From contig CADBFX010000013.1 in the NCBI GenBank assembly GCA_902794125.1, positions 1 through 54,703 of the forward strand: a DNA stretch of 54,703 bases. The letters are read 5' to 3'. This stretch comes from an uncultured Elusimicrobium sp. Lineage in GTDB: Bacteria; Elusimicrobiota; Elusimicrobia; Elusimicrobiales; Elusimicrobiaceae. Position 1 is the first letter of the stretch. Each line of letters begins with the position of its first letter. The notes under the pieces were generated by a model. The model was not told the DNA's origin. It saw only the letters and a list, made by a program, of their open reading frames with translations, and searched no databases. The position numbers were made by a program, and so were the translations under genes. Positions 1 through 54,703 of the stretch are shown here, in pieces.

Positions 1-1
1 A

Positions 2-964
2 AATACATGCAAAACCAATAACCGCAAAGTGGCTATTGTCGGCTGCGGGTTTGTGGGATCGGCCTCTGCTTTTGCACTCATGCAAAGCGGGCTCTTTTCC
101 GAAATGGTACTCCTGGATGTGGACCATAAAAAAGCCGAAGGGGAAGCGATGGATATTTCCCACGGCGAGGCTTATGCCCGCCCCATGAAAATCTACGCCG
201 GCACGTACGACGATATCGCCGACGCTTCTATTATTATTATCACGGCGGGGGCCAACCAAAAACCCGGCGAAACACGGCTGGACCTTGTTCAAAAAAACGT
301 CGGTATCTTTAAAACAATTATTCCGGAAATTGCCAAACGTAATTATAAAGGAATTTTACTCGTCGTCTCTAACCCGGTAGATATTTTAACGTATGTCACT
401 TTAAAATTAAGCGGCCTGCCCGAAAACCGTGTAATTGGTTCCGGTACCGTGTTAGATACAGGGCGATTTCGCGAAATTCTGGGCGAACACTTGGGCGTAG
501 ATAGCCGAAGTGTACATGCGTTTATCATTGGCGAACACGGAGACAGCGAACTGGCCGTTTGGAGTACCGCCAACGTGGCCGGCGTACCGATAAATAAATT
601 TTGCGAGTTGCGCGGCCACTTTAACCACCAGGAAGCCATGGAACGTATTGCGCACGACGTAAAAAATGCCGCATACGAAATTATTGAACGCAAAAAAGCC
701 ACTTATTACGGGATTGCCATGGCCGTCAAACGCATTTGCGAAGCTATCGTGCGGGATGAAAAATCCGTCCTTCCCGTGTCCAACATGATGCACGGTGCCT
801 ACGGCATAGAAGGCATTACCTTAAGTATGCCGGCAATCGTCGGGAAAAACGGGGTGGAACTTCAAATGCCGATTTCGCTAGACGGCAACGAAGCACTCGC
901 TCTTAAAGCCTCGGCCGACCTACTGAAAAAAATAGCCGCCGACGTCGGGGCAGAACACCATTAA
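2..964 (+). CDS. ldh: L-lactate dehydrogenase (5' end outside the window)
   Basis: Reduces pyruvate to L-lactate with NADH in the cytoplasm, re-oxidising NADH during fermentation. The Rossmann glycine motif GCGFVGSA lies at the very start. AGANQKPGETRLDLVQ carries the Gln position typical of lactate rather than malate dehydrogenases, and GEHGDSE holds the catalytic His. A GTG at 29 could start the gene, but the frame stays open to the window edge (NTCKTNNRKVAIVG) and the family usually has several residues before the first strand, so the true start is probably upstream of the window. Convergent with mutY, with a shared hairpin terminator between them. Family assignment is firm; only the start is unresolved. 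Confidence 0.93.
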   Translation, partial: NTCKTNNRKVAIVGCGFVGSASAFALMQSGLFSEMVLLDVDHKKAEGEAMDISHGEAYARPMKIYAGTYDDIADASIIIITAGANQKPGETRLDLVQKNVGIFKTIIPEIAKRNYKGILLVVSNPVDILTYVTLKLSGLPENRVIGSGTVLDTGRFREILGEHLGVDSRSVHAFIIGEHGDSELAVWSTANVAGVPINKFCELRGHFNHQEAMERIAHDVKNAAYEIIERKKATYYGIAMAVKRICEAIVRDEKSVLPVSNMMHGAYGIEGITLSMPAIVGKNGVELQMPISLDGNEALALKASADLLKKIAADVGAEHH

Positions 965-975
965 AATCCTAAAAA

Positions 976-996
976 ACCCTCGTAAAAAGCGAGGGT
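976..996. terminator. Bidirectional hairpin terminator between ldh and mutY
   Basis: A perfect 7-bp stem (ACCCTCG at 976-982, CGAGGGT at 990-996) encloses a 7-nt loop. An A-run precedes it at 971-976. It lies between the two convergent stop codons, so it can serve both genes. Confidence 0.75.
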
Positions 997-997
997 C

Positions 998-2017
998 TTA
1001 TATCTTTTCCAGTAATTTTTGCACCAAGCGTGAAACGGCATACTTGGTAAGTTGCCGACGAGGAATTTTGATAAATTTTTCCGGCACGTGCACCGAGGGG
1101 GGAAGAACTACCTTATATAAGTCCGCATAGATAATCCGGTGCGACAATACATGCTTCACCGGGCCGCAAACTAGCGTAGGAGTTGTTTTTTTCAACCATT
1201 TCACCGACGACAAATCCACCTTTGCACCAGCCGTTTCCACCAGTGGAAGTTCATACAAATTTTCCCACACATCTCCGGCCCCGCGCTTATGTAGCCACGT
1301 GTAAGGGCCTTGCTCTACATATATATAGTGGAAATAGCGCTCCGTCACCTTCGTTTTTTGTGCTTTGACGGGCAATTTTTCCACGTTACCCGTCTGAAAG
1401 GCATGACATTTTTTAGCAAGCGGACAAACTAAACATTGCGGAGCCTGTGGCGTACAAACCATAGCCCCAAAATCCATAATGGCCTGATTGTAATCCCCGG
1501 GATATTTTTTATCTAAAAGTTCCTGAGCGCGGGCCGAAAATTCCTTTTTCCCTTCGGTGCTATCAATGGGGGTTTCTATCCCAAATACCCGAGCCAACAC
1601 CCGATAAACATTCCCGTCCACCACCGCATAGGGCATATTGTACGCCACAGAACAAATAGCCGCCGCCGTATAGTCGCCCACCCCTTTCAACGCGCGGACC
1701 CCTTCATATGTAGTGGGGAATTTCCCGTTCATACTTTGGGCCGCCGTATGCAAATTACGGGCGCGGGAGTAGTATCCCAACCCCTGCCAAAGTTTCAGCA
1801 CTTCATCTTCCGTGGCTTGCGCCAAGGCGCGGGGGGAGGGGAACTTTTTGGAAAACTTTAAATAATAAGCCAACCCCTGGGCTACCCGGGTCTGTTGCAA
1901 AATAATTTCGGACAGCCAGATAAGATACGGGTCTTTGGTTTGGCGAAAAGGCAAATCGCGCTTGTTGGCCTGATACCATTTTAATAAAACGGAAGAAAAG
2001 TTTTTCATTATCATCAT
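998..2017 (-). CDS. mutY: A/G-specific adenine DNA glycosylase MutY
   Basis: Removes adenine mispaired with 8-oxoguanine in base-excision repair. The N-terminal HhH-GPD domain contains SEIILQQTRV (catalytic Glu), GVGDYTAAAI (helix-hairpin-helix) and VVDGNVYRVLAR (catalytic Asp). The Fe-S loop has the canonical C-x6-C-x2-C-x5-C spacing (CTPQAPQCLVC then CPLAKKC). The C-terminal half fits the NUDIX-like 8-oxoG recognition domain. A GTG further upstream (2059) would add a low-complexity KKLLPPPKNSK leader. The clustered ATGs at 2017, 2014 and 2008 are more likely starts, with MKNFSSVLLKWY (2008) matching the usual family N-terminus. No convincing Shine-Dalgarno sequence is visible. Confidence 0.93.
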   Translation of the reverse strand: MMIMKNFSSVLLKWYQANKRDLPFRQTKDPYLIWLSEIILQQTRVAQGLAYYLKFSKKFPSPRALAQATEDEVLKLWQGLGYYSRARNLHTAAQSMNGKFPTTYEGVRALKGVGDYTAAAICSVAYNMPYAVVDGNVYRVLARVFGIETPIDSTEGKKEFSARAQELLDKKYPGDYNQAIMDFGAMVCTPQAPQCLVCPLAKKCHAFQTGNVEKLPVKAQKTKVTERYFHYIYVEQGPYTWLHKRGAGDVWENLYELPLVETAGAKVDLSSVKWLKKTTPTLVCGPVKHVLSHRIIYADLYKVVLPPSVHVPEKFIKIPRRQLTKYAVSRLVQKLLEKI

Positions 2018-2329
2018 TTTACTATTTTTGGGTGGGGGGAGTAATTTTTTAAAAAACACAAAATCAGGCGCGATTTTGCATTTTTGATTTTTTCCGATCT
2101 TTGATTGCTTATTTCCGATAATCTGCCATTAACCCAAAACGAACAGCTTTTTTAACTCTAAAAAACATCAAAATTTCTAATACGCTGTGTTATATGCTAT
2201 TTTTTAGCATTATTTTTTGTGTTTTCGCACTTAAATTTGCCAAAAGTTATTTTTATTCACAGGATATTACCGTCTGAAAAATCTAGTTATAAACACATAA
2301 AGACATTAAATGACAAATAAATTATTTTA
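2018..2329. other. AT-rich intergenic stretch between divergent genes
   Basis: No coding frame is supported. A short inverted repeat ATGCTA (2194-2199) / TAGCAT (2205-2210) with a T loop and T-rich flank is the only structure I see. The rest is AT-rich promoter DNA for mutY and the following gene. Confidence 0.5.
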
Positions 2330-2356
2330 TTGACATATGTCAACGAAATATATAAT
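2330..2356 (+). promoter_or_regulatory. Sigma70-like promoter overlapped by a 14-bp palindrome
   Basis: A TTGACA -35 box at 2330-2335 and a TATAAT -10 box at 2351-2356 are separated by 15 bp. The -35 box is the left end of a perfect palindrome TTGACATATGTCAA (2330-2343), placed where a repressor would block RNA polymerase. The downstream gene encodes a winged-helix protein, so autoregulation is possible but not shown. Confidence 0.6.
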
Positions 2357-2412
2357 ATATGTCTTATTACAAGGAATACATCTTGTGGATAAACATCCCA
2401 AAAGGACTTTTT

Positions 2413-2988
2413 ATGGAAGACACAAACAACAAATCGTTTAAGATCCGTTTCAAATTTATCACAGGGGAAGAATTCGAAGCCGAAGGCACCCCGGAATTTA
2501 TCGAATCCCAGCGGGCGGTATTTCTGCAATTAACCAAAAACCAAGCCCTTTCACAGGAGCCGATTTCAAACCAACAATCCCATACAGGCCGTCCTGCCAC
2601 TGTTTTACAGACAGCCACTCAGCCGGAAACCCCAATTTTTGCCGGGAAACGGCTCTGGGAACAGATTTCCACAATAGGAGCAGGCAATCTGCCGGTACTA
2701 CGCAAAAAAGCCCACACAACCCCGCAGGAAGGAGCCCTGATTCTGCTGGCTGTAGCCAAAGAACTGCAAAACCAGGAAGGGGGGCTAAATGCCTTAAGTC
2801 TTTCCCGCGCACTGCAGCACTCCGGTTTTACCAATACAGGGCGTCTTGACCGGTTGCTTGCACCACTAACAGAGCAGGGATACCTCACCAGCCAGGGAAG
2901 TAAGCGCAGCCGCAAGTACATCTTAACCCCGCAAGGGCTTACCCGCGCCTTTGTGCTTGCTACTAAAAAAGCGGGGGAGTCATTATAA
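2413..2988 (+). CDS. Unrecognised protein with C-terminal winged-helix-like domain
   Basis: I do not recognise the family. The start at 2413 (MEDTNNKSFKIRF) has an AAAGGA ribosome-binding site 6 nt upstream; the longer frame from 2359 overlaps the promoter. About 191 residues. The N-terminus (KIRFKFITGEEFEAEGTPEFIE, about 8-30) looks like a small beta-rich domain, followed by a Gln/Thr-rich linker. The last 80 residues (GALILLAVAKEL, GGLNALSLSRALQHSGF, GRLDRLLAPLTEQGYL, KYILTPQGLTRAF) have the helix-helix-wing pattern of a winged helix-turn-helix. A DNA-binding or regulatory role is inferred. It stands alone, with about 1 kb of non-coding DNA after it. Confidence 0.6.
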   Translation: MEDTNNKSFKIRFKFITGEEFEAEGTPEFIESQRAVFLQLTKNQALSQEPISNQQSHTGRPATVLQTATQPETPIFAGKRLWEQISTIGAGNLPVLRKKAHTTPQEGALILLAVAKELQNQEGGLNALSLSRALQHSGFTNTGRLDRLLAPLTEQGYLTSQGSKRSRKYILTPQGLTRAFVLATKKAGESL

Positions 2989-3952
2989 AAAACACCTCTT
3001 CCCCTTTTTCAAAAGCAACAATCTTTGGAAAGTTCGCCTCACCCCCTTTTTATATTAAAATCTAATCCCGCAAATCAGATTTGCAACTCAATATCATTAT
3101 TTCTAAAAACCGCATAAATTAGCTCTACCTTTTTGGTATGGAGGGGAGCCTATTTGTCGCATCTCCTTAACTAACGATAATTTTTATTATGTTAATCAAA
3201 AGGTATATCTCTATAGGGAGTACTATGCCTTTATTCATTATTATTTTTATTATATTTTTTATTATATTTTAAATGTTTTTTTATATATTCTAATAAATAT
3301 TATAGATTTATTAATATAGCATAAGATCCATGATTTTTTAATCTAAAAAATTAGCCTAAATTCTGCAATTTTATATTACAAATCATAACTATTTTTACTG
3401 TTATTCCCCCTTCCTTGTTTTGCAAATTTATATGCTATTTTGCAACACAAAGCTGATTATTGCCAAAATTTTCAAATCGCTTAAAATGCCCCAGGACGTT
3501 TTGGGGGTACCTAGGGTATGGACAAAATAAAATAAAGGCGATTTTAAAAGCGCTTAAAAAATAAGTATTTTTTTATAAATAAAGATTTTGGGTGTTTTTA
3601 GAAAATAGGATACCCCAGGTAACCCTATTTATTAAATTAAAAGGATCAGAAAAACAACTTTGAGGTTATATAAGGTCGCATCTGTGGAGAACCGCGTACC
3701 AAACAAAAACTATTAATAAGCCAAAAGGTTTTCCTGTTTGGGAAAGAAACGAAGGTAAGTTTAGGCTATTGCAAGACATACACCAGGGATAACAGTGGGA
3801 AGATAAGTTACAAAGGGTGAAAACTACTTTCTGCTTAAAAGGTAAATGGGGGACAAACGGAAAATTTTCCAACAAGAAAAGGGGGAATAACCCGGGAATT
3901 TTTTTCATTCCTCCCCCCTTTTTGTCACTATTTTTTAAATAAATATATATGT
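2989..3952. other. About 1 kb AT-rich non-coding region with inverted repeats
   Basis: No convincing gene. A pair of imperfect inverted arms lies at 3504-3519 (GGGGTACCTAGGGTAT) and 3610-3625 (ATACCCCAGGTAACCC), about 90 bp apart. The second arm sits inside a shorter 7-bp hairpin (AAATAGG 3603-3609 / CCTATTT 3624-3630). At about 3877-3924 a G-run/C-run inverted repeat (AAAGGGGGAAT ... ATTCCTCCCCCC) is followed by T5 on the + strand and could end a non-coding transcript. The only long frame here (3666-3971, - strand) is low-complexity and has no recognisable domain. Confidence 0.5.
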
Positions 3953-3984
3953 AAAAATCCCCCACCTCCATTAAGGCAGGGGAT
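3953..3984 (-). terminator. Rho-independent terminator after the secreted-protein pair
   Basis: On the - strand a GC-rich hairpin (ATCCCCTGCC, loop TTAAT, GGAGGTGGGGGAT) is followed by a T-run. It lies about 25 bp downstream of the stop codon at 4009. Confidence 0.7.
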
Positions 3985-4008
3985 CTATTCTATATGCAAA
4001 AATCAACG

Positions 4009-4596
4009 CTATTTGGTTTGCTTGGTTACCTGCTGTTCCACCTTGGAATTGATAGCCCCTTTACTGGCTTTCTGCCCGGCTTCCAAAATGGAAGCAATGG
4101 AAGAAGCATCTTCGGCCTTCGGCTTTTGAAAGGCCGCCACTTCCGCGTCGCGTTGTGCTTCATTGATATTGTTACCCAAACCTTGTTCTCCGCCTCCTAA
4201 AGCACTGGCTTTCAAATCTTTGGCTTGCAATCCTTTGAACCCGTCCATAGAAGTTTTGGACGCAGAAGAAGGGACAGCGTTCGCGGTAGCGGCTTTAGAC
4301 GGAGCAGCTGCGGTCGGAGCACCTCCGTCCTTCTTATCGTCGCCATCACCTAAAGGGACTTCACCGGGACGCCTTACTTGGACTGTGGTAGTTGGGTGAC
4401 TTACAACGGTCGTATTCGTCGGGTGCGAAACAACCGTAGTAGTTTTTAATTGGGGAACAACTGTTTTTGTAACAGGTTTAAAAACAGCAATCTTCGTCGT
4501 TGGGCGGACAACTTCTGTTTTCGCTTCCGCCACACCGCAAATTCCGCCCACAAATGCCACAACTACTAAACCGCACTTTATGTTTATCCCATTCAT
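4009..4596 (-). CDS. Secreted low-complexity protein, function unknown
   Basis: 195 residues starting with a probable Sec signal peptide (MNGINIKCGLVVVAFVGGIC, likely cut after AEA). Then comes a Thr/Val-rich stretch with a tandem repeat (VVSHPTNTT, VVSHPTTT; residues about 55-75), an acidic GDGDDKKDGG patch and an Ala/Ser/Lys-rich C-terminal half. No catalytic motif is visible. An AAGGAAG ribosome-binding site precedes the ATG. It lies 23 bp downstream of another secreted low-complexity protein on the same strand and is probably co-transcribed from the promoter at 5268-5295. It may be a periplasmic or cell-surface structural protein; this is inference. Confidence 0.55.
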   Translation of the reverse strand: MNGINIKCGLVVVAFVGGICGVAEAKTEVVRPTTKIAVFKPVTKTVVPQLKTTTVVSHPTNTTVVSHPTTTVQVRRPGEVPLGDGDDKKDGGAPTAAAPSKAATANAVPSSASKTSMDGFKGLQAKDLKASALGGGEQGLGNNINEAQRDAEVAAFQKPKAEDASSIASILEAGQKASKGAINSKVEQQVTKQTK

Positions 4597-4619
4597 GTTA
4601 TCTTCCTTGATCAGAAATC

Positions 4620-5240
4620 TTATTTGGGTTTGTTACCCACGCCCATTCCTTGTAAAAGTTTAGACATATCCGGCATTCCGGCAGGCATCGCCGGGGTCTG
4701 CCCGCCTTGTGCAGCACCGCTGCCGGAAGCGGCACCACCTTGCATTAAACCGCCAAGCGCGCCCAAGTTTTTCATCATATCGCCCATACCCATTTGCTGC
4801 ATCATAGCAGCCGGATCCACCGCTGCACCCTCTTTGGTAGCCGCTGCAGCCGCCTGTTGAGGCTGCTCGTTACCAGCTGCTTTGGCTGCAGGCGCAGCTG
4901 CTGGAGCTACCGCCGCCTTGGCCGCCGGGGCTCCTTTGGTCAGAGCCGCCATAGCAGCCGCCGCATCAATGCCCGGAGCAACCGGCGTTTGTGCTGGCGC
5001 CTGCTGCGCGGCTTGCGGATTATACGCCGCCTGGGTTTGCACCGGCTGGGTATTTACCCCACGGCTCCAGCCCGGATGACGGGAAGCATAGTTAGTAAAC
5101 GCACGGGTTTGCGCGGTAAACGTACTGGCCTTAGCCGCCGACGGACCGGCAGAAAAATTAGATTGCGAAGGCCCTGTTTGATAGGCCGCTACTGGGAAAG
5201 CTACCCCTGTTAATAAAATCAATATATAAATCCGTTTCAT
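4620..5240 (-). CDS. Secreted Ala/Gln/Pro-rich protein, function unknown
   Basis: 206 residues with an N-terminal signal peptide (MKRIYILILLTGVAFPVAAY, probable AAY cleavage region). The mature part is strongly Ala-rich (APAAKAAVAPAAAPAAKAA) and ends in a Met/Gly-rich segment (MMQQMGMGDMMKNLGALGG, then MSKLLQGMGVGNKPK) reminiscent of the flexible Met-rich tails of exported chaperone-like proteins. No family recognised. A strong ribosome-binding site (AAAGGAGGC) and a consensus-like promoter suggest high expression. First gene of a two-gene unit with the gene ending at 4009. The composition is much more GC-rich than the flanking intergenic DNA, reflecting Ala codons. Confidence 0.55.
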   Translation of the reverse strand: MKRIYILILLTGVAFPVAAYQTGPSQSNFSAGPSAAKASTFTAQTRAFTNYASRHPGWSRGVNTQPVQTQAAYNPQAAQQAPAQTPVAPGIDAAAAMAALTKGAPAAKAAVAPAAAPAAKAAGNEQPQQAAAAATKEGAAVDPAAMMQQMGMGDMMKNLGALGGLMQGGAASGSGAAQGGQTPAMPAGMPDMSKLLQGMGVGNKPK

Positions 5241-5267
5241 AAATGCCTCCTTTACGGCTTACTTCAT

Positions 5268-5295
5268 AGTATATTGTTTAGACGAAAATTGTCAA
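5268..5295 (-). promoter_or_regulatory. Strong promoter for the secreted-protein pair
   Basis: On the - strand a TTGACA -35 box (5295-5290) and a TATACT -10 box (5273-5268) are 16 bp apart. The start codon at 5240 follows, with an intervening AAAGGAGG ribosome-binding site. Confidence 0.75.
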
Positions 5296-5302
5296 GGCAA
5301 AA

Positions 5303-6637
5303 CTATTTTACCGTAAACGTCAAATTTGACGGAATTTCTAGAATTTCCGGGTAGTATGACTGCACCGAAAAAATATGTTTTTTTGAGGCTCTTAACAAAG
5401 ACATTTCTTCTTCCGACAGCCCCACCTGTATAAAAGAAAAACCCTTATCTGTTTCAAAAATACCGTTACAACTTTTCCCTTGTAAAACCTTTTCATCTCC
5501 TTGCACAATATCCAACCGACAAGTACTTTTGTAACGTATCCAATAAGGGGCATCTTTATTTGTTTGCAAGATCAAATCGCTATCCCCTAAATATTCGCGG
5601 TCTTGTTCAATGGGAGCCTGTTTGCCTAAATATAAGTGAGTAACGCGAATTGGCAACAAAGCCGGACGATTGGAAGTATCTGTCAATACTATTGGTTGCA
5701 GCGGCCCACCATGGATATGTTTTTTCAAAAACTCAATTTGGTCTTCCCAAACGGCTTCGTGCCCTAAGTGGGGATAAGTATGCACCAGTACATTGGGTGC
5801 TTCTGTTGCCAGCACTTGCCCGGCTTGCCGCCACCATTGTTGTAGATTTCCTTCACCATAGGTTTGTTTAAAAACTTCTCTTTCTTCATCTCCGTACACG
5901 TGATTATAGGGCAATGGGTCGTTATAATCATCGCCACCACTTACTAGCAAAATAGGAATCTTTTGCCAGGCCTTTTTATTAAATGCTTTTCCCGTATATT
6001 GTTTTACATCGTAAACACCTACCGGATAAATTAATTGAATATCCTTTAGTTCTTCTAGCGGTAACGTAGGATTTTGATGACCACCCACCACCGCAGCCAA
6101 TACGTGTCCCGGTTGTAACATCGCCCAATGCCACGCAAAGACCCCCGGCGAAGAAAAACCAGCCAGTAAAAATTTTTTATCCGTCCGTATACCGCGCTCT
6201 TTTAATCGACTACGTGCATCTTGGAGCATAGCCAACACTTGTTCGTCTATATGAGAAAAAGGCCCTTCCGATAATTTAAAAACAGCACGGTTTAACTGCC
6301 GGGTATGCAAGGGCGTTCTGCCTTGCATGAGTAGAGGTACTAACATCGGCACTCCCACGCCGTCCGCAATACCATATTGACTATAATTGCGACGCAAATC
6401 GCGCAAGACCATTTCTTTCAAATTTTCCGGGGATTCTTCCTCATCGTCGTTATTCATGGTCAGCAGAATGGGAAGTTTTTTAGAAGTATCCATCGTTTGG
6501 GGTAAATACAAAGCATAGCCCCAATGGAATCCTTTTTCGGGGTTAGCCGGGAAAGTTAAAATTTCCCCGGTGGACTCGGCAATCGCCGCCAGTTGGAAAA
6601 CAACCATACAACATAAACTAAAAAGTAATTTTTTCAT
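5303..6637 (-). CDS. Secreted alpha/beta-hydrolase-fold protein
   Basis: 444 residues beginning with a signal peptide (MKKLLFSLCCMVVFQLAAIAES). The region from about 45 to 315 reads as an alpha/beta hydrolase: LPILLTMNNDDEEE after the first strand, nucleophile elbow GFSSPGVFAWHW, an acidic SGGDDYNDPLPYNH strand end and a C-terminal HLGHEAVW that would supply the His. The last 125 residues may form a beta-rich accessory domain. Substrate unknown; an exported esterase or peptidase is plausible. The start is preceded by TATACT exactly 6 nt upstream and no Shine-Dalgarno sequence, so it may be translated from a leaderless mRNA. Divergent from the flavoprotein gene at 6684. Confidence 0.65.
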   Translation of the reverse strand: MKKLLFSLCCMVVFQLAAIAESTGEILTFPANPEKGFHWGYALYLPQTMDTSKKLPILLTMNNDDEEESPENLKEMVLRDLRRNYSQYGIADGVGVPMLVPLLMQGRTPLHTRQLNRAVFKLSEGPFSHIDEQVLAMLQDARSRLKERGIRTDKKFLLAGFSSPGVFAWHWAMLQPGHVLAAVVGGHQNPTLPLEELKDIQLIYPVGVYDVKQYTGKAFNKKAWQKIPILLVSGGDDYNDPLPYNHVYGDEEREVFKQTYGEGNLQQWWRQAGQVLATEAPNVLVHTYPHLGHEAVWEDQIEFLKKHIHGGPLQPIVLTDTSNRPALLPIRVTHLYLGKQAPIEQDREYLGDSDLILQTNKDAPYWIRYKSTCRLDIVQGDEKVLQGKSCNGIFETDKGFSFIQVGLSEEEMSLLRASKKHIFSVQSYYPEILEIPSNLTFTVK

Positions 6638-6683
6638 GGTTACAGTATATAAAATACGCTCTATTTTATGCTACACTATTAAG

Positions 6684-7898
6684 GTGGAACAGTCTTCTAT
6701 TTACGACGTAATTATTGTGGGAGCGGGTGCCAGCGGGCTTATCTGCGCGTTGGAGTGTGCCCGCGCGGGCAAACGCGTACTGGTATTAGAAAGAGCCCCC
6801 TTTCCCGGGCGAAAAATCCTCGTCAGCGGAAATGGGCGTTGCAATTTTACCAATCTCCACGCTGTACCCGACTGCTACCACGCAGACCCCGAACTAATTA
6901 AAGCAGCGTTGACGGCGTTTTCTCCGAAAGATTGCCTGGCCTACTTTGACCGGTTGGGTATTTTATATGTGCAAGAAGGAAACGGACGGATGTTCCCCGC
7001 CACCGGCAAAGCAACCGCCGTTACCGACGCTTTTAAAGCTGCTCTAGCCGAAACAAATGCCGAAGTTTTATGTAATACCGAAGTCATCCGTATTAAACGC
7101 GGGAAAACATTTTTAGTATCTACTAAGGACGCTTCTTTCCAATCGCGCAAACTCGTGCTAGCTTGTGGATCGTGCGCATACCCGCAAGTAAGCGGTACCC
7201 AAAAAGGCTATGAACTGGCCCAATCGCTGGGGCATCACATCATTACCCCCCGCCCGGCGTTAAGCGGGCTATGTTTAAAAGAAAATTTCTCGCGCCTTTC
7301 CGGCATTCGTTTTCAGGTGCGTTTAACTGCTGCTACCACGCCGGCCGCGCAGGCAGAAGGAGAAATCATTTTTACGGCTTACGGCATTAACGGCCCAGCC
7401 GCCCTAAACATTAGTTCACAAGTTTCCCGCGCGCTACCGCAAGGAAATATTCCGCTTTTTATTAATTTTTTGCCGCAGATAGAAAATACAACCGATTTCT
7501 TGCAAAACCGGTTGCACCAATTCGCCCACCGAAAGCCTAAAGATTTTTTCGCCGGATTACTACATGAATCGCTGGCCAATTTACTCATTGATTTTAAGGG
7601 CCTTCGTAAAAATAAACCTATGGCCGAGCAATCCCCCGCCGTCCTAACCAGTGCCTTAAATGCGTTAGAAAAATGGCCGGCAACTATTACCGCTTTACGC
7701 CCTTGGAACGAAGCTATGGCGGCAACAGGGGGTGTAAATGTGCGCGAAATAAACTATAATACCTTTGAGTCTAACTTATGCCAGGGCCTGTATATTACGG
7801 GTGAATTATTAGATGTTGATGGAAAAAGTGGCGGATTTAATTTACAATTTGCATGGGCAAGCGGAATAACTGCAGCCCAACATATTAAGGAGCAATAA
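6684..7898 (+). CDS. BaiN/HI0933-family NAD(P)/FAD-dependent oxidoreductase
   Basis: A flavoprotein of the HI0933/YhiN family; some members are called BaiN, but the substrate is generally unknown. DVIIVGAGASGLICALECARAGKRV is the FAD-binding Rossmann motif, followed by the family signature PGRKILVSGNGRCNFTN. The C-terminus has GLYITGELLDVDGKSGGFN and LQFAWASGITAAQ, the conserved FAD-closing segment. I place the start at the GTG of 6684 (VEQSSIYDVIIVG); the longer frame from 6570 would overlap the divergent hydrolase gene. TACACT lies exactly 6 nt before this GTG, again suggesting a leaderless message. Two bases separate its stop from the next start, so the two are co-transcribed. Confidence 0.85.
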   Translation: MEQSSIYDVIIVGAGASGLICALECARAGKRVLVLERAPFPGRKILVSGNGRCNFTNLHAVPDCYHADPELIKAALTAFSPKDCLAYFDRLGILYVQEGNGRMFPATGKATAVTDAFKAALAETNAEVLCNTEVIRIKRGKTFLVSTKDASFQSRKLVLACGSCAYPQVSGTQKGYELAQSLGHHIITPRPALSGLCLKENFSRLSGIRFQVRLTAATTPAAQAEGEIIFTAYGINGPAALNISSQVSRALPQGNIPLFINFLPQIENTTDFLQNRLHQFAHRKPKDFFAGLLHESLANLLIDFKGLRKNKPMAEQSPAVLTSALNALEKWPATITALRPWNEAMAATGGVNVREINYNTFESNLCQGLYITGELLDVDGKSGGFNLQFAWASGITAAQHIKEQ

Positions 7899-7900
7899 CT

Positions 7901-8572
7901 ATGGCGGAAATTGTACGCAAAACAACCAGTACAAATGACCCGTTAAATATCGGTTTCATACGTACTTACTACGTGGAAGGAAAAGAAGTTTACAGCGAAA
8001 AATTAGACAAAAATTTAGATATAGAATCCCACACAGGCACGTTGCCGGACGGCACCGTGAAAGAATTTTTTGAAAACGGAAAAATCTATTTTGAATGTGA
8101 AGTAAAAAACGGGCTTCGCAACGGTCCGTGCAAAATTTATTTTGAAACGGGAAAAGTAAGCATTGAAAAATTCTACAAAGATGGGCTATTGCAAGGAAAA
8201 GTTTGCATTTTCCACCCGTCCGGCAAGTTATACAAAGAATTTACGTATGTAGACGATATTCAGGACGGCAAACAAACCAAATACTACCCCGATGGAAAAA
8301 TTTTGGAAACGGCCGAATATCATAAAGGGTATTTAAACGGGGCTTGCAAAGTATATACGCCCGACGGAGATTTACGCTCCGAATGCACCTATAAAAACGA
8401 TAAGCTCGTGGGCGATAAAATTATTTATCACCCCAACGGAACCATTGCCTTAATTTCCCCCCACAAAGACGGCAAACCCAACGGAGTCACCAAAAAGTTC
8501 AGTGATACCGGGGAACTAATGGAAGAGTGGTTCTTTGAGGATGGTATCTTAACCTTGAAAAAAGCCTATTAA
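7901..8572 (+). CDS. YwqK-type MORN-variant repeat protein
   Basis: 223 residues built almost entirely of the roughly 23-residue repeats of the YwqK/MORN_2 type (for example GTVKEFFENGKIYFECEVKNGLRNG, GKVSIEKFYKDGLLQG, GKLYKEFTYVDDIQDGKQ, GDLRSECTYKNDKLVGD). Proteins of this type are often annotated as antitoxin components, but no toxin gene is adjacent, so I do not assign that role. The beta-hairpin repeats probably mediate protein or membrane contacts. No signal peptide. Immediately downstream of the flavoprotein gene with a GGAG ribosome-binding site inside its end, and followed by a strong terminator. Confidence 0.75.
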   Translation: MAEIVRKTTSTNDPLNIGFIRTYYVEGKEVYSEKLDKNLDIESHTGTLPDGTVKEFFENGKIYFECEVKNGLRNGPCKIYFETGKVSIEKFYKDGLLQGKVCIFHPSGKLYKEFTYVDDIQDGKQTKYYPDGKILETAEYHKGYLNGACKVYTPDGDLRSECTYKNDKLVGDKIIYHPNGTIALISPHKDGKPNGVTKKFSDTGELMEEWFFEDGILTLKKAY

Positions 8573-8593
8573 AAATCTGTTTCGTACCCAAAA

Positions 8594-8620
8594 AATAACC
8601 GGTCATTTAGACCGGTTATT
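8594..8620. terminator. Bidirectional terminator
   Basis: A perfect 11-bp stem (AATAACCGGTC at 8594-8604, GACCGGTTATT at 8610-8620) with loop ATTTA is followed by T's on the + strand and preceded by A's. It separates two convergent genes. Confidence 0.9.
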
Positions 8621-8621
8621 T

Positions 8622-10181
8622 TTATTTCACTTCTTGGTAAGACTCATCTGTATTGACTCGCCATAATACGGCTTTGTCTAGCCCTTGTGTAATTACGCGG
8701 GCGCATTCCAACCCGCTTAACAAAGAGTGGTCCATATTGTTATAGCGGTGTTGCCCGTTACGCCCTACGCAGTATAAGTTGGTAAGCGTATCGGCAAAGG
8801 CACGCACGGTATCCAGGTGCGAATAACCTTTAAAGTAGGCAGGGTAGGCTTTTTCAATCCGTACCACTTTAGCTGCGTGAACATGTTGCGGCTCGCACAC
8901 GTGCAGTTTCGCCAATTCTTCTTTACCAAAAGTGATTAGTTCGTCATCGGTTTTACGCCATAATTCATCCCCTACGGAAGCAAAATACTCTAACCCGATG
9001 ACCACTTCCTTTTGCCAATTTGTTATCAAATAAGGAGACCAGCTGTTCATTACCTGAATGCGGCCCATAGTCATCTCTTTATCTTGGATGTAAATCCAGC
9101 TGTCCGGGCAGATGTTATTAACCGTCGGAATCGGCGTATCATTTTTTAGATTAAATTGGTCCAACACATACGCTACGTGGATATAATCCCGGTATTCCAG
9201 TTGCTGGGCCGCTTGGCGGACATTTTCCGGGGCACTATCCAACTGAGCGACCAGTTCTTGTAGCGGAATAGAAGAAATAAAATAATCCGGACTAAACAGT
9301 TCCTTCCGTCCGTCGGCATGAACAACTTCCACGTTCGTAATGCGTCCGTTTTGGTTAAACAGTTTCGTCACACGGGCATTAAACGAAAAAATCGCCCCGC
9401 GCGATTGGGCTTCCGTTTGCATTTTGCGCCACAATTGCCCGCAACCGTATTTCGGATAATAGTAATAATCCGTAAGCGACGTTTCTGTTTTCGCGCGGAT
9501 ATGAAATATTTTTGAAATCGCCGTCCATATTAATTTAGTAATAGAGAGCCCTTTAATGCGTTGGGTTCCCCAATCTTTTGAAATTTCGCTCGGGTGTTTG
9601 CCCCATACTTTTTGCGTGTAATGTTCAAAAAACATTCCGTATAACACCAAGCCGAAACGGTTAATCATAAAATCTTCTAACGACGTTTCCGGGCGTTTGC
9701 GGAATATGCTTTTAACGTAACTAACTCCTGCTTTAAACGTATTGCCACAACCTAAATTTAAGATTGTACGCAAATTAAGTTTAATGGGGTAGTCAAAGAA
9801 CTTTTTCAAATAATAAATGCGGGAAAACCGATAACGTTTCAACATTACTTCGTCGGTTTTTTCCGGGTCCGGCCCGCCAGGTTTAGTCATGGCAACACGT
9901 CCGGTAAGAATATCATCCTTAGCCGGGGCACCCTGAGTGTGCAGTAAATTTTCCCATAAATCTAAAATTTCTTCGTTTTTGGTAAACAAACGGTGCGGCC
10001 CGAGTTCATATCCGTTCCCATCAATTTTTACCGTGCGGGACATCCCCCCCGCCTCCGGCAACGGATCCACCACCACCACCTGTATATTTCCCTGTTTGGA
10101 AAGTGCCCACGCAGCCGCCAGCCCGGCCGGTCCGGCCCCGGCAATCAGTGCCATACAGGCATTCGAAATGTGCTCATCCAT
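8622..10181 (-). CDS. UDP-galactopyranose-mutase-like / amine-oxidase-fold flavoprotein
   Basis: 519 residues. ALIAGAGPAGLAAAWALSKQG is the FAD-binding motif, followed by DPLPEAGGMSRTVKIDGNGYELGPHRLF, which matches flavin amine oxidases and UDP-galactopyranose-mutase-like proteins. The segment FFEHYTQKVWGKHPSEISKDWGTQRIKG is characteristic of the group found in surface-glycan loci. The C-terminal YCVGRNGQHRYNNMDHSLLSGL closes the FAD site. The reaction cannot be fixed from sequence: a sugar-nucleotide or lipid-linked substrate is plausible because the divergent neighbour is a UDP-sugar decarboxylase-like enzyme. The start at 10181 has an AAAGG ribosome-binding site. Confidence 0.75.
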   Translation of the reverse strand: MDEHISNACMALIAGAGPAGLAAAWALSKQGNIQVVVVDPLPEAGGMSRTVKIDGNGYELGPHRLFTKNEEILDLWENLLHTQGAPAKDDILTGRVAMTKPGGPDPEKTDEVMLKRYRFSRIYYLKKFFDYPIKLNLRTILNLGCGNTFKAGVSYVKSIFRKRPETSLEDFMINRFGLVLYGMFFEHYTQKVWGKHPSEISKDWGTQRIKGLSITKLIWTAISKIFHIRAKTETSLTDYYYYPKYGCGQLWRKMQTEAQSRGAIFSFNARVTKLFNQNGRITNVEVVHADGRKELFSPDYFISSIPLQELVAQLDSAPENVRQAAQQLEYRDYIHVAYVLDQFNLKNDTPIPTVNNICPDSWIYIQDKEMTMGRIQVMNSWSPYLITNWQKEVVIGLEYFASVGDELWRKTDDELITFGKEELAKLHVCEPQHVHAAKVVRIEKAYPAYFKGYSHLDTVRAFADTLTNLYCVGRNGQHRYNNMDHSLLSGLECARVITQGLDKAVLWRVNTDESYQEVK

Positions 10182-10282
10182 AATAAAACCTTTCTAATTA
10201 AAATCAAATGACTTTGTTATTATATCTTTTTATCCCTACAAGAAAAAGTCCCGTTTTATACATAAAATGGTAATATATACAT

Positions 10283-11224
10283 ATGACAAGCATTTTAATT
10301 ACCGGCGCAAGCGGATTTCTAGGTTCCAATTTAACCATACGGCTAATTCAAGAGGGGAATCGCGTTATCGGCGTAGATAACAACTACACCGGGCGCATGT
10401 CCAATTTATCCCGCATTATCAACCACCCTAATTTCACGTTTATAGAACACGATATTATCGAACCGCTTACGGTAGATGAGAAAATTGACCAGATTTATAA
10501 TTTAGCCTGCCCGGCCTCACCGGTAGCTTACCAAGGCAAACACGCTATTTTAACAACTAAAACGTGTGTATATGGCGTTATCAATATGCTGGAGTTGGCT
10601 AAAAAGCACCAAGCTACGTTACTACAAGCATCCACGTCAGAAATTTACGGTGAACCGTTAGAACATCCCCAACAAGAAAGTTGCCGAGGGAACGTAAATC
10701 CCATTGGGATTCGTTCCTGTTATGACGAAGGCAAACGCTGCGCCGAAAGTTTATGCTTTGATTATATGCGCCAAGAAAACGTGTCTATTAAAATTGTCCG
10801 TATTTTTAACACCTACGGTCCGCATATGGATCCAAATGATGGGCGCGTAATCAGTAACTTTATTTTGCAAGCCTTACGCGGCGAAGATTTAACCATTTAC
10901 GGAGACGGTAGTCAAACCCGCTCTTTTTGCTATGTAGACGATTTAATTGAAGGGATCATCCGCATGATGAACTCCCCCCGCTCCTTTTGCGGCCCGGTCA
11001 ATTTAGGTAACCCCGGTGAATTTACCGTGCAGGAACTCGCCCAAAAAGTATTAGCCCGGTTACGGCCAAACGGCAAAATTTCTTACCAAGCTTTACCGTC
11101 GGACGACCCAACCCGCCGTCGCCCGGATATCTCTCTTGCCAAAGAAAAACTAGGCTGGCAACCGCAAGTAGCCCTCGATGAAGGTCTAGACAAAACGATT
11201 GCCTACTTCAAAACACTTATTTAA
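10283..11224 (+). CDS. UDP-glucuronate decarboxylase-like SDR epimerase
   Basis: 313 residues of the extended short-chain dehydrogenase family. [14 protein letters not shown] is the NAD(H)-binding motif. The active site is S-T-S-E-I-Y-G with the YxxxK pair in [11 protein letters not shown]. The segments [29 protein letters not shown] and [21 protein letters not shown] closely follow the UXS/UDP-glucuronate decarboxylase pattern, which yields UDP-xylose or a 4-keto intermediate for glycan synthesis. TAATAT lies exactly 6 nt before the ATG and no Shine-Dalgarno sequence is seen. Convergent with the MgtE-N/CBS gene, only 7 bp apart. Confidence 0.85.
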
Positions 11225-11231
11225 TACAGAA

Positions 11232-11981
11232 TTATTTGGTAAGTTTATCCCACAGGGATTTTTTCCCGGTAGCACGAGGGAAAGAATGCCGATTTACAAG
11301 CCCTAAAAACACATTTTGCGCGTCTATTACGGCGGCTACGTCTTCGTCTTGGGCCGACAGCAAAGAACCCGCTTCTTGGCAGGAAATATGCGGTTGTACG
11401 CAAGGCATTGGACTCATCACCGAACCCACTACCGACTGTGGGGACTGTAAGGCAATTTCCGCCGTGCGAATACCACCTTTTAAATGGTTATCTTTATCCG
11501 TCACTACACACCAAACCGGTAATTTTTTACGGGGTAAATTTTTAAGCCGTTCAATTACTTGTGTTAGTTTGGCATCCGTCCGCACCACAATACAATCGGT
11601 TTGCATGTAATATCCTACCTGGTGGGGTCCGAAACTATTGGCTTGTTTTAAAAGTTGCAAGAAGGCCGGTTCTAACACGGAAGAAATCCGTTCCCGATAT
11701 GGGGCGGAAAAGGCATCCATCAAGCGGGCCGCCTGCACCACGTCCAAGTGGGTCAACACATAAGAAGCCTGCCGAATCGGCAACCGACGAAGCACTGCCG
11801 CCGCTTTTGCCGGGGCCATCGGGTTTAAACAAGCCACCAACGTTTGTGCTTTTAGCGGAGCGATTAACTGCAACACTTCATGCGTGGCCAACGTTTCCAG
11901 GGCGGCAGCGGCCGCTTGCGGGGCCGCTGAAATAAACTTTTCCGTAATAGCACTGGCTAACGCTTGTGTGGGCGAATTCAT
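11232..11981 (-). CDS. MgtE N-terminal domain plus CBS-domain protein
   Basis: About 249 residues with an AAAGGA ribosome-binding site before the ATG at 11981; a longer frame from 12065 runs into the divergent gene. The N-terminal half repeats the helical MgtE-N pattern (LIAPLKAQTLVACLNPMAPAKAAAVLRRLP, then VLTHLDVVQAARLMDAFSAPYRERISSVLE). The C-terminal half resembles a CBS pair (MQTDCIVVRTDAKLTQVIERLK, VVTDKDNHLKGGIRT, VMSPMPCVQPHISCQEAGSLLS, AAVIDAQNVFLGLVNR). There is no transmembrane channel domain, so it is not a complete Mg2+ transporter; a cytosolic sensor is inferred. Confidence 0.7.
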   Translation of the reverse strand: MNSPTQALASAITEKFISAAPQAAAAALETLATHEVLQLIAPLKAQTLVACLNPMAPAKAAAVLRRLPIRQASYVLTHLDVVQAARLMDAFSAPYRERISSVLEPAFLQLLKQANSFGPHQVGYYMQTDCIVVRTDAKLTQVIERLKNLPRKKLPVWCVVTDKDNHLKGGIRTAEIALQSPQSVVGSVMSPMPCVQPHISCQEAGSLLSAQDEDVAAVIDAQNVFLGLVNRHSFPRATGKKSLWDKLTK

Positions 11982-12063
11982 AACTTTCCTTTGAGACGAC
12001 TTGATGAAACCTATATTTTTATTATAATAAATAAACAGGTACTTGGGCCAAAGGGAGGGTGTC

Positions 12064-13251
12064 ATGTTTTTTGATAAACCGTTTCATGATATTACGTTTC
12101 AGGACGTAGTTGCTTTCTGTGAGCGCCAATTGCCCGAAGGTAAACAATTGGACTATAAGTATCTGTTGCCTAAAAATTACGAAAAATTTGCCAAAGTAAT
12201 TGCCTCCTTTGCTAACGCGATGGGCGGTTTGTTAATTATCGGCGTGCAGGATGACCGAAACGATAAACCCCGCCCCCCTTTTGCCGGGATTCCTTACCAC
12301 GAGAAATTGCGCAATACGATTGAAGATATCATCCAAGTATATATTGACCCAATTGTATTTGTGGACATTAACGTCTGCGTGAATAAAGCGGGCGACCGGA
12401 TGTTTGTGCTCATCCAAATTCCGCAAAGTAACCTTACCCCGCACCTAGTGGGCAAACTAAAACGGGCTTACATCCGCACCGGGCAAAGCAGCCGCCCGGA
12501 AGCCATCGTCCACCCCGAAAAACTACCGTGGCTGTTGGATCACCGTAAAAAATCAGAACGGTTGCGCCACATTCTTTATGACAAAGCCGAAAGCCATTTT
12601 GACAACTATTTAAAAACGCTCACCGTATCGGCGGAAGGAGAAGTAGTATGTACCCTATCCATAATGCCGTTCTATCCGGACGAGCCACTCACCAATTACA
12701 AAAAACTCCCCGCTCTAATGAACGTGGCTTGTACACGCGCGGAATACGGAACTATGGCCGATACTTCTTTCCCATTAATGCCGGTTCAAGACGGGGCAGC
12801 CATTATTTCCAATCAGCGCGGCATTTATAAAATGACGGAATTTAACGCTTACGGCCTTGTGATGAATAAGCAAATTATATCTTCGGACGAAATCGTCAAC
12901 GGCCACGCCGCACGTACCTTACATTTGGAAAAAATTGCCGAAAATATGGCTTTGTTTTTAATGACGGCTCGCAAATATGCTGAACAATTAACCGTGGGCG
13001 GAAATCTTTATTTCCGGCTAAAAATGAATAACACCCGCGCGGCACGCGTTCTATTTAATAATAAACCCTTTACAGCGCTGGAAGACTACGTCCGTATGGA
13101 TAAAACACTCTCGTTACAAGATTTACAAAACAACCTACCCGAATTTTTAGAAACATTGCTACACGAAACCGCCTGGGCATTAGGTGTACAAGTATCTGCG
13201 GAAGATATGCGCCTTTTATTGAAGAGATTGTTAAACGGGGTTGTAAAATGA
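12064..13251 (+). CDS. AlbA_2 (Schlafen-like) domain protein
   Basis: 395 residues from the ATG at 12064, which has a strong GGGAGGG ribosome-binding site. The N-terminal 150 residues have the AlbA_2 pattern: EGKQLDYKYLLPKNYEKFAKVIASFANAMGGLLIIGVQDD, then ILIQIPQSNL-type strands and AYIRTGQSSRPE. The C-terminal 250 residues are unrecognised. AlbA_2 domains bind nucleic acid and occur in regulators and defence proteins. The stop overlaps the next start (ATGA), so it is translationally coupled to a prepilin-like gene; that pairing is unexplained. Confidence 0.7.
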   Translation: MFFDKPFHDITFQDVVAFCERQLPEGKQLDYKYLLPKNYEKFAKVIASFANAMGGLLIIGVQDDRNDKPRPPFAGIPYHEKLRNTIEDIIQVYIDPIVFVDINVCVNKAGDRMFVLIQIPQSNLTPHLVGKLKRAYIRTGQSSRPEAIVHPEKLPWLLDHRKKSERLRHILYDKAESHFDNYLKTLTVSAEGEVVCTLSIMPFYPDEPLTNYKKLPALMNVACTRAEYGTMADTSFPLMPVQDGAAIISNQRGIYKMTEFNAYGLVMNKQIISSDEIVNGHAARTLHLEKIAENMALFLMTARKYAEQLTVGGNLYFRLKMNNTRAARVLFNNKPFTALEDYVRMDKTLSLQDLQNNLPEFLETLLHETAWALGVQVSAEDMRLLLKRLLNGVVK

Positions 13252-13712
13252 AAAAAGGCTTCACCCTGTTAGAAATGACGGTAGCACTGCTGATTATCGG
13301 TGTGTTGGCGGCTATCGCCCTCCCCTATTATTTACACTCCGTTGAAAGCGCCCGCATCACTGAAGTAGTGGTATTGTGGGGCCGGCAAAAAAATTTTGCC
13401 ACCGGCAAACATTTAACAAGTTCGCAAGCTCAACGCTTTACGGAGCAACTGCAAAAGGCCAATTTAAAATTTTTTACAGGGCGTGTATTCTGCAACGGAA
13501 GCGAACAAGATAATCCCCCCTGTTGGGAAGCGGAATTTACCCGACGGGACGGAAACGGCTCCCTCCTTTATAAATTACAAACCACACAAAATTTTCTACG
13601 TTTGGGTTGTATCGGGCTTAATGAAAGCGGAACCGAGTTTTGCCAAAACCAAGCCGAGAATAAAACCCCAACAACTCTTCCAAACGGCGAAGAACTCTAT
13701 ATTATTCGATAA
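13248..13712 (+). CDS. Type IV prepilin-like protein
   Basis: 154 residues. MKKGFTLLEMTVALLIIGVL is a class III (prepilin) signal: the prepilin peptidase would cut after Gly4 and methylate Phe5, and Glu9 of the mature helix-style motif is present. The remainder is a small soluble domain with four Cys (CNGSEQDNPPC, CIGLNESGTEFC) likely to pair as disulfides. It could be a minor pilin or a type II secretion pseudopilin. No assembly ATPase or platform gene is in the window. Overlaps the preceding gene by 4 bp and is followed by a strong terminator. Confidence 0.85.
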   Translation: MKKGFTLLEMTVALLIIGVLAAIALPYYLHSVESARITEVVVLWGRQKNFATGKHLTSSQAQRFTEQLQKANLKFFTGRVFCNGSEQDNPPCWEAEFTRRDGNGSLLYKLQTTQNFLRLGCIGLNESGTEFCQNQAENKTPTTLPNGEELYIIR

Positions 13713-13741
13713 AAAAGAGGGCTTTCAGAGCCCTCTTTTTT
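13711..13741. terminator. Bidirectional terminator
   Basis: A stem of about 13 bp (A6-GAGGGCT at 13711-13723, AGCCCTC-T6 at 13729-13741) with loop TTCAG lies between two convergent prepilin-like genes. Confidence 0.9.
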
Positions 13742-13756
13742 AGAATCAAATAAGCT

Positions 13757-14263
13757 TTAATTTCCTTCTGTAATTTGCTGGCAATAAGTGGTGCCTTTGT
13801 CTGTCTTGGCCGTACAGGAAGGATTGGCTTGCACGGAAGCGCGATCCAACCAAATAGTATAGTAGAGGTCAGCCTGAGTTTTGCAACTATTCCAATCATT
13901 GGCCGAATAAGCCGCCGGGCAATAGTATAAACGGATGCTCCATTTAGACATATCCGCCATATCACCGTCCTGCAAGGTTTCCATCATAAAATCTTTTCCG
14001 CAACGGCTGACAAAATTATTTGTAGCCGAGCAACCGCCAAAATTAACGTCCAACTCATCAAATGCCGTTGTATAACGACCGCTGGACATAAAAAACATTT
14101 CCTCGGCCTGCTTTAGCGAGCGAGCCGTTTGTTCGGCATTGGAAAAGCGGGACTGGAAAACAGCCTTTTCATACGCGGGCAATGCAATCGCCGCCAGAAT
14201 ACCAATGATCAAAATAACAACCAATAATTCTGTTAGTGTAAAACCTGTTTTGTATGTTTTCAT
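13757..14263 (-). CDS. Type IV prepilin-like protein
   Basis: 168 residues with the leader MKTYKTGFTLTELLVVILII (cleavage after the Gly before Phe, Glu5 of the mature protein present) and the long N-terminal hydrophobic helix IIGILAAIALPAYEKAV. The pilin body contains the pattern ARSLKQAEEMFFMSSGRYTTAFDELD common to this class and six Cys. AGAGGTT is the ribosome-binding site. It is not paired with assembly genes and is convergent with another prepilin-like gene that has a different body, so the two are not a recent duplication. Confidence 0.87.
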   Translation of the reverse strand: MKTYKTGFTLTELLVVILIIGILAAIALPAYEKAVFQSRFSNAEQTARSLKQAEEMFFMSSGRYTTAFDELDVNFGGCSATNNFVSRCGKDFMMETLQDGDMADMSKWSIRLYYCPAAYSANDWNSCKTQADLYYTIWLDRASVQANPSCTAKTDKGTTYCQQITEGN

Positions 14264-14325
14264 ATAACCTCTATATTACGGAAGCTACCAAAATTGTATC
14301 ACATCTCTTTTCAACAGACAACAAA

Positions 14326-14359
14326 AAAACGCCGCCGGTTTGCTGCCCGGCGGCGTTTT
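14326..14359. terminator. Terminator of the H1-like gene
   Basis: A perfect 13-bp stem (AAAACGCCGCCGG at 14326-14338, CCGGCGGCGTTTT at 14347-14359) with an 8-nt loop is followed by a T-run on the - strand, 13 bp downstream of the H1-like stop codon. Confidence 0.9.
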
Positions 14360-14371
14360 GTTTCAACTAAA

Positions 14372-14581
14372 TTATTTTTTCTTTGCTACTTTTTTCGCCG
14401 GTTTTTTAGCGGCTTTTTTTACAGTCTTTTTGGTAGCTTTTTTAGCGCAGGCTTTTTTGCAAGCTTTTTTAGCGCAGGCTTTTTTGGCTACTTTTTTCGC
14501 CGGTTTTTTAACGGCGGCTTTTTTTACAGTTTTTTTGGTAGCTTTTTTAGCTACTTTTTTTACAGTTTTTTTAACGGCCAT
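14372..14581 (-). CDS. Histone H1-like Lys/Ala-rich protein
   Basis: 69 residues made of KK-A/T/P repeats (VKKVAKKATKKTVKKAAVKK, PAKKVAKK), like the C-terminal tail of eukaryotic H1 and bacterial H1-like nucleoid proteins. It should bind DNA or RNA by charge. Unusually for such a tail it carries three Cys in a regular spacing (KACAKKACKKACAKKA). AGGAG ribosome-binding site; its own strong terminator follows. The internal repeats suggest length variation by slippage. Confidence 0.8.
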   Translation of the reverse strand: MAVKKTVKKVAKKATKKTVKKAAVKKPAKKVAKKACAKKACKKACAKKATKKTVKKAAKKPAKKVAKKK

Positions 14582-14843
14582 GTTGTTCTCCTAGGACAAT
14601 TAGTTTTAACCTCATAAAAATAATAGCACAAATAATTTAAAATTGCAACTATTTTTCCGTCATAAAATTTTTTTTGCAAAAAAATCAAGTCCTGTTTTTA
14701 CCGTCTAAAAATCAGATTTTTTAATTTTTCACGTCGGAGAATTAATTTTCGGGCTTTCGATTTTTATGCATTTCTCGCACAAAAAATTTTTTAAAAATTT
14801 TTTTAAAAAATACTTGCTTTTTAAAAAACAAAACAATAATTTT

Positions 14844-15476
14844 TTATTTTTTGCATTTATTTTTTTGCGTTTGTAACAACGCAATTGCTGTTTTTATTTT
14901 GGAACGATCGCTATATAATAGCCCACTTTTTTGGGTAAGAAACAAGGCTGCTTTTTCAAGTGCAAACACACGCCCGCGCTTTAATTCCATTTCAATTTCT
15001 TTAAACAGAACTCGTTGTTTGCCAACGATAATGCGGCAATTATCAAACGCCACTTCTGCCGAAAAGCGCGGCATAACAAAACTGCGCGTAATACGGTGAT
15101 TGCGGATTTCAAATAATGGAGATAGTTGTTGTAGCGGTAAATTTTTCCATCGCTTTTTTGTGTGCAAAAGATGCAGAGCTTGCGCAAAAGAAGTAGCCGC
15201 AGGAAGTGGCAATGTCTCTTCGCGCCGAACAGCTTTTCCGTTAACAACAGCCGTTTTGGTTTTGAAGGTGGCTTCCCATTTCCCGTTGCTACAGCGCAAG
15301 CGAAACGCAATTTTTTTTGCGCCCAAATCGCCTTGCGGAGTATCCAGATATACATCCCGTAACTTCCAACGCTGGGCCGGGCCGACACTTCCCAACGATT
15401 CCAACGCCCGATGCATTTTATAAAATGCCCGCGGACAATCAGCCTTCCATTTAAATTCTACTTCCATATTCTTCAT
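14844..15476 (-). CDS. CYTH-domain (triphosphate tunnel) protein
   Basis: 210 residues. The N-terminal MEVEFKWK fits the ExExK metal-binding motif of CYTH/triphosphate tunnel metalloenzymes, and alternating charged strands follow (VYLDTPQGDL, AFRLRCSNGKWEATFKTK, RREETLPLP, FEIRNHRITRSF, AEVAFDNCRIIV, FKEIEMELKRG). Likely hydrolyses inorganic triphosphate or a related phosphate compound; substrate not determinable. The start at 15476 is preceded by TAAACT exactly 6 nt upstream and no Shine-Dalgarno sequence; the ATG at 15467 is the alternative and puts ExExK at the extreme N-terminus. Downstream DNA (14582-14843) before the H1-like gene is very AT-rich with nothing else visible. Confidence 0.8.
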   Translation of the reverse strand: MKNMEVEFKWKADCPRAFYKMHRALESLGSVGPAQRWKLRDVYLDTPQGDLGAKKIAFRLRCSNGKWEATFKTKTAVVNGKAVRREETLPLPAATSFAQALHLLHTKKRWKNLPLQQLSPLFEIRNHRITRSFVMPRFSAEVAFDNCRIIVGKQRVLFKEIEMELKRGRVFALEKAALFLTQKSGLLYSDRSKIKTAIALLQTQKNKCKK

Positions 15477-15521
15477 ATGTTTAGTTTAGCAAAAAAGTAT
15501 AATAGTGTTTAGGAGGATTTT

Positions 15522-16046
15522 ATGGAAAAATTACGTCAACCTACTTCTTTAAACTGTTTTGCCTGCGGGCGCAATAATCCGTTTGGCCTGAAACTGGAAT
15601 GGTTTAACAATTACGAAGAAAAACAAGTAGAAACTACCTTTACGCTGGATGATAATTATTGCTCTTATCCCGGCACCGTACATGGCGGCATTGTTGCAAC
15701 AATCTTAGATGAAACCTCCGGCCGCGCGGTGTTACTGGACAACGACTTTAATAATTTAATGGTAACGTTAAAAATGGAAGTGGTATACAAACACAATACC
15801 CCCACTCACACCCCACTAAAAGCCATCGGACGCCTGATTAAAGGCGGACACGGACGGGCACAGGTGGAAGGCGAAATCCGGTTGCCGGACGGAACTGTAA
15901 CCGCCAAATGCACCAGTTTGCTGTATAAATTACCCGAAGAAGTCCGTTCCAAGTGGGGCCCAGAAGCCGAAGAATGGGCACGTACCACGCCCACGGTCCC
16001 GGCCACTTGCCAATGCTGCCATCACGACGAAAAAACCGAAAAGTAG
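15522..16046 (+). CDS. PaaI-family hotdog thioesterase
   Basis: 174 residues. The hotdog core contains YPGTVHGGIVATILDETSGRA, with the HGG and Asp/Glu positions of PaaI-type acyl-CoA thioesterases, then VVYKHNTPTHTPL and RLIKGGHGRAQVEGEIRLPDG. Cys pairs lie at both ends (CFACGRNNPFGL near residue 13 and CQCCHHD near the C-terminus), which might bind a metal. AGGAGG ribosome-binding site. Substrate unknown. It is the last gene before tRNA-Val and the accessory island. Confidence 0.85.
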   Translation: MEKLRQPTSLNCFACGRNNPFGLKLEWFNNYEEKQVETTFTLDDNYCSYPGTVHGGIVATILDETSGRAVLLDNDFNNLMVTLKMEVVYKHNTPTHTPLKAIGRLIKGGHGRAQVEGEIRLPDGTVTAKCTSLLYKLPEEVRSKWGPEAEEWARTTPTVPATCQCCHHDEKTEK

Positions 16047-16076
16047 TTGAGTTGGCACGGTGCAATTTGTTATAAT
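16047..16076 (+). promoter_or_regulatory. Promoter of tRNA-Val
   Basis: A TATAAT -10 box at 16071-16076 lies 15 bp before the tRNA 5' end. A TTGAGT at 16047-16052 (18-bp spacer) is the best -35 candidate. Confidence 0.55.
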
Positions 16077-16091
16077 AAAGTATCGCTTTAC

Positions 16092-16164
16092 GGATCGGTA
16101 GCTTAGTTGGTAGAGCGCCTGCTTTACACGCAGGAGGTCAGGGGTTCGAGTCCCTTCCGGTCCA
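16092..16164 (+). tRNA. tRNA-Val (anticodon TAC)
   Basis: Complete cloverleaf: acceptor GGATCGG pairs with CCGGTCC, D-arm GCTT/GAGC, anticodon stem CCTGC/GCAGG around loop TTTACAC (anticodon TAC), T-arm GGGGTTCGAGTCCCT, discriminator A. CCA is not encoded. The accessory island begins immediately downstream. Confidence 0.96.
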
Positions 16165-16173
16165 AATTGATTT

Positions 16174-16201
16174 TCCCCGTCGACAAGATGGGGATTTTTT
16201 T
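16174..16201 (+). terminator. Terminator of tRNA-Val
   Basis: Hairpin TCCCC-G-TC / GA-T-GGGGA with a 5-nt loop, followed by T7 (16195-16201). Confidence 0.75.
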
Positions 16202-16363
16202 GTATTTAATTGTATCTTTTTCCGACGAGGAAAGTTTTAACTTTCTATCCTTCACCTTCTTAGAGTGCTTTATCCCTTGCGGAAAATACGGATAATTCGG
16301 CCCCAGTTCTCTAACGGCAAAAATCGCAAGATCCACTTTTTTGAGTGTACTTAAATTACGTGG

Positions 16364-16390
16364 AAGGTCACAGGTTCAAGTCCTGTGCGG
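16364..16390 (+). repeat. tRNA T-arm-like remnant (copy 1)
   Basis: AAGGTCACAGG-TTCAAGT-CCTGT reads as variable loop, T-stem, T-loop and T-stem of a tRNA without a 5' part. It is nearly identical to the fragment at 17566-17591. Such 3' tRNA remnants are typical attachment-site scars of integrative elements. Confidence 0.6.
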
Positions 16391-16402
16391 TATTAAACTG
16401 CT

Positions 16403-17293
16403 TTAATAGGTAATCTTAAAATAATCCAACACGGCTTTCATTTGGTCTTGTGCAGCCAAACAAGTATCGGTTAAGCGCTCGTGATTTTTCGACCACTCGT
16501 TAAGCCCTTTGTAATAAAACATCTTTATCTTGTCCGTAATGATAAACGGAACGATGTTATTACGCAGACATTCCTTAAAGAGTAGCAGCCGCCCGATACG
16601 TCCATTCCCGTCTTGAAATGGGTGAATGGCTTCAAACTGGTAATGGAAATCTAATAGTTCTTCAAATGAGTGTTTGTTTTTACGGTTATACTTGGCCAGC
16701 AGGGTTTTCATTTTGGCAGCTACCTGTTCCGGACTAGTAGTGGCGTGTCCCCCCACCTCATTGGGTTTGCGTTTATAATCCCCTACCGCAAACCAGGCCT
16801 TGCGGCTATCCGAAGTCCCGTTTTTAAGCACACCGTGTAATTCTTTTAGAAAATGTTCACTGGGTTTATAGTTGGCGTTATCAATAATCATATCAATACA
16901 TTTAAAGTGGTTTGCGGTTTCTACAATATCATCCACCTTTACGGTATTATCTTCCACACCAATCGTGTTTGTTTCAAAAATATAGCGGGTTTGGTCATGG
17001 GTGAGTTGACTGCCTTCTATATGGTTAGAGTTATAAGTAAGGTCAATTTGTATCTTATGATAAATACTGCCATGTTGCTTGGAAGATTGCTCGGCTTTTA
17101 ATATATTGAGTAAGGTATTAGCGTGCTTGCTTTGTTTGGGTTTACGCATAGGTTTAGAGGCATCTGCTGGAATGTTCCATGTCTTGCCGATTAAAAAAGC
17201 CCCCGTAATACGGCCATGTGCACAATAATTACGCACGCTCCGCTCCGAAATTTTCCACTTTTTAGCAGCTTGTACTGCCGAGATATATTCCAT
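16403..17293 (-). CDS. Fic-domain protein with N-terminal helix-turn-helix
   Basis: 296 residues. Residues 1-48 (ISAVQAAKKWKISERSVRNYCAHGRITGAF) look like a MerR/excisionase-type DNA-binding head. The Fic domain has the complete catalytic motif HPFQDGNGRIGR at 224-235, so AMP or another nucleotide monophosphate transfer is expected. SNHIEG at 89-94 fits the (S/T)xxxE(G/N) inhibitory helix, so the enzyme is probably self-inhibited. The combination of DNA binding and Fic activity fits a self-regulating toxin or stress effector. AGGAGG ribosome-binding site and a consensus-like promoter with an embedded repeat (see 17314-17342). Targets unknown. Confidence 0.87.
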   Translation of the reverse strand: MEYISAVQAAKKWKISERSVRNYCAHGRITGAFLIGKTWNIPADASKPMRKPKQSKHANTLLNILKAEQSSKQHGSIYHKIQIDLTYNSNHIEGSQLTHDQTRYIFETNTIGVEDNTVKVDDIVETANHFKCIDMIIDNANYKPSEHFLKELHGVLKNGTSDSRKAWFAVGDYKRKPNEVGGHATTSPEQVAAKMKTLLAKYNRKNKHSFEELLDFHYQFEAIHPFQDGNGRIGRLLLFKECLRNNIVPFIITDKIKMFYYKGLNEWSKNHERLTDTCLAAQDQMKAVLDYFKITY

Positions 17294-17313
17294 AAACGCC
17301 TCCTGTTACTACT

Positions 17314-17342
17314 AGTATAACTGATTATCGGCAATAAATCAA
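17314..17342 (-). promoter_or_regulatory. fic promoter with TTGCCGATAA element in the spacer
   Basis: On the - strand TTGATT (-35, 17342-17337) and TATACT (-10, 17319-17314) are 17 bp apart. The spacer contains TTGCCGATAA (17334-17325). The same 10-mer occurs in the opposite orientation at 17372-17381. A related arrangement lies upstream of the DUF5681 gene (27256-27271). Confidence 0.65.
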
Positions 17343-17381
17343 GTAATATCTTATAAATAAACAATTATATTTTGCCGATAA
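17325..17381. repeat. Exact 10-bp inverted repeat upstream of fic
   Basis: TTATCGGCAA (17325-17334) and TTGCCGATAA (17372-17381) are exact inverted copies 37 bp apart, flanking AT-rich DNA. They suit a dimeric regulator or DNA looping. Confidence 0.7.
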
Positions 17382-17560
17382 AGGAAAAAGTTGCTCCACA
17401 TTTAATCTTAACATGGCAACAATTTATCTTCGGAATATTGAAAAATTATTCTTCACATTTGTCTCTGTGGGTTTTTCTGCGGGTACCTATACCTACCCGG
17501 CTCTATAAAGCCCACATTAGGCGAATTTGCCCCTACGACACCCCTTACACGAGAGATAAA

Positions 17561-17599
17561 TCCAGAAGGTCACAGGTTCGAGTCCTGTCCGAACCACCA
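17561..17599 (+). repeat. Truncated tRNA 3' end including CCA (copy 2)
   Basis: TCCAG-AAGGTC-ACAGG-TTCGAGT-CCTGT-CCGAACC-A-CCA reads as anticodon-stem 3' strand, variable loop, T-arm, acceptor 3' strand and CCA. The matching acceptor 5' strand (GGTTCGG) is absent upstream, so this is a fragment, not a gene. It is probably an attachment-site remnant of an integrated element. Confidence 0.7.
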
Positions 17600-17639
17600 T
17601 TTTTTAAGGCATCTTGTGAAAGATGCCTTTTTTGTTGGG

Positions 17640-17745
17640 TAATTTTCCCCACCTCCGACGGGGAAATTGCATGCTTTTTATCCGTCCGGATCATAGAGTG
17701 CTTTTAGAGGCGCACAAAAAAGGCCCGAAACGGGCCTTTTTCTCT
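17640..17745. repeat. Island-flanking repeat, left copy (with terminator)
   Basis: Contains a TTTCCCC/GGGGAAA hairpin (17644-17666), the string GTGCTTTTAGA and a GGCCCG-AAA-CGGGCC hairpin between A- and T-runs (17717-17741). The same order of elements recurs at 33330-33431. A shorter relative follows tRNA-Val (16171-16270). The hairpin also terminates the AlbA_2 gene on the - strand. Confidence 0.65.
17717..17741. terminator. Bidirectional terminator
   Basis: A perfect 11-bp stem (AAAAAGGCCCG / CGGGCCTTTTT) with loop AAA lies 30 bp downstream of the AlbA_2 stop codon on the - strand. Confidence 0.9.
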
Positions 17746-17771
17746 AACTGCCCAATTCGCAGGATCCAAAA

Positions 17772-18854
17772 TTAGGAATTCTTTCGTACTTCCATTCGTC
17801 TATACGAATATTTATCCCAAAAAGCAGAACTATCTCCTAGATATTCCCAATTTAAATAATCTAAAATTTCATCATTTTCCCTATTTTCATTGTGTACTTT
17901 GCACATAAGTCTACATACTTGATATTCTGGTAAATTTATAATATCGCCTTTGCTATAGTGACAATCCCATCCGAATTCTGGCACAAAAAAAGAATTAAAA
18001 CCTGGAAACGGCTCATGTTTCAAATCTAATCCAACGATATTGAACCGCTTAATAGTAGTAGATTGCAGTTTAACAGTTACAGAGTAGAAAGAAAACCCTT
18101 CTTCAATACTACAACTAGTCGTGTATTTCTTCCAATTCCAAACTGTATCATTTAAGCCTGATATCGTAAGAAAATCATTGTATGTCCGAATATCTTCTCC
18201 CGAACAAAGAGAAAAACTTCTATTTTCTTTTACAAAGATTTGTAAGTCTGCTGCTTCGGCTTTATTACAATATAGAATTGATTCTTCATCATTTTTGGGA
18301 CAAACCCAGCTATCAATATCCCGGACATAATAATTAAATCGTTCTATTGGGGATAGATCTAACCCCTTTTTTCGACAAATCAATTGTTCAAGTATTATTT
18401 TATCGGCTCCTCTATCTGAAGGAGTATTTCTACTATTATTTCGCGCATACACAACATTTTGGAAAAGAATTTGTGTATTATAAATCTTCTCTTCGTATCT
18501 TTTCCTATCTAACACATATGGCAAATCTTGTCTTTTGGGAATAATTTTTAAAACATCAATTTTTTTCCCTTCTACTTTTACATGAATTAAGACAATCTCT
18601 GGAATAACTGTCATATATGCCAAAAGAAGTTGTGTGATATTTTCGGAAGTCCACTTCCCCGCACCATCGCTGATTCCTATAATTTTATGATCCTTATCAG
18701 TTACGCCTATAACAATATATCGCTCTTTTTTATCGCTCAATGAATTTGACATACATAAAATATCTTTTATCAAATCAAAATTACTATGATACCATGATTG
18801 TTTAAAATCCAACCAATCATTCTCTTCTTGTGATAATAAATCCGTTATATTCAT
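17772..18854 (-). CDS. AlbA_2 (Schlafen-like) domain protein of the island
   Basis: 360 residues. The N-terminal 140 residues match the AlbA_2 pattern: EENDWLDFKQSWYHSN, then LIKDILCMSNSLSDKKERYIVIGVTDKDHKIIGI, and VLKIIPKRQDLPYVLDRK. The C-terminal 220 residues (FNYYVRDIDSWVCPKNDEESILYCNKAEAADLQIFVKEN onward) are unrecognised and might be an effector or sensor. It is AT-rich and differs in body from the AlbA_2 protein at 12064. GAGG ribosome-binding site. A defence or regulatory role is inferred from the domain and the neighbourhood only. Confidence 0.7.
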   Translation of the reverse strand: MNITDLLSQEENDWLDFKQSWYHSNFDLIKDILCMSNSLSDKKERYIVIGVTDKDHKIIGISDGAGKWTSENITQLLLAYMTVIPEIVLIHVKVEGKKIDVLKIIPKRQDLPYVLDRKRYEEKIYNTQILFQNVVYARNNSRNTPSDRGADKIILEQLICRKKGLDLSPIERFNYYVRDIDSWVCPKNDEESILYCNKAEAADLQIFVKENRSFSLCSGEDIRTYNDFLTISGLNDTVWNWKKYTTSCSIEEGFSFYSVTVKLQSTTIKRFNIVGLDLKHEPFPGFNSFFVPEFGWDCHYSKGDIINLPEYQVCRLMCKVHNENRENDEILDYLNWEYLGDSSAFWDKYSYRRMEVRKNS

Positions 18855-18904
18855 TTTATTGCCTCTTCTACTGCGATGAACAAATGCTTTCCTTAACTGT
18901 TATT

Positions 18905-19432
18905 TTAGCAATATTTCCATACCTTTTCCTGTTCATCAAAATCCACTTGTCCCTCGGCAAGATTCATTAGTTCGCGCAATGTTAAATTATTCGGATTTTT
19001 GTATTCTAAAATATTGGTCACTATGTATGGCGATAAATAACATAAATTGACATATCGCATAATGGTACGCTTTGTCATGTGTTGTTCTTTCTCTAAATCC
19101 CTAACGCAAATTCCTCGATCCATTCTCTTTTTAAGTTGCCAGCCGCGTGCAAGGCCACGCACTAAACTTTCATTAAGTTGCCGTACAGTTAAAATATTGT
19201 GGGCACTCCCATTACGCAATTTTACCGATGAAACATTGGCTACCATAAATTTCCCGCGCACATATAAATTACCTTCTATCCGTTCTAGTGAAAGTGGTTT
19301 TCGCTCTAGTTTTTCCGTTATTTTCGGGCAATTAATCAAATCGGTTTTTATTTGCCTCTCATCTAAAAGAATCGTCAAATAATGCGCGTTCCCAGCCGTT
19401 TGGCATGTTGCCTTAACAATCCAAGACTGCAT
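18905..19432 (-). CDS. Recombinase-associated ParB/HTH-like accessory protein
   Basis: 175 residues. The C-terminal half (NESLVRGLARGWQLKKRMDRG, VRDLEKEQHMTKRTIMRYVNLCYLSPYIVTNILEYKNP, LTLRELMNLAEG) matches the helical DNA-binding tail seen at the end of, or beside, many large serine recombinases. It overlaps the 3' end of the recombinase by 58 bp in another frame. Together the two proteins would be about as long as a typical large serine recombinase. It is therefore either a separate accessory subunit or the C-terminal part of a frameshifted recombinase. Confidence 0.7.
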   Translation of the reverse strand: MQSWIVKATCQTAGNAHYLTILLDERQIKTDLINCPKITEKLERKPLSLERIEGNLYVRGKFMVANVSSVKLRNGSAHNILTVRQLNESLVRGLARGWQLKKRMDRGICVRDLEKEQHMTKRTIMRYVNLCYLSPYIVTNILEYKNPNNLTLRELMNLAEGQVDFDEQEKVWKYC

Positions 19433-20496
19433 TTGTTTATCCGTTTTTCCAAATCGGTCTGCCGGAGCATATCAAGCACGAAATTATCCAACTGCTCCAC
19501 GGGCAAATAATGTCCACCTACGCCGTTGTAGTAATACAGTATTTTTCTTCGGTGGCTTTTTGAGGAAGTAAACCGAAACTTTTTCCCTTTATCGTCATAC
19601 AACTTGCTCGCAAGTACCGTTTTATGGAACTTATAGTGGCAAAACGCATTCGGGTCGTTAATTCGCCTCCTAATTACTCCCTGAACCTGTTCCCATAACT
19701 CACGCGTAATAATGGGTTTATGCACCCCGTTATAAATTTTATTTTGTCTGTAATGCGTGATTTTTCCGAGGTAAACAGGATTAGTCAGCATACGTTGCAC
19801 GGTGTTTTTCTTAAACGGTTCGCCACCCCGCGTACGCTGGCTGTGCTTGGTAACCCATTTTTTGGTATGTATCCCCTGTTTATTTAGCCATTCAGCCACT
19901 CCAAGCATATTTTGTACTTCAAGATATTTTTGGAACACTTGCCGCACGATCTCCGCTTCCGGCTCATTTACCACTAGATGTCTGTCGTTAAGATCATATC
20001 CCAATGGCAAATTTCCTCCCATCCATAGCCCCTTGGCCTTACTGGCTGCTATTTTATCGCGCACACGCTCGGCGGATACTTCCCTTTCAAACTGGGCAAA
20101 AGACAAAAGCATATTGAGCGTGAGTTTCCCCATAGAATTGCTCGTATCAAACGATTGTGTTATAGATACAAAGTTGCACTCGTACTTGGCAAACTCCTGC
20201 ATCATCTTATGAAAATCAAAAATTGAACGCGAAAGGCGGTCAACCTTGTAGACAACAACTACCTGTATATTGCGCTCGCGGATTTCTTCCAAAAGCGCTT
20301 GCAAGCCGGGGCGCTCCATCGTACCACCGCTAATTCCGCCATCCTCAAAGGTTTTATAATACTCCCACCCATTAAACGCTTGCGAAAGAATATAGGCCTT
20401 ACAGGCTTCTTCTTGGTTTTGGAGCGAGTTAAACTCCATTTCTAGCCCGCGCTCCGTGGATTTGCGGGTGTATATTGCACAATTAATTTTTGCCAT
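19375..20496 (-). CDS. Large serine recombinase (site-specific integrase)
   Basis: 373 residues. The resolvase-type catalytic domain has the nucleophile Ser13 in AIYTRKS, SLQNQEEACKAYI, GGISGGTMERPGL and VVVYKVDRLSRS, followed by LLSFAQFEREVSAERVRDKIAASKAKG. The Recombinase domain follows (PLGYDL...VNEPEAEIVRQVFQKYLE, AEWLNKQGI, GEPFKKNTVQRMLTNPVYLGKI). The zinc-ribbon region (LASKLYDDKGKKFRFTSSKSHRRKILYYYNG) lacks the usual CxxC pairs, as in a known subgroup. It probably inserted this island. Promoter-proximal DNA contains the shared motif at 20524-20549. Confidence 0.9.
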   Translation of the reverse strand: MAKINCAIYTRKSTERGLEMEFNSLQNQEEACKAYILSQAFNGWEYYKTFEDGGISGGTMERPGLQALLEEIRERNIQVVVVYKVDRLSRSIFDFHKMMQEFAKYECNFVSITQSFDTSNSMGKLTLNMLLSFAQFEREVSAERVRDKIAASKAKGLWMGGNLPLGYDLNDRHLVVNEPEAEIVRQVFQKYLEVQNMLGVAEWLNKQGIHTKKWVTKHSQRTRGGEPFKKNTVQRMLTNPVYLGKITHYRQNKIYNGVHKPIITRELWEQVQGVIRRRINDPNAFCHYKFHKTVLASKLYDDKGKKFRFTSSKSHRRKILYYYNGVGGHYLPVEQLDNFVLDMLRQTDLEKRINKCSLGLLRQHAKRLGTRII

Positions 20497-20523
20497 TTAG
20501 TATAATTCTCCTATACACATTAC

Positions 20524-20549
20524 CGCTTACTATTGGGAGATAAGTCAAG
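20524..20549 (-). promoter_or_regulatory. Shared promoter motif, copy 1 (recombinase)
   Basis: Read on the - strand, CTTGACTTATCTCC carries a TTGACT -35 box and is followed by ATAgTAAGCG. A GGTAAT 18 bp further could be the -10. Nearly identical to the copies at 22169-22194 and 24898-24922, each upstream of a leftward gene. Confidence 0.65.
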
Positions 20550-20550
20550 C

Positions 20551-21186
20551 ATGAAAAGAGGGATTACATATTACGTAAGTACATTTATTAAAGACGAATG
20601 CAATAGTCCAGATGGCCGTTACAAATCATGGGAGTTTTGTTATCAATTTTTTTCAAAAAAATTCGACAAGCGGGATTGGGATAAAGCTGCCCTTATGCTA
20701 GCTTTTTATTTGGCCAGTTGGGGAATGTACCGTGGCAGCTCGTTTCTCCTGCAATACACATATACCATACATATACCCGCTCTAAAAATCATATTCTCAT
20801 CCAAATATAAACAGTTACATGATTCTCAAATACTTGATGGGCCCAAAATTGACCTTCTATTTCAATTAATTCAAGACCTAAAAAGCTATTATTTTACTAA
20901 ACAACATCAAATACGGCCTAATATAACCGATTCCGCTTTGGTATCTGATACACTTATCTCCAAGATTTTGATGGGCGTTCTGGGTAATATTCCCGCCTAT
21001 GACCGTTTTGTCAAAGCAGGTCTCAAAAAGAGCCATTTACTACAGACAATGTCTCCAAAAGGTTATAAACAGCTATGCGACTTTTATAAGCAGAACCAAA
21101 AAGAAATAGATACTCTTCATAAAACATACCATATATATCCGCCAATGAAGATATTGGATATGTATTTTTGGGGATTAGGACAATGA
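20551..21186 (+). CDS. Hypothetical island protein
   Basis: 211 residues from the ATG at 20551 (MKRGITYYVSTFIKDECN); a TTG at 20533 is an alternative. I do not recognise the family. It is probably a soluble mainly helical protein with aromatic-rich segments (WEFCYQFFSKKFDKRDWDKAALMLAFYLASWGMYRGSSFLLQ). No catalytic motif, signal peptide or clear membrane segment. It is the only rightward gene between the recombinase and the DUF2924 operon, and its 3' end overlaps the convergent DUF2924 gene by 12 bp. Its upstream region is the shared motif used in the other direction by the recombinase. Confidence 0.6.
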   Translation: MKRGITYYVSTFIKDECNSPDGRYKSWEFCYQFFSKKFDKRDWDKAALMLAFYLASWGMYRGSSFLLQYTYTIHIPALKIIFSSKYKQLHDSQILDGPKIDLLFQLIQDLKSYYFTKQHQIRPNITDSALVSDTLISKILMGVLGNIPAYDRFVKAGLKKSHLLQTMSPKGYKQLCDFYKQNQKEIDTLHKTYHIYPPMKILDMYFWGLGQ

Positions 21187-21618
21187 TCTATTAGTTAATC
21201 CGAAAAATTTGGGGCCGCTGACGTGACTTCGCACGATCTCCTCCGCTAGTGCTGTTAAATTGGGATATATTTTCCCTTCCCACTCGTAGGCGTTTTCCCC
21301 TTTTACGGTCACTTGATACATCTGTCCTTTATAAGTTTTTGTGAGTATCGTGCCAACGGCCAACGCATAGCGTTTTTTATGCGCATGCTCGATATACTTG
21401 TCGGGATTGCTCGCATAACGGTCAAGCCGCGTGATGTATTTTTCTTGTAATTTACAACGCCCTAGCTCACATTGGATGGCATACCACAAAGGGCGCAACT
21501 TGGCCTTAGCCCCTCTCAAAGGCCTGGTATAGAAAACATTCCAATAAAACCGCAGTTCTTTGGGAGATAATTCTTTTAATTCTTCATAACTTTTGGGCAA
21601 GTAGCATTTTCTTCTCAT
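21175..21618 (-). CDS. DUF2924 protein (recombinase-associated)
   Basis: 147 residues. The C-terminal part (VGTILTKTYKGQMYQVTVKGENAYEWEGKIYPNLTALAEEIVRSHVSGPKFFGL) fits DUF2924, a small domain commonly encoded beside phage or transposon serine recombinases. The N-terminal helical part (YEELKELSPKELRFYWNVFYTRPLRGAKAKLRPLWYAIQCEL) is also typical. The start overlaps the previous stop (ATGA, 21615-21618). Function unknown; a DNA-binding helper of recombination is the usual guess. Confidence 0.75.
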   Translation of the reverse strand: MRRKCYLPKSYEELKELSPKELRFYWNVFYTRPLRGAKAKLRPLWYAIQCELGRCKLQEKYITRLDRYASNPDKYIEHAHKKRYALAVGTILTKTYKGQMYQVTVKGENAYEWEGKIYPNLTALAEEIVRSHVSGPKFFGLTNRSLS

Positions 21619-21818
21619 GACAAAATATCTTTAATCTGACGGATTTTTTCCACCGAACGGCTTTGATTACAATAGGCCTTGGCTAAAGTTTCCAAAAATT
21701 TAGCGACTAACAAAACAATATCTCTTTCACGAAGATTTCGGGGAGGCCGCCCTAGGGGATTACCCGAGCGGCCCTTTACAAATCGCCCTGAGACCGGCGG
21801 CAAGCGACGCGGTGTCAT
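21615..21818 (-). CDS. Small DUF5681-like protein
   Basis: 67 residues. SGRFVKGRSGNPLGRPPRNLRER matches the N-terminal GxSGNPxGRP signature of DUF5681 proteins found in mobile elements. The rest is a short helix. Its start overlaps the upstream stop by 4 bp and its stop overlaps the downstream start, so all three genes are translationally coupled. Confidence 0.7.
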   Translation of the reverse strand: MTPRRLPPVSGRFVKGRSGNPLGRPPRNLRERDIVLLVAKFLETLAKAYCNQSRSVEKIRQIKDILS

Positions 21819-22123
21819 TTGGTAAGTCCAAAGAATACATAACCGCTGATTTGGCGCTTTACGATCATCATGGCTACGCGCGAAATGCTTTTGAATACTT
21901 TTCCTTCGTATTCAAAGCCGTTGTCTAATACCTTTACTTCTATGGTTTTACCACGGTAGGTTTTAGTGATGATGCTGCCGGGCACAGGCAAACGGTTATC
22001 GCGTGGCCGGACAGGCAGGTTTTCAAGCGGTGTTTCTTCGGTAATAATAGGACTCACTACCCGTAAAACAGCAGGTTGCGCGGGTTTAGTTTTTGTTACT
22101 GATTTTTTAGTGTTTTTCTTCAT
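21815..22123 (-). CDS. DUF2924 protein (second copy)
   Basis: 102 residues: a Lys/Thr-rich tail (MKKNTKKSVTKTKPAQPAV) and a C-terminal DUF2924 core (PGSIITKTYRGKTIEVKVLDNGFEYEGKVFKSISRVAMMIVKRQISGYVFFGL) parallel to the gene at 21175. First gene of a three-gene coupled operon under the shared promoter motif at 22169-22194. The two DUF2924 copies are clearly diverged, so they may act as a heteromer. Confidence 0.75.
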   Translation of the reverse strand: MKKNTKKSVTKTKPAQPAVLRVVSPIITEETPLENLPVRPRDNRLPVPGSIITKTYRGKTIEVKVLDNGFEYEGKVFKSISRVAMMIVKRQISGYVFFGLTK

Positions 22124-22168
22124 AACTTATCTCCTTAAGTAAGCGATTTTTACTTCGTACTACATTCA

Positions 22169-22194
22169 CGCTTAGTATCGGGAGATAAGTCAAG
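22169..22194 (-). promoter_or_regulatory. Shared promoter motif, copy 2 (DUF2924 operon)
   Basis: On the - strand CTTGACTTATCTCC is followed by CGATACTAAGCG, differing from the recombinase copy at only a few positions. The start codon of the first gene is about 45 bp downstream. Confidence 0.65.
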
Positions 22195-22223
22195 TAGGAT
22201 ATTAAATGTATGGCCGTTCCAAA

Positions 22224-23303
22224 TTAGGAAATGCAAGATTCCAAATAACAATTTAAAAATTTATCATTCACCATATCAGGGGTGACACTTCGGCGTTGCA
22301 GCAAAGAATATAACTCATCCACCGCCGAATACGGCATATACATGGCTTTTAATGAATGGAATTGCGGCTTATTGGCTTCCCGGTACACTTTATCCCGGTC
22401 TTCATCAGGGGCTACGATAATCCACCGTGTTGGAAAAGGCGGAATACGGTCCTGAAAATTTTTCATACGGGATAAACCGCTCGTCACGCCTGTAGAATGT
22501 TCTACTTCTATTACCGCAGGCATAAAACGGTCTCCTTCGAACCAAATGCCATCTATCAACAGTGCGGCATGGACAGCATCAGGATATGCTTGTAACATTT
22601 TTTCATCTTCCAAACGATGAATAACCCCTTCCAGTTCTCCCACCTTTTTATCGCCATACGTGAGTCCTTGATCATTACGGGCTATCCATGTTCGAAAACC
22701 AAAATGACGTCCGATAATTACCAATGCGATTTGAATTTGCAAGTGCCGTCTCTTGGCTTCAATATCCATTCCATTGTCAACAGGAGTATCCGGCAATGCA
22801 ATGGCTTCATAAACAGCTGATGCTGTCGGAATTTCCGAAATAGTTACATCTGTTTCATATTTTTCAGCAACGCCATTACGGTGAGGTTTCTCTGGTATCC
22901 AGACCAAGTGTTTATGGCCTCGTTTAATTTGGGAAGTAGAATCTACAAGTTCAATGCGACCAGGGAGGCACCAATAAAACTCTGGAGTATGGGCTAACAA
23001 AGTTTCCAATGCAGACCGGGTATTATAGCTGGCTCCCAGCACACGGTCAATATTTACTGGAACTCCGGGTTGGATTGCATTAGCCACCCGCCATAACATA
23101 TTGCCCGAAATATTGGCTTCTTTGGCGCTAATGACCGTTTGTTTGCGGGATGGATCATAACGCTTAATGACAATAGGTCCCTCGGGCAACTGGGCAGACA
23201 CAACCTGGATCTTCCCTTTTGAGTGTTCCCCAATATAGTCAAACCATTGGTTTCGTGGCAGATTATTTATTGCTTTTACGATGTTTTCCGGAGTTATCCT
23301 CAT
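22224..23303 (-). CDS. Putative type II restriction endonuclease
   Basis: 359 residues. It overlaps the 3' end of the cytosine methyltransferase by 41 bp and follows it in the vsr - methyltransferase operon, the usual place for the cognate endonuclease. KRRHLQIQIALVIIGRHFGFRTWIARND followed by ELEGVIHRLEDE and PAVIEVEHSTGVTSGLSRMKNF suggests a PD-(D/E)XK-like core in which the usual Lys is replaced (E-V-E). The C-terminus has strand-helix RWIIVAPDEDRDKVYREANK. I cannot name the family or recognition site from sequence. Restriction is inferred from position and this motif. Confidence 0.65.
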   Translation of the reverse strand: MRITPENIVKAINNLPRNQWFDYIGEHSKGKIQVVSAQLPEGPIVIKRYDPSRKQTVISAKEANISGNMLWRVANAIQPGVPVNIDRVLGASYNTRSALETLLAHTPEFYWCLPGRIELVDSTSQIKRGHKHLVWIPEKPHRNGVAEKYETDVTISEIPTASAVYEAIALPDTPVDNGMDIEAKRRHLQIQIALVIIGRHFGFRTWIARNDQGLTYGDKKVGELEGVIHRLEDEKMLQAYPDAVHAALLIDGIWFEGDRFMPAVIEVEHSTGVTSGLSRMKNFQDRIPPFPTRWIIVAPDEDRDKVYREANKPQFHSLKAMYMPYSAVDELYSLLQRRSVTPDMVNDKFLNCYLESCIS

Positions 23304-24396
23304 ACTTATAGTTTATAAACTCTAATATGGTTTTTGCAATACCATATGCAGCTTTATAAGGAACTCCGTTTCCTATCGTCTTAAACATGTCTGATAAAGA
23401 CATATCAGGTGGAAGAACAAATTCTTTCGGAAGAGACTGGATAGCCAACGCCTCAGCCGCTGAAATGCGGCGGGCTTCGTAAGGATGGATATGTACTTCA
23501 TTATTCCCGTAAGCGGCTGTCGGAGAATAACGCCAACGGTGCAGCCGTTTAAAGGATTTTTTGGCCACATCTCCTTCCGGGATAGTTTTAAATTTGCCCA
23601 AAGCCGATCTAGGCGTAAAACAGTGGGCTTGGTTGGGATGGCTCAGAACCCGGTTTTTATCAAACCAATATTGAACAGTTAATGACTTAATAATCCCTTT
23701 AGGAGCGGTACGGTCTTTTTTAGGAGATTCAGTATCCGGCCATGCCTGTTTCTTTACTTGCTCCCGGGTAAACAATATTTGGGAATTCCACGGCATTTCT
23801 TTAGGTAAATTCTTCAAGATCTTAGATTTTTTATTAAATCCGATCAGGATAATGCGTTCGCGGTCTTGAGGAGCACCGTATTCTAAGGCGTTGATTAACC
23901 GTTCAAATAACACATAACCGTTACTTTCAAATTGTTTTTTGATTTCTTCGTAGAAAGCGCGGTGTATTTTCGTCCGCCACAAGCCTTTTACATTTTCGAA
24001 TACAAAAAAGTCAGGCTTATACTGGCAAATAATATCAGCATATACCTGGGTTAACCGACCGTTTGAACCAGTTTTGCCACGGTTTTTTCCACCGACAGAG
24101 AAATCCGGGCAAGGTGGTCCTCCAATAAAGCCAATAGGCGAACCGCTTTTTTGGGCTGCTGAAAAAATCTTCTTAAAATTATTTGCGTCTTTACCGGTTA
24201 AAACAGATTCGGCAGATCCCTGAAGATAACCATACAAAGGCGGTTGTATATGCATTTGTTTCCTGGCGTACTGGTAGGCATGCAAAAAATCAGGATCAAA
24301 TTCATTCACAAAAGCAGATACAAACCCTGCTTTCTCAAAGCCTAAATCTAAAAATCCTATACCGGAAAAAAATGAAAATATTTGCGGTGCCTTCAT
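23263..24396 (-). CDS. C5-cytosine DNA methyltransferase
   Basis: 377 residues carrying the ordered cytosine-C5 motifs: FSGIGFLDLGF (I, AdoMet binding), GGPPCPDFS (IV, catalytic Cys96), FVFENVKGL (VI), EYGAPQDRERIILIG (VIII) and TIGNGVPYKAAYGIAK (X). The target-recognition region lies at about 200-330. Protects host DNA from the cognate endonuclease; target sequence not predictable here. GAGAGGA ribosome-binding site; 34 bp after vsr. Confidence 0.93.
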   Translation of the reverse strand: MKAPQIFSFFSGIGFLDLGFEKAGFVSAFVNEFDPDFLHAYQYARKQMHIQPPLYGYLQGSAESVLTGKDANNFKKIFSAAQKSGSPIGFIGGPPCPDFSVGGKNRGKTGSNGRLTQVYADIICQYKPDFFVFENVKGLWRTKIHRAFYEEIKKQFESNGYVLFERLINALEYGAPQDRERIILIGFNKKSKILKNLPKEMPWNSQILFTREQVKKQAWPDTESPKKDRTAPKGIIKSLTVQYWFDKNRVLSHPNQAHCFTPRSALGKFKTIPEGDVAKKSFKRLHRWRYSPTAAYGNNEVHIHPYEARRISAAEALAIQSLPKEFVLPPDMSLSDMFKTIGNGVPYKAAYGIAKTILEFINYKYEDNSGKHRKSNK

Positions 24397-24430
24397 AAAT
24401 ATTCCTCTCTTAGATTATACCTTTTACAAT

Positions 24431-24877
24431 TCATATTTGGATATCAGATATTTTTTGTTGAAATATTACTTCTTCAATATTTTGTTCTATTTCATTAATA
24501 CAAGCAGGAAGATTTTTCTTAATTTCCGTTTCCCAAAAACGTAATACCCGCCATCCGTTTCTTTTTAATTGGGCTGTTACTTCACGGTCTCTTTCACGGT
24601 TTCTTAAAATTTTATTTTTCCAAAATTCTTTATTAGTTCCGATCCTTTTGACAGTTTTTCTGAAGTCCTTTCCATGCCAAAATTCACTGTCACAAAAAAC
24701 AGCAATCTTATATTTTCTGAACACAATATCCGGTTTTCCGATAATATTTTTACAATTTTTCCGGTAACGGTATCCTTTATGCCACAATGCTTTCGCCAGC
24801 ATGAGTTCTATCTCCGTCCCCGAAGAACGGATAGCTTGCATATTGCGGTGGCGTTGTTCTTTTGTTAAACGGTCCAT
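24431..24877 (-). CDS. vsr: Vsr-type very short patch repair endonuclease
   Basis: 148 residues. RLTKEQRHRNMQAIRSSGTEIELMLAKALWHKGYRYRKNCKNIIGKPDIVF and KIAVFCDSEFWHG follow the Vsr fold. Vsr nicks T:G mismatches left by deamination of 5-methylcytosine, which fits its place in front of a cytosine methyltransferase. The segment usually written VDGCFWHGC reads CDSEFWHGK here: the Cys ligand after the first Trp-His-Gly is absent, which may alter the structural zinc site. AGAGGG ribosome-binding site. First gene of the restriction-modification operon. Confidence 0.85.
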   Translation of the reverse strand: MDRLTKEQRHRNMQAIRSSGTEIELMLAKALWHKGYRYRKNCKNIIGKPDIVFRKYKIAVFCDSEFWHGKDFRKTVKRIGTNKEFWKNKILRNRERDREVTAQLKRNGWRVLRFWETEIKKNLPACINEIEQNIEEVIFQQKISDIQI

Positions 24878-24897
24878 AGGCCCTCTTGTTCTATTTA

Positions 24898-24922
24898 GGC
24901 TTATATGAGGAGATAAGTCAAG
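24898..24922 (-). promoter_or_regulatory. Shared promoter motif, copy 3 (vsr/RM operon)
   Basis: On the - strand CTTGACTTATCTCC is followed by TCATATAAGCC; TAAATA 18 bp after the -35 box may be the -10. Same block as upstream of the recombinase and the DUF2924 operon. Confidence 0.65.
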
Positions 24923-25058
24923 TTAATTTAAGAAAATCTTTCTCTCATGATATCAATGATAATTTCATTTTGTTATACTATTATAACGAAGATAAATATC
25001 TTCACGATGTTCTATCTGTAATACAGTTTAATATACCTTTGAGGATAAATAATAGAAT

Positions 25059-26084
25059 ATGGAAGAAAAAGAAATTTTTATTCTAGGAGCAGGTTTCTCA
25101 CGAGCAATAGCGGGCGATAGCATGCCCTTACTTCATGAGTTGACAAAAGAAATTTCCGAAGGGATAACGTCCGGGTCAGATAATGATATTAAAAATATAT
25201 GGGATCAATATATTGTTCGGCCTAATATCGGAAACATTCGATCTATCGATGAACAAGAGCCTAATAAAAATCGATCCAATTTCGAAGATGTTATGACTTT
25301 TTTATCTTCGGATTTTGCTTATGAAGATTATAAAGATCAACACCTAAAAGCAATTCTATATCGGGACATCACAGATTTAATAGTGAAAATCTTCGAAAGA
25401 AAAAATCAAGAAAAGAGCATACTACAAGCTCCTTGGCTTCATAACTTTGCCAAATATTTGCATAATGAACGAGCTGAAATATTCACTTTTAATTATGATT
25501 TAGTGTTGGAAAATCTCCTTGCCCAATCTTTAAACTATCCTAACCACGATTTTGATCCAATCTATACCATAAAAACTATGGATAACAGTAACACAAGCTT
25601 CTTCAATAACGATGCTAGAGATTATTGGAGAAAATCCATCAAACTTTATAAATTACATGGTTCCATTAACTGGTTATATGATCCGGATTTTCAAAATGGA
25701 GTTAGAATCGTTTCCAGCCATACTTTACCAGAATATCGACAAGGACTCCAATGTTTAATAGTACCCCCAACTATGCTTAAAAATTTTGAATTAAAAACAA
25801 AACTTCTAGATTTTCAATGGCATGTTTTTAAAGACGATTTAACTCAGGCATCCAAACTATATATTATTGGCTACTCAATTCCCTTCACGGATGTAGCGAC
25901 ACGATTTGTATTGCAAACACAATTAAATCCAGAATGTGAAATTTTTATCGTCACCCTTAAGCCAATGATGGATATAGAACAAGGATGGTATGATTTATTC
26001 GCTTTGCAAAACAAAAGCGGAAACTTACACATACTTGAGTCTGGGTTTAATGAATACAGTATTAAAAAAATAGGATTAAGCTAA
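25059..26084 (+). CDS. SIR2-like domain protein (probable NAD-degrading defence effector)
   Basis: 341 residues. ILGAGFSRAIAGDSMPLL (10-26) is the SIR2 nucleotide-binding start; IFTFNYDLVLENLL (141-154) supplies the conserved Asn/Asp; LYKLHGSINWLYD (196-208) supplies the catalytic-type His200; LYIIGYSIPFTDVATRFVL closes the fold. Stand-alone SIR2-like proteins of this kind occur in antiphage systems where they deplete NAD+. Here a partner is not obvious, and this gene is transcribed opposite to the neighbouring operon. The ATG at 25059 has GAGGA upstream. Defence role is inferred. Confidence 0.8.
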   Translation: MEEKEIFILGAGFSRAIAGDSMPLLHELTKEISEGITSGSDNDIKNIWDQYIVRPNIGNIRSIDEQEPNKNRSNFEDVMTFLSSDFAYEDYKDQHLKAILYRDITDLIVKIFERKNQEKSILQAPWLHNFAKYLHNERAEIFTFNYDLVLENLLAQSLNYPNHDFDPIYTIKTMDNSNTSFFNNDARDYWRKSIKLYKLHGSINWLYDPDFQNGVRIVSSHTLPEYRQGLQCLIVPPTMLKNFELKTKLLDFQWHVFKDDLTQASKLYIIGYSIPFTDVATRFVLQTQLNPECEIFIVTLKPMMDIEQGWYDLFALQNKSGNLHILESGFNEYSIKKIGLS

Positions 26085-26127
26085 CCCGGCAACATTAGCA
26101 AATATTACTGCCGGGTTATTAATTTTC

Positions 26128-27189
26128 TTAGTTGACGCAACTTTTTGATAACATCGGTATCAGTAGTTCTTTGATTGTTTTAATGGCATCTTCCTCGATA
26201 ATACCTAACTCTTTAATATACTTCTCACACTGTCCGGCACTCGGTAAAGCCTGAGCGGCATCATATACCCCTTTGAAATGCTCGTAGCTATCGTTTAGTT
26301 CTTTCATTTCCCATTGAAAATGCGTCTTTTTTAACGCTCGGGTTAACATGTCACCGCGCTTAAATTCCCATTCCACGGTGGCATACTCGCTTTTCTCTGC
26401 CATCAAGTCAATATATTCTTTGAACTGCCGGAGAAATCCAACGCGCACCAGTTCTATTACCTTTTGGATTTGTTCGTACTCTTCGTCTGTAATTCGCACT
26501 ATGGGGCGGTTTTCGGCTAATGTTTGATAGAGCGTTGCCTTTTGTTCTTCGGCAAGGTTGGCGCTAGCATCATCTACCCCTTGCCAATAGGCATACTCTT
26601 GGGATATTTCATTCCAAAAGTTTTCTAAAATAAATAGGCACACATAGGTACACAGCAAATCCGACAAGATAAGAGCTGTGCCAAATGCCTTCCTACCACC
26701 TATCTGCTTAAACATGGCGTTTAGGTTAAGGTCACACTTCATCGGGTCGCACTGTTTGGCAGAAGATATGATTTTGTTATGATAGAGGAAATTATCTATC
26801 ATTTCTTCCGTTACATAGCCCTCTTTAATCAGGCGGCCCATAAAGAGCTCTGCTTTATCCTTGCGTTGACCTTTTTGGTGGATGTTAAAAAGTAGCTTTT
26901 GGCTTTGGATATCGCCGCGTAAGGCCTTATTGGTTAGTTGGCGGGCAAAACCCTGTTCTTTGGTGATTTTAGAGCCGTCCGTAAGTGTAATGGACGAGTT
27001 TAATTCACGTTGAATATAGGTATAAATACCGTTTTTACTGCCCTTGGTGCGGCCTTTGGGGTTACCGCTTTGGCCGGGTTTGAATTGGGTTTTCTTAGGT
27101 GGCTTACCGTACCCCACTTCGTATTGTTTGGGTGTGGTGGTAGGTTGTTCCGCTTGCGCGGGTACTTCTTTTACTTCAGTTTCATTCAT
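26128..27189 (-). CDS. DUF5681-domain protein
   Basis: 353 residues. YEVGYGKPPKKTQFKPGQSGNPKGRTKGSKN (about 23-53) is the DUF5681 signature found in mobile-element proteins, followed by ALRGDIQSQKLLFNIHQKG. The rest is helical (ENFWNEISQEYAYWQGVDDASANLAEEQKATLYQTL, FLRQFKEYIDLMAEKSEYATVEWEFKRGDML) and unrecognised. Its promoter is back-to-back with that of the LexA-like gene (27285-27313). An inverted repeat TTGCCG-ATAA-CGGCAA at 27256-27271 lies in the leader and could be an operator. Function unknown. Confidence 0.65.
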   Translation of the reverse strand: MNETEVKEVPAQAEQPTTTPKQYEVGYGKPPKKTQFKPGQSGNPKGRTKGSKNGIYTYIQRELNSSITLTDGSKITKEQGFARQLTNKALRGDIQSQKLLFNIHQKGQRKDKAELFMGRLIKEGYVTEEMIDNFLYHNKIISSAKQCDPMKCDLNLNAMFKQIGGRKAFGTALILSDLLCTYVCLFILENFWNEISQEYAYWQGVDDASANLAEEQKATLYQTLAENRPIVRITDEEYEQIQKVIELVRVGFLRQFKEYIDLMAEKSEYATVEWEFKRGDMLTRALKKTHFQWEMKELNDSYEHFKGVYDAAQALPSAGQCEKYIKELGIIEEDAIKTIKELLIPMLSKSCVN

Positions 27190-27255
27190 ATTACTGCTCC
27201 TTATGTTATGTTTTTTTTGTTTCCATAGTTATCCCTCTCGAACTTATAATTTTCC

Positions 27256-27271
27256 CTTGCCGATAACGGCA
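27256..27271. repeat. Inverted repeat in the DUF5681 leader
   Basis: TTGCCG (27256-27261) and CGGCAA (27266-27271) are exact inverted arms around ATAA. The left half TTGCCGATAA equals the 10-mer found twice upstream of fic. Confidence 0.65.
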
Positions 27272-27284
27272 AAACCCACGCTAC

Positions 27285-27313
27285 ATTAAAACATTTTTTC
27301 TATTTTATGTCAA
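27285..27313 (-). promoter_or_regulatory. Promoter of the DUF5681 gene
   Basis: On the - strand TTGACA (27313-27308) and TTTAAT (27290-27285) are 17 bp apart. The divergent LexA-like promoter starts 23 bp away. Confidence 0.7.
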
Positions 27314-27335
27314 GTTTTTCTATTTTTAATAGAAA

Positions 27336-27364
27336 TTGACTCTTTTTGTAAAAAGAGTTATACT
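27336..27364 (+). promoter_or_regulatory. Promoter and palindromic operator of the LexA-like gene
   Basis: TTGACT (27336-27341) and TATACT (27359-27364) are separated by 17 bp. The 20-bp near-perfect palindrome ACTCTTTTTGTAAAAAGAGT (27339-27358; 9-bp arms around GT) fills the spacer. A repressor bound here would occlude RNA polymerase, so autorepression by the LexA-like product is the simplest reading. Confidence 0.8.
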
Positions 27365-27383
27365 GTTTGTATTGGAAAACATT

Positions 27384-27968
27384 ATGCTTTCGGCAAAACA
27401 AAAACAAATTTTAGAACTCGTCCAACAAAACCCGCAAATCACTTTGGCAGAACTGGCCAAAGCGGTTGGCTTAAAGTCGGTCAGCACTGTGCACGTGCAT
27501 ATCCGCAAACTCATCAAAGAGAACTTTTTAGAACGCAACGGGCACGCACTGATTGCCACGCATCGGCCCGTGGATGAGTTTACCCCTATCCCCTTTTACG
27601 GATTTGCCCAATGCGGGGATACGGACATTTTTGCCGAGGAAAACATTGTGGACTATGTGAACATGCCCACCAAGTTTTTGCCCACTCCTACGCAAGATTT
27701 ATTTTTTATCAAGGCCAAGGGCGACTCTATGGAACCGTCTATCAGCGAGGGCGATATGCTGATGTTTCGTAAAACGAGCGAGTTACCCACTGTGGGTAGT
27801 GTGGTACTATGCCGCCGTGCGGACGGGCTGAAAATTAAGCGCCTTGGGCAGTATAATACCGAAAACGGCCCCGCCTACCGCTTGGTATCAGACAATAAAG
27901 CAAAATACGAGCCGTTCCCGGCAGATGAATCCGTCCAAATTTTAGCCAAACTTGTACGCATGAATTAA
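27384..27968 (+). CDS. LexA-like S24 transcriptional repressor
   Basis: 194 residues from the ATG at 27384; earlier in-frame starts lie inside the promoter. Residues 1-50 form a LexA-type winged helix (LSAKQKQILELVQQNPQITLAELAKAVGLKSVSTVHVHIRKLIKENFLER). The S24 peptidase domain has the Cys77-Gly78 cleavage dipeptide (FAQCGDTD), Ser115 in AKGDSMEP and Lys152 in LKIKRLG. It should cleave itself on contact with a RecA filament, linking gene expression to DNA damage. It is shorter and different from host LexA in position (beside an antirepressor-like gene on the island), so it probably governs island genes. Confidence 0.85.
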   Translation: MLSAKQKQILELVQQNPQITLAELAKAVGLKSVSTVHVHIRKLIKENFLERNGHALIATHRPVDEFTPIPFYGFAQCGDTDIFAEENIVDYVNMPTKFLPTPTQDLFFIKAKGDSMEPSISEGDMLMFRKTSELPTVGSVVLCRRADGLKIKRLGQYNTENGPAYRLVSDNKAKYEPFPADESVQILAKLVRMN

Positions 27969-27977
27969 GGAGACTGT

Positions 27978-28814
27978 ATGACTAAATCAGCACTTGCTAT
28001 TTTTGAAGATTTCAAAATCCGCCGCCAGTATGATGCGAAGACGGAAACGTGGTATTTTTCTATCGTGGATGTGATTTATGCACTTACGCAAAGTAATAAT
28101 CCTAGGAAATACTGGAGCGTCCTAAAAACTCGCTTAAAAAATGAAGGAAATCAAACGGCTACAAATTGTAGCCAGTTGAAATTTCCCGCCGAAGATGGAA
28201 AAATGCGCCTAACAGATGTAGCTAATCCAGAACAACTGTTGCGCCTTATCCAGTCCATTCCAAGCCCCAAAGCAGAGCCGTTTAAATTGTGGCTTGCCAA
28301 AGTGGGGTATGAACGCATCCAAGAAACGGCGGATCCTTCCAAGGCACTAGACCGCGCACGTTCCCATTGGAAAGCGCAAGGACGCAGCCAAAAGTGGATA
28401 CAACAGCGGATGATGGGCCAAGAAACCCGCAACAAACTGACCGATTACTGGCAAGCACACGGGGTAACCAAATCGGATGATTTTGCCATGCTCACAAACG
28501 TCATCCACCAAGAGTGGAGCGATTTATCGGTTGCTCAACACAAAAAACTCAAAGGGTTAGAACATCAAAACCTGCGCGAGCATATGAGTGAAGCCGAACT
28601 GCTTTTTACAGCACTTGCCGAATTATCTACCCGCCAAATAGCGGAAAAGGACCAAGCCGAAGGTGTACAAGAGAATAAAGAGGCAGGTCGCAAAGGTGGA
28701 AAACTCGCCAAACAAGCACGCTTGCAATTTGAAGAAGCTACCGGAACTAAAGTAGTTACATCCAAGAGTTCCTTGCCGGACTTTACGCCGAAGAGACAGA
28801 TTAGAAAGAAATAG
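27978..28814 (+). CDS. BRO-N domain (phage antirepressor-like) protein
   Basis: 278 residues. The N-terminal 110 residues (IFEDFKIRRQYDAKTETWYFSIVDVIYALTQSNNPRKYWSVLKTRLKNEG, then LRLTDVANPEQLLRLIQSIPSPKAEPFKLWLAKVGYERI) match the BRO-N/antirepressor domain. The middle (ALDRARSHWKAQGRSQKWIQQRMMGQETRNKLTDYW) and the C-terminus (NLREHMSEAELLFTALAELSTRQIA, then a Lys-rich tail) follow a widespread family with this domain order. It starts 9 bp after the LexA-like stop with a GGAG ribosome-binding site, so the two form an operon; antirepression of the LexA-like protein is a plausible inference. Confidence 0.8.
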   Translation: MTKSALAIFEDFKIRRQYDAKTETWYFSIVDVIYALTQSNNPRKYWSVLKTRLKNEGNQTATNCSQLKFPAEDGKMRLTDVANPEQLLRLIQSIPSPKAEPFKLWLAKVGYERIQETADPSKALDRARSHWKAQGRSQKWIQQRMMGQETRNKLTDYWQAHGVTKSDDFAMLTNVIHQEWSDLSVAQHKKLKGLEHQNLREHMSEAELLFTALAELSTRQIAEKDQAEGVQENKEAGRKGGKLAKQARLQFEEATGTKVVTSKSSLPDFTPKRQIRKK

Positions 28815-28880
28815 AGAAAATTATTTTTCTACACAAGCAACCCCAAAATGTAACTAAAATCAAATACTACCAGTTCCCAT

Positions 28881-31418
28881 TTAGGAATCTGATTTCTTCA
28901 CTCTTTCTACTAATAATCGATTAGGAGAAATTTGAAACAAAGCTGCTATTTGTTGTCTTTTCTCCATAATGTGATGAGTCAAAAAATGATGTATTACCAT
29001 CAATTTCATGATATTTTTTGATATATAATGCCAATTTCCCTTTTCCATTAAATTTTTTATCTCATCTAAATCTAAATCTTGTTTATACCGCATCAACATC
29101 CCATGCTTAACTAATAGACTGGCAGGAGTATTTATTTTATTTGCTACTGCTGTAACATTTGGAATTAATTGTTCCGTTCCTAAGTATGTAATTGCCACAT
29201 TTAACAGAGCATATATAAAGATAAAATTAAATGTCCAAAATAATCTCGTGGCAATTTTCTTCTGTTCTTCAATATCACGGTTCGATTCATTTTTCAATTT
29301 TTTTACTATTAAATCTGTAAAGAAATCCTCACTTTGTTTGTCATTTAAAACTTCAAAATAAGAAGATATAATCCTAAAGCAAATATTCAATCCGCCTTCA
29401 AATAAAGAATCTAATGATTTTTTATCTAGAGAGCCCGCTCTATTCTTAATCACTTGTCCTATTACTTCGATTGTTTTAATCGATCTTCTCAATTCTAAAG
29501 AAAAAGCATCATCTTCATCTTTATCATGTTCTTTTGCAGGGATCTCAGCATTTCTATCTTCCAGTAATAGTTCCTGTTTTCTAGTTTCTTCTGGAGTTAC
29601 ATTATGAGAAGGTAAATTCAAAGTCATATCTTCTAATTTATTATTAAAAAAAGCCAACTCATCTTTTGACAAGGACGCTTCTTTTTTCTTATCTAATAAG
29701 CACCAAGCATTCAATAAAATTTCTTCGAATAAAGAAATGTTTTTAATATGATGCGTCAGAAAAATAATGATATAGGCATAGTCATCTCTATGCAATTTTG
29801 CAATCAGATTATTAATAAGAGGCCTTTCTGATTCAAAATTTTCTGCTAGATACTTAGCCACAAAATAATAATAAATATATTTGAATTTAAAACGATATTC
29901 TCCGGTGGAATCATGGCGCAAAATATTTGATAAAATCAAAACACGTTTCACAGTATTGATTCTTTCAGGCAAATTATATTTGGAACTATATTGTTCGACA
30001 AACACAGAGAACTCTTCTTCGTGCATCATGGATTTATTAGTTGTAAAATATTCAAAAGCCAAATGGGTTAAAAAATTTAAATATCCATCAATAAGTCCGC
30101 CTTTAACTCCATTTTGACCAAGGTTCATTAATATAACAAAGAAATAACAGTATCCCTGTGAAGTAATATCTTGAAGCGGTTGGCCCGTGTAATAGGCTCC
30201 CAGCACAGACAATATAAAAAATGGATAAGAAGGCATGATACCATTACGAAATTCACGCCCCAGTGTATTATTTACAAGATCTGTAGCTTCATCTATACGT
30301 TCTAAACGATAGTTTTCCTCAACAATATTTCTATCCAAATCCACCCACTTTCTAATTAATTCCCCTTTTTTTGATGGTTTAAAAGGGATAATATGAACGA
30401 TTGAATAATCTTCTAATGTGGTATCCTTAAAATTTAAAACAAAAATATCATCGGATGTTAAAACAGAAAAAGCATATTTCTTTAAACCCAATATAATTTT
30501 CTCTTTTTTTTGCGTTCCTATATAAAAATGAAAATCATCAATTAGTGGTACTATCCTTTTAGCATCAACCAAAGAAAATGGAACAGAGTTCGTATATTGT
30601 TCTTTGTACAACTTTTCTATTTGCCTTTCGAAAAACCCAGACAAATCATTTTCCTTCGACGAAATCCATATCGGAACAAATCCCTGCTGTTGCAGTTGAC
30701 AATATAATATTTTTAACAAACTACTTCTTCCTGATTGACTATCCCCCGTAATAAGAATACGTTTTTTGGAAGGCAACAAATTAAGTAATTTATCACTAGA
30801 ATATTTTTCTGTTTTCTCCTCATCACGGAAAGTTTCTTCTAAATCAGGATAAACAAAAATATCTTCTAAACTTAGTTCTTCTTTGTACGGACATGTTTTA
30901 CTCAAAAGGCCAGTATCACTAAGAAATTTTTTAAATTCTAAAGAATTTTCTATTATCTTTGGAGATTTTGTATCCATAGAAGAAACAACTTTTTTTAATG
31001 CCTCATATATTTCTTGCCATGCATCATCCATGTTGGCAAAAGAATCAACAGGTTTGCCATCGTAAGGAAGCACTTTGATGGTAGCAATCTCAGGTAAATC
31101 TTTCCACGGACACGTAGATAAAATAATCGGAAAAATTTTCTTATTCAATGCAACAGCAGATTTTAATTCATCCATACATGATGAAGAACATATATAATGA
31201 ACTGATAACAAAACACATACAATATCTGCTTTTTTAAGCTCCTCATTGATAATTGATAACTCCTTGCCGACAGGAATCTTTTCATCACACCAAATTTTAA
31301 TATTTCCTTGCTTTTCTAATAAAGAAAGATGTTTTAGAAGAGAACTTCTAAATTTTTTGCGCTTTTCATCCTCGTGACAATAACTAATAAAAATAGAAAC
31401 TGGAGTTTTAATTTCCAT
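28881..31418 (-). CDS. TIR-domain STAND-like NTPase (probable antiphage protein)
   Basis: 845 residues from the ATG at 31418, which has an AGAGG ribosome-binding site. The N-terminal TIR domain (VSIFISYCHEDEKRKKF, IKIWCDEKIPVGKE, ADIVCVLLSVHYICSSSCMDELKSAV) carries the putative catalytic Glu84. The NTPase follows: RILITGDSQSGRSSLLKIL (225-233) is a P-loop in which Arg replaces the usual Lys, and RIVPLIDDFHFY (Asp294/295) is Walker B. The C-terminal half is helical and may be a sensor, with one hydrophobic stretch (RLFWTFNFIFIYALLNVAIT). TIR-NTPases of this plan degrade NAD+ upon phage sensing. Single gene, no obvious partner. Confidence 0.85.
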   Translation of the reverse strand: MEIKTPVSIFISYCHEDEKRKKFRSSLLKHLSLLEKQGNIKIWCDEKIPVGKELSIINEELKKADIVCVLLSVHYICSSSCMDELKSAVALNKKIFPIILSTCPWKDLPEIATIKVLPYDGKPVDSFANMDDAWQEIYEALKKVVSSMDTKSPKIIENSLEFKKFLSDTGLLSKTCPYKEELSLEDIFVYPDLEETFRDEEKTEKYSSDKLLNLLPSKKRILITGDSQSGRSSLLKILYCQLQQQGFVPIWISSKENDLSGFFERQIEKLYKEQYTNSVPFSLVDAKRIVPLIDDFHFYIGTQKKEKIILGLKKYAFSVLTSDDIFVLNFKDTTLEDYSIVHIIPFKPSKKGELIRKWVDLDRNIVEENYRLERIDEATDLVNNTLGREFRNGIMPSYPFFILSVLGAYYTGQPLQDITSQGYCYFFVILMNLGQNGVKGGLIDGYLNFLTHLAFEYFTTNKSMMHEEEFSVFVEQYSSKYNLPERINTVKRVLILSNILRHDSTGEYRFKFKYIYYYFVAKYLAENFESERPLINNLIAKLHRDDYAYIIIFLTHHIKNISLFEEILLNAWCLLDKKKEASLSKDELAFFNNKLEDMTLNLPSHNVTPEETRKQELLLEDRNAEIPAKEHDKDEDDAFSLELRRSIKTIEVIGQVIKNRAGSLDKKSLDSLFEGGLNICFRIISSYFEVLNDKQSEDFFTDLIVKKLKNESNRDIEEQKKIATRLFWTFNFIFIYALLNVAITYLGTEQLIPNVTAVANKINTPASLLVKHGMLMRYKQDLDLDEIKNLMEKGNWHYISKNIMKLMVIHHFLTHHIMEKRQQIAALFQISPNRLLVERVKKSDS

Positions 31419-31443
31419 ATACAATCCTCTATCTGATACATTT

Positions 31444-31483
31444 ATAGTACAACTACATTATTTATAATAAATTATTGTACTAT
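31444..31483. repeat. 9-bp inverted repeat upstream of the TIR gene
   Basis: ATAGTACAA (31444-31452) and TTGTACTAT (31475-31483) flank a 22-bp AT-rich centre, 26 bp before the TIR start codon. Operator or promoter-region structure is possible. Confidence 0.5.
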
Positions 31484-31826
31484 TTTTATATTCATGCATT
31501 TAAACATCAATCCATGTACCCAATTCTTAAGAGCCTTTTATAAATACAATATTTACACAGCAATATTTCTTTACCACCTTCCCTATTTCTTGTCTGATAT
31601 TTGCCTGTTCTTTCCCTGTTTCTCTGGGTAGGGAATTTGGGGTGTTTCTGGCGGATATTTCTCAGAAGAGAGATAAAATTCTCACAATGCCTTAGAATCC
31701 AATAGATAAAATTTTCAAATGCCTGTTTTTTGCCTGTTAATTGCCTGTTAAACAGGGAATTGCGCATTGCCACCCGGCGTTCTAAGAACCCGCAACCCAT
31801 CAAAATTTTCTGCCCCCCAATATAAC
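31484..31826. other. Gene-poor stretch with GCCTGTT repeats
   Basis: No supported gene. TGCCTGTT occurs at 31602-31609, 31720-31727, 31731-31738 and 31742-31749, and CCCTGTT at 31614-31620. The last copy begins the 13-bp palindrome CCTGTTAAACAGG (31744-31756). The region may be the decayed end of a mobile element. Confidence 0.45.
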
Positions 31827-31856
31827 GGGTCTGTCATTGAGACAGACCCATTTTTT
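31827..31856 (+). terminator. Orphan + strand terminator
   Basis: A perfect 9-bp stem GGGTCTGTC / GACAGACCC with loop ATTGA is followed by T6. No complete rightward gene lies immediately upstream, so it may belong to a lost gene or an unrecognised RNA. Confidence 0.75.
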
Positions 31857-31963
31857 GTCTTCTAGATTACTTTTCTCCAACGAATTTTTTTATCTTTACT
31901 TATCGTACATAATCATTTAGAATTATTTTGTAAATTGTAAAAAAAGATTAAGAGAAAGATTAA

Positions 31964-33259
31964 ATGAAGAATTATATTTATGGCTTAATTATTTTTGTTT
32001 GTCTTTGTGGCTTTTTGCATATAGTATTGGCAAACAAAACGATGAATATTGATATCAAAAACACTGCTTCAAATATTGAAAAGGTTGATTTTTATATTGA
32101 CCAGATAATTGACGATAATAAAAAATTTTTAGACAAATCCGATATAAAACAGTTTAGTTGGGACGTGGAACTTCTTGCGAGCAATTGGAATTATTATGAC
32201 GGAATTTTAATGCTTGCACTTATAAAACATGGAAAATATAAAGATTTTGCTGATGATTTTTATAATGCAATGATAAAAGATGATGGATCATTAAATAACG
32301 TCCGTAACAAACATAATGTAATTTTCAAATACGATGTTGATTTTTTCCCACAAGTAAGAACCCTTTTATACCTTGAAGATTCGAAACATTTTAATAAATA
32401 TAAGATTATGCTTGACGGGATGTATGATAAGCTGAAAACACATCCGGTTATATCTCAATGTGGCAATAATTTGTACCACCAGGCATTAAACCCTGGGTGG
32501 CAAAAATATCCTCTGGCTCTTGACGGTATATATATGGCGCAACCTTTTGTGCTCGAATACGAAAAAGAAGCCAATCGTTTGGGATTGAAACATAAAAACA
32601 ACGACAGTAAAAATATAGTTTTTAATCGATTAAATTGGGTTCATAACAATATGGCAAACAAACTAGATTTTTACGATCATGTAGTTTCAAATGACGGTAA
32701 AGAAACCAATCATGTTTCTTGGCTTCGCGCAATTGGTTGGTATGCAATGGCCCAGGTAGACATTTTGGATTCTCTTCCTGAAGGTGAAAATAAAGAGATA
32801 ATAAAAATCCAATTGAAAAAATTTTTTAATCCCATGATAAAAAAACAAAGTAAAACAAATGGAATGTGGAAAAATGTTGTATATTCGCATACAGGAAAAG
32901 AATTTATGAATATTTTTGAAATGGGACATAATTGTAATTATTATGAAACTTCTGGTTCTGCCATGATGGCCTATGCTTTAATGAAATCATATAATGAAGG
33001 ATACTTAACCGATAAAAAATATGCATACGCAGGATTAAAAGCCTTCAATGGTATCGTTTCAAACAATTTAAAACAAACTGACAAACATAGATATTCCCTC
33101 TCTAACATATATAGAAGTACAGGAGCAAGTTCTCAGATATCTTATTATAAATCTTGTAGAGGATACCTGTTCGATGAAGCAAAAGGTGTTGCCCCTCTAA
33201 TTTTGGCAAATGTTGAAGCTAAAAAACTCTTAAAAATTTTGTACAACTCCGAAAAATAA
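31964..33259 (+). CDS. GH88/GH105-like unsaturated glucuronyl/rhamnogalacturonyl hydrolase
   Basis: 431 residues with a signal peptide or membrane anchor (MKNYIYGLIIFVCLCGFLHIVLANK). The (alpha/alpha) barrel motifs of the YteR/GH105 group are visible: WDVELLASNWNYYDGILMLAL, LALDGIYMAQPFVLEYEKE (candidate catalytic Asp), HVSWLRAIGWYAMAQVDILDSLPEG and YYETSGSAMMAYALMKSYNEGYL. Such enzymes remove unsaturated uronic acids from polysaccharide-lyase products, for example from pectin or host glycosaminoglycans. It is strikingly AT-rich, has AGAGAAAG as ribosome-binding site, and stands alone at the right end of the island with no lyase beside it, so recent transfer is likely. Confidence 0.75.
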   Translation: MKNYIYGLIIFVCLCGFLHIVLANKTMNIDIKNTASNIEKVDFYIDQIIDDNKKFLDKSDIKQFSWDVELLASNWNYYDGILMLALIKHGKYKDFADDFYNAMIKDDGSLNNVRNKHNVIFKYDVDFFPQVRTLLYLEDSKHFNKYKIMLDGMYDKLKTHPVISQCGNNLYHQALNPGWQKYPLALDGIYMAQPFVLEYEKEANRLGLKHKNNDSKNIVFNRLNWVHNNMANKLDFYDHVVSNDGKETNHVSWLRAIGWYAMAQVDILDSLPEGENKEIIKIQLKKFFNPMIKKQSKTNGMWKNVVYSHTGKEFMNIFEMGHNCNYYETSGSAMMAYALMKSYNEGYLTDKKYAYAGLKAFNGIVSNNLKQTDKHRYSLSNIYRSTGASSQISYYKSCRGYLFDEAKGVAPLILANVEAKKLLKILYNSEK

Positions 33260-33291
33260 TTCGAATTTTGATCTCCCAACACCCAGTTTTG

Positions 33292-33325
33292 CAAACTACC
33301 TCGGGCTTCCGCTCGTGGTAGTTTG
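33292..33325 (+). terminator. Long hairpin after the GH105-like gene
   Basis: CAAACTACC (33292-33300) pairs with GGTAGTTTG (33317-33325). The inner CGgGC / GCtCG extends the stem to about 14 bp with a TTCC tetraloop. T-rich DNA follows within 10 bp. Confidence 0.65.
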
Positions 33326-33329
33326 TTGG

Positions 33330-33431
33330 TTAGTTTTCCCCCTCATCGGTGTTTTGAAACCGTTTTATCCGGGTTCGAGTTGAAGTGCTTTTAGATGTGC
33401 GCAAAAAAGGCCCATTTCGGGCCTTTTTCAC
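33330..33431. repeat. Island-flanking repeat, right copy (with terminator)
   Basis: Repeats the order of the left copy (17640-17745): TTTTCCCC, a TTTATCCG string, GTGCTTTTAGA and the A-run GGCCC / GGGCC T-run hairpin. The two copies are diverged but clearly related and bracket about 15.7 kb. Confidence 0.6.
33404..33428. terminator. Bidirectional terminator after the Mla operon
   Basis: A perfect 10-bp stem AAAAAGGCCC / GGGCCTTTTT with loop ATTTC lies 29 bp downstream of the Mla lipoprotein stop on the - strand. Confidence 0.88.
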
Positions 33432-33456
33432 TGCGAAAACTGCAGAATTCAACAAA

Positions 33457-34026
33457 TTATTGTGTGATTAATACCGTTGCAATGTCCCGGCTCACATCAG
33501 CTAATAGTTGGCTATATGCTTGCGCAAGGTCATCATAAGTTTTGCCGACCGGAACGGTACGTTCAAATTTTTGATGGATTTTCACTTTTCCTTCGCTGTT
33601 TTTAACCGTGCACAAGGCTGTTAGTTCCACCTGTTTTCCTAAGGCAGCATTGAGTTTGACAATTTCCAGCGTGACAGTTTGAGCAAACTTCCCCCCTTTT
33701 AAATGAGTCTGCACAATTTGTGCGGAAGGAAGAAGCATACTTAAATCTGCCGCTAAGGTGCGCGTTGCCAAAACAGAAGGGGTTTCCACCCAACGGTTGA
33801 ATTCAGATATGTTCACTTGAGCAGAATTGTTACGTTGCGTTACAATCTGCGGCCGTTCCATATATTTGGGAAGTTGAATACGGTTTACTCCAACAGAGGT
33901 ATTGTAATTCTCCGAAACCACCGGCCCGGGAACAGCCGTCATGGTATAAAAATTGGCATTTTTACTGGTCCCCAACAGACACGCATTTAATAATAAACAA
34001 GGAATAATGATTTTTGCAAGTTTCAT
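33457..34026 (-). CDS. ABC-type lipid transport auxiliary lipoprotein (PqiC/MlaC-position)
   Basis: 189 residues. MKLAKIIIPCLLLNACLLGTSK is a lipoprotein signal with lipobox LNAC. The mature part (FYTMTAVPG, GVNRIQLPKYMERPQIVTQRN, FNRWVETPSVLATRTLAADLSMLLP, RDIATVL) fits the PqiC/YmbA ABC-transport auxiliary lipoprotein family, which docks to MCE proteins at the outer membrane. Last gene of the mla-like operon, 1 bp after the MCE gene. Confidence 0.82.
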   Translation of the reverse strand: MKLAKIIIPCLLLNACLLGTSKNANFYTMTAVPGPVVSENYNTSVGVNRIQLPKYMERPQIVTQRNNSAQVNISEFNRWVETPSVLATRTLAADLSMLLPSAQIVQTHLKGGKFAQTVTLEIVKLNAALGKQVELTALCTVKNSEGKVKIHQKFERTVPVGKTYDDLAQAYSQLLADVSRDIATVLITQ

Positions 34027-34027
34027 C

Positions 34028-34834
34028 TTATTCTCCTTTCTTTCCTTTAATAAGGGATTCGGGATGTTGTTCCAAATAATCTGTCAAATTTTGGGCAGAT
34101 TTAGCTGCATCGGAAACATCATGTAGCATTTCATTTAAATTAGAAAGGGTTTCTTCGCTACTGCCGGCTACTCGATCCAAGGTTTCATCTAATTTTTTGG
34201 AACTGTTTGTCAACGCCGGTAATAAAACAGGCAACTCTTGACCTAATGTGTCCGCTACCGTGTTAATCTTTTCAAGCGTTTCCTGAATTTTAATTCTATT
34301 CAGCCCACGGAAAAGTTCTTCTTTTTGGGATAAAACCGTCGGGATTTGAGGGATATGTTCTTTTTTAGGACTCTCAAACATATTGATTTCCGTATCCGGC
34401 AACATAACCAAATCAATCCGCAGTTGCCCCGTCAAATAACTTTGGGAGGCCAACCGTGCCCGAAGTCCCCCTTCAATCATGTGAGCCAAAAAATCGAAAT
34501 CCTCTTTCTCTTTTTTCCATATTTTTTCCCAAAGAGACCCTTCACTAATAATATCTGTTTCTTTGAAGCGGACATAAACCGCTACATGGAAGTTCAAATC
34601 ATCTTTATTAGTCACAAGCACAATGCGCGTGACTTTACCGACTTCTACGCCCTGAAATATAACAGGAGAGCCTTCTGACAAGCCCTGTAATGATTCGGTG
34701 AAATACATTACAGCCAGATCTTTTGTATCTGCATGTATTTTATGAAAGACGGACTGGCCCAGCAGCCCCAAAAACAAGGCAAATCCGATAACTAAAAAAA
34801 GTCCTATCGCTTTTTTATTTGGTTCTCTCTTCAT
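34028..34834 (-). CDS. mlaD: MlaD/MCE-domain periplasmic lipid-binding protein
   Basis: 268 residues. One N-terminal membrane helix (AIGLFLVIGFALFLGLLGQSVF) precedes an MCE domain (LAVMYFTESLQGLSEGSPVIFQGVEVGKVTRIVLV, then GLRARLASQSYLTGQLRIDLVMLP). The C-terminal 90 residues are coiled-coil-like (LNRIKIQETLEKINTVADTLGQELPVLLPALTNSSKKLDETLDRV). It forms the periplasmic ring of the transporter and passes phospholipid between membranes. Overlaps the ATPase gene by 20 bp. Confidence 0.9.
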   Translation of the reverse strand: MKREPNKKAIGLFLVIGFALFLGLLGQSVFHKIHADTKDLAVMYFTESLQGLSEGSPVIFQGVEVGKVTRIVLVTNKDDLNFHVAVYVRFKETDIISEGSLWEKIWKKEKEDFDFLAHMIEGGLRARLASQSYLTGQLRIDLVMLPDTEINMFESPKKEHIPQIPTVLSQKEELFRGLNRIKIQETLEKINTVADTLGQELPVLLPALTNSSKKLDETLDRVAGSSEETLSNLNEMLHDVSDAAKSAQNLTDYLEQHPESLIKGKKGE

Positions 34835-35588
34835 GATTTTCTCCTCTTGTTAAAAATTCATAAACCTGCCGATTTGGCGGATTTTTTAAAAGTTCGCTTG
34901 GGTTTCCTTTAGCAGATATAGTGCGAATCGTTTTATCCAGAAAAATACTATTTTTACCAATCGTAAAAATAGAAGGAAGTTCGTGCGTAACAACAATAAT
35001 AGTGGTACCCAATGTTTGATTAATTTGCAAAATTAAATCATCTAAATTCTTGGAGCTGATAGGGTCCAGCCCGGCGGAGGGTTCATCAAAATAAACGATT
35101 TCCGGATCCAAGGCCAGTGCGCGGGCCAACCCGGCACGTTTACGCATACCACCGCTAATTTCGGAGGGATAATAATCCTCATAACCCGCCAGCCCGACCA
35201 AGGCCAATTTAAATGCCACAATTTGACGGATTTTATCTGACGAATAATCGGTATATTGCTGCAAGGGAAGGGCCACATTTTCGGCCAGTGTCATGGAACT
35301 GAATAAGGCACCTCCCTGATACAGAATACCGCTATGCTTTCTAATTTCCAATTTCTCGGCGGGAGTTGCATTTATAAAATCCGTGTTTTGTATCCAAATT
35401 TGGCCCGATTGCGCCGGGATAAGGCCGGTAAGAGTACGCAGCAGGGTACTTTTCCCACAGCCGGATCCGCCCATAATGATGAAAATATCCCCTCTGGGAA
35501 TTACAAAAGACAAATCCTTCATGATTGTTTTGTTTTCGTACCCGATGCTTAAATGTTCCGCACGGATTATCGGATCTTGTTTCATCAT
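34815..35588 (-). CDS. mlaF: MlaF-type ABC transporter ATPase
   Basis: About 257 residues from the ATG at 35588, which overlaps the permease stop as ATGA; a longer frame from 35642 lies within the permease gene. Walker A GGSGCGKSTLL, Q-loop YQGGALFSSMTLAENV, signature SGGMRKRAGLARALALDPE, Walker B VYFDEPSAGLDP and switch His VVTHEL are all present. It powers MlaE-dependent lipid transport across the inner membrane. Confidence 0.93.
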   Translation of the reverse strand: MMKQDPIIRAEHLSIGYENKTIMKDLSFVIPRGDIFIIMGGSGCGKSTLLRTLTGLIPAQSGQIWIQNTDFINATPAEKLEIRKHSGILYQGGALFSSMTLAENVALPLQQYTDYSSDKIRQIVAFKLALVGLAGYEDYYPSEISGGMRKRAGLARALALDPEIVYFDEPSAGLDPISSKNLDDLILQINQTLGTTIIVVTHELPSIFTIGKNSIFLDKTIRTISAKGNPSELLKNPPNRQVYEFLTRGENHEERTK

Positions 35589-36457
35589 ATGCCTAATCCT
35601 TGAAAAATTACCGTAAGCAGCCCTGTCATAACAATCATCCACACGATGGAGTATACTACCGCATGGGTAGTGGCCGCCCCTACGCTATCTGCATTACGCC
35701 CGCAGTTTACCCCAAAATAACACCCGCACAAAGCGATGATATAGCCAAAAACAATTCCGTGAAAAACGCCTACCAGAAAATGTTTTAAATAAAAAGAATT
35801 GATCGTGAATTTAATGTATTCGCTTAGCGGAATATCCCAAAAAGCCACACATACAAAGCATCCGCCCAATATACCCATAAAGTCAGCCAGCAAAACTAAA
35901 ATAGGCATGGAAAGGAGCAGTGCATTGATACGAGGCAACACTAAAAAGTCCGTACAGGAAATTCCCATCGTTTGCAAAGCATCCAGCTCCTCATTTACCT
36001 GCATAGTGCCAATGGTAGCGGCGTAGGAAGCACCGGTTCTACCTGCCATAATAATGCCTGTCATTACCGCGCCCATGATGCGCGTCATACCGATAGTGAC
36101 CAAACTGGCCACATAAATTTGTGCGCCAAAAGTTTTAAGTTGTATAGCCCCTACAAAAGCCAAAATGAGCCCTACCATAAAACTTATAAGCGACACAATT
36201 AAAATAGATTTAGGTCCGCAATCGGACAGAATTAACCAAAAGTCTTTGCTACGGTAAACGGCACGACCGGTGAGTTGTCTTCTCCAAGAAGATAAACATT
36301 GATGTATAAATATATTTCCTTTTTTAACAGCACGGCAAAAACCAATTCCCCACTCGCCGATACTTTCTAAAAAGGAATTTTTGGGAGAGGATACTTCTTG
36401 CTCTTTAAAAGGGGTTTGAAATGCCAAGCGCAGGAGGCGTTCCATTCCCTCCGGCAA
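35585..36457 (-). CDS. mlaE: MlaE-type lipid ABC permease (C-terminal part of a frameshifted STAS-permease)
   Basis: 290 residues in this frame. The permease has several hydrophobic helices (ILIVSLISFMVGLILAFVGAIQL, IMGAVMTGIIMAGRTGASYAATIGTMQVNEELDALQTMGI, ILVLLADFMGILGGCFVCVAFW, FLVGVFHGIVFGYIIALCGCYFG, VVYSIVWMIVMTGLLTVIFQGLGI). The segment AGRTGASYAATIGTMQVNEELDAL is the MlaE signature. The N-terminus YSQLPEGMERLLRLAFQ is the end of a STAS domain whose beginning lies in another frame (36405-36650), so the native gene seems interrupted. The permease could still start at TTG 36457 or ATG 36445. Confidence 0.85.
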   Translation of the reverse strand: MPEGMERLLRLAFQTPFKEQEVSSPKNSFLESIGEWGIGFCRAVKKGNIFIHQCLSSWRRQLTGRAVYRSKDFWLILSDCGPKSILIVSLISFMVGLILAFVGAIQLKTFGAQIYVASLVTIGMTRIMGAVMTGIIMAGRTGASYAATIGTMQVNEELDALQTMGISCTDFLVLPRINALLLSMPILVLLADFMGILGGCFVCVAFWDIPLSEYIKFTINSFYLKHFLVGVFHGIVFGYIIALCGCYFGVNCGRNADSVGAATTHAVVYSIVWMIVMTGLLTVIFQGLGI

Positions 36458-36650
36458 CTGCGAATAGGTAATATAACACGTTAAATAGATTCACGACAAA
36501 ATCCGTGTTCCAGGACGTAATATTTTTTCCAATGAGTTGTATTTTTTTATTAGTTAATTCGGTAGGCGAAATTTTAATGTATTGAGCACCGTCCAAAACA
36601 CCGCTAAAAATGCAGACAATCGAATTTCCCTCTGTTTTAATCTCTGTCAT
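36405..36650 (-). pseudogene. N-terminal STAS portion of mlaE, out of frame with the permease
   Basis: MTEIKTEGNSIVCIFSGVLD and SWNTDFVVNLFNVLYYL resemble the first strands and helix of a STAS domain, as fused to MlaE permeases in several phyla. The frame then runs into unrelated residues (GGNGTPPALGISNPF). The adjacent frame continues the domain as CYITYSQLPEGMERLL. The switch falls between about 36470 and 36493, and the spacing from the conserved Trp to LPEG is several residues shorter than I expect, suggesting a small deletion. Could also be a sequencing error or programmed shift. Confidence 0.6.
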
Positions 36651-36847
36651 ACTATAAGGCTATCAATTTTTGAATTGAAAATCAAATAAACCCAATTGAT
36701 CAAAATTTTTTACTACTAGCCAAATCTTCCGGTCATCTTTCTTTGGAAAATTGGCAAAATTATGATTGATATTTGCAATCCCCCGGGATGTTAAAAACAA
36801 TCTAAAAAGCGCCCGAGCCCACCCTTCACCTAACTATTGCATTCAAC

Positions 36848-38539
36848 TTAACGAGGGTTTATTTCTCGTTCTAATTTTTTTATAAGTTGTTGTTGGATGC
36901 TACTGGCTTCCTGCAAAAAGGATGCCTGTACCGAAAGGTATAATTTTAATTTTGGTTCCGTACCGGAGGGGCGTAACACAGCCGTATGCCCTCCGCGCAA
37001 GAAAAATTTAAGCACATTGGATTTGGGAAGGCCGTCTATGCCGGTATTATAATCCAAGCATTTTTCAACCGTGAATTCTCCCCATCCCATCGTTCCTTTG
37101 CGAAAGTCATCCATAATGCGTTGCATGGTTGCAAAACCATCTGCCCCTTCAAATTGGTAGGAATGTAGCGTATTTAGGCAGTAGCCGTATTGAGCATACA
37201 GTTCTTGCAAACGTGTTAGCAAACTCTGTCCCTTTGCTTTATAATAGGCAAACATTTCGCAAATTAAAAAAGCTCCGTTAACAGCATCTTTGTCGCGCAC
37301 ATAGGTACCGCTTAAATAACCATAACTTTCTTCGTCACCAAAGATATAGTCACTCCGGCGGCCTTGTTTTTCTAAGAGCCCAATTTGCTCACCAATAAAC
37401 TTAAATCCGGTCAGCACATTAACAGTTTTTACACCGTAGTTAGTGGCGATTTTTTCCTGTAGATCACTTGTAACAATCGTTTTAACAAACACAGGATTTG
37501 TCGGCATTTCCCCCAGTACTTTTCGGCGGGAACAAATATAATCCAACAGTAACATGCCTGTTTCATTACCGGATAAAAGTTGGTATTCCTCTTGTTCATT
37601 TTTAACAGCAATACCAACCCGGTCGCAATCCGGATCCGTCGCTAAAAGCAAATCAGCATGATATTTTGTGGCATATTGAAGCCCTAATTTCATTGCTTCC
37701 CGGATTTCCGGATTGGGATAAGGGCAAGTTGGGAAGTTACCGTCGGGTTGTTCTTGCTCTTTTACAACAGTAATGTTTGTAAATCCGCTCTCCGTTAAAG
37801 CCCTTAATACCGGTTTTAAACCGGCCCCATTTAGCGGAGAATAAACGATAGACACATTTTTATCTACCTGCTCTTGCCCCAACAGAGATTCCCCTTTTAC
37901 GGCTTCGGTAAAAGCCGTATAAATATTTTCCGGAATATACTTTATTTTCCCGTCGTTTAGGGCTTGCTCAAACGGGATACGTTTTACATCGGCAAAGATA
38001 TCCAACTGCTCAATTTCATGCAAAATCTCATCTGCTGCTTGGGTGGTAATTTGGCAACCATCCGCCCCATACACCTTATATCCGTTATATTTTGCCGGAT
38101 TATGAGAAGCTGTTACCATAATACCAGCAGCACAATGTAGCTCACGAACGGCAAACGAAAGACACGGAGTTGGCATCAACTGAGAATAGATAAAAACTTC
38201 CAAACCATTAGCGGCAAATACTTCCGCGGCAACCTTGCTAAACACGTCCGACTTAATTCGGGAATCGTAACTAATGGCTATTTTGCGATTGCCTTCGGTG
38301 AAATGCTGAAGTACATAATTGGCCAGGCCTTGGGAAGCCTTGGCAACCGTATAGATATTCATCCGGTTGGTTCCCGCCCCCAACACCCCGCGCAGGCCCC
38401 CCGTACCAAAAGCCAAGTTGCGGTAGAAGGCATCTTTTAATTGTTCGGGCTCATTTTGCAGTTGTGCCAGTTCGGCGGCAACTTCCGGCTCCGTAGCGTA
38501 TTTTAACCAACGTTGGTAAGTAGTTTGAATATCGTTCAT
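36848..38539 (-). CDS. Phosphohexomutase (phosphomanno-/phosphoglucomutase)
   Basis: 563 residues of the alpha-D-phosphohexomutase family. GIMVTASHNPAKYNGYKVYG holds the phospho-Ser, LLATDPDCDRVGIAVK the Mg2+ loop, GDEESYGYLSGTYVRDKD the sugar-binding loop and VLRPSGTEPKLKLYLS the phosphate-binding loop. The length fits the PGM/PMM-like long subgroup. In this operon it would convert mannose-6-phosphate to mannose-1-phosphate; glucose phosphates may also be used. One bp after manA. Confidence 0.88.
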   Translation of the reverse strand: MNDIQTTYQRWLKYATEPEVAAELAQLQNEPEQLKDAFYRNLAFGTGGLRGVLGAGTNRMNIYTVAKASQGLANYVLQHFTEGNRKIAISYDSRIKSDVFSKVAAEVFAANGLEVFIYSQLMPTPCLSFAVRELHCAAGIMVTASHNPAKYNGYKVYGADGCQITTQAADEILHEIEQLDIFADVKRIPFEQALNDGKIKYIPENIYTAFTEAVKGESLLGQEQVDKNVSIVYSPLNGAGLKPVLRALTESGFTNITVVKEQEQPDGNFPTCPYPNPEIREAMKLGLQYATKYHADLLLATDPDCDRVGIAVKNEQEEYQLLSGNETGMLLLDYICSRRKVLGEMPTNPVFVKTIVTSDLQEKIATNYGVKTVNVLTGFKFIGEQIGLLEKQGRRSDYIFGDEESYGYLSGTYVRDKDAVNGAFLICEMFAYYKAKGQSLLTRLQELYAQYGYCLNTLHSYQFEGADGFATMQRIMDDFRKGTMGWGEFTVEKCLDYNTGIDGLPKSNVLKFFLRGGHTAVLRPSGTEPKLKLYLSVQASFLQEASSIQQQLIKKLEREINPR

Positions 38540-38540
38540 A

Positions 38541-39521
38541 TTAGCAACTCACTTGTAAAAATTGGGTATTTCCGACCATTTGCAAAGGGATAGAATCGGC
38601 CGGCACAAAAAGGCAGTCGCCTTTTTTAAAGGGCAATTTTTCCGTTTCCCAGCTTATATATCCTTCGCCCTGTGTACACAATAATACTCTAAAGCTATTA
38701 TGCCCGGTTTGGTAGACAAACGGATGCTCCGTTGAACAATTTACAAGCATACGCTCTACCAGGAAATATTTGCAACGACCAATTAACTCCTTAGCGCAAC
38801 CGGGCTGATAATTAAGCACCCGCATGGGCTGCACGGGCTCCGTGCCGGCTTTTAAATTAGCTACCGCCAAAGCTTGTGTTCTATGCAAGGCGCGAGCACG
38901 CCCGCTTTTATCTACGCGGTCATAGTCGTACAAACGATAAGTGATGTTGGAATTTTCTTGCACTTCGGCCAGCACAATCCCTTTACCGATAGCATGAACG
39001 GTGCCGGGCTCAATGTAAAAAACGTCATTTGTGTGAACCGGGATGTACTGCAAATACTGCGGGAAAGTTTTGTCTTCCAGCGTTTTAAGCACCAGTTCCC
39101 GGGTCATATCCCGCGTAAAACCATAGACTAATTTTGCATCCGGTTCCGCATGCAAAACATACCACATTTCTGTTTTTCCCAGTTGGCCGTTTTCGTTTAC
39201 GCGTGCATATTCATCCGACGGATGCACCTGAACGGACAAATCTTGCGCCGCATCAATTAACTTCACTAAAATAGGGATTTGGCCGTTTACTACCTGCGGA
39301 TGTGTACCCACAAAATCCGGCCGCTTTACAAGTACGTTTTGCAATGCTTGGCCTTGATAGGGTCCGGAAATAACTACGGAAGGGCCATCCGGATGGGTGG
39401 AACACTCCCACGTTTCCGCCAAAGAAGAAAAATCAAGTTGTTTGGCGAAATCCTTTTTCAGACGGGTTCCACCCCAAATATAATCTTTCCCTGCCGGAGC
39501 CAGCAAAAATGGTATGTGCAT
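38541..39521 (-). CDS. manA: Mannose-6-phosphate isomerase, class I
   Basis: 326 residues. Interconverts fructose-6-phosphate and mannose-6-phosphate. Zn-site segments VQVHPSDEYARVNENGQLGKTEMWYVL and VFYIEPGTVHAIGKGIVLAEVQENSNITYRLYDYDR are those of the class I cupin isomerases. The C-terminal cupin (YISWETEKLPFKKGDCLFVPADS) completes the protein. Directly adjoins manC (start next to its stop) and the mutase, so the order is a tight operon. Confidence 0.92.
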   Translation of the reverse strand: MHIPFLLAPAGKDYIWGGTRLKKDFAKQLDFSSLAETWECSTHPDGPSVVISGPYQGQALQNVLVKRPDFVGTHPQVVNGQIPILVKLIDAAQDLSVQVHPSDEYARVNENGQLGKTEMWYVLHAEPDAKLVYGFTRDMTRELVLKTLEDKTFPQYLQYIPVHTNDVFYIEPGTVHAIGKGIVLAEVQENSNITYRLYDYDRVDKSGRARALHRTQALAVANLKAGTEPVQPMRVLNYQPGCAKELIGRCKYFLVERMLVNCSTEHPFVYQTGHNSFRVLLCTQGEGYISWETEKLPFKKGDCLFVPADSIPLQMVGNTQFLQVSC

Positions 39522-40835
39522 TTACTCCCCAAGCGGATAGATCGTTTTATCATCTACTCGAATATCCGCCCCTAATTGAACTTCTATTACTTTTAACTCC
39601 GTATCTGCAATAAGCGTATGCTTACACCCGGCCTGCATGGTAATTACATCCCCCGGTTTTACCGGTTGTTCCATACCATCCACAATTGCACGGCCTTGAC
39701 CGGAAACAATCGTCCATACTTCGTTACGCCGAGAATGGCTGTGATAATTCATTTTATGGCCGGGATTTAAAGTAATACGAATCGTTAAACTTCCTTTTTG
39801 GGTATCTAACACGTGGTAACTACCCCAAGATTTGTCGGCAAATTGTATATCCTGTACAATTTTGTCTACAATAGGTTTTAAATAGCTGGACTGGTGTTTA
39901 TCGGCAATTAAAATACCTTCCGGACTGGCGGCAACTACTGTATTTTTTAAACCCATACAAACGATAGGCAAATCCAGTTCATTAATGGCGTGCAAGTCTT
40001 GGCACGTTTTATCCAAATGCACATTGCCGATAGTGGGCTCCTGCATGACTTCGGTAAATGTGTTCCAAGTACCAAGGTCTTTCCATTCTCCGTTAAAACG
40101 CATGACGGAAATATTATTTTCTTTCTCCACCACGGCATAATCAAAACTGATTTTTTGTAGTGTTTCGTATTTGTGGAATAAATCTTGATAATCGGTAAAA
40201 TCTATTAGTTCGTGCGCGCGTTTTAACACGTAGCCGATTTTGTAGGCAAATACGCCCCCGTTCCATAAACCGCCTTGCGCTATATATTTTTCGGCTGTTT
40301 TGGTGTCTGGTTTTTCTTTAAAGGTAGATACAATGCTGACTTCGGCATTTGTTTGCGGAATAATGTATCCGTACTTTTCGCTGGGATAGGTGGGGTTAAT
40401 GCCCAACAAACACAAGTTTGCCGTCCCTTTTTGGGCAAGCGCATGCAATTTGTGTAACGCTTCAAACCAATCCTCATTGACGTACGGATCTACCGGGCAA
40501 ACAACCACGGCTTCGTCATCGCTAATACCTTTTACATCGTGTAAATACGCCGTAGCCAGGGCAATAGCCGGGAAGGTATCTCTGCGACAGGGTTCCACGG
40601 ATATATCAATAGCTGAACCCAATTGATTGTGCAACGAAGAAACTTGCGTCTTGGAGGTGGCCAATGTGATAACGGCTTGCGGATCCGTCTTGCGAATGAG
40701 CCGGTACATCCGTTGCACCATGGATTCGTAACCGTTATCCGTTTTAAAAATTTTGATAAATTGTTTTGAGCGAATATCGTTAGAAAGCGGCCAAAGCCGT
40801 TTGCCGGAACCACCAGACAACAGAATTAAATTCAT
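39522..40835 (-). CDS. manC: Mannose-1-phosphate guanylyltransferase with C-terminal cupin
   Basis: 437 residues. LILLSGGSGKRLWPLSNDIRSKQFIKIF is the nucleotidyltransferase signature; VCPVDPYVNEDWFEAL, EKPDTKTAEKYIAQGGLWNGGVFAYK and WKDLGTWNTFTEV follow. The C-terminal cupin (WGSYHVLDTQKGSLTIRITLNPGHKMNYHSHSRRNEVWTIVSG) resembles type II phosphomannose isomerases, so the protein may be bifunctional. A separate manA beside it could make the isomerase part redundant. Forms GDP-mannose for gmd. Confidence 0.92.
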   Translation of the reverse strand: MNLILLSGGSGKRLWPLSNDIRSKQFIKIFKTDNGYESMVQRMYRLIRKTDPQAVITLATSKTQVSSLHNQLGSAIDISVEPCRRDTFPAIALATAYLHDVKGISDDEAVVVCPVDPYVNEDWFEALHKLHALAQKGTANLCLLGINPTYPSEKYGYIIPQTNAEVSIVSTFKEKPDTKTAEKYIAQGGLWNGGVFAYKIGYVLKRAHELIDFTDYQDLFHKYETLQKISFDYAVVEKENNISVMRFNGEWKDLGTWNTFTEVMQEPTIGNVHLDKTCQDLHAINELDLPIVCMGLKNTVVAASPEGILIADKHQSSYLKPIVDKIVQDIQFADKSWGSYHVLDTQKGSLTIRITLNPGHKMNYHSHSRRNEVWTIVSGQGRAIVDGMEQPVKPGDVITMQAGCKHTLIADTELKVIEVQLGADIRVDDKTIYPLGE

Positions 40836-40843
40836 CTTCCCTC

Positions 40844-41788
40844 CTAGCGTTCGGCCCGCATGGGGTTATTAAGAAAGTCCTGATAAGCAAGCCGAATACC
40901 GTCTTCCAGTTCGGTCTTATACGTCCACCCCAATTTAGTGGCCTTGGAAACATCCAACAACTTGCGCGGAGTACCGTTGGGTTTGGATGTATCCCAGCGG
41001 ATTTCCCCTTGATAGCCAATTACTTTAGCCACCAGTTCCGTTAAGGCTTTAATAGAAAGCTCTTTACCGGTACCGGCGTTGACTGTTTCGTTGCCGGAAT
41101 AATTATTCATTAGGAACACACACAAGTTGGCCAAATCATCCACATATAAAAATTCGCGCAGCGGGCTACCGTCCCCCCAACACGTAACAAACGGCAAGTT
41201 TTGTTCTTTTGCCTCGTGAAAGCGGCGAATGAGTGCCGGCAACACATGGCTATGTGTGGGGTGATAGTTATCGTTAGGGCCATAGAGATTGGTAGGCATA
41301 ACGGAAATATAATCCGTTCCGTACTGACGGTTTAAAAATTCGCAGTATTTTAAACCGGATATTTTGGCAAGGGCATACGCCTCATTGGTTTTTTCCAGTT
41401 CCGAAGTAAGCAGGCAAGTTTCTTTCATCGGTTGCGGCGCTAAACGCGGATAAATGCACGAAGATCCCAAGAACTCTAACTTTTTACACCCGTTCTTCCA
41501 CGCACTGTGGATGACATTCATTTCCAGAATCATATTGTCGTACATAAAGTCCGCCAGTGCCTGGGAATTGGCTACAATTCCCCCCACTTTGGCCGCCGCG
41601 AGGAAAACATATTCCGGTTTTTCTTGAGCGAAAAATTGTTCCACTTGGTCTTGACGGCAGAGGTCTAATTCTTTATGGGTACGGGTAACAATGTTGTGAT
41701 AGCCTTGGCGGTTCAGCTCGCGCACGATAGCGGACCCCACCATACCACGGTGCCCGGCCACGTAAATTTTGGCGTTTTTTTCCATCAT
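40844..41788 (-). CDS. fcl: GDP-L-fucose synthase
   Basis: 314 residues. YVAGHRGMVGSAIVRELNRQGYHN binds NADPH; LGSSCIYPRLAPQPMKE and YALAKISGLKYCEFLNRQYGTDYISVMPTNLYGPNDNYHP carry the active Ser-Tyr-Lys and the family signature. Epimerises and reduces GDP-4-keto-6-deoxymannose to GDP-L-fucose. Follows gmd by 1 bp. Confidence 0.95.
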   Translation of the reverse strand: MMEKNAKIYVAGHRGMVGSAIVRELNRQGYHNIVTRTHKELDLCRQDQVEQFFAQEKPEYVFLAAAKVGGIVANSQALADFMYDNMILEMNVIHSAWKNGCKKLEFLGSSCIYPRLAPQPMKETCLLTSELEKTNEAYALAKISGLKYCEFLNRQYGTDYISVMPTNLYGPNDNYHPTHSHVLPALIRRFHEAKEQNLPFVTCWGDGSPLREFLYVDDLANLCVFLMNNYSGNETVNAGTGKELSIKALTELVAKVIGYQGEIRWDTSKPNGTPRKLLDVSKATKLGWTYKTELEDGIRLAYQDFLNNPMRAER

Positions 41789-41789
41789 A

Positions 41790-42839
41790 TTACTTAACCC
41801 CTTGTAACGCTTTTTCGCGCTTGGCCAGTTCGCGGTCGTGCGTAGCCATAATACGGACTAACTCTTCGTAAGAGGTTTTTTGCGGGTTCCAACCCAGTAC
41901 CGTTTTAGCTTTGGTCGGGTCCCCCCACAAATTATCAACATCCGTCGGACGGAACCATTTAGGACTAACACAAACTAACAGTTTTCTGGTTTTGGCATCA
42001 TACCCTTTTTCATCAAGGCCCTTACCTTCCCAGCGGATAGTAATGCCGTTGGCGGCAAAAGCTTTTTCGGTAAAATCACGCACCGTATGCTGCACCCCTG
42101 TGGCAATCACAAAATCGTCTGGTTTATCTTGTTGCATAATCAGCCACATGCACTCTACATAGTCTTTAGCATAACCCCAGTCGCGCAGGGAGTCCATATT
42201 CCCCAGCTCCAAATGGTCCTGGAGCCCCTCTGCAATACGTCCGGCGGCCAAGGTAATTTTGCGAGTAACAAACGTTTCGCCGCGGCGTTCGGATTCGTGA
42301 TTAAACAAAATCCCGTTCACTGCGAACATACCATAAGCCTCGCGATACTCTTTAATCATCCAAAACGCGTATTGCTTGGCAATAGCGTAAGGCGAATACG
42401 GGTGGAAAGGCGTGGTTTCTTTCTGCGGGACTTCTTCCACTTTTCCGTATAGTTCAGAAGTAGAGGCCTGATAGATTTTGCAAGTTTTGGCTATACCCGT
42501 AATGCGCATGGCTTCCAAGAGGCGGATGACGCCCAGTGCATCCACATCGCCGGAATATTCCGGAACGTCAAAAGACACTTGCACATGCGATTGAGCAGCC
42601 AAGTTGTAGATTTCATCCGGCCGAACTAAATTAAGCACGCGGATAAGAGAGGTGGAGTCCGCCAAATCCCCATCGTGTAGCGTAATGGCTTTTTTAGCGA
42701 TTAAATGGTCAATACGCGCCGTATTGGCTAGAGAAGCCCGGCGCACGATACCGTGCACATCATAGCCTTTTCCCAACAAAAACTCGGCCAAATAAGAACC
42801 GTCCTGCCCGGTAATCCCGGTAATAAGTGCTTTTTTCAT
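41790..42839 (-). CDS. gmd: GDP-mannose 4,6-dehydratase
   Basis: 349 residues. [98 protein letters not shown] and [21 protein letters not shown] are diagnostic. First enzyme of the GDP-L-fucose branch and first gene of the five-gene operon; AGGAAGG ribosome-binding site. Confidence 0.96.
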
Positions 42840-42882
42840 AAAATACCTTCCTAATAAATATGTACTTAATAATTATTCTACC

Positions 42883-43914
42883 TTATTTATTAGGCAAAAA
42901 ACTATGATTATTTAAGGATTTTTCTTCTATTGCGCGTTCCAGAGGCTCCACAATGTGTATATTCGCCCAGGCGGAAATGGAACGACCTATTTCTTTACGA
43001 AAATTTTTCAGCTCATTTAATGTACGTTTAGGATAGACGTCCTTTAATAATCTAGCACGGTTCTCATCAAACTTATTGATTATATCCAGCCGATCATTCC
43101 AAAGTTGCTCCGAAGAAAGATTCTGCTGATAATCGGCCGCCGCGAGTGGTTCTTGGCGCAGGCCGGCGGCAGGATCGTTTTCCGCTCCGCGCGAAAAAGA
43201 AAAAGTATCTAACTCGCTGTTATACTGTTGGGCGGAATCTACGCCCTCTAGCTCCTGCCGATAGGCGGCCAGGCGGCCAATAACTATGGGCAACTTATTG
43301 CCGTATGGACCGGAGTAATTTTTAAAGGTAGCATTGGTTCGGCGCAGTTTATCCAACAGCGTTTGCACCTGGTTAGAGGTTGTGGGCACTTGGGTAAACG
43401 AATCATCTTTAGTAACTTCGTAACAATAGCGCAACACCGCAGAAACCGAGGACGCCGGGTTAATATACAACTCCGGGAGAGTGGTTTGTTCGTTGGGTAA
43501 GGTTGAGGATTGCGGAGGATTGGACTCTGCTGGAGAGACCGGTAAGGCGTTTGCAACTTCCAGTGATCCGATAGGAGAAGGGACTTCTTCCCCCGGAGAT
43601 GACGAAGAGGTTGGCTCCTTACCGAAGCCAACCTGAACGTGAAGTGGTGGGAGAGGCTGAAACTCGTCAGGGTTTGTTTGATAGCGTTGGTATGTTTCGC
43701 ACACGCCAATGCAACGGTTGATTTCTTTCAATTTGCGGATATCCGTGGCGGCGGAATCGTCAAGCACGAACGCCTGGGCCAGTTGCTCCGTGCGAGTAGT
43801 CGGTTGTGGCAGAGGACCGGACAAGGAACACGTGGCGTACTGCCAGATGGCCTTTTCAAAAGAGTTGGGCGGCTGAGGCACCTGAATTTTATTTTGTTTG
43901 GAAAAATTGGGCAT
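42883..43914 (-). CDS. Unknown Pro/Ser-rich protein with two helical segments
   Basis: 343 residues, family not recognised. No signal peptide. Residues about 1-90 (FEKAIWQYATCSLSGPLPQPTTRTEQLAQAFVLDDSAATDIRKLKEINRCIGVCETYQRYQ) and 160-335 look helical; 92-150 is a disordered Pro/Ser/Glu linker (PTSSSSPGEEVPSPIGS). The two helical parts have related wording (TDIRKLKEINR..., TLLDKLRRTN...). AGGAGG ribosome-binding site. Located between gmd and the ATPase module, convergent with neither, so its partner is unclear. Confidence 0.5.
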   Translation of the reverse strand: MPNFSKQNKIQVPQPPNSFEKAIWQYATCSLSGPLPQPTTRTEQLAQAFVLDDSAATDIRKLKEINRCIGVCETYQRYQTNPDEFQPLPPLHVQVGFGKEPTSSSSPGEEVPSPIGSLEVANALPVSPAESNPPQSSTLPNEQTTLPELYINPASSVSAVLRYCYEVTKDDSFTQVPTTSNQVQTLLDKLRRTNATFKNYSGPYGNKLPIVIGRLAAYRQELEGVDSAQQYNSELDTFSFSRGAENDPAAGLRQEPLAAADYQQNLSSEQLWNDRLDIINKFDENRARLLKDVYPKRTLNELKNFRKEIGRSISAWANIHIVEPLERAIEEKSLNNHSFLPNK

Positions 43915-43955
43915 AAAACCCCTCCTGTAAAAGTATATTTTGCTACGGGAAGGGC

Positions 43956-43984
43956 TTGACTGCCGCTAGAACTTATAGTAAGAT
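43956..43984 (+). promoter_or_regulatory. Candidate promoter of a short RNA
   Basis: TTGACT (43956-43961) and TAAGAT (43979-43984) are 17 bp apart on the + strand, with a hairpin terminator 52 bp further and no supported reading frame between. Confidence 0.45.
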
Positions 43985-43990
43985 ATGTTT

Positions 43991-44066
43991 GCTTAGAACG
44001 CTTACTATGGGAGGCATAAAGCCCTTTAGTAGCAGGGTACAAATACTATGTATTTGTACCTTTTTT
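43991..44066 (+). ncRNA. Candidate small RNA of about 75 nt
   Basis: A promoter-like pair lies immediately upstream (43956-43984). The segment ends in a perfect 10-bp hairpin GGTACAAATA / TATTTGTACC with loop CTATG and T6 (44036-44066), a textbook intrinsic terminator. No known RNA family recognised. It runs antiparallel to the genes on both sides. Confidence 0.4.
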
Positions 44067-44365
44067 ATGGCCCAAATAGCTAGGCCAACGTATTTTATAA
44101 GAAATATAAAGAAAACTGTCAAGTTGATACAAATATCGACAAGAAGTATTTTTACGAGTTGTTGCAGAAAAATAAAAAAATGCAAATTACGACTGAAGGG
44201 AAGTATTCCCTACTTCGGACCTATCCCCAAAATAGGTCCAAAATGGCTAATCTTAGGAAGAACTGTGAGTTTATAATCAGAGGGAAAACAAAAAAGCGAC
44301 AAATTACAGTTAAATTACCAAGAGATAAACCAGTTGTACTGGCAAGATAGAAAAGTTGTAAACCT
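44067..44365. other. Intergenic region with tandem hairpins
   Basis: GGACCTAT (44218-44225) pairs with ATAGGTCC (44233-44240). Just before it, GAAGGGAAGTATTCCCTACTTC (44194-44215, with a 2-nt bulge) can also fold. They may belong to the 3' region of the leftward gene ending at 44366. Nothing else seen. Confidence 0.45.
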
Positions 44366-44917
44366 TCATTTTGGGAAGAAGTGAATTAGGTCACTCCATT
44401 CATAACGGACATATGGATGATCAACTCTGATGATAACATAACCTTGCTTTTCTTGAATCCTACAACTTGTATTGGCAATGTTTGTGTGCCGAAGTAATTT
44501 GCGATTACAAGATACTATCAACTGTTTTAAACTATATTGAGGGATCCTAACTTGTTCCAACTTTGCTAAGTTTAGAATATAATGAATAAAAGGCCGCGTA
44601 TACAAAATTTGTTTTTTCGCATGTGTAATTTTTTTCCCCTTCAACTCAATCAACATAATGCTTGCGTCAGACACACTAAACAACATATAATCACAGGAAT
44701 AATTATAATCAGGAAATATTTTTTTAATTCCTAAATTATCCGGCACACGAAAAACAAAAAATTCGCCATTTTCAGGCACACATAACCGCAACCACTTAAC
44801 AGCAGAATCAGTTGCAGTTTCCTTCAAACAAAAAGCTCTCCTTCCTCGAGCTACTGATTCTCTAACATGCAGAGAATCTTTAATGTGCGCCGTTAAAAAC
44901 TCACAAAGATTTTTCAT
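44366..44917 (-). CDS. Small PD-(D/E)XK-like protein, partner of the upstream ATPase
   Basis: 183 residues, family not recognised. YSCDYMLFSVSDASIMLIELKGKK gives Asp76, Glu91 and Lys93 in the D-x14-E-x-K arrangement of PD-(D/E)XK nucleases, flanked by predicted strands. A basic C-terminal part (YSLKQLIVSCNRKLLRHTN) follows. It starts 5 nt after the ATPase stop with no Shine-Dalgarno sequence of its own, so it is translationally coupled. Probably the effector subunit of a two-gene defence-type module; nuclease function is inferred from the motif only. Confidence 0.5.
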   Translation of the reverse strand: MKNLCEFLTAHIKDSLHVRESVARGRRAFCLKETATDSAVKWLRLCVPENGEFFVFRVPDNLGIKKIFPDYNYSCDYMLFSVSDASIMLIELKGKKITHAKKQILYTRPFIHYILNLAKLEQVRIPQYSLKQLIVSCNRKLLRHTNIANTSCRIQEKQGYVIIRVDHPYVRYEWSDLIHFFPK

Positions 44918-44922
44918 ACTAG

Positions 44923-46308
44923 TTATAAATCTTCTAATATTTCCATAATTTTGTCCGAAATAGCATTTGAATGATCAATAAATTTTTCAAAAGAAGTCAT
45001 ATCTAGTCCATATTCGTTTACTTCGGCCTTTTGGAGATCATGTCTAGAAGTTGTCATATATGCAGAAACATAATGAGGATCTAGCAATTCTCCTGAATAA
45101 TAATCTAATTCGCACTTAATTTTTTCATCCACAGTTTTTCCATTTCTCAAAATTCTGTTTAACATAATCAAATTATTGATTTCTCGTATAATAATTTCGC
45201 TGTGGGTTGTAATAAGCACCCTAATACCAGCCTGGACCAACTGAACCAGAAAGCGTGCCATTATGCGTTGTGCTTCTGGATGTAAATTCAATTCGGGTTC
45301 ATCTATTAACAAAAAATCTGTAGGAGTAGCTTGATATTTAAGATATATTTCAAACAAAAATAATGATTTAGAAGCAGATGATGATAAATGTAACGGGACC
45401 TCAATCCTTCCCTGATCTTGGGAAAAGGAAATCGAATCTTTGGTTATATCAAACTGGCCGTTAATCAATTGCTCCCATAATTTAAATAAGACACCATATT
45501 GTTCTTTATTTTTCCATAAAAAACTACTATTCTTATACTCTCCCACGTCCCTAATAGTTGAGATATTTGTTTTAATAGGAAGAGCGTATTTTGAAATAGA
45601 TTTATCCAGTTGTTCCCATAATTGATATTTATTACTTGGAAGCGTTTTATCCACCAATAAATCAACCAAAGCACTACGAGTAGAGTCTAATTCCTTATAA
45701 AATAAAGAGATCCCCGTACGCTCACTGGTAATAGCTATAGGATTAATCCATTGTGAAAGCATGTTCTGTAAAGCCATATCAAAAAAAGAGGCACTGGCAA
45801 TGCGAGTCGTTAGGACAGCGAGTGACTTTGCTTTTTGTCCATCTACGGCCAACGTCCAAATGAGTTTATTCCCTTTACTTTCAGTCCAAATGACAATTTT
45901 CCCCTTAGCATCCACAAAAGAAATTTCTATTTTTCCTTTTTTAGACTGATCTTGTAGGAACTTAAACAGATTCGCCCCATCTAATTCAAATGAACAAGTT
46001 GTTTCCTTAAATAGATCTGGCGAAGAAGCAAAAAAACGCCCCAACTGACGTTGAATGTGAGGCATCATTTTTTGAATTTTGGAAATCAAAAATTCCTTCG
46101 TAATTTCTAATTGCCCCTTTTCGTTTAAATCGCGTGTAGAAATATGCAAATCCGAGAAAGATTTGAATAATATAAACAGAAAATAACTCAAATAAGTTTT
46201 TCCCGTATTATTTTTTCCCGCAATAATTGTCAACGGCCCTATATCCAACGATGCCTCGTTTAAAAAGCCCAAGTGAGAAATATTAATTCTAATCATAGAT
46301 TGATTCAT
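44923..46308 (-). CDS. ABC/OLD-like AAA ATPase (AAA_15/21 type)
   Basis: 461 residues from the ATG at 46308. INISHLGFLNEASLDIGPLTIIAGKNNTGKTYLSYFLFIL gives the RecF/OLD-like N-terminus and Walker A; LHLSSSASKSLFLFEIYLKYQ is the signature region; TDFLLIDEPELNLHPEAQRIMARFL is Walker B with D-loop; VLITTHSEIIIREI is the switch His. The middle (about 110-290) is a family-specific insert and no TOPRIM nuclease domain follows, unlike OLD or GajA proteins. TATAAT lies exactly 6 nt before the ATG and no Shine-Dalgarno sequence is seen. Coupled to a PD-(D/E)XK-like gene. Confidence 0.8.
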   Translation of the reverse strand: MNQSMIRINISHLGFLNEASLDIGPLTIIAGKNNTGKTYLSYFLFILFKSFSDLHISTRDLNEKGQLEITKEFLISKIQKMMPHIQRQLGRFFASSPDLFKETTCSFELDGANLFKFLQDQSKKGKIEISFVDAKGKIVIWTESKGNKLIWTLAVDGQKAKSLAVLTTRIASASFFDMALQNMLSQWINPIAITSERTGISLFYKELDSTRSALVDLLVDKTLPSNKYQLWEQLDKSISKYALPIKTNISTIRDVGEYKNSSFLWKNKEQYGVLFKLWEQLINGQFDITKDSISFSQDQGRIEVPLHLSSSASKSLFLFEIYLKYQATPTDFLLIDEPELNLHPEAQRIMARFLVQLVQAGIRVLITTHSEIIIREINNLIMLNRILRNGKTVDEKIKCELDYYSGELLDPHYVSAYMTTSRHDLQKAEVNEYGLDMTSFEKFIDHSNAISDKIMEILEDL

Positions 46309-46524
46309 GCTCTTATTATACATTAAATTAAAAACGGACATCCAATCTGTTATAAAAATAATATATAGATTTTTCTGTTTCAACAAGCCCACAGTTACGG
46401 AACTATAAAAACATACACCGCCTTTTTGAGAAAAAACACATGTTAGATATTCCCAGTTTCAATAATATTGTGGTGGTCCTGGGATTTATGTTCCATTAGT
46501 ATGAAATAACTATTTTTAATTTCG

Positions 46525-48078
46525 CTAAACACTACTATTTGTTTGTTCCTTTGGTGCAAATAACTTTTTTGTATAAATCATTAGTTGATGCATTGGTTGA
46601 AAAATCAAGTTCTTTTCATATGCATTGCAGGCTAAACACCACATTATAATGGCATAAACAAGGATCAGTAAAATCCCGTGCCAAATAAAATTAAACCATT
46701 CTGTTTTCAACGGTAAACACATAAAAATTAACCAAGTAACCAAAGCACTAATGGAAACCGGAACAATTAATTTAGCAATATGCATAAAAAAAGTTTTTAT
46801 ATCTATGCCAAGATACCAATAATACCAATTCATAGCAATGCCTGGCCCCAACCACAAACAAATTGCAGTTGATGTAGCACATCCAATTTCCCCATATAGT
46901 TTGGCAAGTGGTATAGCCAACGTAATATTTAACACAGCCATTACGACATATACATATGCGCGAAAAGCATGTTTTTTCATGGCTTGTAAAGTAGGAATTC
47001 CTACGCTTTGAGTAACATCAAAAAGATAGCCAACCATAATGATGAGCACTAACCAATAAACCAATTCATATCCGTGCCCGATCCACAACAATAAAAAAAT
47101 CTTTCCTAGAAAAATGAAACCAATTAACAGCAACATAAATAACATAAATTGTAAACGGCCCAACTTACAGAATAAGGAATTGATACTATTGAGCCCTTGT
47201 TGAGTGGCTATACTGGCAGATAATTTTGGAAGAAATACGCCTCCCATTGTAGTCGGCATAAAACTAACAAACATTGCAACTTGCATTGCTATTGCATAAA
47301 TAGCTACCGCAATAGGGCCAATTACTGCTCCTAGAATTAGTTGACCTGAACGCCAATATATCTGATCTATCAGCATATGTAAAAAAACAAAAATAGAAAA
47401 TCCTATTAATTCTTTAAAGAATGGAGTGTATGTTAATTGCAAATGGAAAGACAGATGTAAATTTCGTTTACAATACCAATAATTTATTCCAACAACGGCC
47501 CAAAGGCATATAGTTTGTGCTAACGCTATATTTAAGACATTAGAATGCCATGCTAACAACCCCCAAACCAGCAAAGGCTGTATAATTACTTGCAACAAAT
47601 TAAGGCCTCGCAAAAATAAAAATCGCTCGTGTGCATTAATAACAGATGTAAATATATTTGATTGTATAAGTACGGCAACATTGATAAGCATAATCATATA
47701 GATCTGTTTAGCTACACCGAGCTCATTAATGGATAAAGTATGAGAATAAATATTATCTATACAAAAATAAAATACTAGACCGAAGAAAAAAAGAACTACC
47801 GATACAATGCAATAAATCGTATGCGAGGTAGCAATAATAGTGTTCATTTCTTTTGTATTATTTATGGCCAATGCACGAGATATATATCGCGTGGTTGTAT
47901 TCGCAAGACCAAATTCCATAATTGACAAATAAGCAATCGCCGAGCCCATCAATTGATAAATTCCATATTGTGCTGGCGTTAAATAATGAAACAACATAGG
48001 AAGATAAATCAAACCCACAAGAGCTTGAATACCTGTTGACATATAAGATAAAACGATTCCGAGTTTTCGTTCGTTCAT
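46525..48078 (-). CDS. Wzx-type polysaccharide flippase
   Basis: 517 residues, about 12-14 hydrophobic helices (IVLSYMSTGIQALVGLIYLPMLFHYL, YGIYQLMGSAIAYLSIMEFGLANTTTRYIS, FSIFVFLHMLIDQIYWRSGQLILGAVIGPIAVAIYAIAMQV). Fits the MATE-like oligosaccharide flippase family that moves lipid-linked repeat units across the inner membrane. End of the glycan locus on the - strand. Confidence 0.87.
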   Translation of the reverse strand: MNERKLGIVLSYMSTGIQALVGLIYLPMLFHYLTPAQYGIYQLMGSAIAYLSIMEFGLANTTTRYISRALAINNTKEMNTIIATSHTIYCIVSVVLFFFGLVFYFCIDNIYSHTLSINELGVAKQIYMIMLINVAVLIQSNIFTSVINAHERFLFLRGLNLLQVIIQPLLVWGLLAWHSNVLNIALAQTICLWAVVGINYWYCKRNLHLSFHLQLTYTPFFKELIGFSIFVFLHMLIDQIYWRSGQLILGAVIGPIAVAIYAIAMQVAMFVSFMPTTMGGVFLPKLSASIATQQGLNSINSLFCKLGRLQFMLFMLLLIGFIFLGKIFLLLWIGHGYELVYWLVLIIMVGYLFDVTQSVGIPTLQAMKKHAFRAYVYVVMAVLNITLAIPLAKLYGEIGCATSTAICLWLGPGIAMNWYYWYLGIDIKTFFMHIAKLIVPVSISALVTWLIFMCLPLKTEWFNFIWHGILLILVYAIIMWCLACNAYEKNLIFQPMHQLMIYTKKLFAPKEQTNSSV

Positions 48079-48139
48079 AATTCTTTTAAACCCTTATATT
48101 TTCACCTCTGGACGTGTGAAGAATATACCTCCCCATTTT

Positions 48140-49036
48140 TTAAATCTTTTTATAGTCTCCTTTATAAAAATATAATAGAACGGCCAAGGGGAAAACAAGC
48201 CACATATAAAAAGGTCTCCCCGTATGATTGGCAATCTTTTTGAGTGACCACTTTATTCTTATTCCAAAACGCCAACAGGCACACATCATACGCAACTGGA
48301 CTAGCATATTAACTGGTGGACAGAAAAACGCTTTGTAATACTCAAAAGTGCCCAAGGGATTGCGCGCTAATAAAGAATCCACATTATGTGTCAGACCATC
48401 TTGCAAATAGGCACCTTGATAAAGGGCAAGGTTTCTATACACCATCTGATAGGATTTTGCCACAAACATCCATAAACCAATTTCTGTCAAAAAATGCTCG
48501 TTTGAGAAAATTGGGAACTGGTAAGATTGGAAAATGGACGAACGTATAACTTCAAATTGGTCACCATGTATCTGTTGGTTAATACGATAATGGATATGAT
48601 CACTTATGTAAGTATCCTTTGGAGCTGACATCGAAATTAATGTTCCATTTGGAAATTGCCTCTGGTAGCTCAGACCTCCAATATGAGAATTTTGTTTATA
48701 AAGTAGCCAGTCCTGCTCAATAATTTGGGTAGCCTGGGAGAGCAAAGTATCATCACTATCCACAATTGCTACTAATTCCCCTTTGATATAGGGATGCGAA
48801 AAATTAAGAGCTGTATGTTTTCCACCATTGTCTTTTTTGTAGTAATCAATGGCAAAAGATTCTTGTTTTAATGAACGGATATACGCTTCTGTTCCATCTG
48901 TACTTCCATCATCAATAATAAGCCACTGAAAATTAAAACAGATTTGTGCACATAAACTTTTATAAAGCTGTGGTAACGTATGCTTTCTGTTATAGGTGGG
49001 AGTTAAGATCGTTAAGAAACAAGTAGAAAATTTCAT
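48140..49036 (-). CDS. Family 2 glycosyltransferase
   Basis: About 298 residues from the ATG at 49036, which overlaps the upstream stop as TAATG with a GGGAGC ribosome-binding site; an earlier frame reaches 49078. LTILTPTYNRKHTLPQLYKSL, WLIIDDGSTDGTEAYI and VAIVDSDDTLLSQATQII are the GT-A motifs, with DSDD as the metal-binding site. Acceptor unknown. Confidence 0.85.
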   Translation of the reverse strand: MKFSTCFLTILTPTYNRKHTLPQLYKSLCAQICFNFQWLIIDDGSTDGTEAYIRSLKQESFAIDYYKKDNGGKHTALNFSHPYIKGELVAIVDSDDTLLSQATQIIEQDWLLYKQNSHIGGLSYQRQFPNGTLISMSAPKDTYISDHIHYRINQQIHGDQFEVIRSSIFQSYQFPIFSNEHFLTEIGLWMFVAKSYQMVYRNLALYQGAYLQDGLTHNVDSLLARNPLGTFEYYKAFFCPPVNMLVQLRMMCACWRFGIRIKWSLKKIANHTGRPFYMWLVFPLAVLLYFYKGDYKKI

Positions 49037-49863
49037 TATTTGCTCCCATGATATTGATGATACTTGAGATGTTTCCATAATAATGTGAAAATGCCCCGCA
49101 TGCCTTTAAACTTAAAAGTACCCATCAAAACAGCCGCATAATTAGCCATAATCACTGGTAAAAAACGATATAGTTTTAAACGCAAACTGAAAATATATTT
49201 CTCTTGCTCTCCCCACCAAGAAGCACTAAAATGATGTATTGTACGAGTTTCAGGGGACAGAGAACAAAAATGTGTAGCAGAATCTATAGGGCAAAAATAA
49301 GCTGCTGGATATATGTAAATACCACCCACATATTGGATGCCAAACTGATTTTTAAGTCCATATTTTTTTAACAAAGTGGTGGTAGAGGTTACTACTGTAG
49401 TCAGATCCAAGCTGCCATCTCTTTGCAAAAAATGTCGTTTTTGATAGGTTTCCAATATTTCTTTATATATTTTTAAACCTGGATTGGCTGCTATCCCTAA
49501 CCCTGGATTCACAGAAATATTTTCCTGATTAGAAGATTTCTCCAACCCCATAAATGGTCCTTTTTCAATAATATCATCTACGGATTGAATAACTTCTACA
49601 TCAGTATCAAAATAGACTCCCCCTTGTTCATACAAAATTTTAAAGCGTGCATAATCACTCACAAAAGCCCATTTTCGGGATTCGTATGCTTCTTGAACAT
49701 ACTCACAACACCCACGGATATCCAAGTTACTTTCATTCCAACATATAATTTCATAATCTGGTAAAAACTTTCGCCAACTAGCTATACATCTTAGGGCCAA
49801 TGTGGGCAACGGATTTCCTCCAAACCAACAATAATGAATTTTATGAGGAATAGATACTTTCAT
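49036..49863 (-). CDS. Family 32-like glycosyltransferase
   Basis: 275 residues. IPHKIHYCWFGGNPLP, SWRKFLPDYEIICWNESNLD and WAFVSDYARFKILYEQGGVYFDTDVEVIQSVD (DxD) fit GT32, the OCH1/capsular polysaccharide mannosyl/galactosyltransferase group. Tightly packed: its start overlaps the preceding stop by 4 bp. Confidence 0.87.
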   Translation of the reverse strand: MKVSIPHKIHYCWFGGNPLPTLALRCIASWRKFLPDYEIICWNESNLDIRGCCEYVQEAYESRKWAFVSDYARFKILYEQGGVYFDTDVEVIQSVDDIIEKGPFMGLEKSSNQENISVNPGLGIAANPGLKIYKEILETYQKRHFLQRDGSLDLTTVVTSTTTLLKKYGLKNQFGIQYVGGIYIYPAAYFCPIDSATHFCSLSPETRTIHHFSASWWGEQEKYIFSLRLKLYRFLPVIMANYAAVLMGTFKFKGMRGIFTLLWKHLKYHQYHGSK

Positions 49864-51122
49864 AATATCTCCTGTTGATCAAAAGATGGGCCAATCCGTT
49901 GATCTAAACATGAATTACCTACAGCTACAAGTAATATTACCATACAAAAGGTATCCACTGACAAATAGGCCCCTGTTGAAACATAAATCCCTAAAATAGC
50001 AACAGTAATAAGCCCCCATAACGGGTTTGATTTGAGTTTACCAGCAAGTAGACTAATTAATGGCAAAACAAATAATAAAGCACTCAAGCCGAAATGTACT
50101 ATAACCCCCGCCAATGAATTATGCATTGCACTATATAAGCCAACGATGCCAACAGCATCCACATTACCTTCTTGACCAATTCCTCTACCTAATAGCGGAT
50201 AGTATTGTAGTGTTTTTTTCACATATAACCATTGAGAAGTAATACGTTCATAACCAGAAGAATTTTCTATTCCAATTTCATGAATTCGTTGGACCGGTGC
50301 TAGGACTTGCGTAAAATATGCCATGCCAACAATTCCACCTGCAACGACTAACATAAATAATACTTTGATTAAAATGTTTTTTCTCATAATGAACTGATAA
50401 AAAAATAACAATGTTAACGCAATTAACATACAAGAAGCACTTAACGAAATAAAGACAGATAGTAAATTCAATATTCCAAAAAAAGCAAATTCACGACGTG
50501 TTAAAATTGTTCTTTCAGCAACAAATAAAGTGGTAATTGATGTAATTGTTACCAACCCAAAAAAAGAGGGCTCATGATAAACCGAAAACGTACGATATAA
50601 TCCATTAGTCATATCAAATACATTTTTATGAAATTGAAAAACCCCAAATACATCCTGTAAAAAAAAGACATTAAAAAGGTTCATACAGAAGAATTGAATA
50701 ACACCCAATATTTGAGCAAAGGCAATAGTCTTTAATAATAGACGTAAATAATACGTATGATTTCGCTTAAATTCCCGTAAAAATTTGGGAAATACAAAAA
50801 TTAAAAAAGTTACTAAAAAGAGATAACCAATATAACTCTTCAACCATTCCCCTTTATCTCCAATACGATACAAACATAAACACGGTAAAACAATTAAAAG
50901 GATTCCCGCAAATAATCTTTTGAGTTTTATGTGAATTCCCGTAACAATAATTGCTAATAAAAAAATTATATGATCTAACTTAAACGGTGCCCCCATCACA
51001 TCAAATATCTTAATATTCTCGCATAGCACACCAATAATAATTAAAGAAATAATCCAAGGCCAAGGCTGAATTACGAAAGAGTTTCTACTCATATGATTAG
51101 TTATAGATTTAGTTTTCTTCAT
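49860..51122 (-). CDS. Wzy/O-antigen-polymerase-like membrane protein
   Basis: 420 residues, about ten membrane helices. The large periplasmic-loop region contains SSGYERITSQWLYVKKTLQYYPLLGRGIGQEGNVDAVGIVGLYSAMHNSLAGVIVHFG, typical of the O-antigen polymerase/ligase superfamily (RYxxW-like loop, GxG, HNxxL). Whether it is polymerase or ligase cannot be decided from sequence. Confidence 0.8.
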   Translation of the reverse strand: MKKTKSITNHMSRNSFVIQPWPWIISLIIIGVLCENIKIFDVMGAPFKLDHIIFLLAIIVTGIHIKLKRLFAGILLIVLPCLCLYRIGDKGEWLKSYIGYLFLVTFLIFVFPKFLREFKRNHTYYLRLLLKTIAFAQILGVIQFFCMNLFNVFFLQDVFGVFQFHKNVFDMTNGLYRTFSVYHEPSFFGLVTITSITTLFVAERTILTRREFAFFGILNLLSVFISLSASCMLIALTLLFFYQFIMRKNILIKVLFMLVVAGGIVGMAYFTQVLAPVQRIHEIGIENSSGYERITSQWLYVKKTLQYYPLLGRGIGQEGNVDAVGIVGLYSAMHNSLAGVIVHFGLSALLFVLPLISLLAGKLKSNPLWGLITVAILGIYVSTGAYLSVDTFCMVILLVAVGNSCLDQRIGPSFDQQEIL

Positions 51123-52407
51123 GAATTATGTTCTTGTAAATTTTAATCAAATTCCTCAAATTAATTTCCCTGTTGTGTGTGATATTTGCATGATTCTGTG
51201 CCGTCCGCCCAAATGAACAGGATTGTTCCAAATCAGAAAACAATTTCTTTATATAATATGCCAACATATAAGGTTCATCTGCCGGATACACATAGCCATC
51301 GACGCCATGATGTAACATGTTTTTAATGCCACCAACATCTGCCGCAACACACGGCATCCCCAAAAGCATCGCCTCTCCCAAACTATTGGGAGAATTTTCT
51401 ATAGTAGAAGGACAGACAAAAACATGACTTTTCAAAAAGCGTTCTTTCATCTCTTTTTCAGCAAGAGGGCCAGTAAATGTTACATGTGTTGTTAAATTAT
51501 AACTGGAAATAATGCGTTTAATATACTTACCAAAAGATGAAATTTTTAATTTATCATAGAGCGTATTTGTACGAGTTAAATCATTACCCGCTACATACAA
51601 ATGAGCTTGTGGAAAGTCACACACAATTTGAGATAATGCTTCTAACATCAAGTGAAGACCTTTCACAGGATAGGAAGCTTGACTCATAAAAATAGAATAC
51701 TTTTGACACTTCATATAATTCCACGATCCTGTATAGAAAGCATTTCGCAATGATTCATTACAAGCGTGATAAACGGCACGTGGATTAAGCTGATATGTGC
51801 ACGCTGCATCCCAATCTGTTCTACCTATAATGTGGTTAACATATTGTAAAACTTTTATTTCTAGTTCTCCCCTTTGCTTCATACGATAAGCTTGCTGTAA
51901 TAGATTCCCGCGTATTAAATTACTAAGTGTAAAACGAGTTAACTCTTTATATGGAATTCCCACATTATAATGTTTCCAAATAAAAGAAGTTAGACCTTGT
52001 ATATGTACTACGGTACGTTCCGGACAATGGAAAGTCTGTGCCGCTAACAAGGCATGAGGATACTCTGTACCAAAAATATGCAAAACAGACGGTTGCACAT
52101 CAGCAATAATTTTAGAAATATGCTTTTTCATTCTAACAGAAGAATGTTTAGAATCTTCAACAGGGAGCATGCCATACAGCCGTGGTTGGTTAAAAGCATA
52201 ATACTTAAAACCATCAATTTTACCAGAAAAAGACTCTTTTAATCCCAAAACAGGAAAAGCTACATGCAAATCTATTTGGTCATTTGTTTTTAGAGAATTT
52301 GCCAAGCCTGAAATCCAACCACAAATGAAAGGAATCGGAAGAGCCAACTTTTTAGCAATTTGCGGTAAAGGAACATTACATATCCACAACACTTTTATCT
52401 TTTTCAT
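51109..52407 (-). CDS. Family 4 glycosyltransferase
   Basis: 432 residues, GT-B fold. The C-terminal half (YSIFMSQASYPVKGLHLMLEALSQIVCDFPQAHLYVAGND, HVTFTGPLAEKEMKERFLKSHVFVCPSTIENSPNSLGEAMLLGMPCVAADVGGIKNMLHHGVDGYVYP) has the EX7E-type nucleotide-sugar motif. It overlaps both neighbours by a few bp. Confidence 0.88.
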   Translation of the reverse strand: MKKIKVLWICNVPLPQIAKKLALPIPFICGWISGLANSLKTNDQIDLHVAFPVLGLKESFSGKIDGFKYYAFNQPRLYGMLPVEDSKHSSVRMKKHISKIIADVQPSVLHIFGTEYPHALLAAQTFHCPERTVVHIQGLTSFIWKHYNVGIPYKELTRFTLSNLIRGNLLQQAYRMKQRGELEIKVLQYVNHIIGRTDWDAACTYQLNPRAVYHACNESLRNAFYTGSWNYMKCQKYSIFMSQASYPVKGLHLMLEALSQIVCDFPQAHLYVAGNDLTRTNTLYDKLKISSFGKYIKRIISSYNLTTHVTFTGPLAEKEMKERFLKSHVFVCPSTIENSPNSLGEAMLLGMPCVAADVGGIKNMLHHGVDGYVYPADEPYMLAYYIKKLFSDLEQSCSFGRTAQNHANITHNREINLRNLIKIYKNIIHEEN

Positions 52408-53636
52408 ATTCTTTTATCCGTTATAAAATCGTATATCCTTTGAGCTTGAGCATAATTATTTTTATTTTGAATAATAAAATTACGTCCGGCTAATGCTTTT
52501 TTCCCGGCTTCTTCAGTTTGACAAACGTTAGCAATAACACGTGCTATGCAAGCAGGAGTTAAATCATCAATGCTAGAAATATATTCCCAATATTCTGCAG
52601 GGATACCTTTTAATTTAGTAGAAATTACGGGTTTCCCCCAAAGCATATATTCAAATAATTTTGAAGGAAAACAGTATTGTGAGGCTTGAATTGTTGATTT
52701 TCGCAAATTGATGAAAATCTCAGCTTGGGCTTGTAATTTAAATAAATCCTCTCGCTTTGGCAAGAAACCATAATATATAATACGCGAATTATTTACAACG
52801 CATTTCCTTAATTCACTAGCATAAGGGCCATCACCTGTAATCCACAAACAGTAAGAGTTATCTAAGTGATCCATTGCTCGTACTAATGAATCCAATCCAA
52901 AGCGTTTATCTACCGCTCCTGAATACAAGATGATGTGTTTTTTTCTATATTTAGTCTGTCCATTCAGAATCACTTGTTGGTTAATTAAATTTATATCTGC
53001 CTTATTAACAGATCCCTCCATTAACATCCACGAACGTTCATCTAACTTAAGATATTCCGCCATGGAGGCTGTATATAGAATAAAATCATCTACCCACTTT
53101 AAATGAGACAACATGCAATGTATATCTACATTCTTAAGGACTCTTTTAACAGGATTCATATTGAGATCCATAAAATGCGGAAGGTCTGGGATTATTAAAT
53201 GTATTTTTGCTTGGGGCACATATTTTTTGATGTATTTAGCAGCTAACAAACACGCCGAACGCATTTCATAGAGAATTACATGCAATTCATTATTCTTTTG
53301 ATGACGTGTGGCCAACCAAGATTTTATTCCAGAAACCATACGCTGATTCATGAAATATTTATTTATATATAAGAAATTTATATATCCTATTAGGAAATCA
53401 CAAGAACCTTGACCATGGGAATACATACAAGAGGGAATAATACAACAGGAATTTCCGGGATATCCTAACATCGAGATGGAGTTTACAGAATCAAATGAAA
53501 TGCCTGAAACATGTTCCAAACCTTCTAAGATATTTTTTTGAGATACATAAGAAGCGGCATTTTTATATCCACGTGCAACCATTTGCCGAAAAATATCTTC
53601 TGTTAAAAAACTGCCCACCCACAAAAATTGCTTCAT
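52404..53636 (-). CDS. GT4-like glycosyltransferase
   Basis: 410 residues. The N-terminal part is unusual. From about 235 the GT-B C-domain is clear: HIILYSGAVDKRFGLDSLVRAMDHL, YCLWITGDGPYASELRKCV, IIYYGFLPKREDLFKLQAQAEIFINLR, SQYCFPSKLFEYMLWGKPVISTKLKGIPAEYWEYI. AGGAAA ribosome-binding site. Confidence 0.8.
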   Translation of the reverse strand: MKQFLWVGSFLTEDIFRQMVARGYKNAASYVSQKNILEGLEHVSGISFDSVNSISMLGYPGNSCCIIPSCMYSHGQGSCDFLIGYINFLYINKYFMNQRMVSGIKSWLATRHQKNNELHVILYEMRSACLLAAKYIKKYVPQAKIHLIIPDLPHFMDLNMNPVKRVLKNVDIHCMLSHLKWVDDFILYTASMAEYLKLDERSWMLMEGSVNKADINLINQQVILNGQTKYRKKHIILYSGAVDKRFGLDSLVRAMDHLDNSYCLWITGDGPYASELRKCVVNNSRIIYYGFLPKREDLFKLQAQAEIFINLRKSTIQASQYCFPSKLFEYMLWGKPVISTKLKGIPAEYWEYISSIDDLTPACIARVIANVCQTEEAGKKALAGRNFIIQNKNNYAQAQRIYDFITDKRI

Positions 53637-53655
53637 ACTGCTTTTTCCTGTTACT

Positions 53656-54390
53656 TTACCCTAATAAATACTTGGCACTTTCTATAGCCACACATTCCGG
53701 AAAATGCAACCACGAAAGACCGTATTTGCGATAAACGGCATATTTCATACCGATACGCTTTTTTACTTGCGCCCAATTTTTTTGCGTGCTCATACCGCCA
53801 AAAGTGTAATGTGCAATTAAATCATTATAAGCGCCTAACTTAGCCCCAGACGTATAAAGACGGGTAATAAAGTCCCAATCATCATACATGTTGTGGCACG
53901 CGTAGGGATTGGCGAGCAACACTTCCCGGCGGGTGAACATAGCCGGATGGCAAAAACCCGCCGTACTCCACCACTTACCAATCCGAGCCCTCTTTACCAT
54001 ATTTCCCGATGGCTTATGGATTAAAATGTTCCCCCAGGCACAGTCAAACAGGTCTTGCCGGTAGTGTTGTACCATCTTTTCTACCGCATCTATTTCATAC
54101 CAATCATCAGCGTTGATTTGCCCGACGATTTCCCCATTTGCAAGGAACGCTCCCTTATTAAGAGCGTCGTACATTCCTCTATCCGGCTCGGAAATAATAC
54201 GTAACGTTTTTCCGGGCGCGGCGTTAAACTTGTCTTGAAAAGATTGCGCTATTTTTACCGTATCGTCCGATGAAGATCCGTCAACGATAATATACTCAAT
54301 AGGAGCATAAGTTTGTGCCAATACGGACTCTACAGTTCGGGCAATGGAACCAGCACTGTTAAAGGCAACGGTAAGAATAGAAACTAACAT
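53656..54390 (-). CDS. Family 2 glycosyltransferase
   Basis: 244 residues. VSILTVAFNSAGSIARTVESVL, IEYIIVDGSSSDDTVKIAQSF, GMYDALNKGAFLANGEIVGQINADDWYEIDAVEKMV (DD metal site) and the C-terminal WAQVKKRIGMKYAVYRKYG are typical of the short WcaA/Rfb-like GT2 enzymes. TATAAT sits exactly 6 nt before the ATG with no Shine-Dalgarno sequence, so a leaderless transcript may begin here and lead the glycan operon. Confidence 0.88.
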   Translation of the reverse strand: MLVSILTVAFNSAGSIARTVESVLAQTYAPIEYIIVDGSSSDDTVKIAQSFQDKFNAAPGKTLRIISEPDRGMYDALNKGAFLANGEIVGQINADDWYEIDAVEKMVQHYRQDLFDCAWGNILIHKPSGNMVKRARIGKWWSTAGFCHPAMFTRREVLLANPYACHNMYDDWDFITRLYTSGAKLGAYNDLIAHYTFGGMSTQKNWAQVKKRIGMKYAVYRKYGLSWLHFPECVAIESAKYLLG

Positions 54391-54481
54391 ACATAAATTA
54401 TACTAATTATAGGGGTTACTCCGCTATACAAAATTTAGAAAAAAATGTTGAAAATATAGAATAAATTAGCCGCTTGGACCC

Positions 54482-54508
54482 ATAACAGAATTTAAAAACT
54501 GTTATAAT
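54482..54508 (+). promoter_or_regulatory. Promoter region with inverted repeat upstream of DUF4238 gene
   Basis: TATAAT (54503-54508) is the likely -10 box. ATAACAG (54482-54488) and CTGTTAT (54499-54505) are exact inverted arms overlapping it. No good -35 box is visible, so activator or repressor control is possible. Confidence 0.45.
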
Positions 54509-54529
54509 TAAAGCTGGAACGGAAAAATT

Positions 54530-54703
54530 ATGTCTAAACAGCCCAGGAAACATCATTTTGTCCCGCAATTTCTGCTTAAAAATTTTCAATCCTACCCGGG
54601 GGCCAACCTATATTGTTTTAATAAGCGAGACGGGAGCATTTTTCCTTCAAAGCCGGCCAACTTGTTTGCCCAACGGGATTTTTATACTATACAAAAGCAA
54701 CAA
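54530..54703 (+). CDS. DUF4238 protein, 5' part only
   Basis: Starts at the ATG of 54530 with a GGAA-type ribosome-binding site and runs off the right edge. The visible 58 residues (KHHFVPQFLLKNFQSYPGANLYCFNKRDG, then LFAQRDFYTI) match the N-terminus of DUF4238, an uncharacterised family often seen in accessory and defence regions. Confidence 0.75.
   Translation, partial: MSKQPRKHHFVPQFLLKNFQSYPGANLYCFNKRDGSIFPSKPANLFAQRDFYTIQKQQ

Follow-up and report, generated by a model that had tools for sequence, protein, structure and literature searches.

A LexA-like repressor gene that is not the organism's own lexA was found on a mobile island in the 54,703-nucleotide stretch of Elusimicrobium DNA analyzed in this study (hereafter the window). 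Its sequence context makes it moderately probable that the encoded protein, an accessory repressor of the self-cleavable LexA type, controls itself, an exchangeable Bro-N or RhuM gene, and a divergent DUF5681 gene from one central operator, the inverted repeat B. The first-pass annotation had likewise proposed a self-repressing LexA-type switch, a reading supported by the cleavage residues and by conserved sites at the gene's own promoter. The choice of operator was not supported: judging from the natural copies of the locus, the main operator is probably repeat B, rather than the neighboring palindrome A in the promoter spacer. The features discussed below are collected in Table 1.

Table 1. 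Features of the LexA-like locus and its island, in window positions.
Feature	Position	Strand	Basis or remark
Large serine recombinase, two overlapping frames (18905-19432 and 19375-20496)	18905..20496	-	Frame comparison
Two DUF2924 genes (21175-21618 and 21815-22123)	21175..22123	-	Present along with the recombinase elsewhere
Variable cargo: type II restriction enzyme, cytosine methylase, Vsr, SIR2-like	22224..26084		Absent or replaced in several copies
DUF5681 protein, 353 aa, divergent partner	26128..27189	-	Pfam PF18932, 70.8 bits
Predicted promoter P_L of DUF5681, TTGACA-17 nt-TTTAAT	27285..27313	-	Conserved hexamers
Extra half-site TTTCTAT in the P_L spacer	27297..27303		Same in 11 of 12 copies; one variable column of 7
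Inverted repeat B, TTTCTAT-TTTTA-ATAGAAA, proposed operator	27317..27335		Arms conserved; between the two -35 boxes
Predicted promoter P_R of the LexA-like operon, TTGACT-17 nt-TATACT	27336..27364	+	Consensus scan; conservation
Palindrome A, ACTCTTTTTGTAAAAAGAGT	27339..27358		Possible accessory site or chance; 9 of 10 pairs
LexA-like repressor, 194 aa, winged HTH and Peptidase_S24	27384..27968	+	Profile and structure-database matches
Bro-N protein (PDC-S13), probable operon partner	27978..28814	+	Starts 9 nt past the LexA-like stop
Variable cargo: TIR-STAND protein related to DS8/PDC-S60	28881..31424	-	Scored 444 bits (DS8 cut-off 790)

The island-borne LexA-like protein and the probable host LexA

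The LexA-like frame, which opens with an ATG at 27384, encodes a DNA-binding domain fused to Peptidase_S24, as in S24-type repressors, and both domains scored above their Pfam cut-offs (HTH_24 with 43.8 bits against 21.9, Peptidase_S24 with 65.5 bits against 23.3). The Pfam family LexA_DNA_bind remained just under its cut-off (21.9 against 23.7 bits), and the LexA equivalog TIGR00498 reached 60.7 of the 110.95 bits required by its cut-off. At an E-value of 0.001 or less, the PDB matches comprised eight distinct sequences, all of them named LexA repressor (best E-value 2.9e-8), and a match to PHROG 4 was also observed (78.8 bits). The residues earlier singled out for self-cleavage held up: Cys77-Gly78, Ser115, and Lys152 were aligned by HMMER with the LexA chains and were invariant in all 14 aligned sequences, namely the 12 island copies, the distant homolog L092, and the host LexA. 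These residues correspond to the scissile X-Gly bond and the Ser/Lys dyad.

Including the window, the LexA-like gene was present in 10 of the 90 family genomes as 12 copies with protein identities of 96-100%, two genomes holding two copies each. All ten carriers belong to one genus; their records name them as uncultured Elusimicrobium, Elusimicrobia, or Elusimicrobiaceae, and several of these names mention rumen. Over 66 pairs of copies, the median dN was 0.025, the median dS 0.53, and the median dN/dS 0.047. Across the 340 genomes of the phylum (E-value of 1e-20 or less), one further full-length relative was found at about 49% identity (L092), together with two partial relatives and two at 32-33%; the sequence L098/L017 is a relic that lacks the HTH part. 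All matches in phages and plasmids (25 and 9 records, respectively) were under 60% identity, and a pattern-based search of viral_contigs returned no relative of the LexA-like, DUF5681, or Bro-N proteins.

A host-type LexA, about 30% identical to the island protein, was found in 67 of the 90 family genomes at an E-value of 1e-10 or less. Eight of the ten carriers also have such a separate host LexA, and the other two (G005 and G050) show none at that threshold. The genome of the window encodes a second gene that scored 113.5 bits against TIGR00498 (cut-off 110.95) and is likely the host LexA, as well as a RecA gene. In the 250 bp preceding the host lexA genes (L002 and L042-L061), a direct repeat TAGAAC-N6-TAGAAC was observed, which was exact in 20 of the 21 Elusimicrobiaceae loci examined (drawn from the 67 genomes with the gene) and had one mismatch in the 21st. 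The sequence pattern suggests that this is the probable direct-repeat LexA box of the Elusimicrobiaceae, and excerpts of PMC7739468 report that direct-repeat LexA motifs evolved several times. By eye, no such box was seen in the 250 bases that precede the recA frame.

Repeat B, palindrome A, and the predicted divergent promoters

The intergenic region upstream of the LexA-like gene spans 194 bp with an A+T content of 72%. In 2,000 dinucleotide shuffles of this region, a 20-bp palindrome with at least nine of ten pairs appeared in 30, and an exact 7-5-7 inverted repeat in 75; hence, neither palindrome A nor repeat B would be compelling from one sequence alone. The 12 copies of the locus allowed the two to be compared by nucleotide diversity (pi), for which all copies were kept, including a pair from genome G054 (L007 and L008) that shares the same 100-nt promoter stretch.

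Repeat B was exact in 11 of the 12 copies and had a single mismatch in the remaining one. Its arms showed pi values of 0.000 and 0.024 with one of 14 columns variable, and the 5-nt center a pi of 0.167. In comparison, the 4-fold degenerate sites of the LexA-like gene had a pi of 0.312 with 49 of 63 variable. The arms differed both from these sites (Fisher p of 1.2e-6) and from the center taken together with the adjacent 3-nt gap, where four of eight columns varied (Fisher p of 0.04), although the tests treat columns as independent while the copies are related. The opposite was seen for the left inner arm of palindrome A, where all seven columns were variable (pi 0.375); it differed from the B arms (Fisher p of 7e-5) and could not be told apart from the 4-fold sites (Fisher p of 0.33). 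The right half of palindrome A, TAAAAAGAGT, was moderately conserved (pi 0.12). Nine of ten pairs were retained in seven copies, and the other five had eight, seven, six, three, and three pairs. The two copies with three pairs (L011 and L013) encode proteins 96% identical to that of the window. Since L011 and L013/L016 stand apart on the gene tree, palindrome A has changed at least twice, if the moderately supported tree is right.

The first-pass annotation had described palindrome A as exactly filling the promoter spacer. The palindrome, the two hexamers (TTGACT at 27336-27341 and TATACT at 27359-27364), and the 17-nt spacer (27342-27358) are all present; the palindrome covers the whole spacer and reaches into the -35 box by three bases, which means that the filling is not exact. 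Its proposed role as the main operator was rejected, as the left inner arm drifts at the rate of synonymous sites and the pairing has fallen in five copies, to three pairs in two of them. Further copies in the island, which had been suggested as a check, were not found: neither the window nor the 1.43-Mb draft genome contained a second site with up to three mismatches, and a regulon built on palindrome A was rejected accordingly. The exact arms, ACTCTTTT-N4-AAAAGAGT, occurred at five of the 12 copies and once elsewhere among the 90 family genomes, with a control count of zero; the single site away from the island copies is in genome G074.

Two predicted promoters run in opposite directions from this region. 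For P_R, the -35 box had a pi of 0.028 with one of six columns variable, and the -10 box a pi of 0.000. For P_L, the -35 box TTGACA (27313-27308) and the -10 box TTTAAT (27290-27285) each had a pi of 0.028 with one of six columns variable, and the spacer ends in TGT, placing a TG one base before the -10 box, which was changed in L013. P_L was absent from the consensus scan because the scan demands an A at the second -10 position. The positions of P_R and P_L place repeat B between back-to-back -35 boxes, abutting that of P_R and 3 nt from that of P_L, and its conservation could thus partly reflect promoter elements. A natural comparison was provided by the one copy seen without DUF5681 (L015, the same locus as L124), in which the P_L -35 box, the extra half-site, and the last base of repeat B were all changed; though only one case, this supports P_L and a shared operator. 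A perfect inverted repeat with 6-bp arms, TTGCCG-ATAA-CGGCAA, was also observed at 27258-27273 in the probable DUF5681 leader; it was unchanged in several copies, but others, L013, L015, and L016 among them, had an altered sequence.

Exact copies of repeat B were found at 14 sites in the 90 family genomes, 11 of them at the island promoter, compared with two for the reversed-pattern control; the other three sites were in genomes of another genus (g5) without the island gene. A regulon built on repeat B was rejected, as B-like sites with up to two mismatches were not above control: the draft genome contained the exact repeat once and 26 sites at this threshold, compared with 32 for the control. 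Assuming that repeat B is its site, the LexA-like protein therefore shows no dispersed SOS regulon. At the same threshold, the sole extra site in 12 scanned stretches (window 16001-34000 and L117-L127, several of which end at contig ends) was at position 1553 of L122. Recombinase sequence lies upstream or downstream of the switch in eight of these stretches and had a B site in none, so the recombinase is apparently not under the control of repeat B. By eye, no recognizable repeat B was present upstream of the distant homolog L092. A B-derived pattern in three viral_contigs entries was set aside as chance, with no clear LexA-like relative and two weak matches at 29%.

Partner genes and the serine-recombinase island

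A Bro-N or RhuM frame begins 9-10 nt past the LexA-like stop in 10 of the 12 copies, with Bro-N in seven (one cut by a contig end) and RhuM in three (one shortened, 225 aa). The remaining two copies have a shortened Bro-N frame (L122) and only a Bro-N remnant (L120). PADLOC assigned the Bro-N protein of the window to PDC-S13 with 397.9 bits and the two complete RhuM proteins to PDC-S05 with 506.6 and 512.8 bits; by these family names, they are candidates for phage defense. Bro-N relatives were present in 12 plasmid records, and a LexA-like neighbor was found in none of the four inspected, for which the PLSDB gene tables are incomplete. One relative with 54% identity (L128, 2992-3888) is flanked by cas4 and cas1 within the type I-B CRISPR-Cas operon of an Arcobacter plasmid. 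On the other side of the promoter region, DUF5681 was complete beside the LexA-like gene in nine of the 12 copies; of the others, L127 has it cut by a contig end, L126 has just 178 nt before the ATG, and L124 carries a Fic gene instead. Sequence comparison of DUF5681 with the PDB gave chance-level matches only, and its AlphaFold2 model, built from nine near-identical sequences, had a mean pLDDT of 54.

The LexA-like gene belongs to a large-serine-recombinase island of rumen Elusimicrobiaceae, which combines a recombinase and exchangeable cargo with the same core in different genomes. On long contigs, the core is arranged as the large serine recombinase, two DUF2924 genes, variable cargo, DUF5681, the divergent LexA-like gene, Bro-N or RhuM, and more cargo. 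In the window and in L117, L118, L121, L122, L123, and L125, all or part of the recombinase was found in line with the LexA-like gene; in others it is hidden by contig ends. The recombinase forms a single frame of 542-554 aa in L117, L118, L119, and L125, but is split in the window, whose island copy may therefore be immobile. In the part of the cargo that was searched, the copies included type II and type III restriction systems, Vsr, SIR2, IetAS, an Mrr-like protein, and TIR-STAND; most other open reading frames of L117-L127 were compared with the window proteins only. No phage structural family was detected by Pfam among 20 window proteins scanned, so that structural genes of the kind that would accompany a prophage CI repressor were not seen among them.

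A common right end near window positions 31816-31825 was shared by six of the 11 other stretches, in two of which it was joined to sequence resembling that at 17594. Several further observations were made on the island. A promoter-like motif (minus strand, TTGACTTATCTCC) occurs in three copies (20517-20554, 22162-22199, and 24904-24923), which precede the recombinase, DUF2924, and Vsr genes; their positions match points at which the cargo differs from copy to copy. In L119 (11000-16422), the right-end sequence of one element is followed by the recombinase of another, apparently head to tail, which suggests arrays of elements. Fragments resembling tRNA 3' ends at 16361-16394 and 17563-17596, beside a tRNA-Val at 16092-16164, are possible traces of earlier integrations. 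In addition, a 49-nt direct repeat (84% identical; 17697-17745 and 33384-33432) with a terminator-like hairpin flanks about 15.7 kb including the island.

A proposed switch and its alternatives

In the proposed mechanism, a repressor dimer would bind repeat B, and the position of the repeat at the P_R -35 box and near that of P_L would let this one site shut both promoters. With repeat B occupied, the operon of the LexA-like gene and Bro-N (or RhuM) as well as DUF5681 would be off. RecA filaments formed after DNA damage or phage attack would then lead the repressor to cut itself at Cys77-Gly78 by means of Ser115 and Lys152, which would release both transcripts; this DNA-damage step is modeled on what is established for S24 repressors. 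A broader reading, plausible but somewhat less likely than not, is that of a mobile plug-in switch on the recombinase island, in which a LexA and an inverted-repeat operator, both private to the element, would place Bro-N or RhuM and DUF5681 under DNA-damage control and leave the host SOS response untouched.

For S24-type repressors, inducing signals besides RecA are possible. An autorepressor at repeat B could instead be relieved by DUF5681, the Bro-N or RhuM protein, or a phage factor acting as an antirepressor. Bro-N domains are known from phage antirepressors, and DUF5681 and Bro-N or RhuM are the usual partners of the LexA-like gene, but the cleavage residues are invariant in the 12 copies and in L092 at 49% identity, which would be unexpected were cleavage unused; this version appears unlikely. 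Quite unlikely is that palindrome A is the operator, or a second and lineage-specific one, where the repressor would block RNA polymerase at P_R only. The spacer is a location well suited to repression, and the retained pairing in seven copies and the conserved right half would fit such a role; the drift of the left inner arm and the loss of pairing beside nearly identical proteins, on at least two occasions by the gene tree, argue against it.

Both inverted repeats might also be by-products of an A+T-rich divergent promoter region, with conservation that reflects the promoters rather than an operator. The base composition and the shuffle frequencies given above lend this some weight, yet the arms of repeat B are kept while its center and gap change, and the exact repeat recurs at the island promoter in 11 of 12 copies, so that this explanation is considered decidedly unlikely. 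Control of the LexA-like promoter by the host LexA, rather than by the island protein, is highly improbable. The half-site ATAGAAA of repeat B does resemble the host half-site TAGAAC, and the start of the LexA-like gene itself contains, at 27400-27417, a match to the host box with two mismatches. However, the host box is a direct repeat and the proposed island operator an inverted one, no host box with fewer than two mismatches occurs in the window, and genome-wide matches with up to two mismatches numbered 57 on one strand and 68 on the other, below the control counts of 94 and 92.

The switch proposed around repeat B shares features with several known systems. Like LexA (TIGR00498; PDB entries 1jhf and 7b5g, from E. 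coli), the island protein has a winged HTH and S24 domain, the same position of the scissile bond, the Ser/Lys dyad, and its own promoter as a probable target; it differs in scoring below the equivalog cut-off, in being accessory and island-borne, and in probably acting at a single operator per element instead of on a dispersed regulon. The CI-type repressors of prophages and ICEs (PHROG 4), such as lambda CI and SXT SetR, are likewise element-borne S24 repressors at a divergent promoter region. In contrast to these, the island protein has a LexA-like N-terminal winged HTH, no phage structural gene was seen among the scanned window proteins, and no repeat B lies near the recombinase in those stretches that include it. 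CapK/CapS and CapH/CapP are DNA-damage-controlled immune operons. E. coli DinD, an SOS gene, resembles the Bro-N protein of the window weakly (23% over 217 columns, E-value of 9e-6 in a single comparison), but does not adjoin a lexA gene. In CapK/CapS and RptR, as proposed for the island, a repressor gene beside defense genes sets their expression; according to excerpts of the sources, CapK/CapS differs in that a kinase phosphorylates the repressor, and RptR in that an alpha-helical repressor acts on TAGCTA (PMC13373217, PMC12255303). The word LexA is absent from the main texts of both. Among the matches listed in searches of the open-licence literature, no such switch was described; the topics covered were LexA in Elusimicrobia, LexA motifs by phylum, DUF5681, LexA-like genes and defense islands, SOS and anti-phage defense, RhuM and DinD, CapH/CapP, PDC-S05, and a second LexA on mobile elements.

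The example illustrates that natural copies of a locus can pick out an operator where a single sequence misleads. A wider question is how defense genes that may burden their host are silenced and later switched on. If the proposed switch is correct, a private LexA with an exchanged Bro-N or RhuM partner would tie two defense candidates to DNA damage in these Elusimicrobiaceae, and it would offer a simple assay for both.
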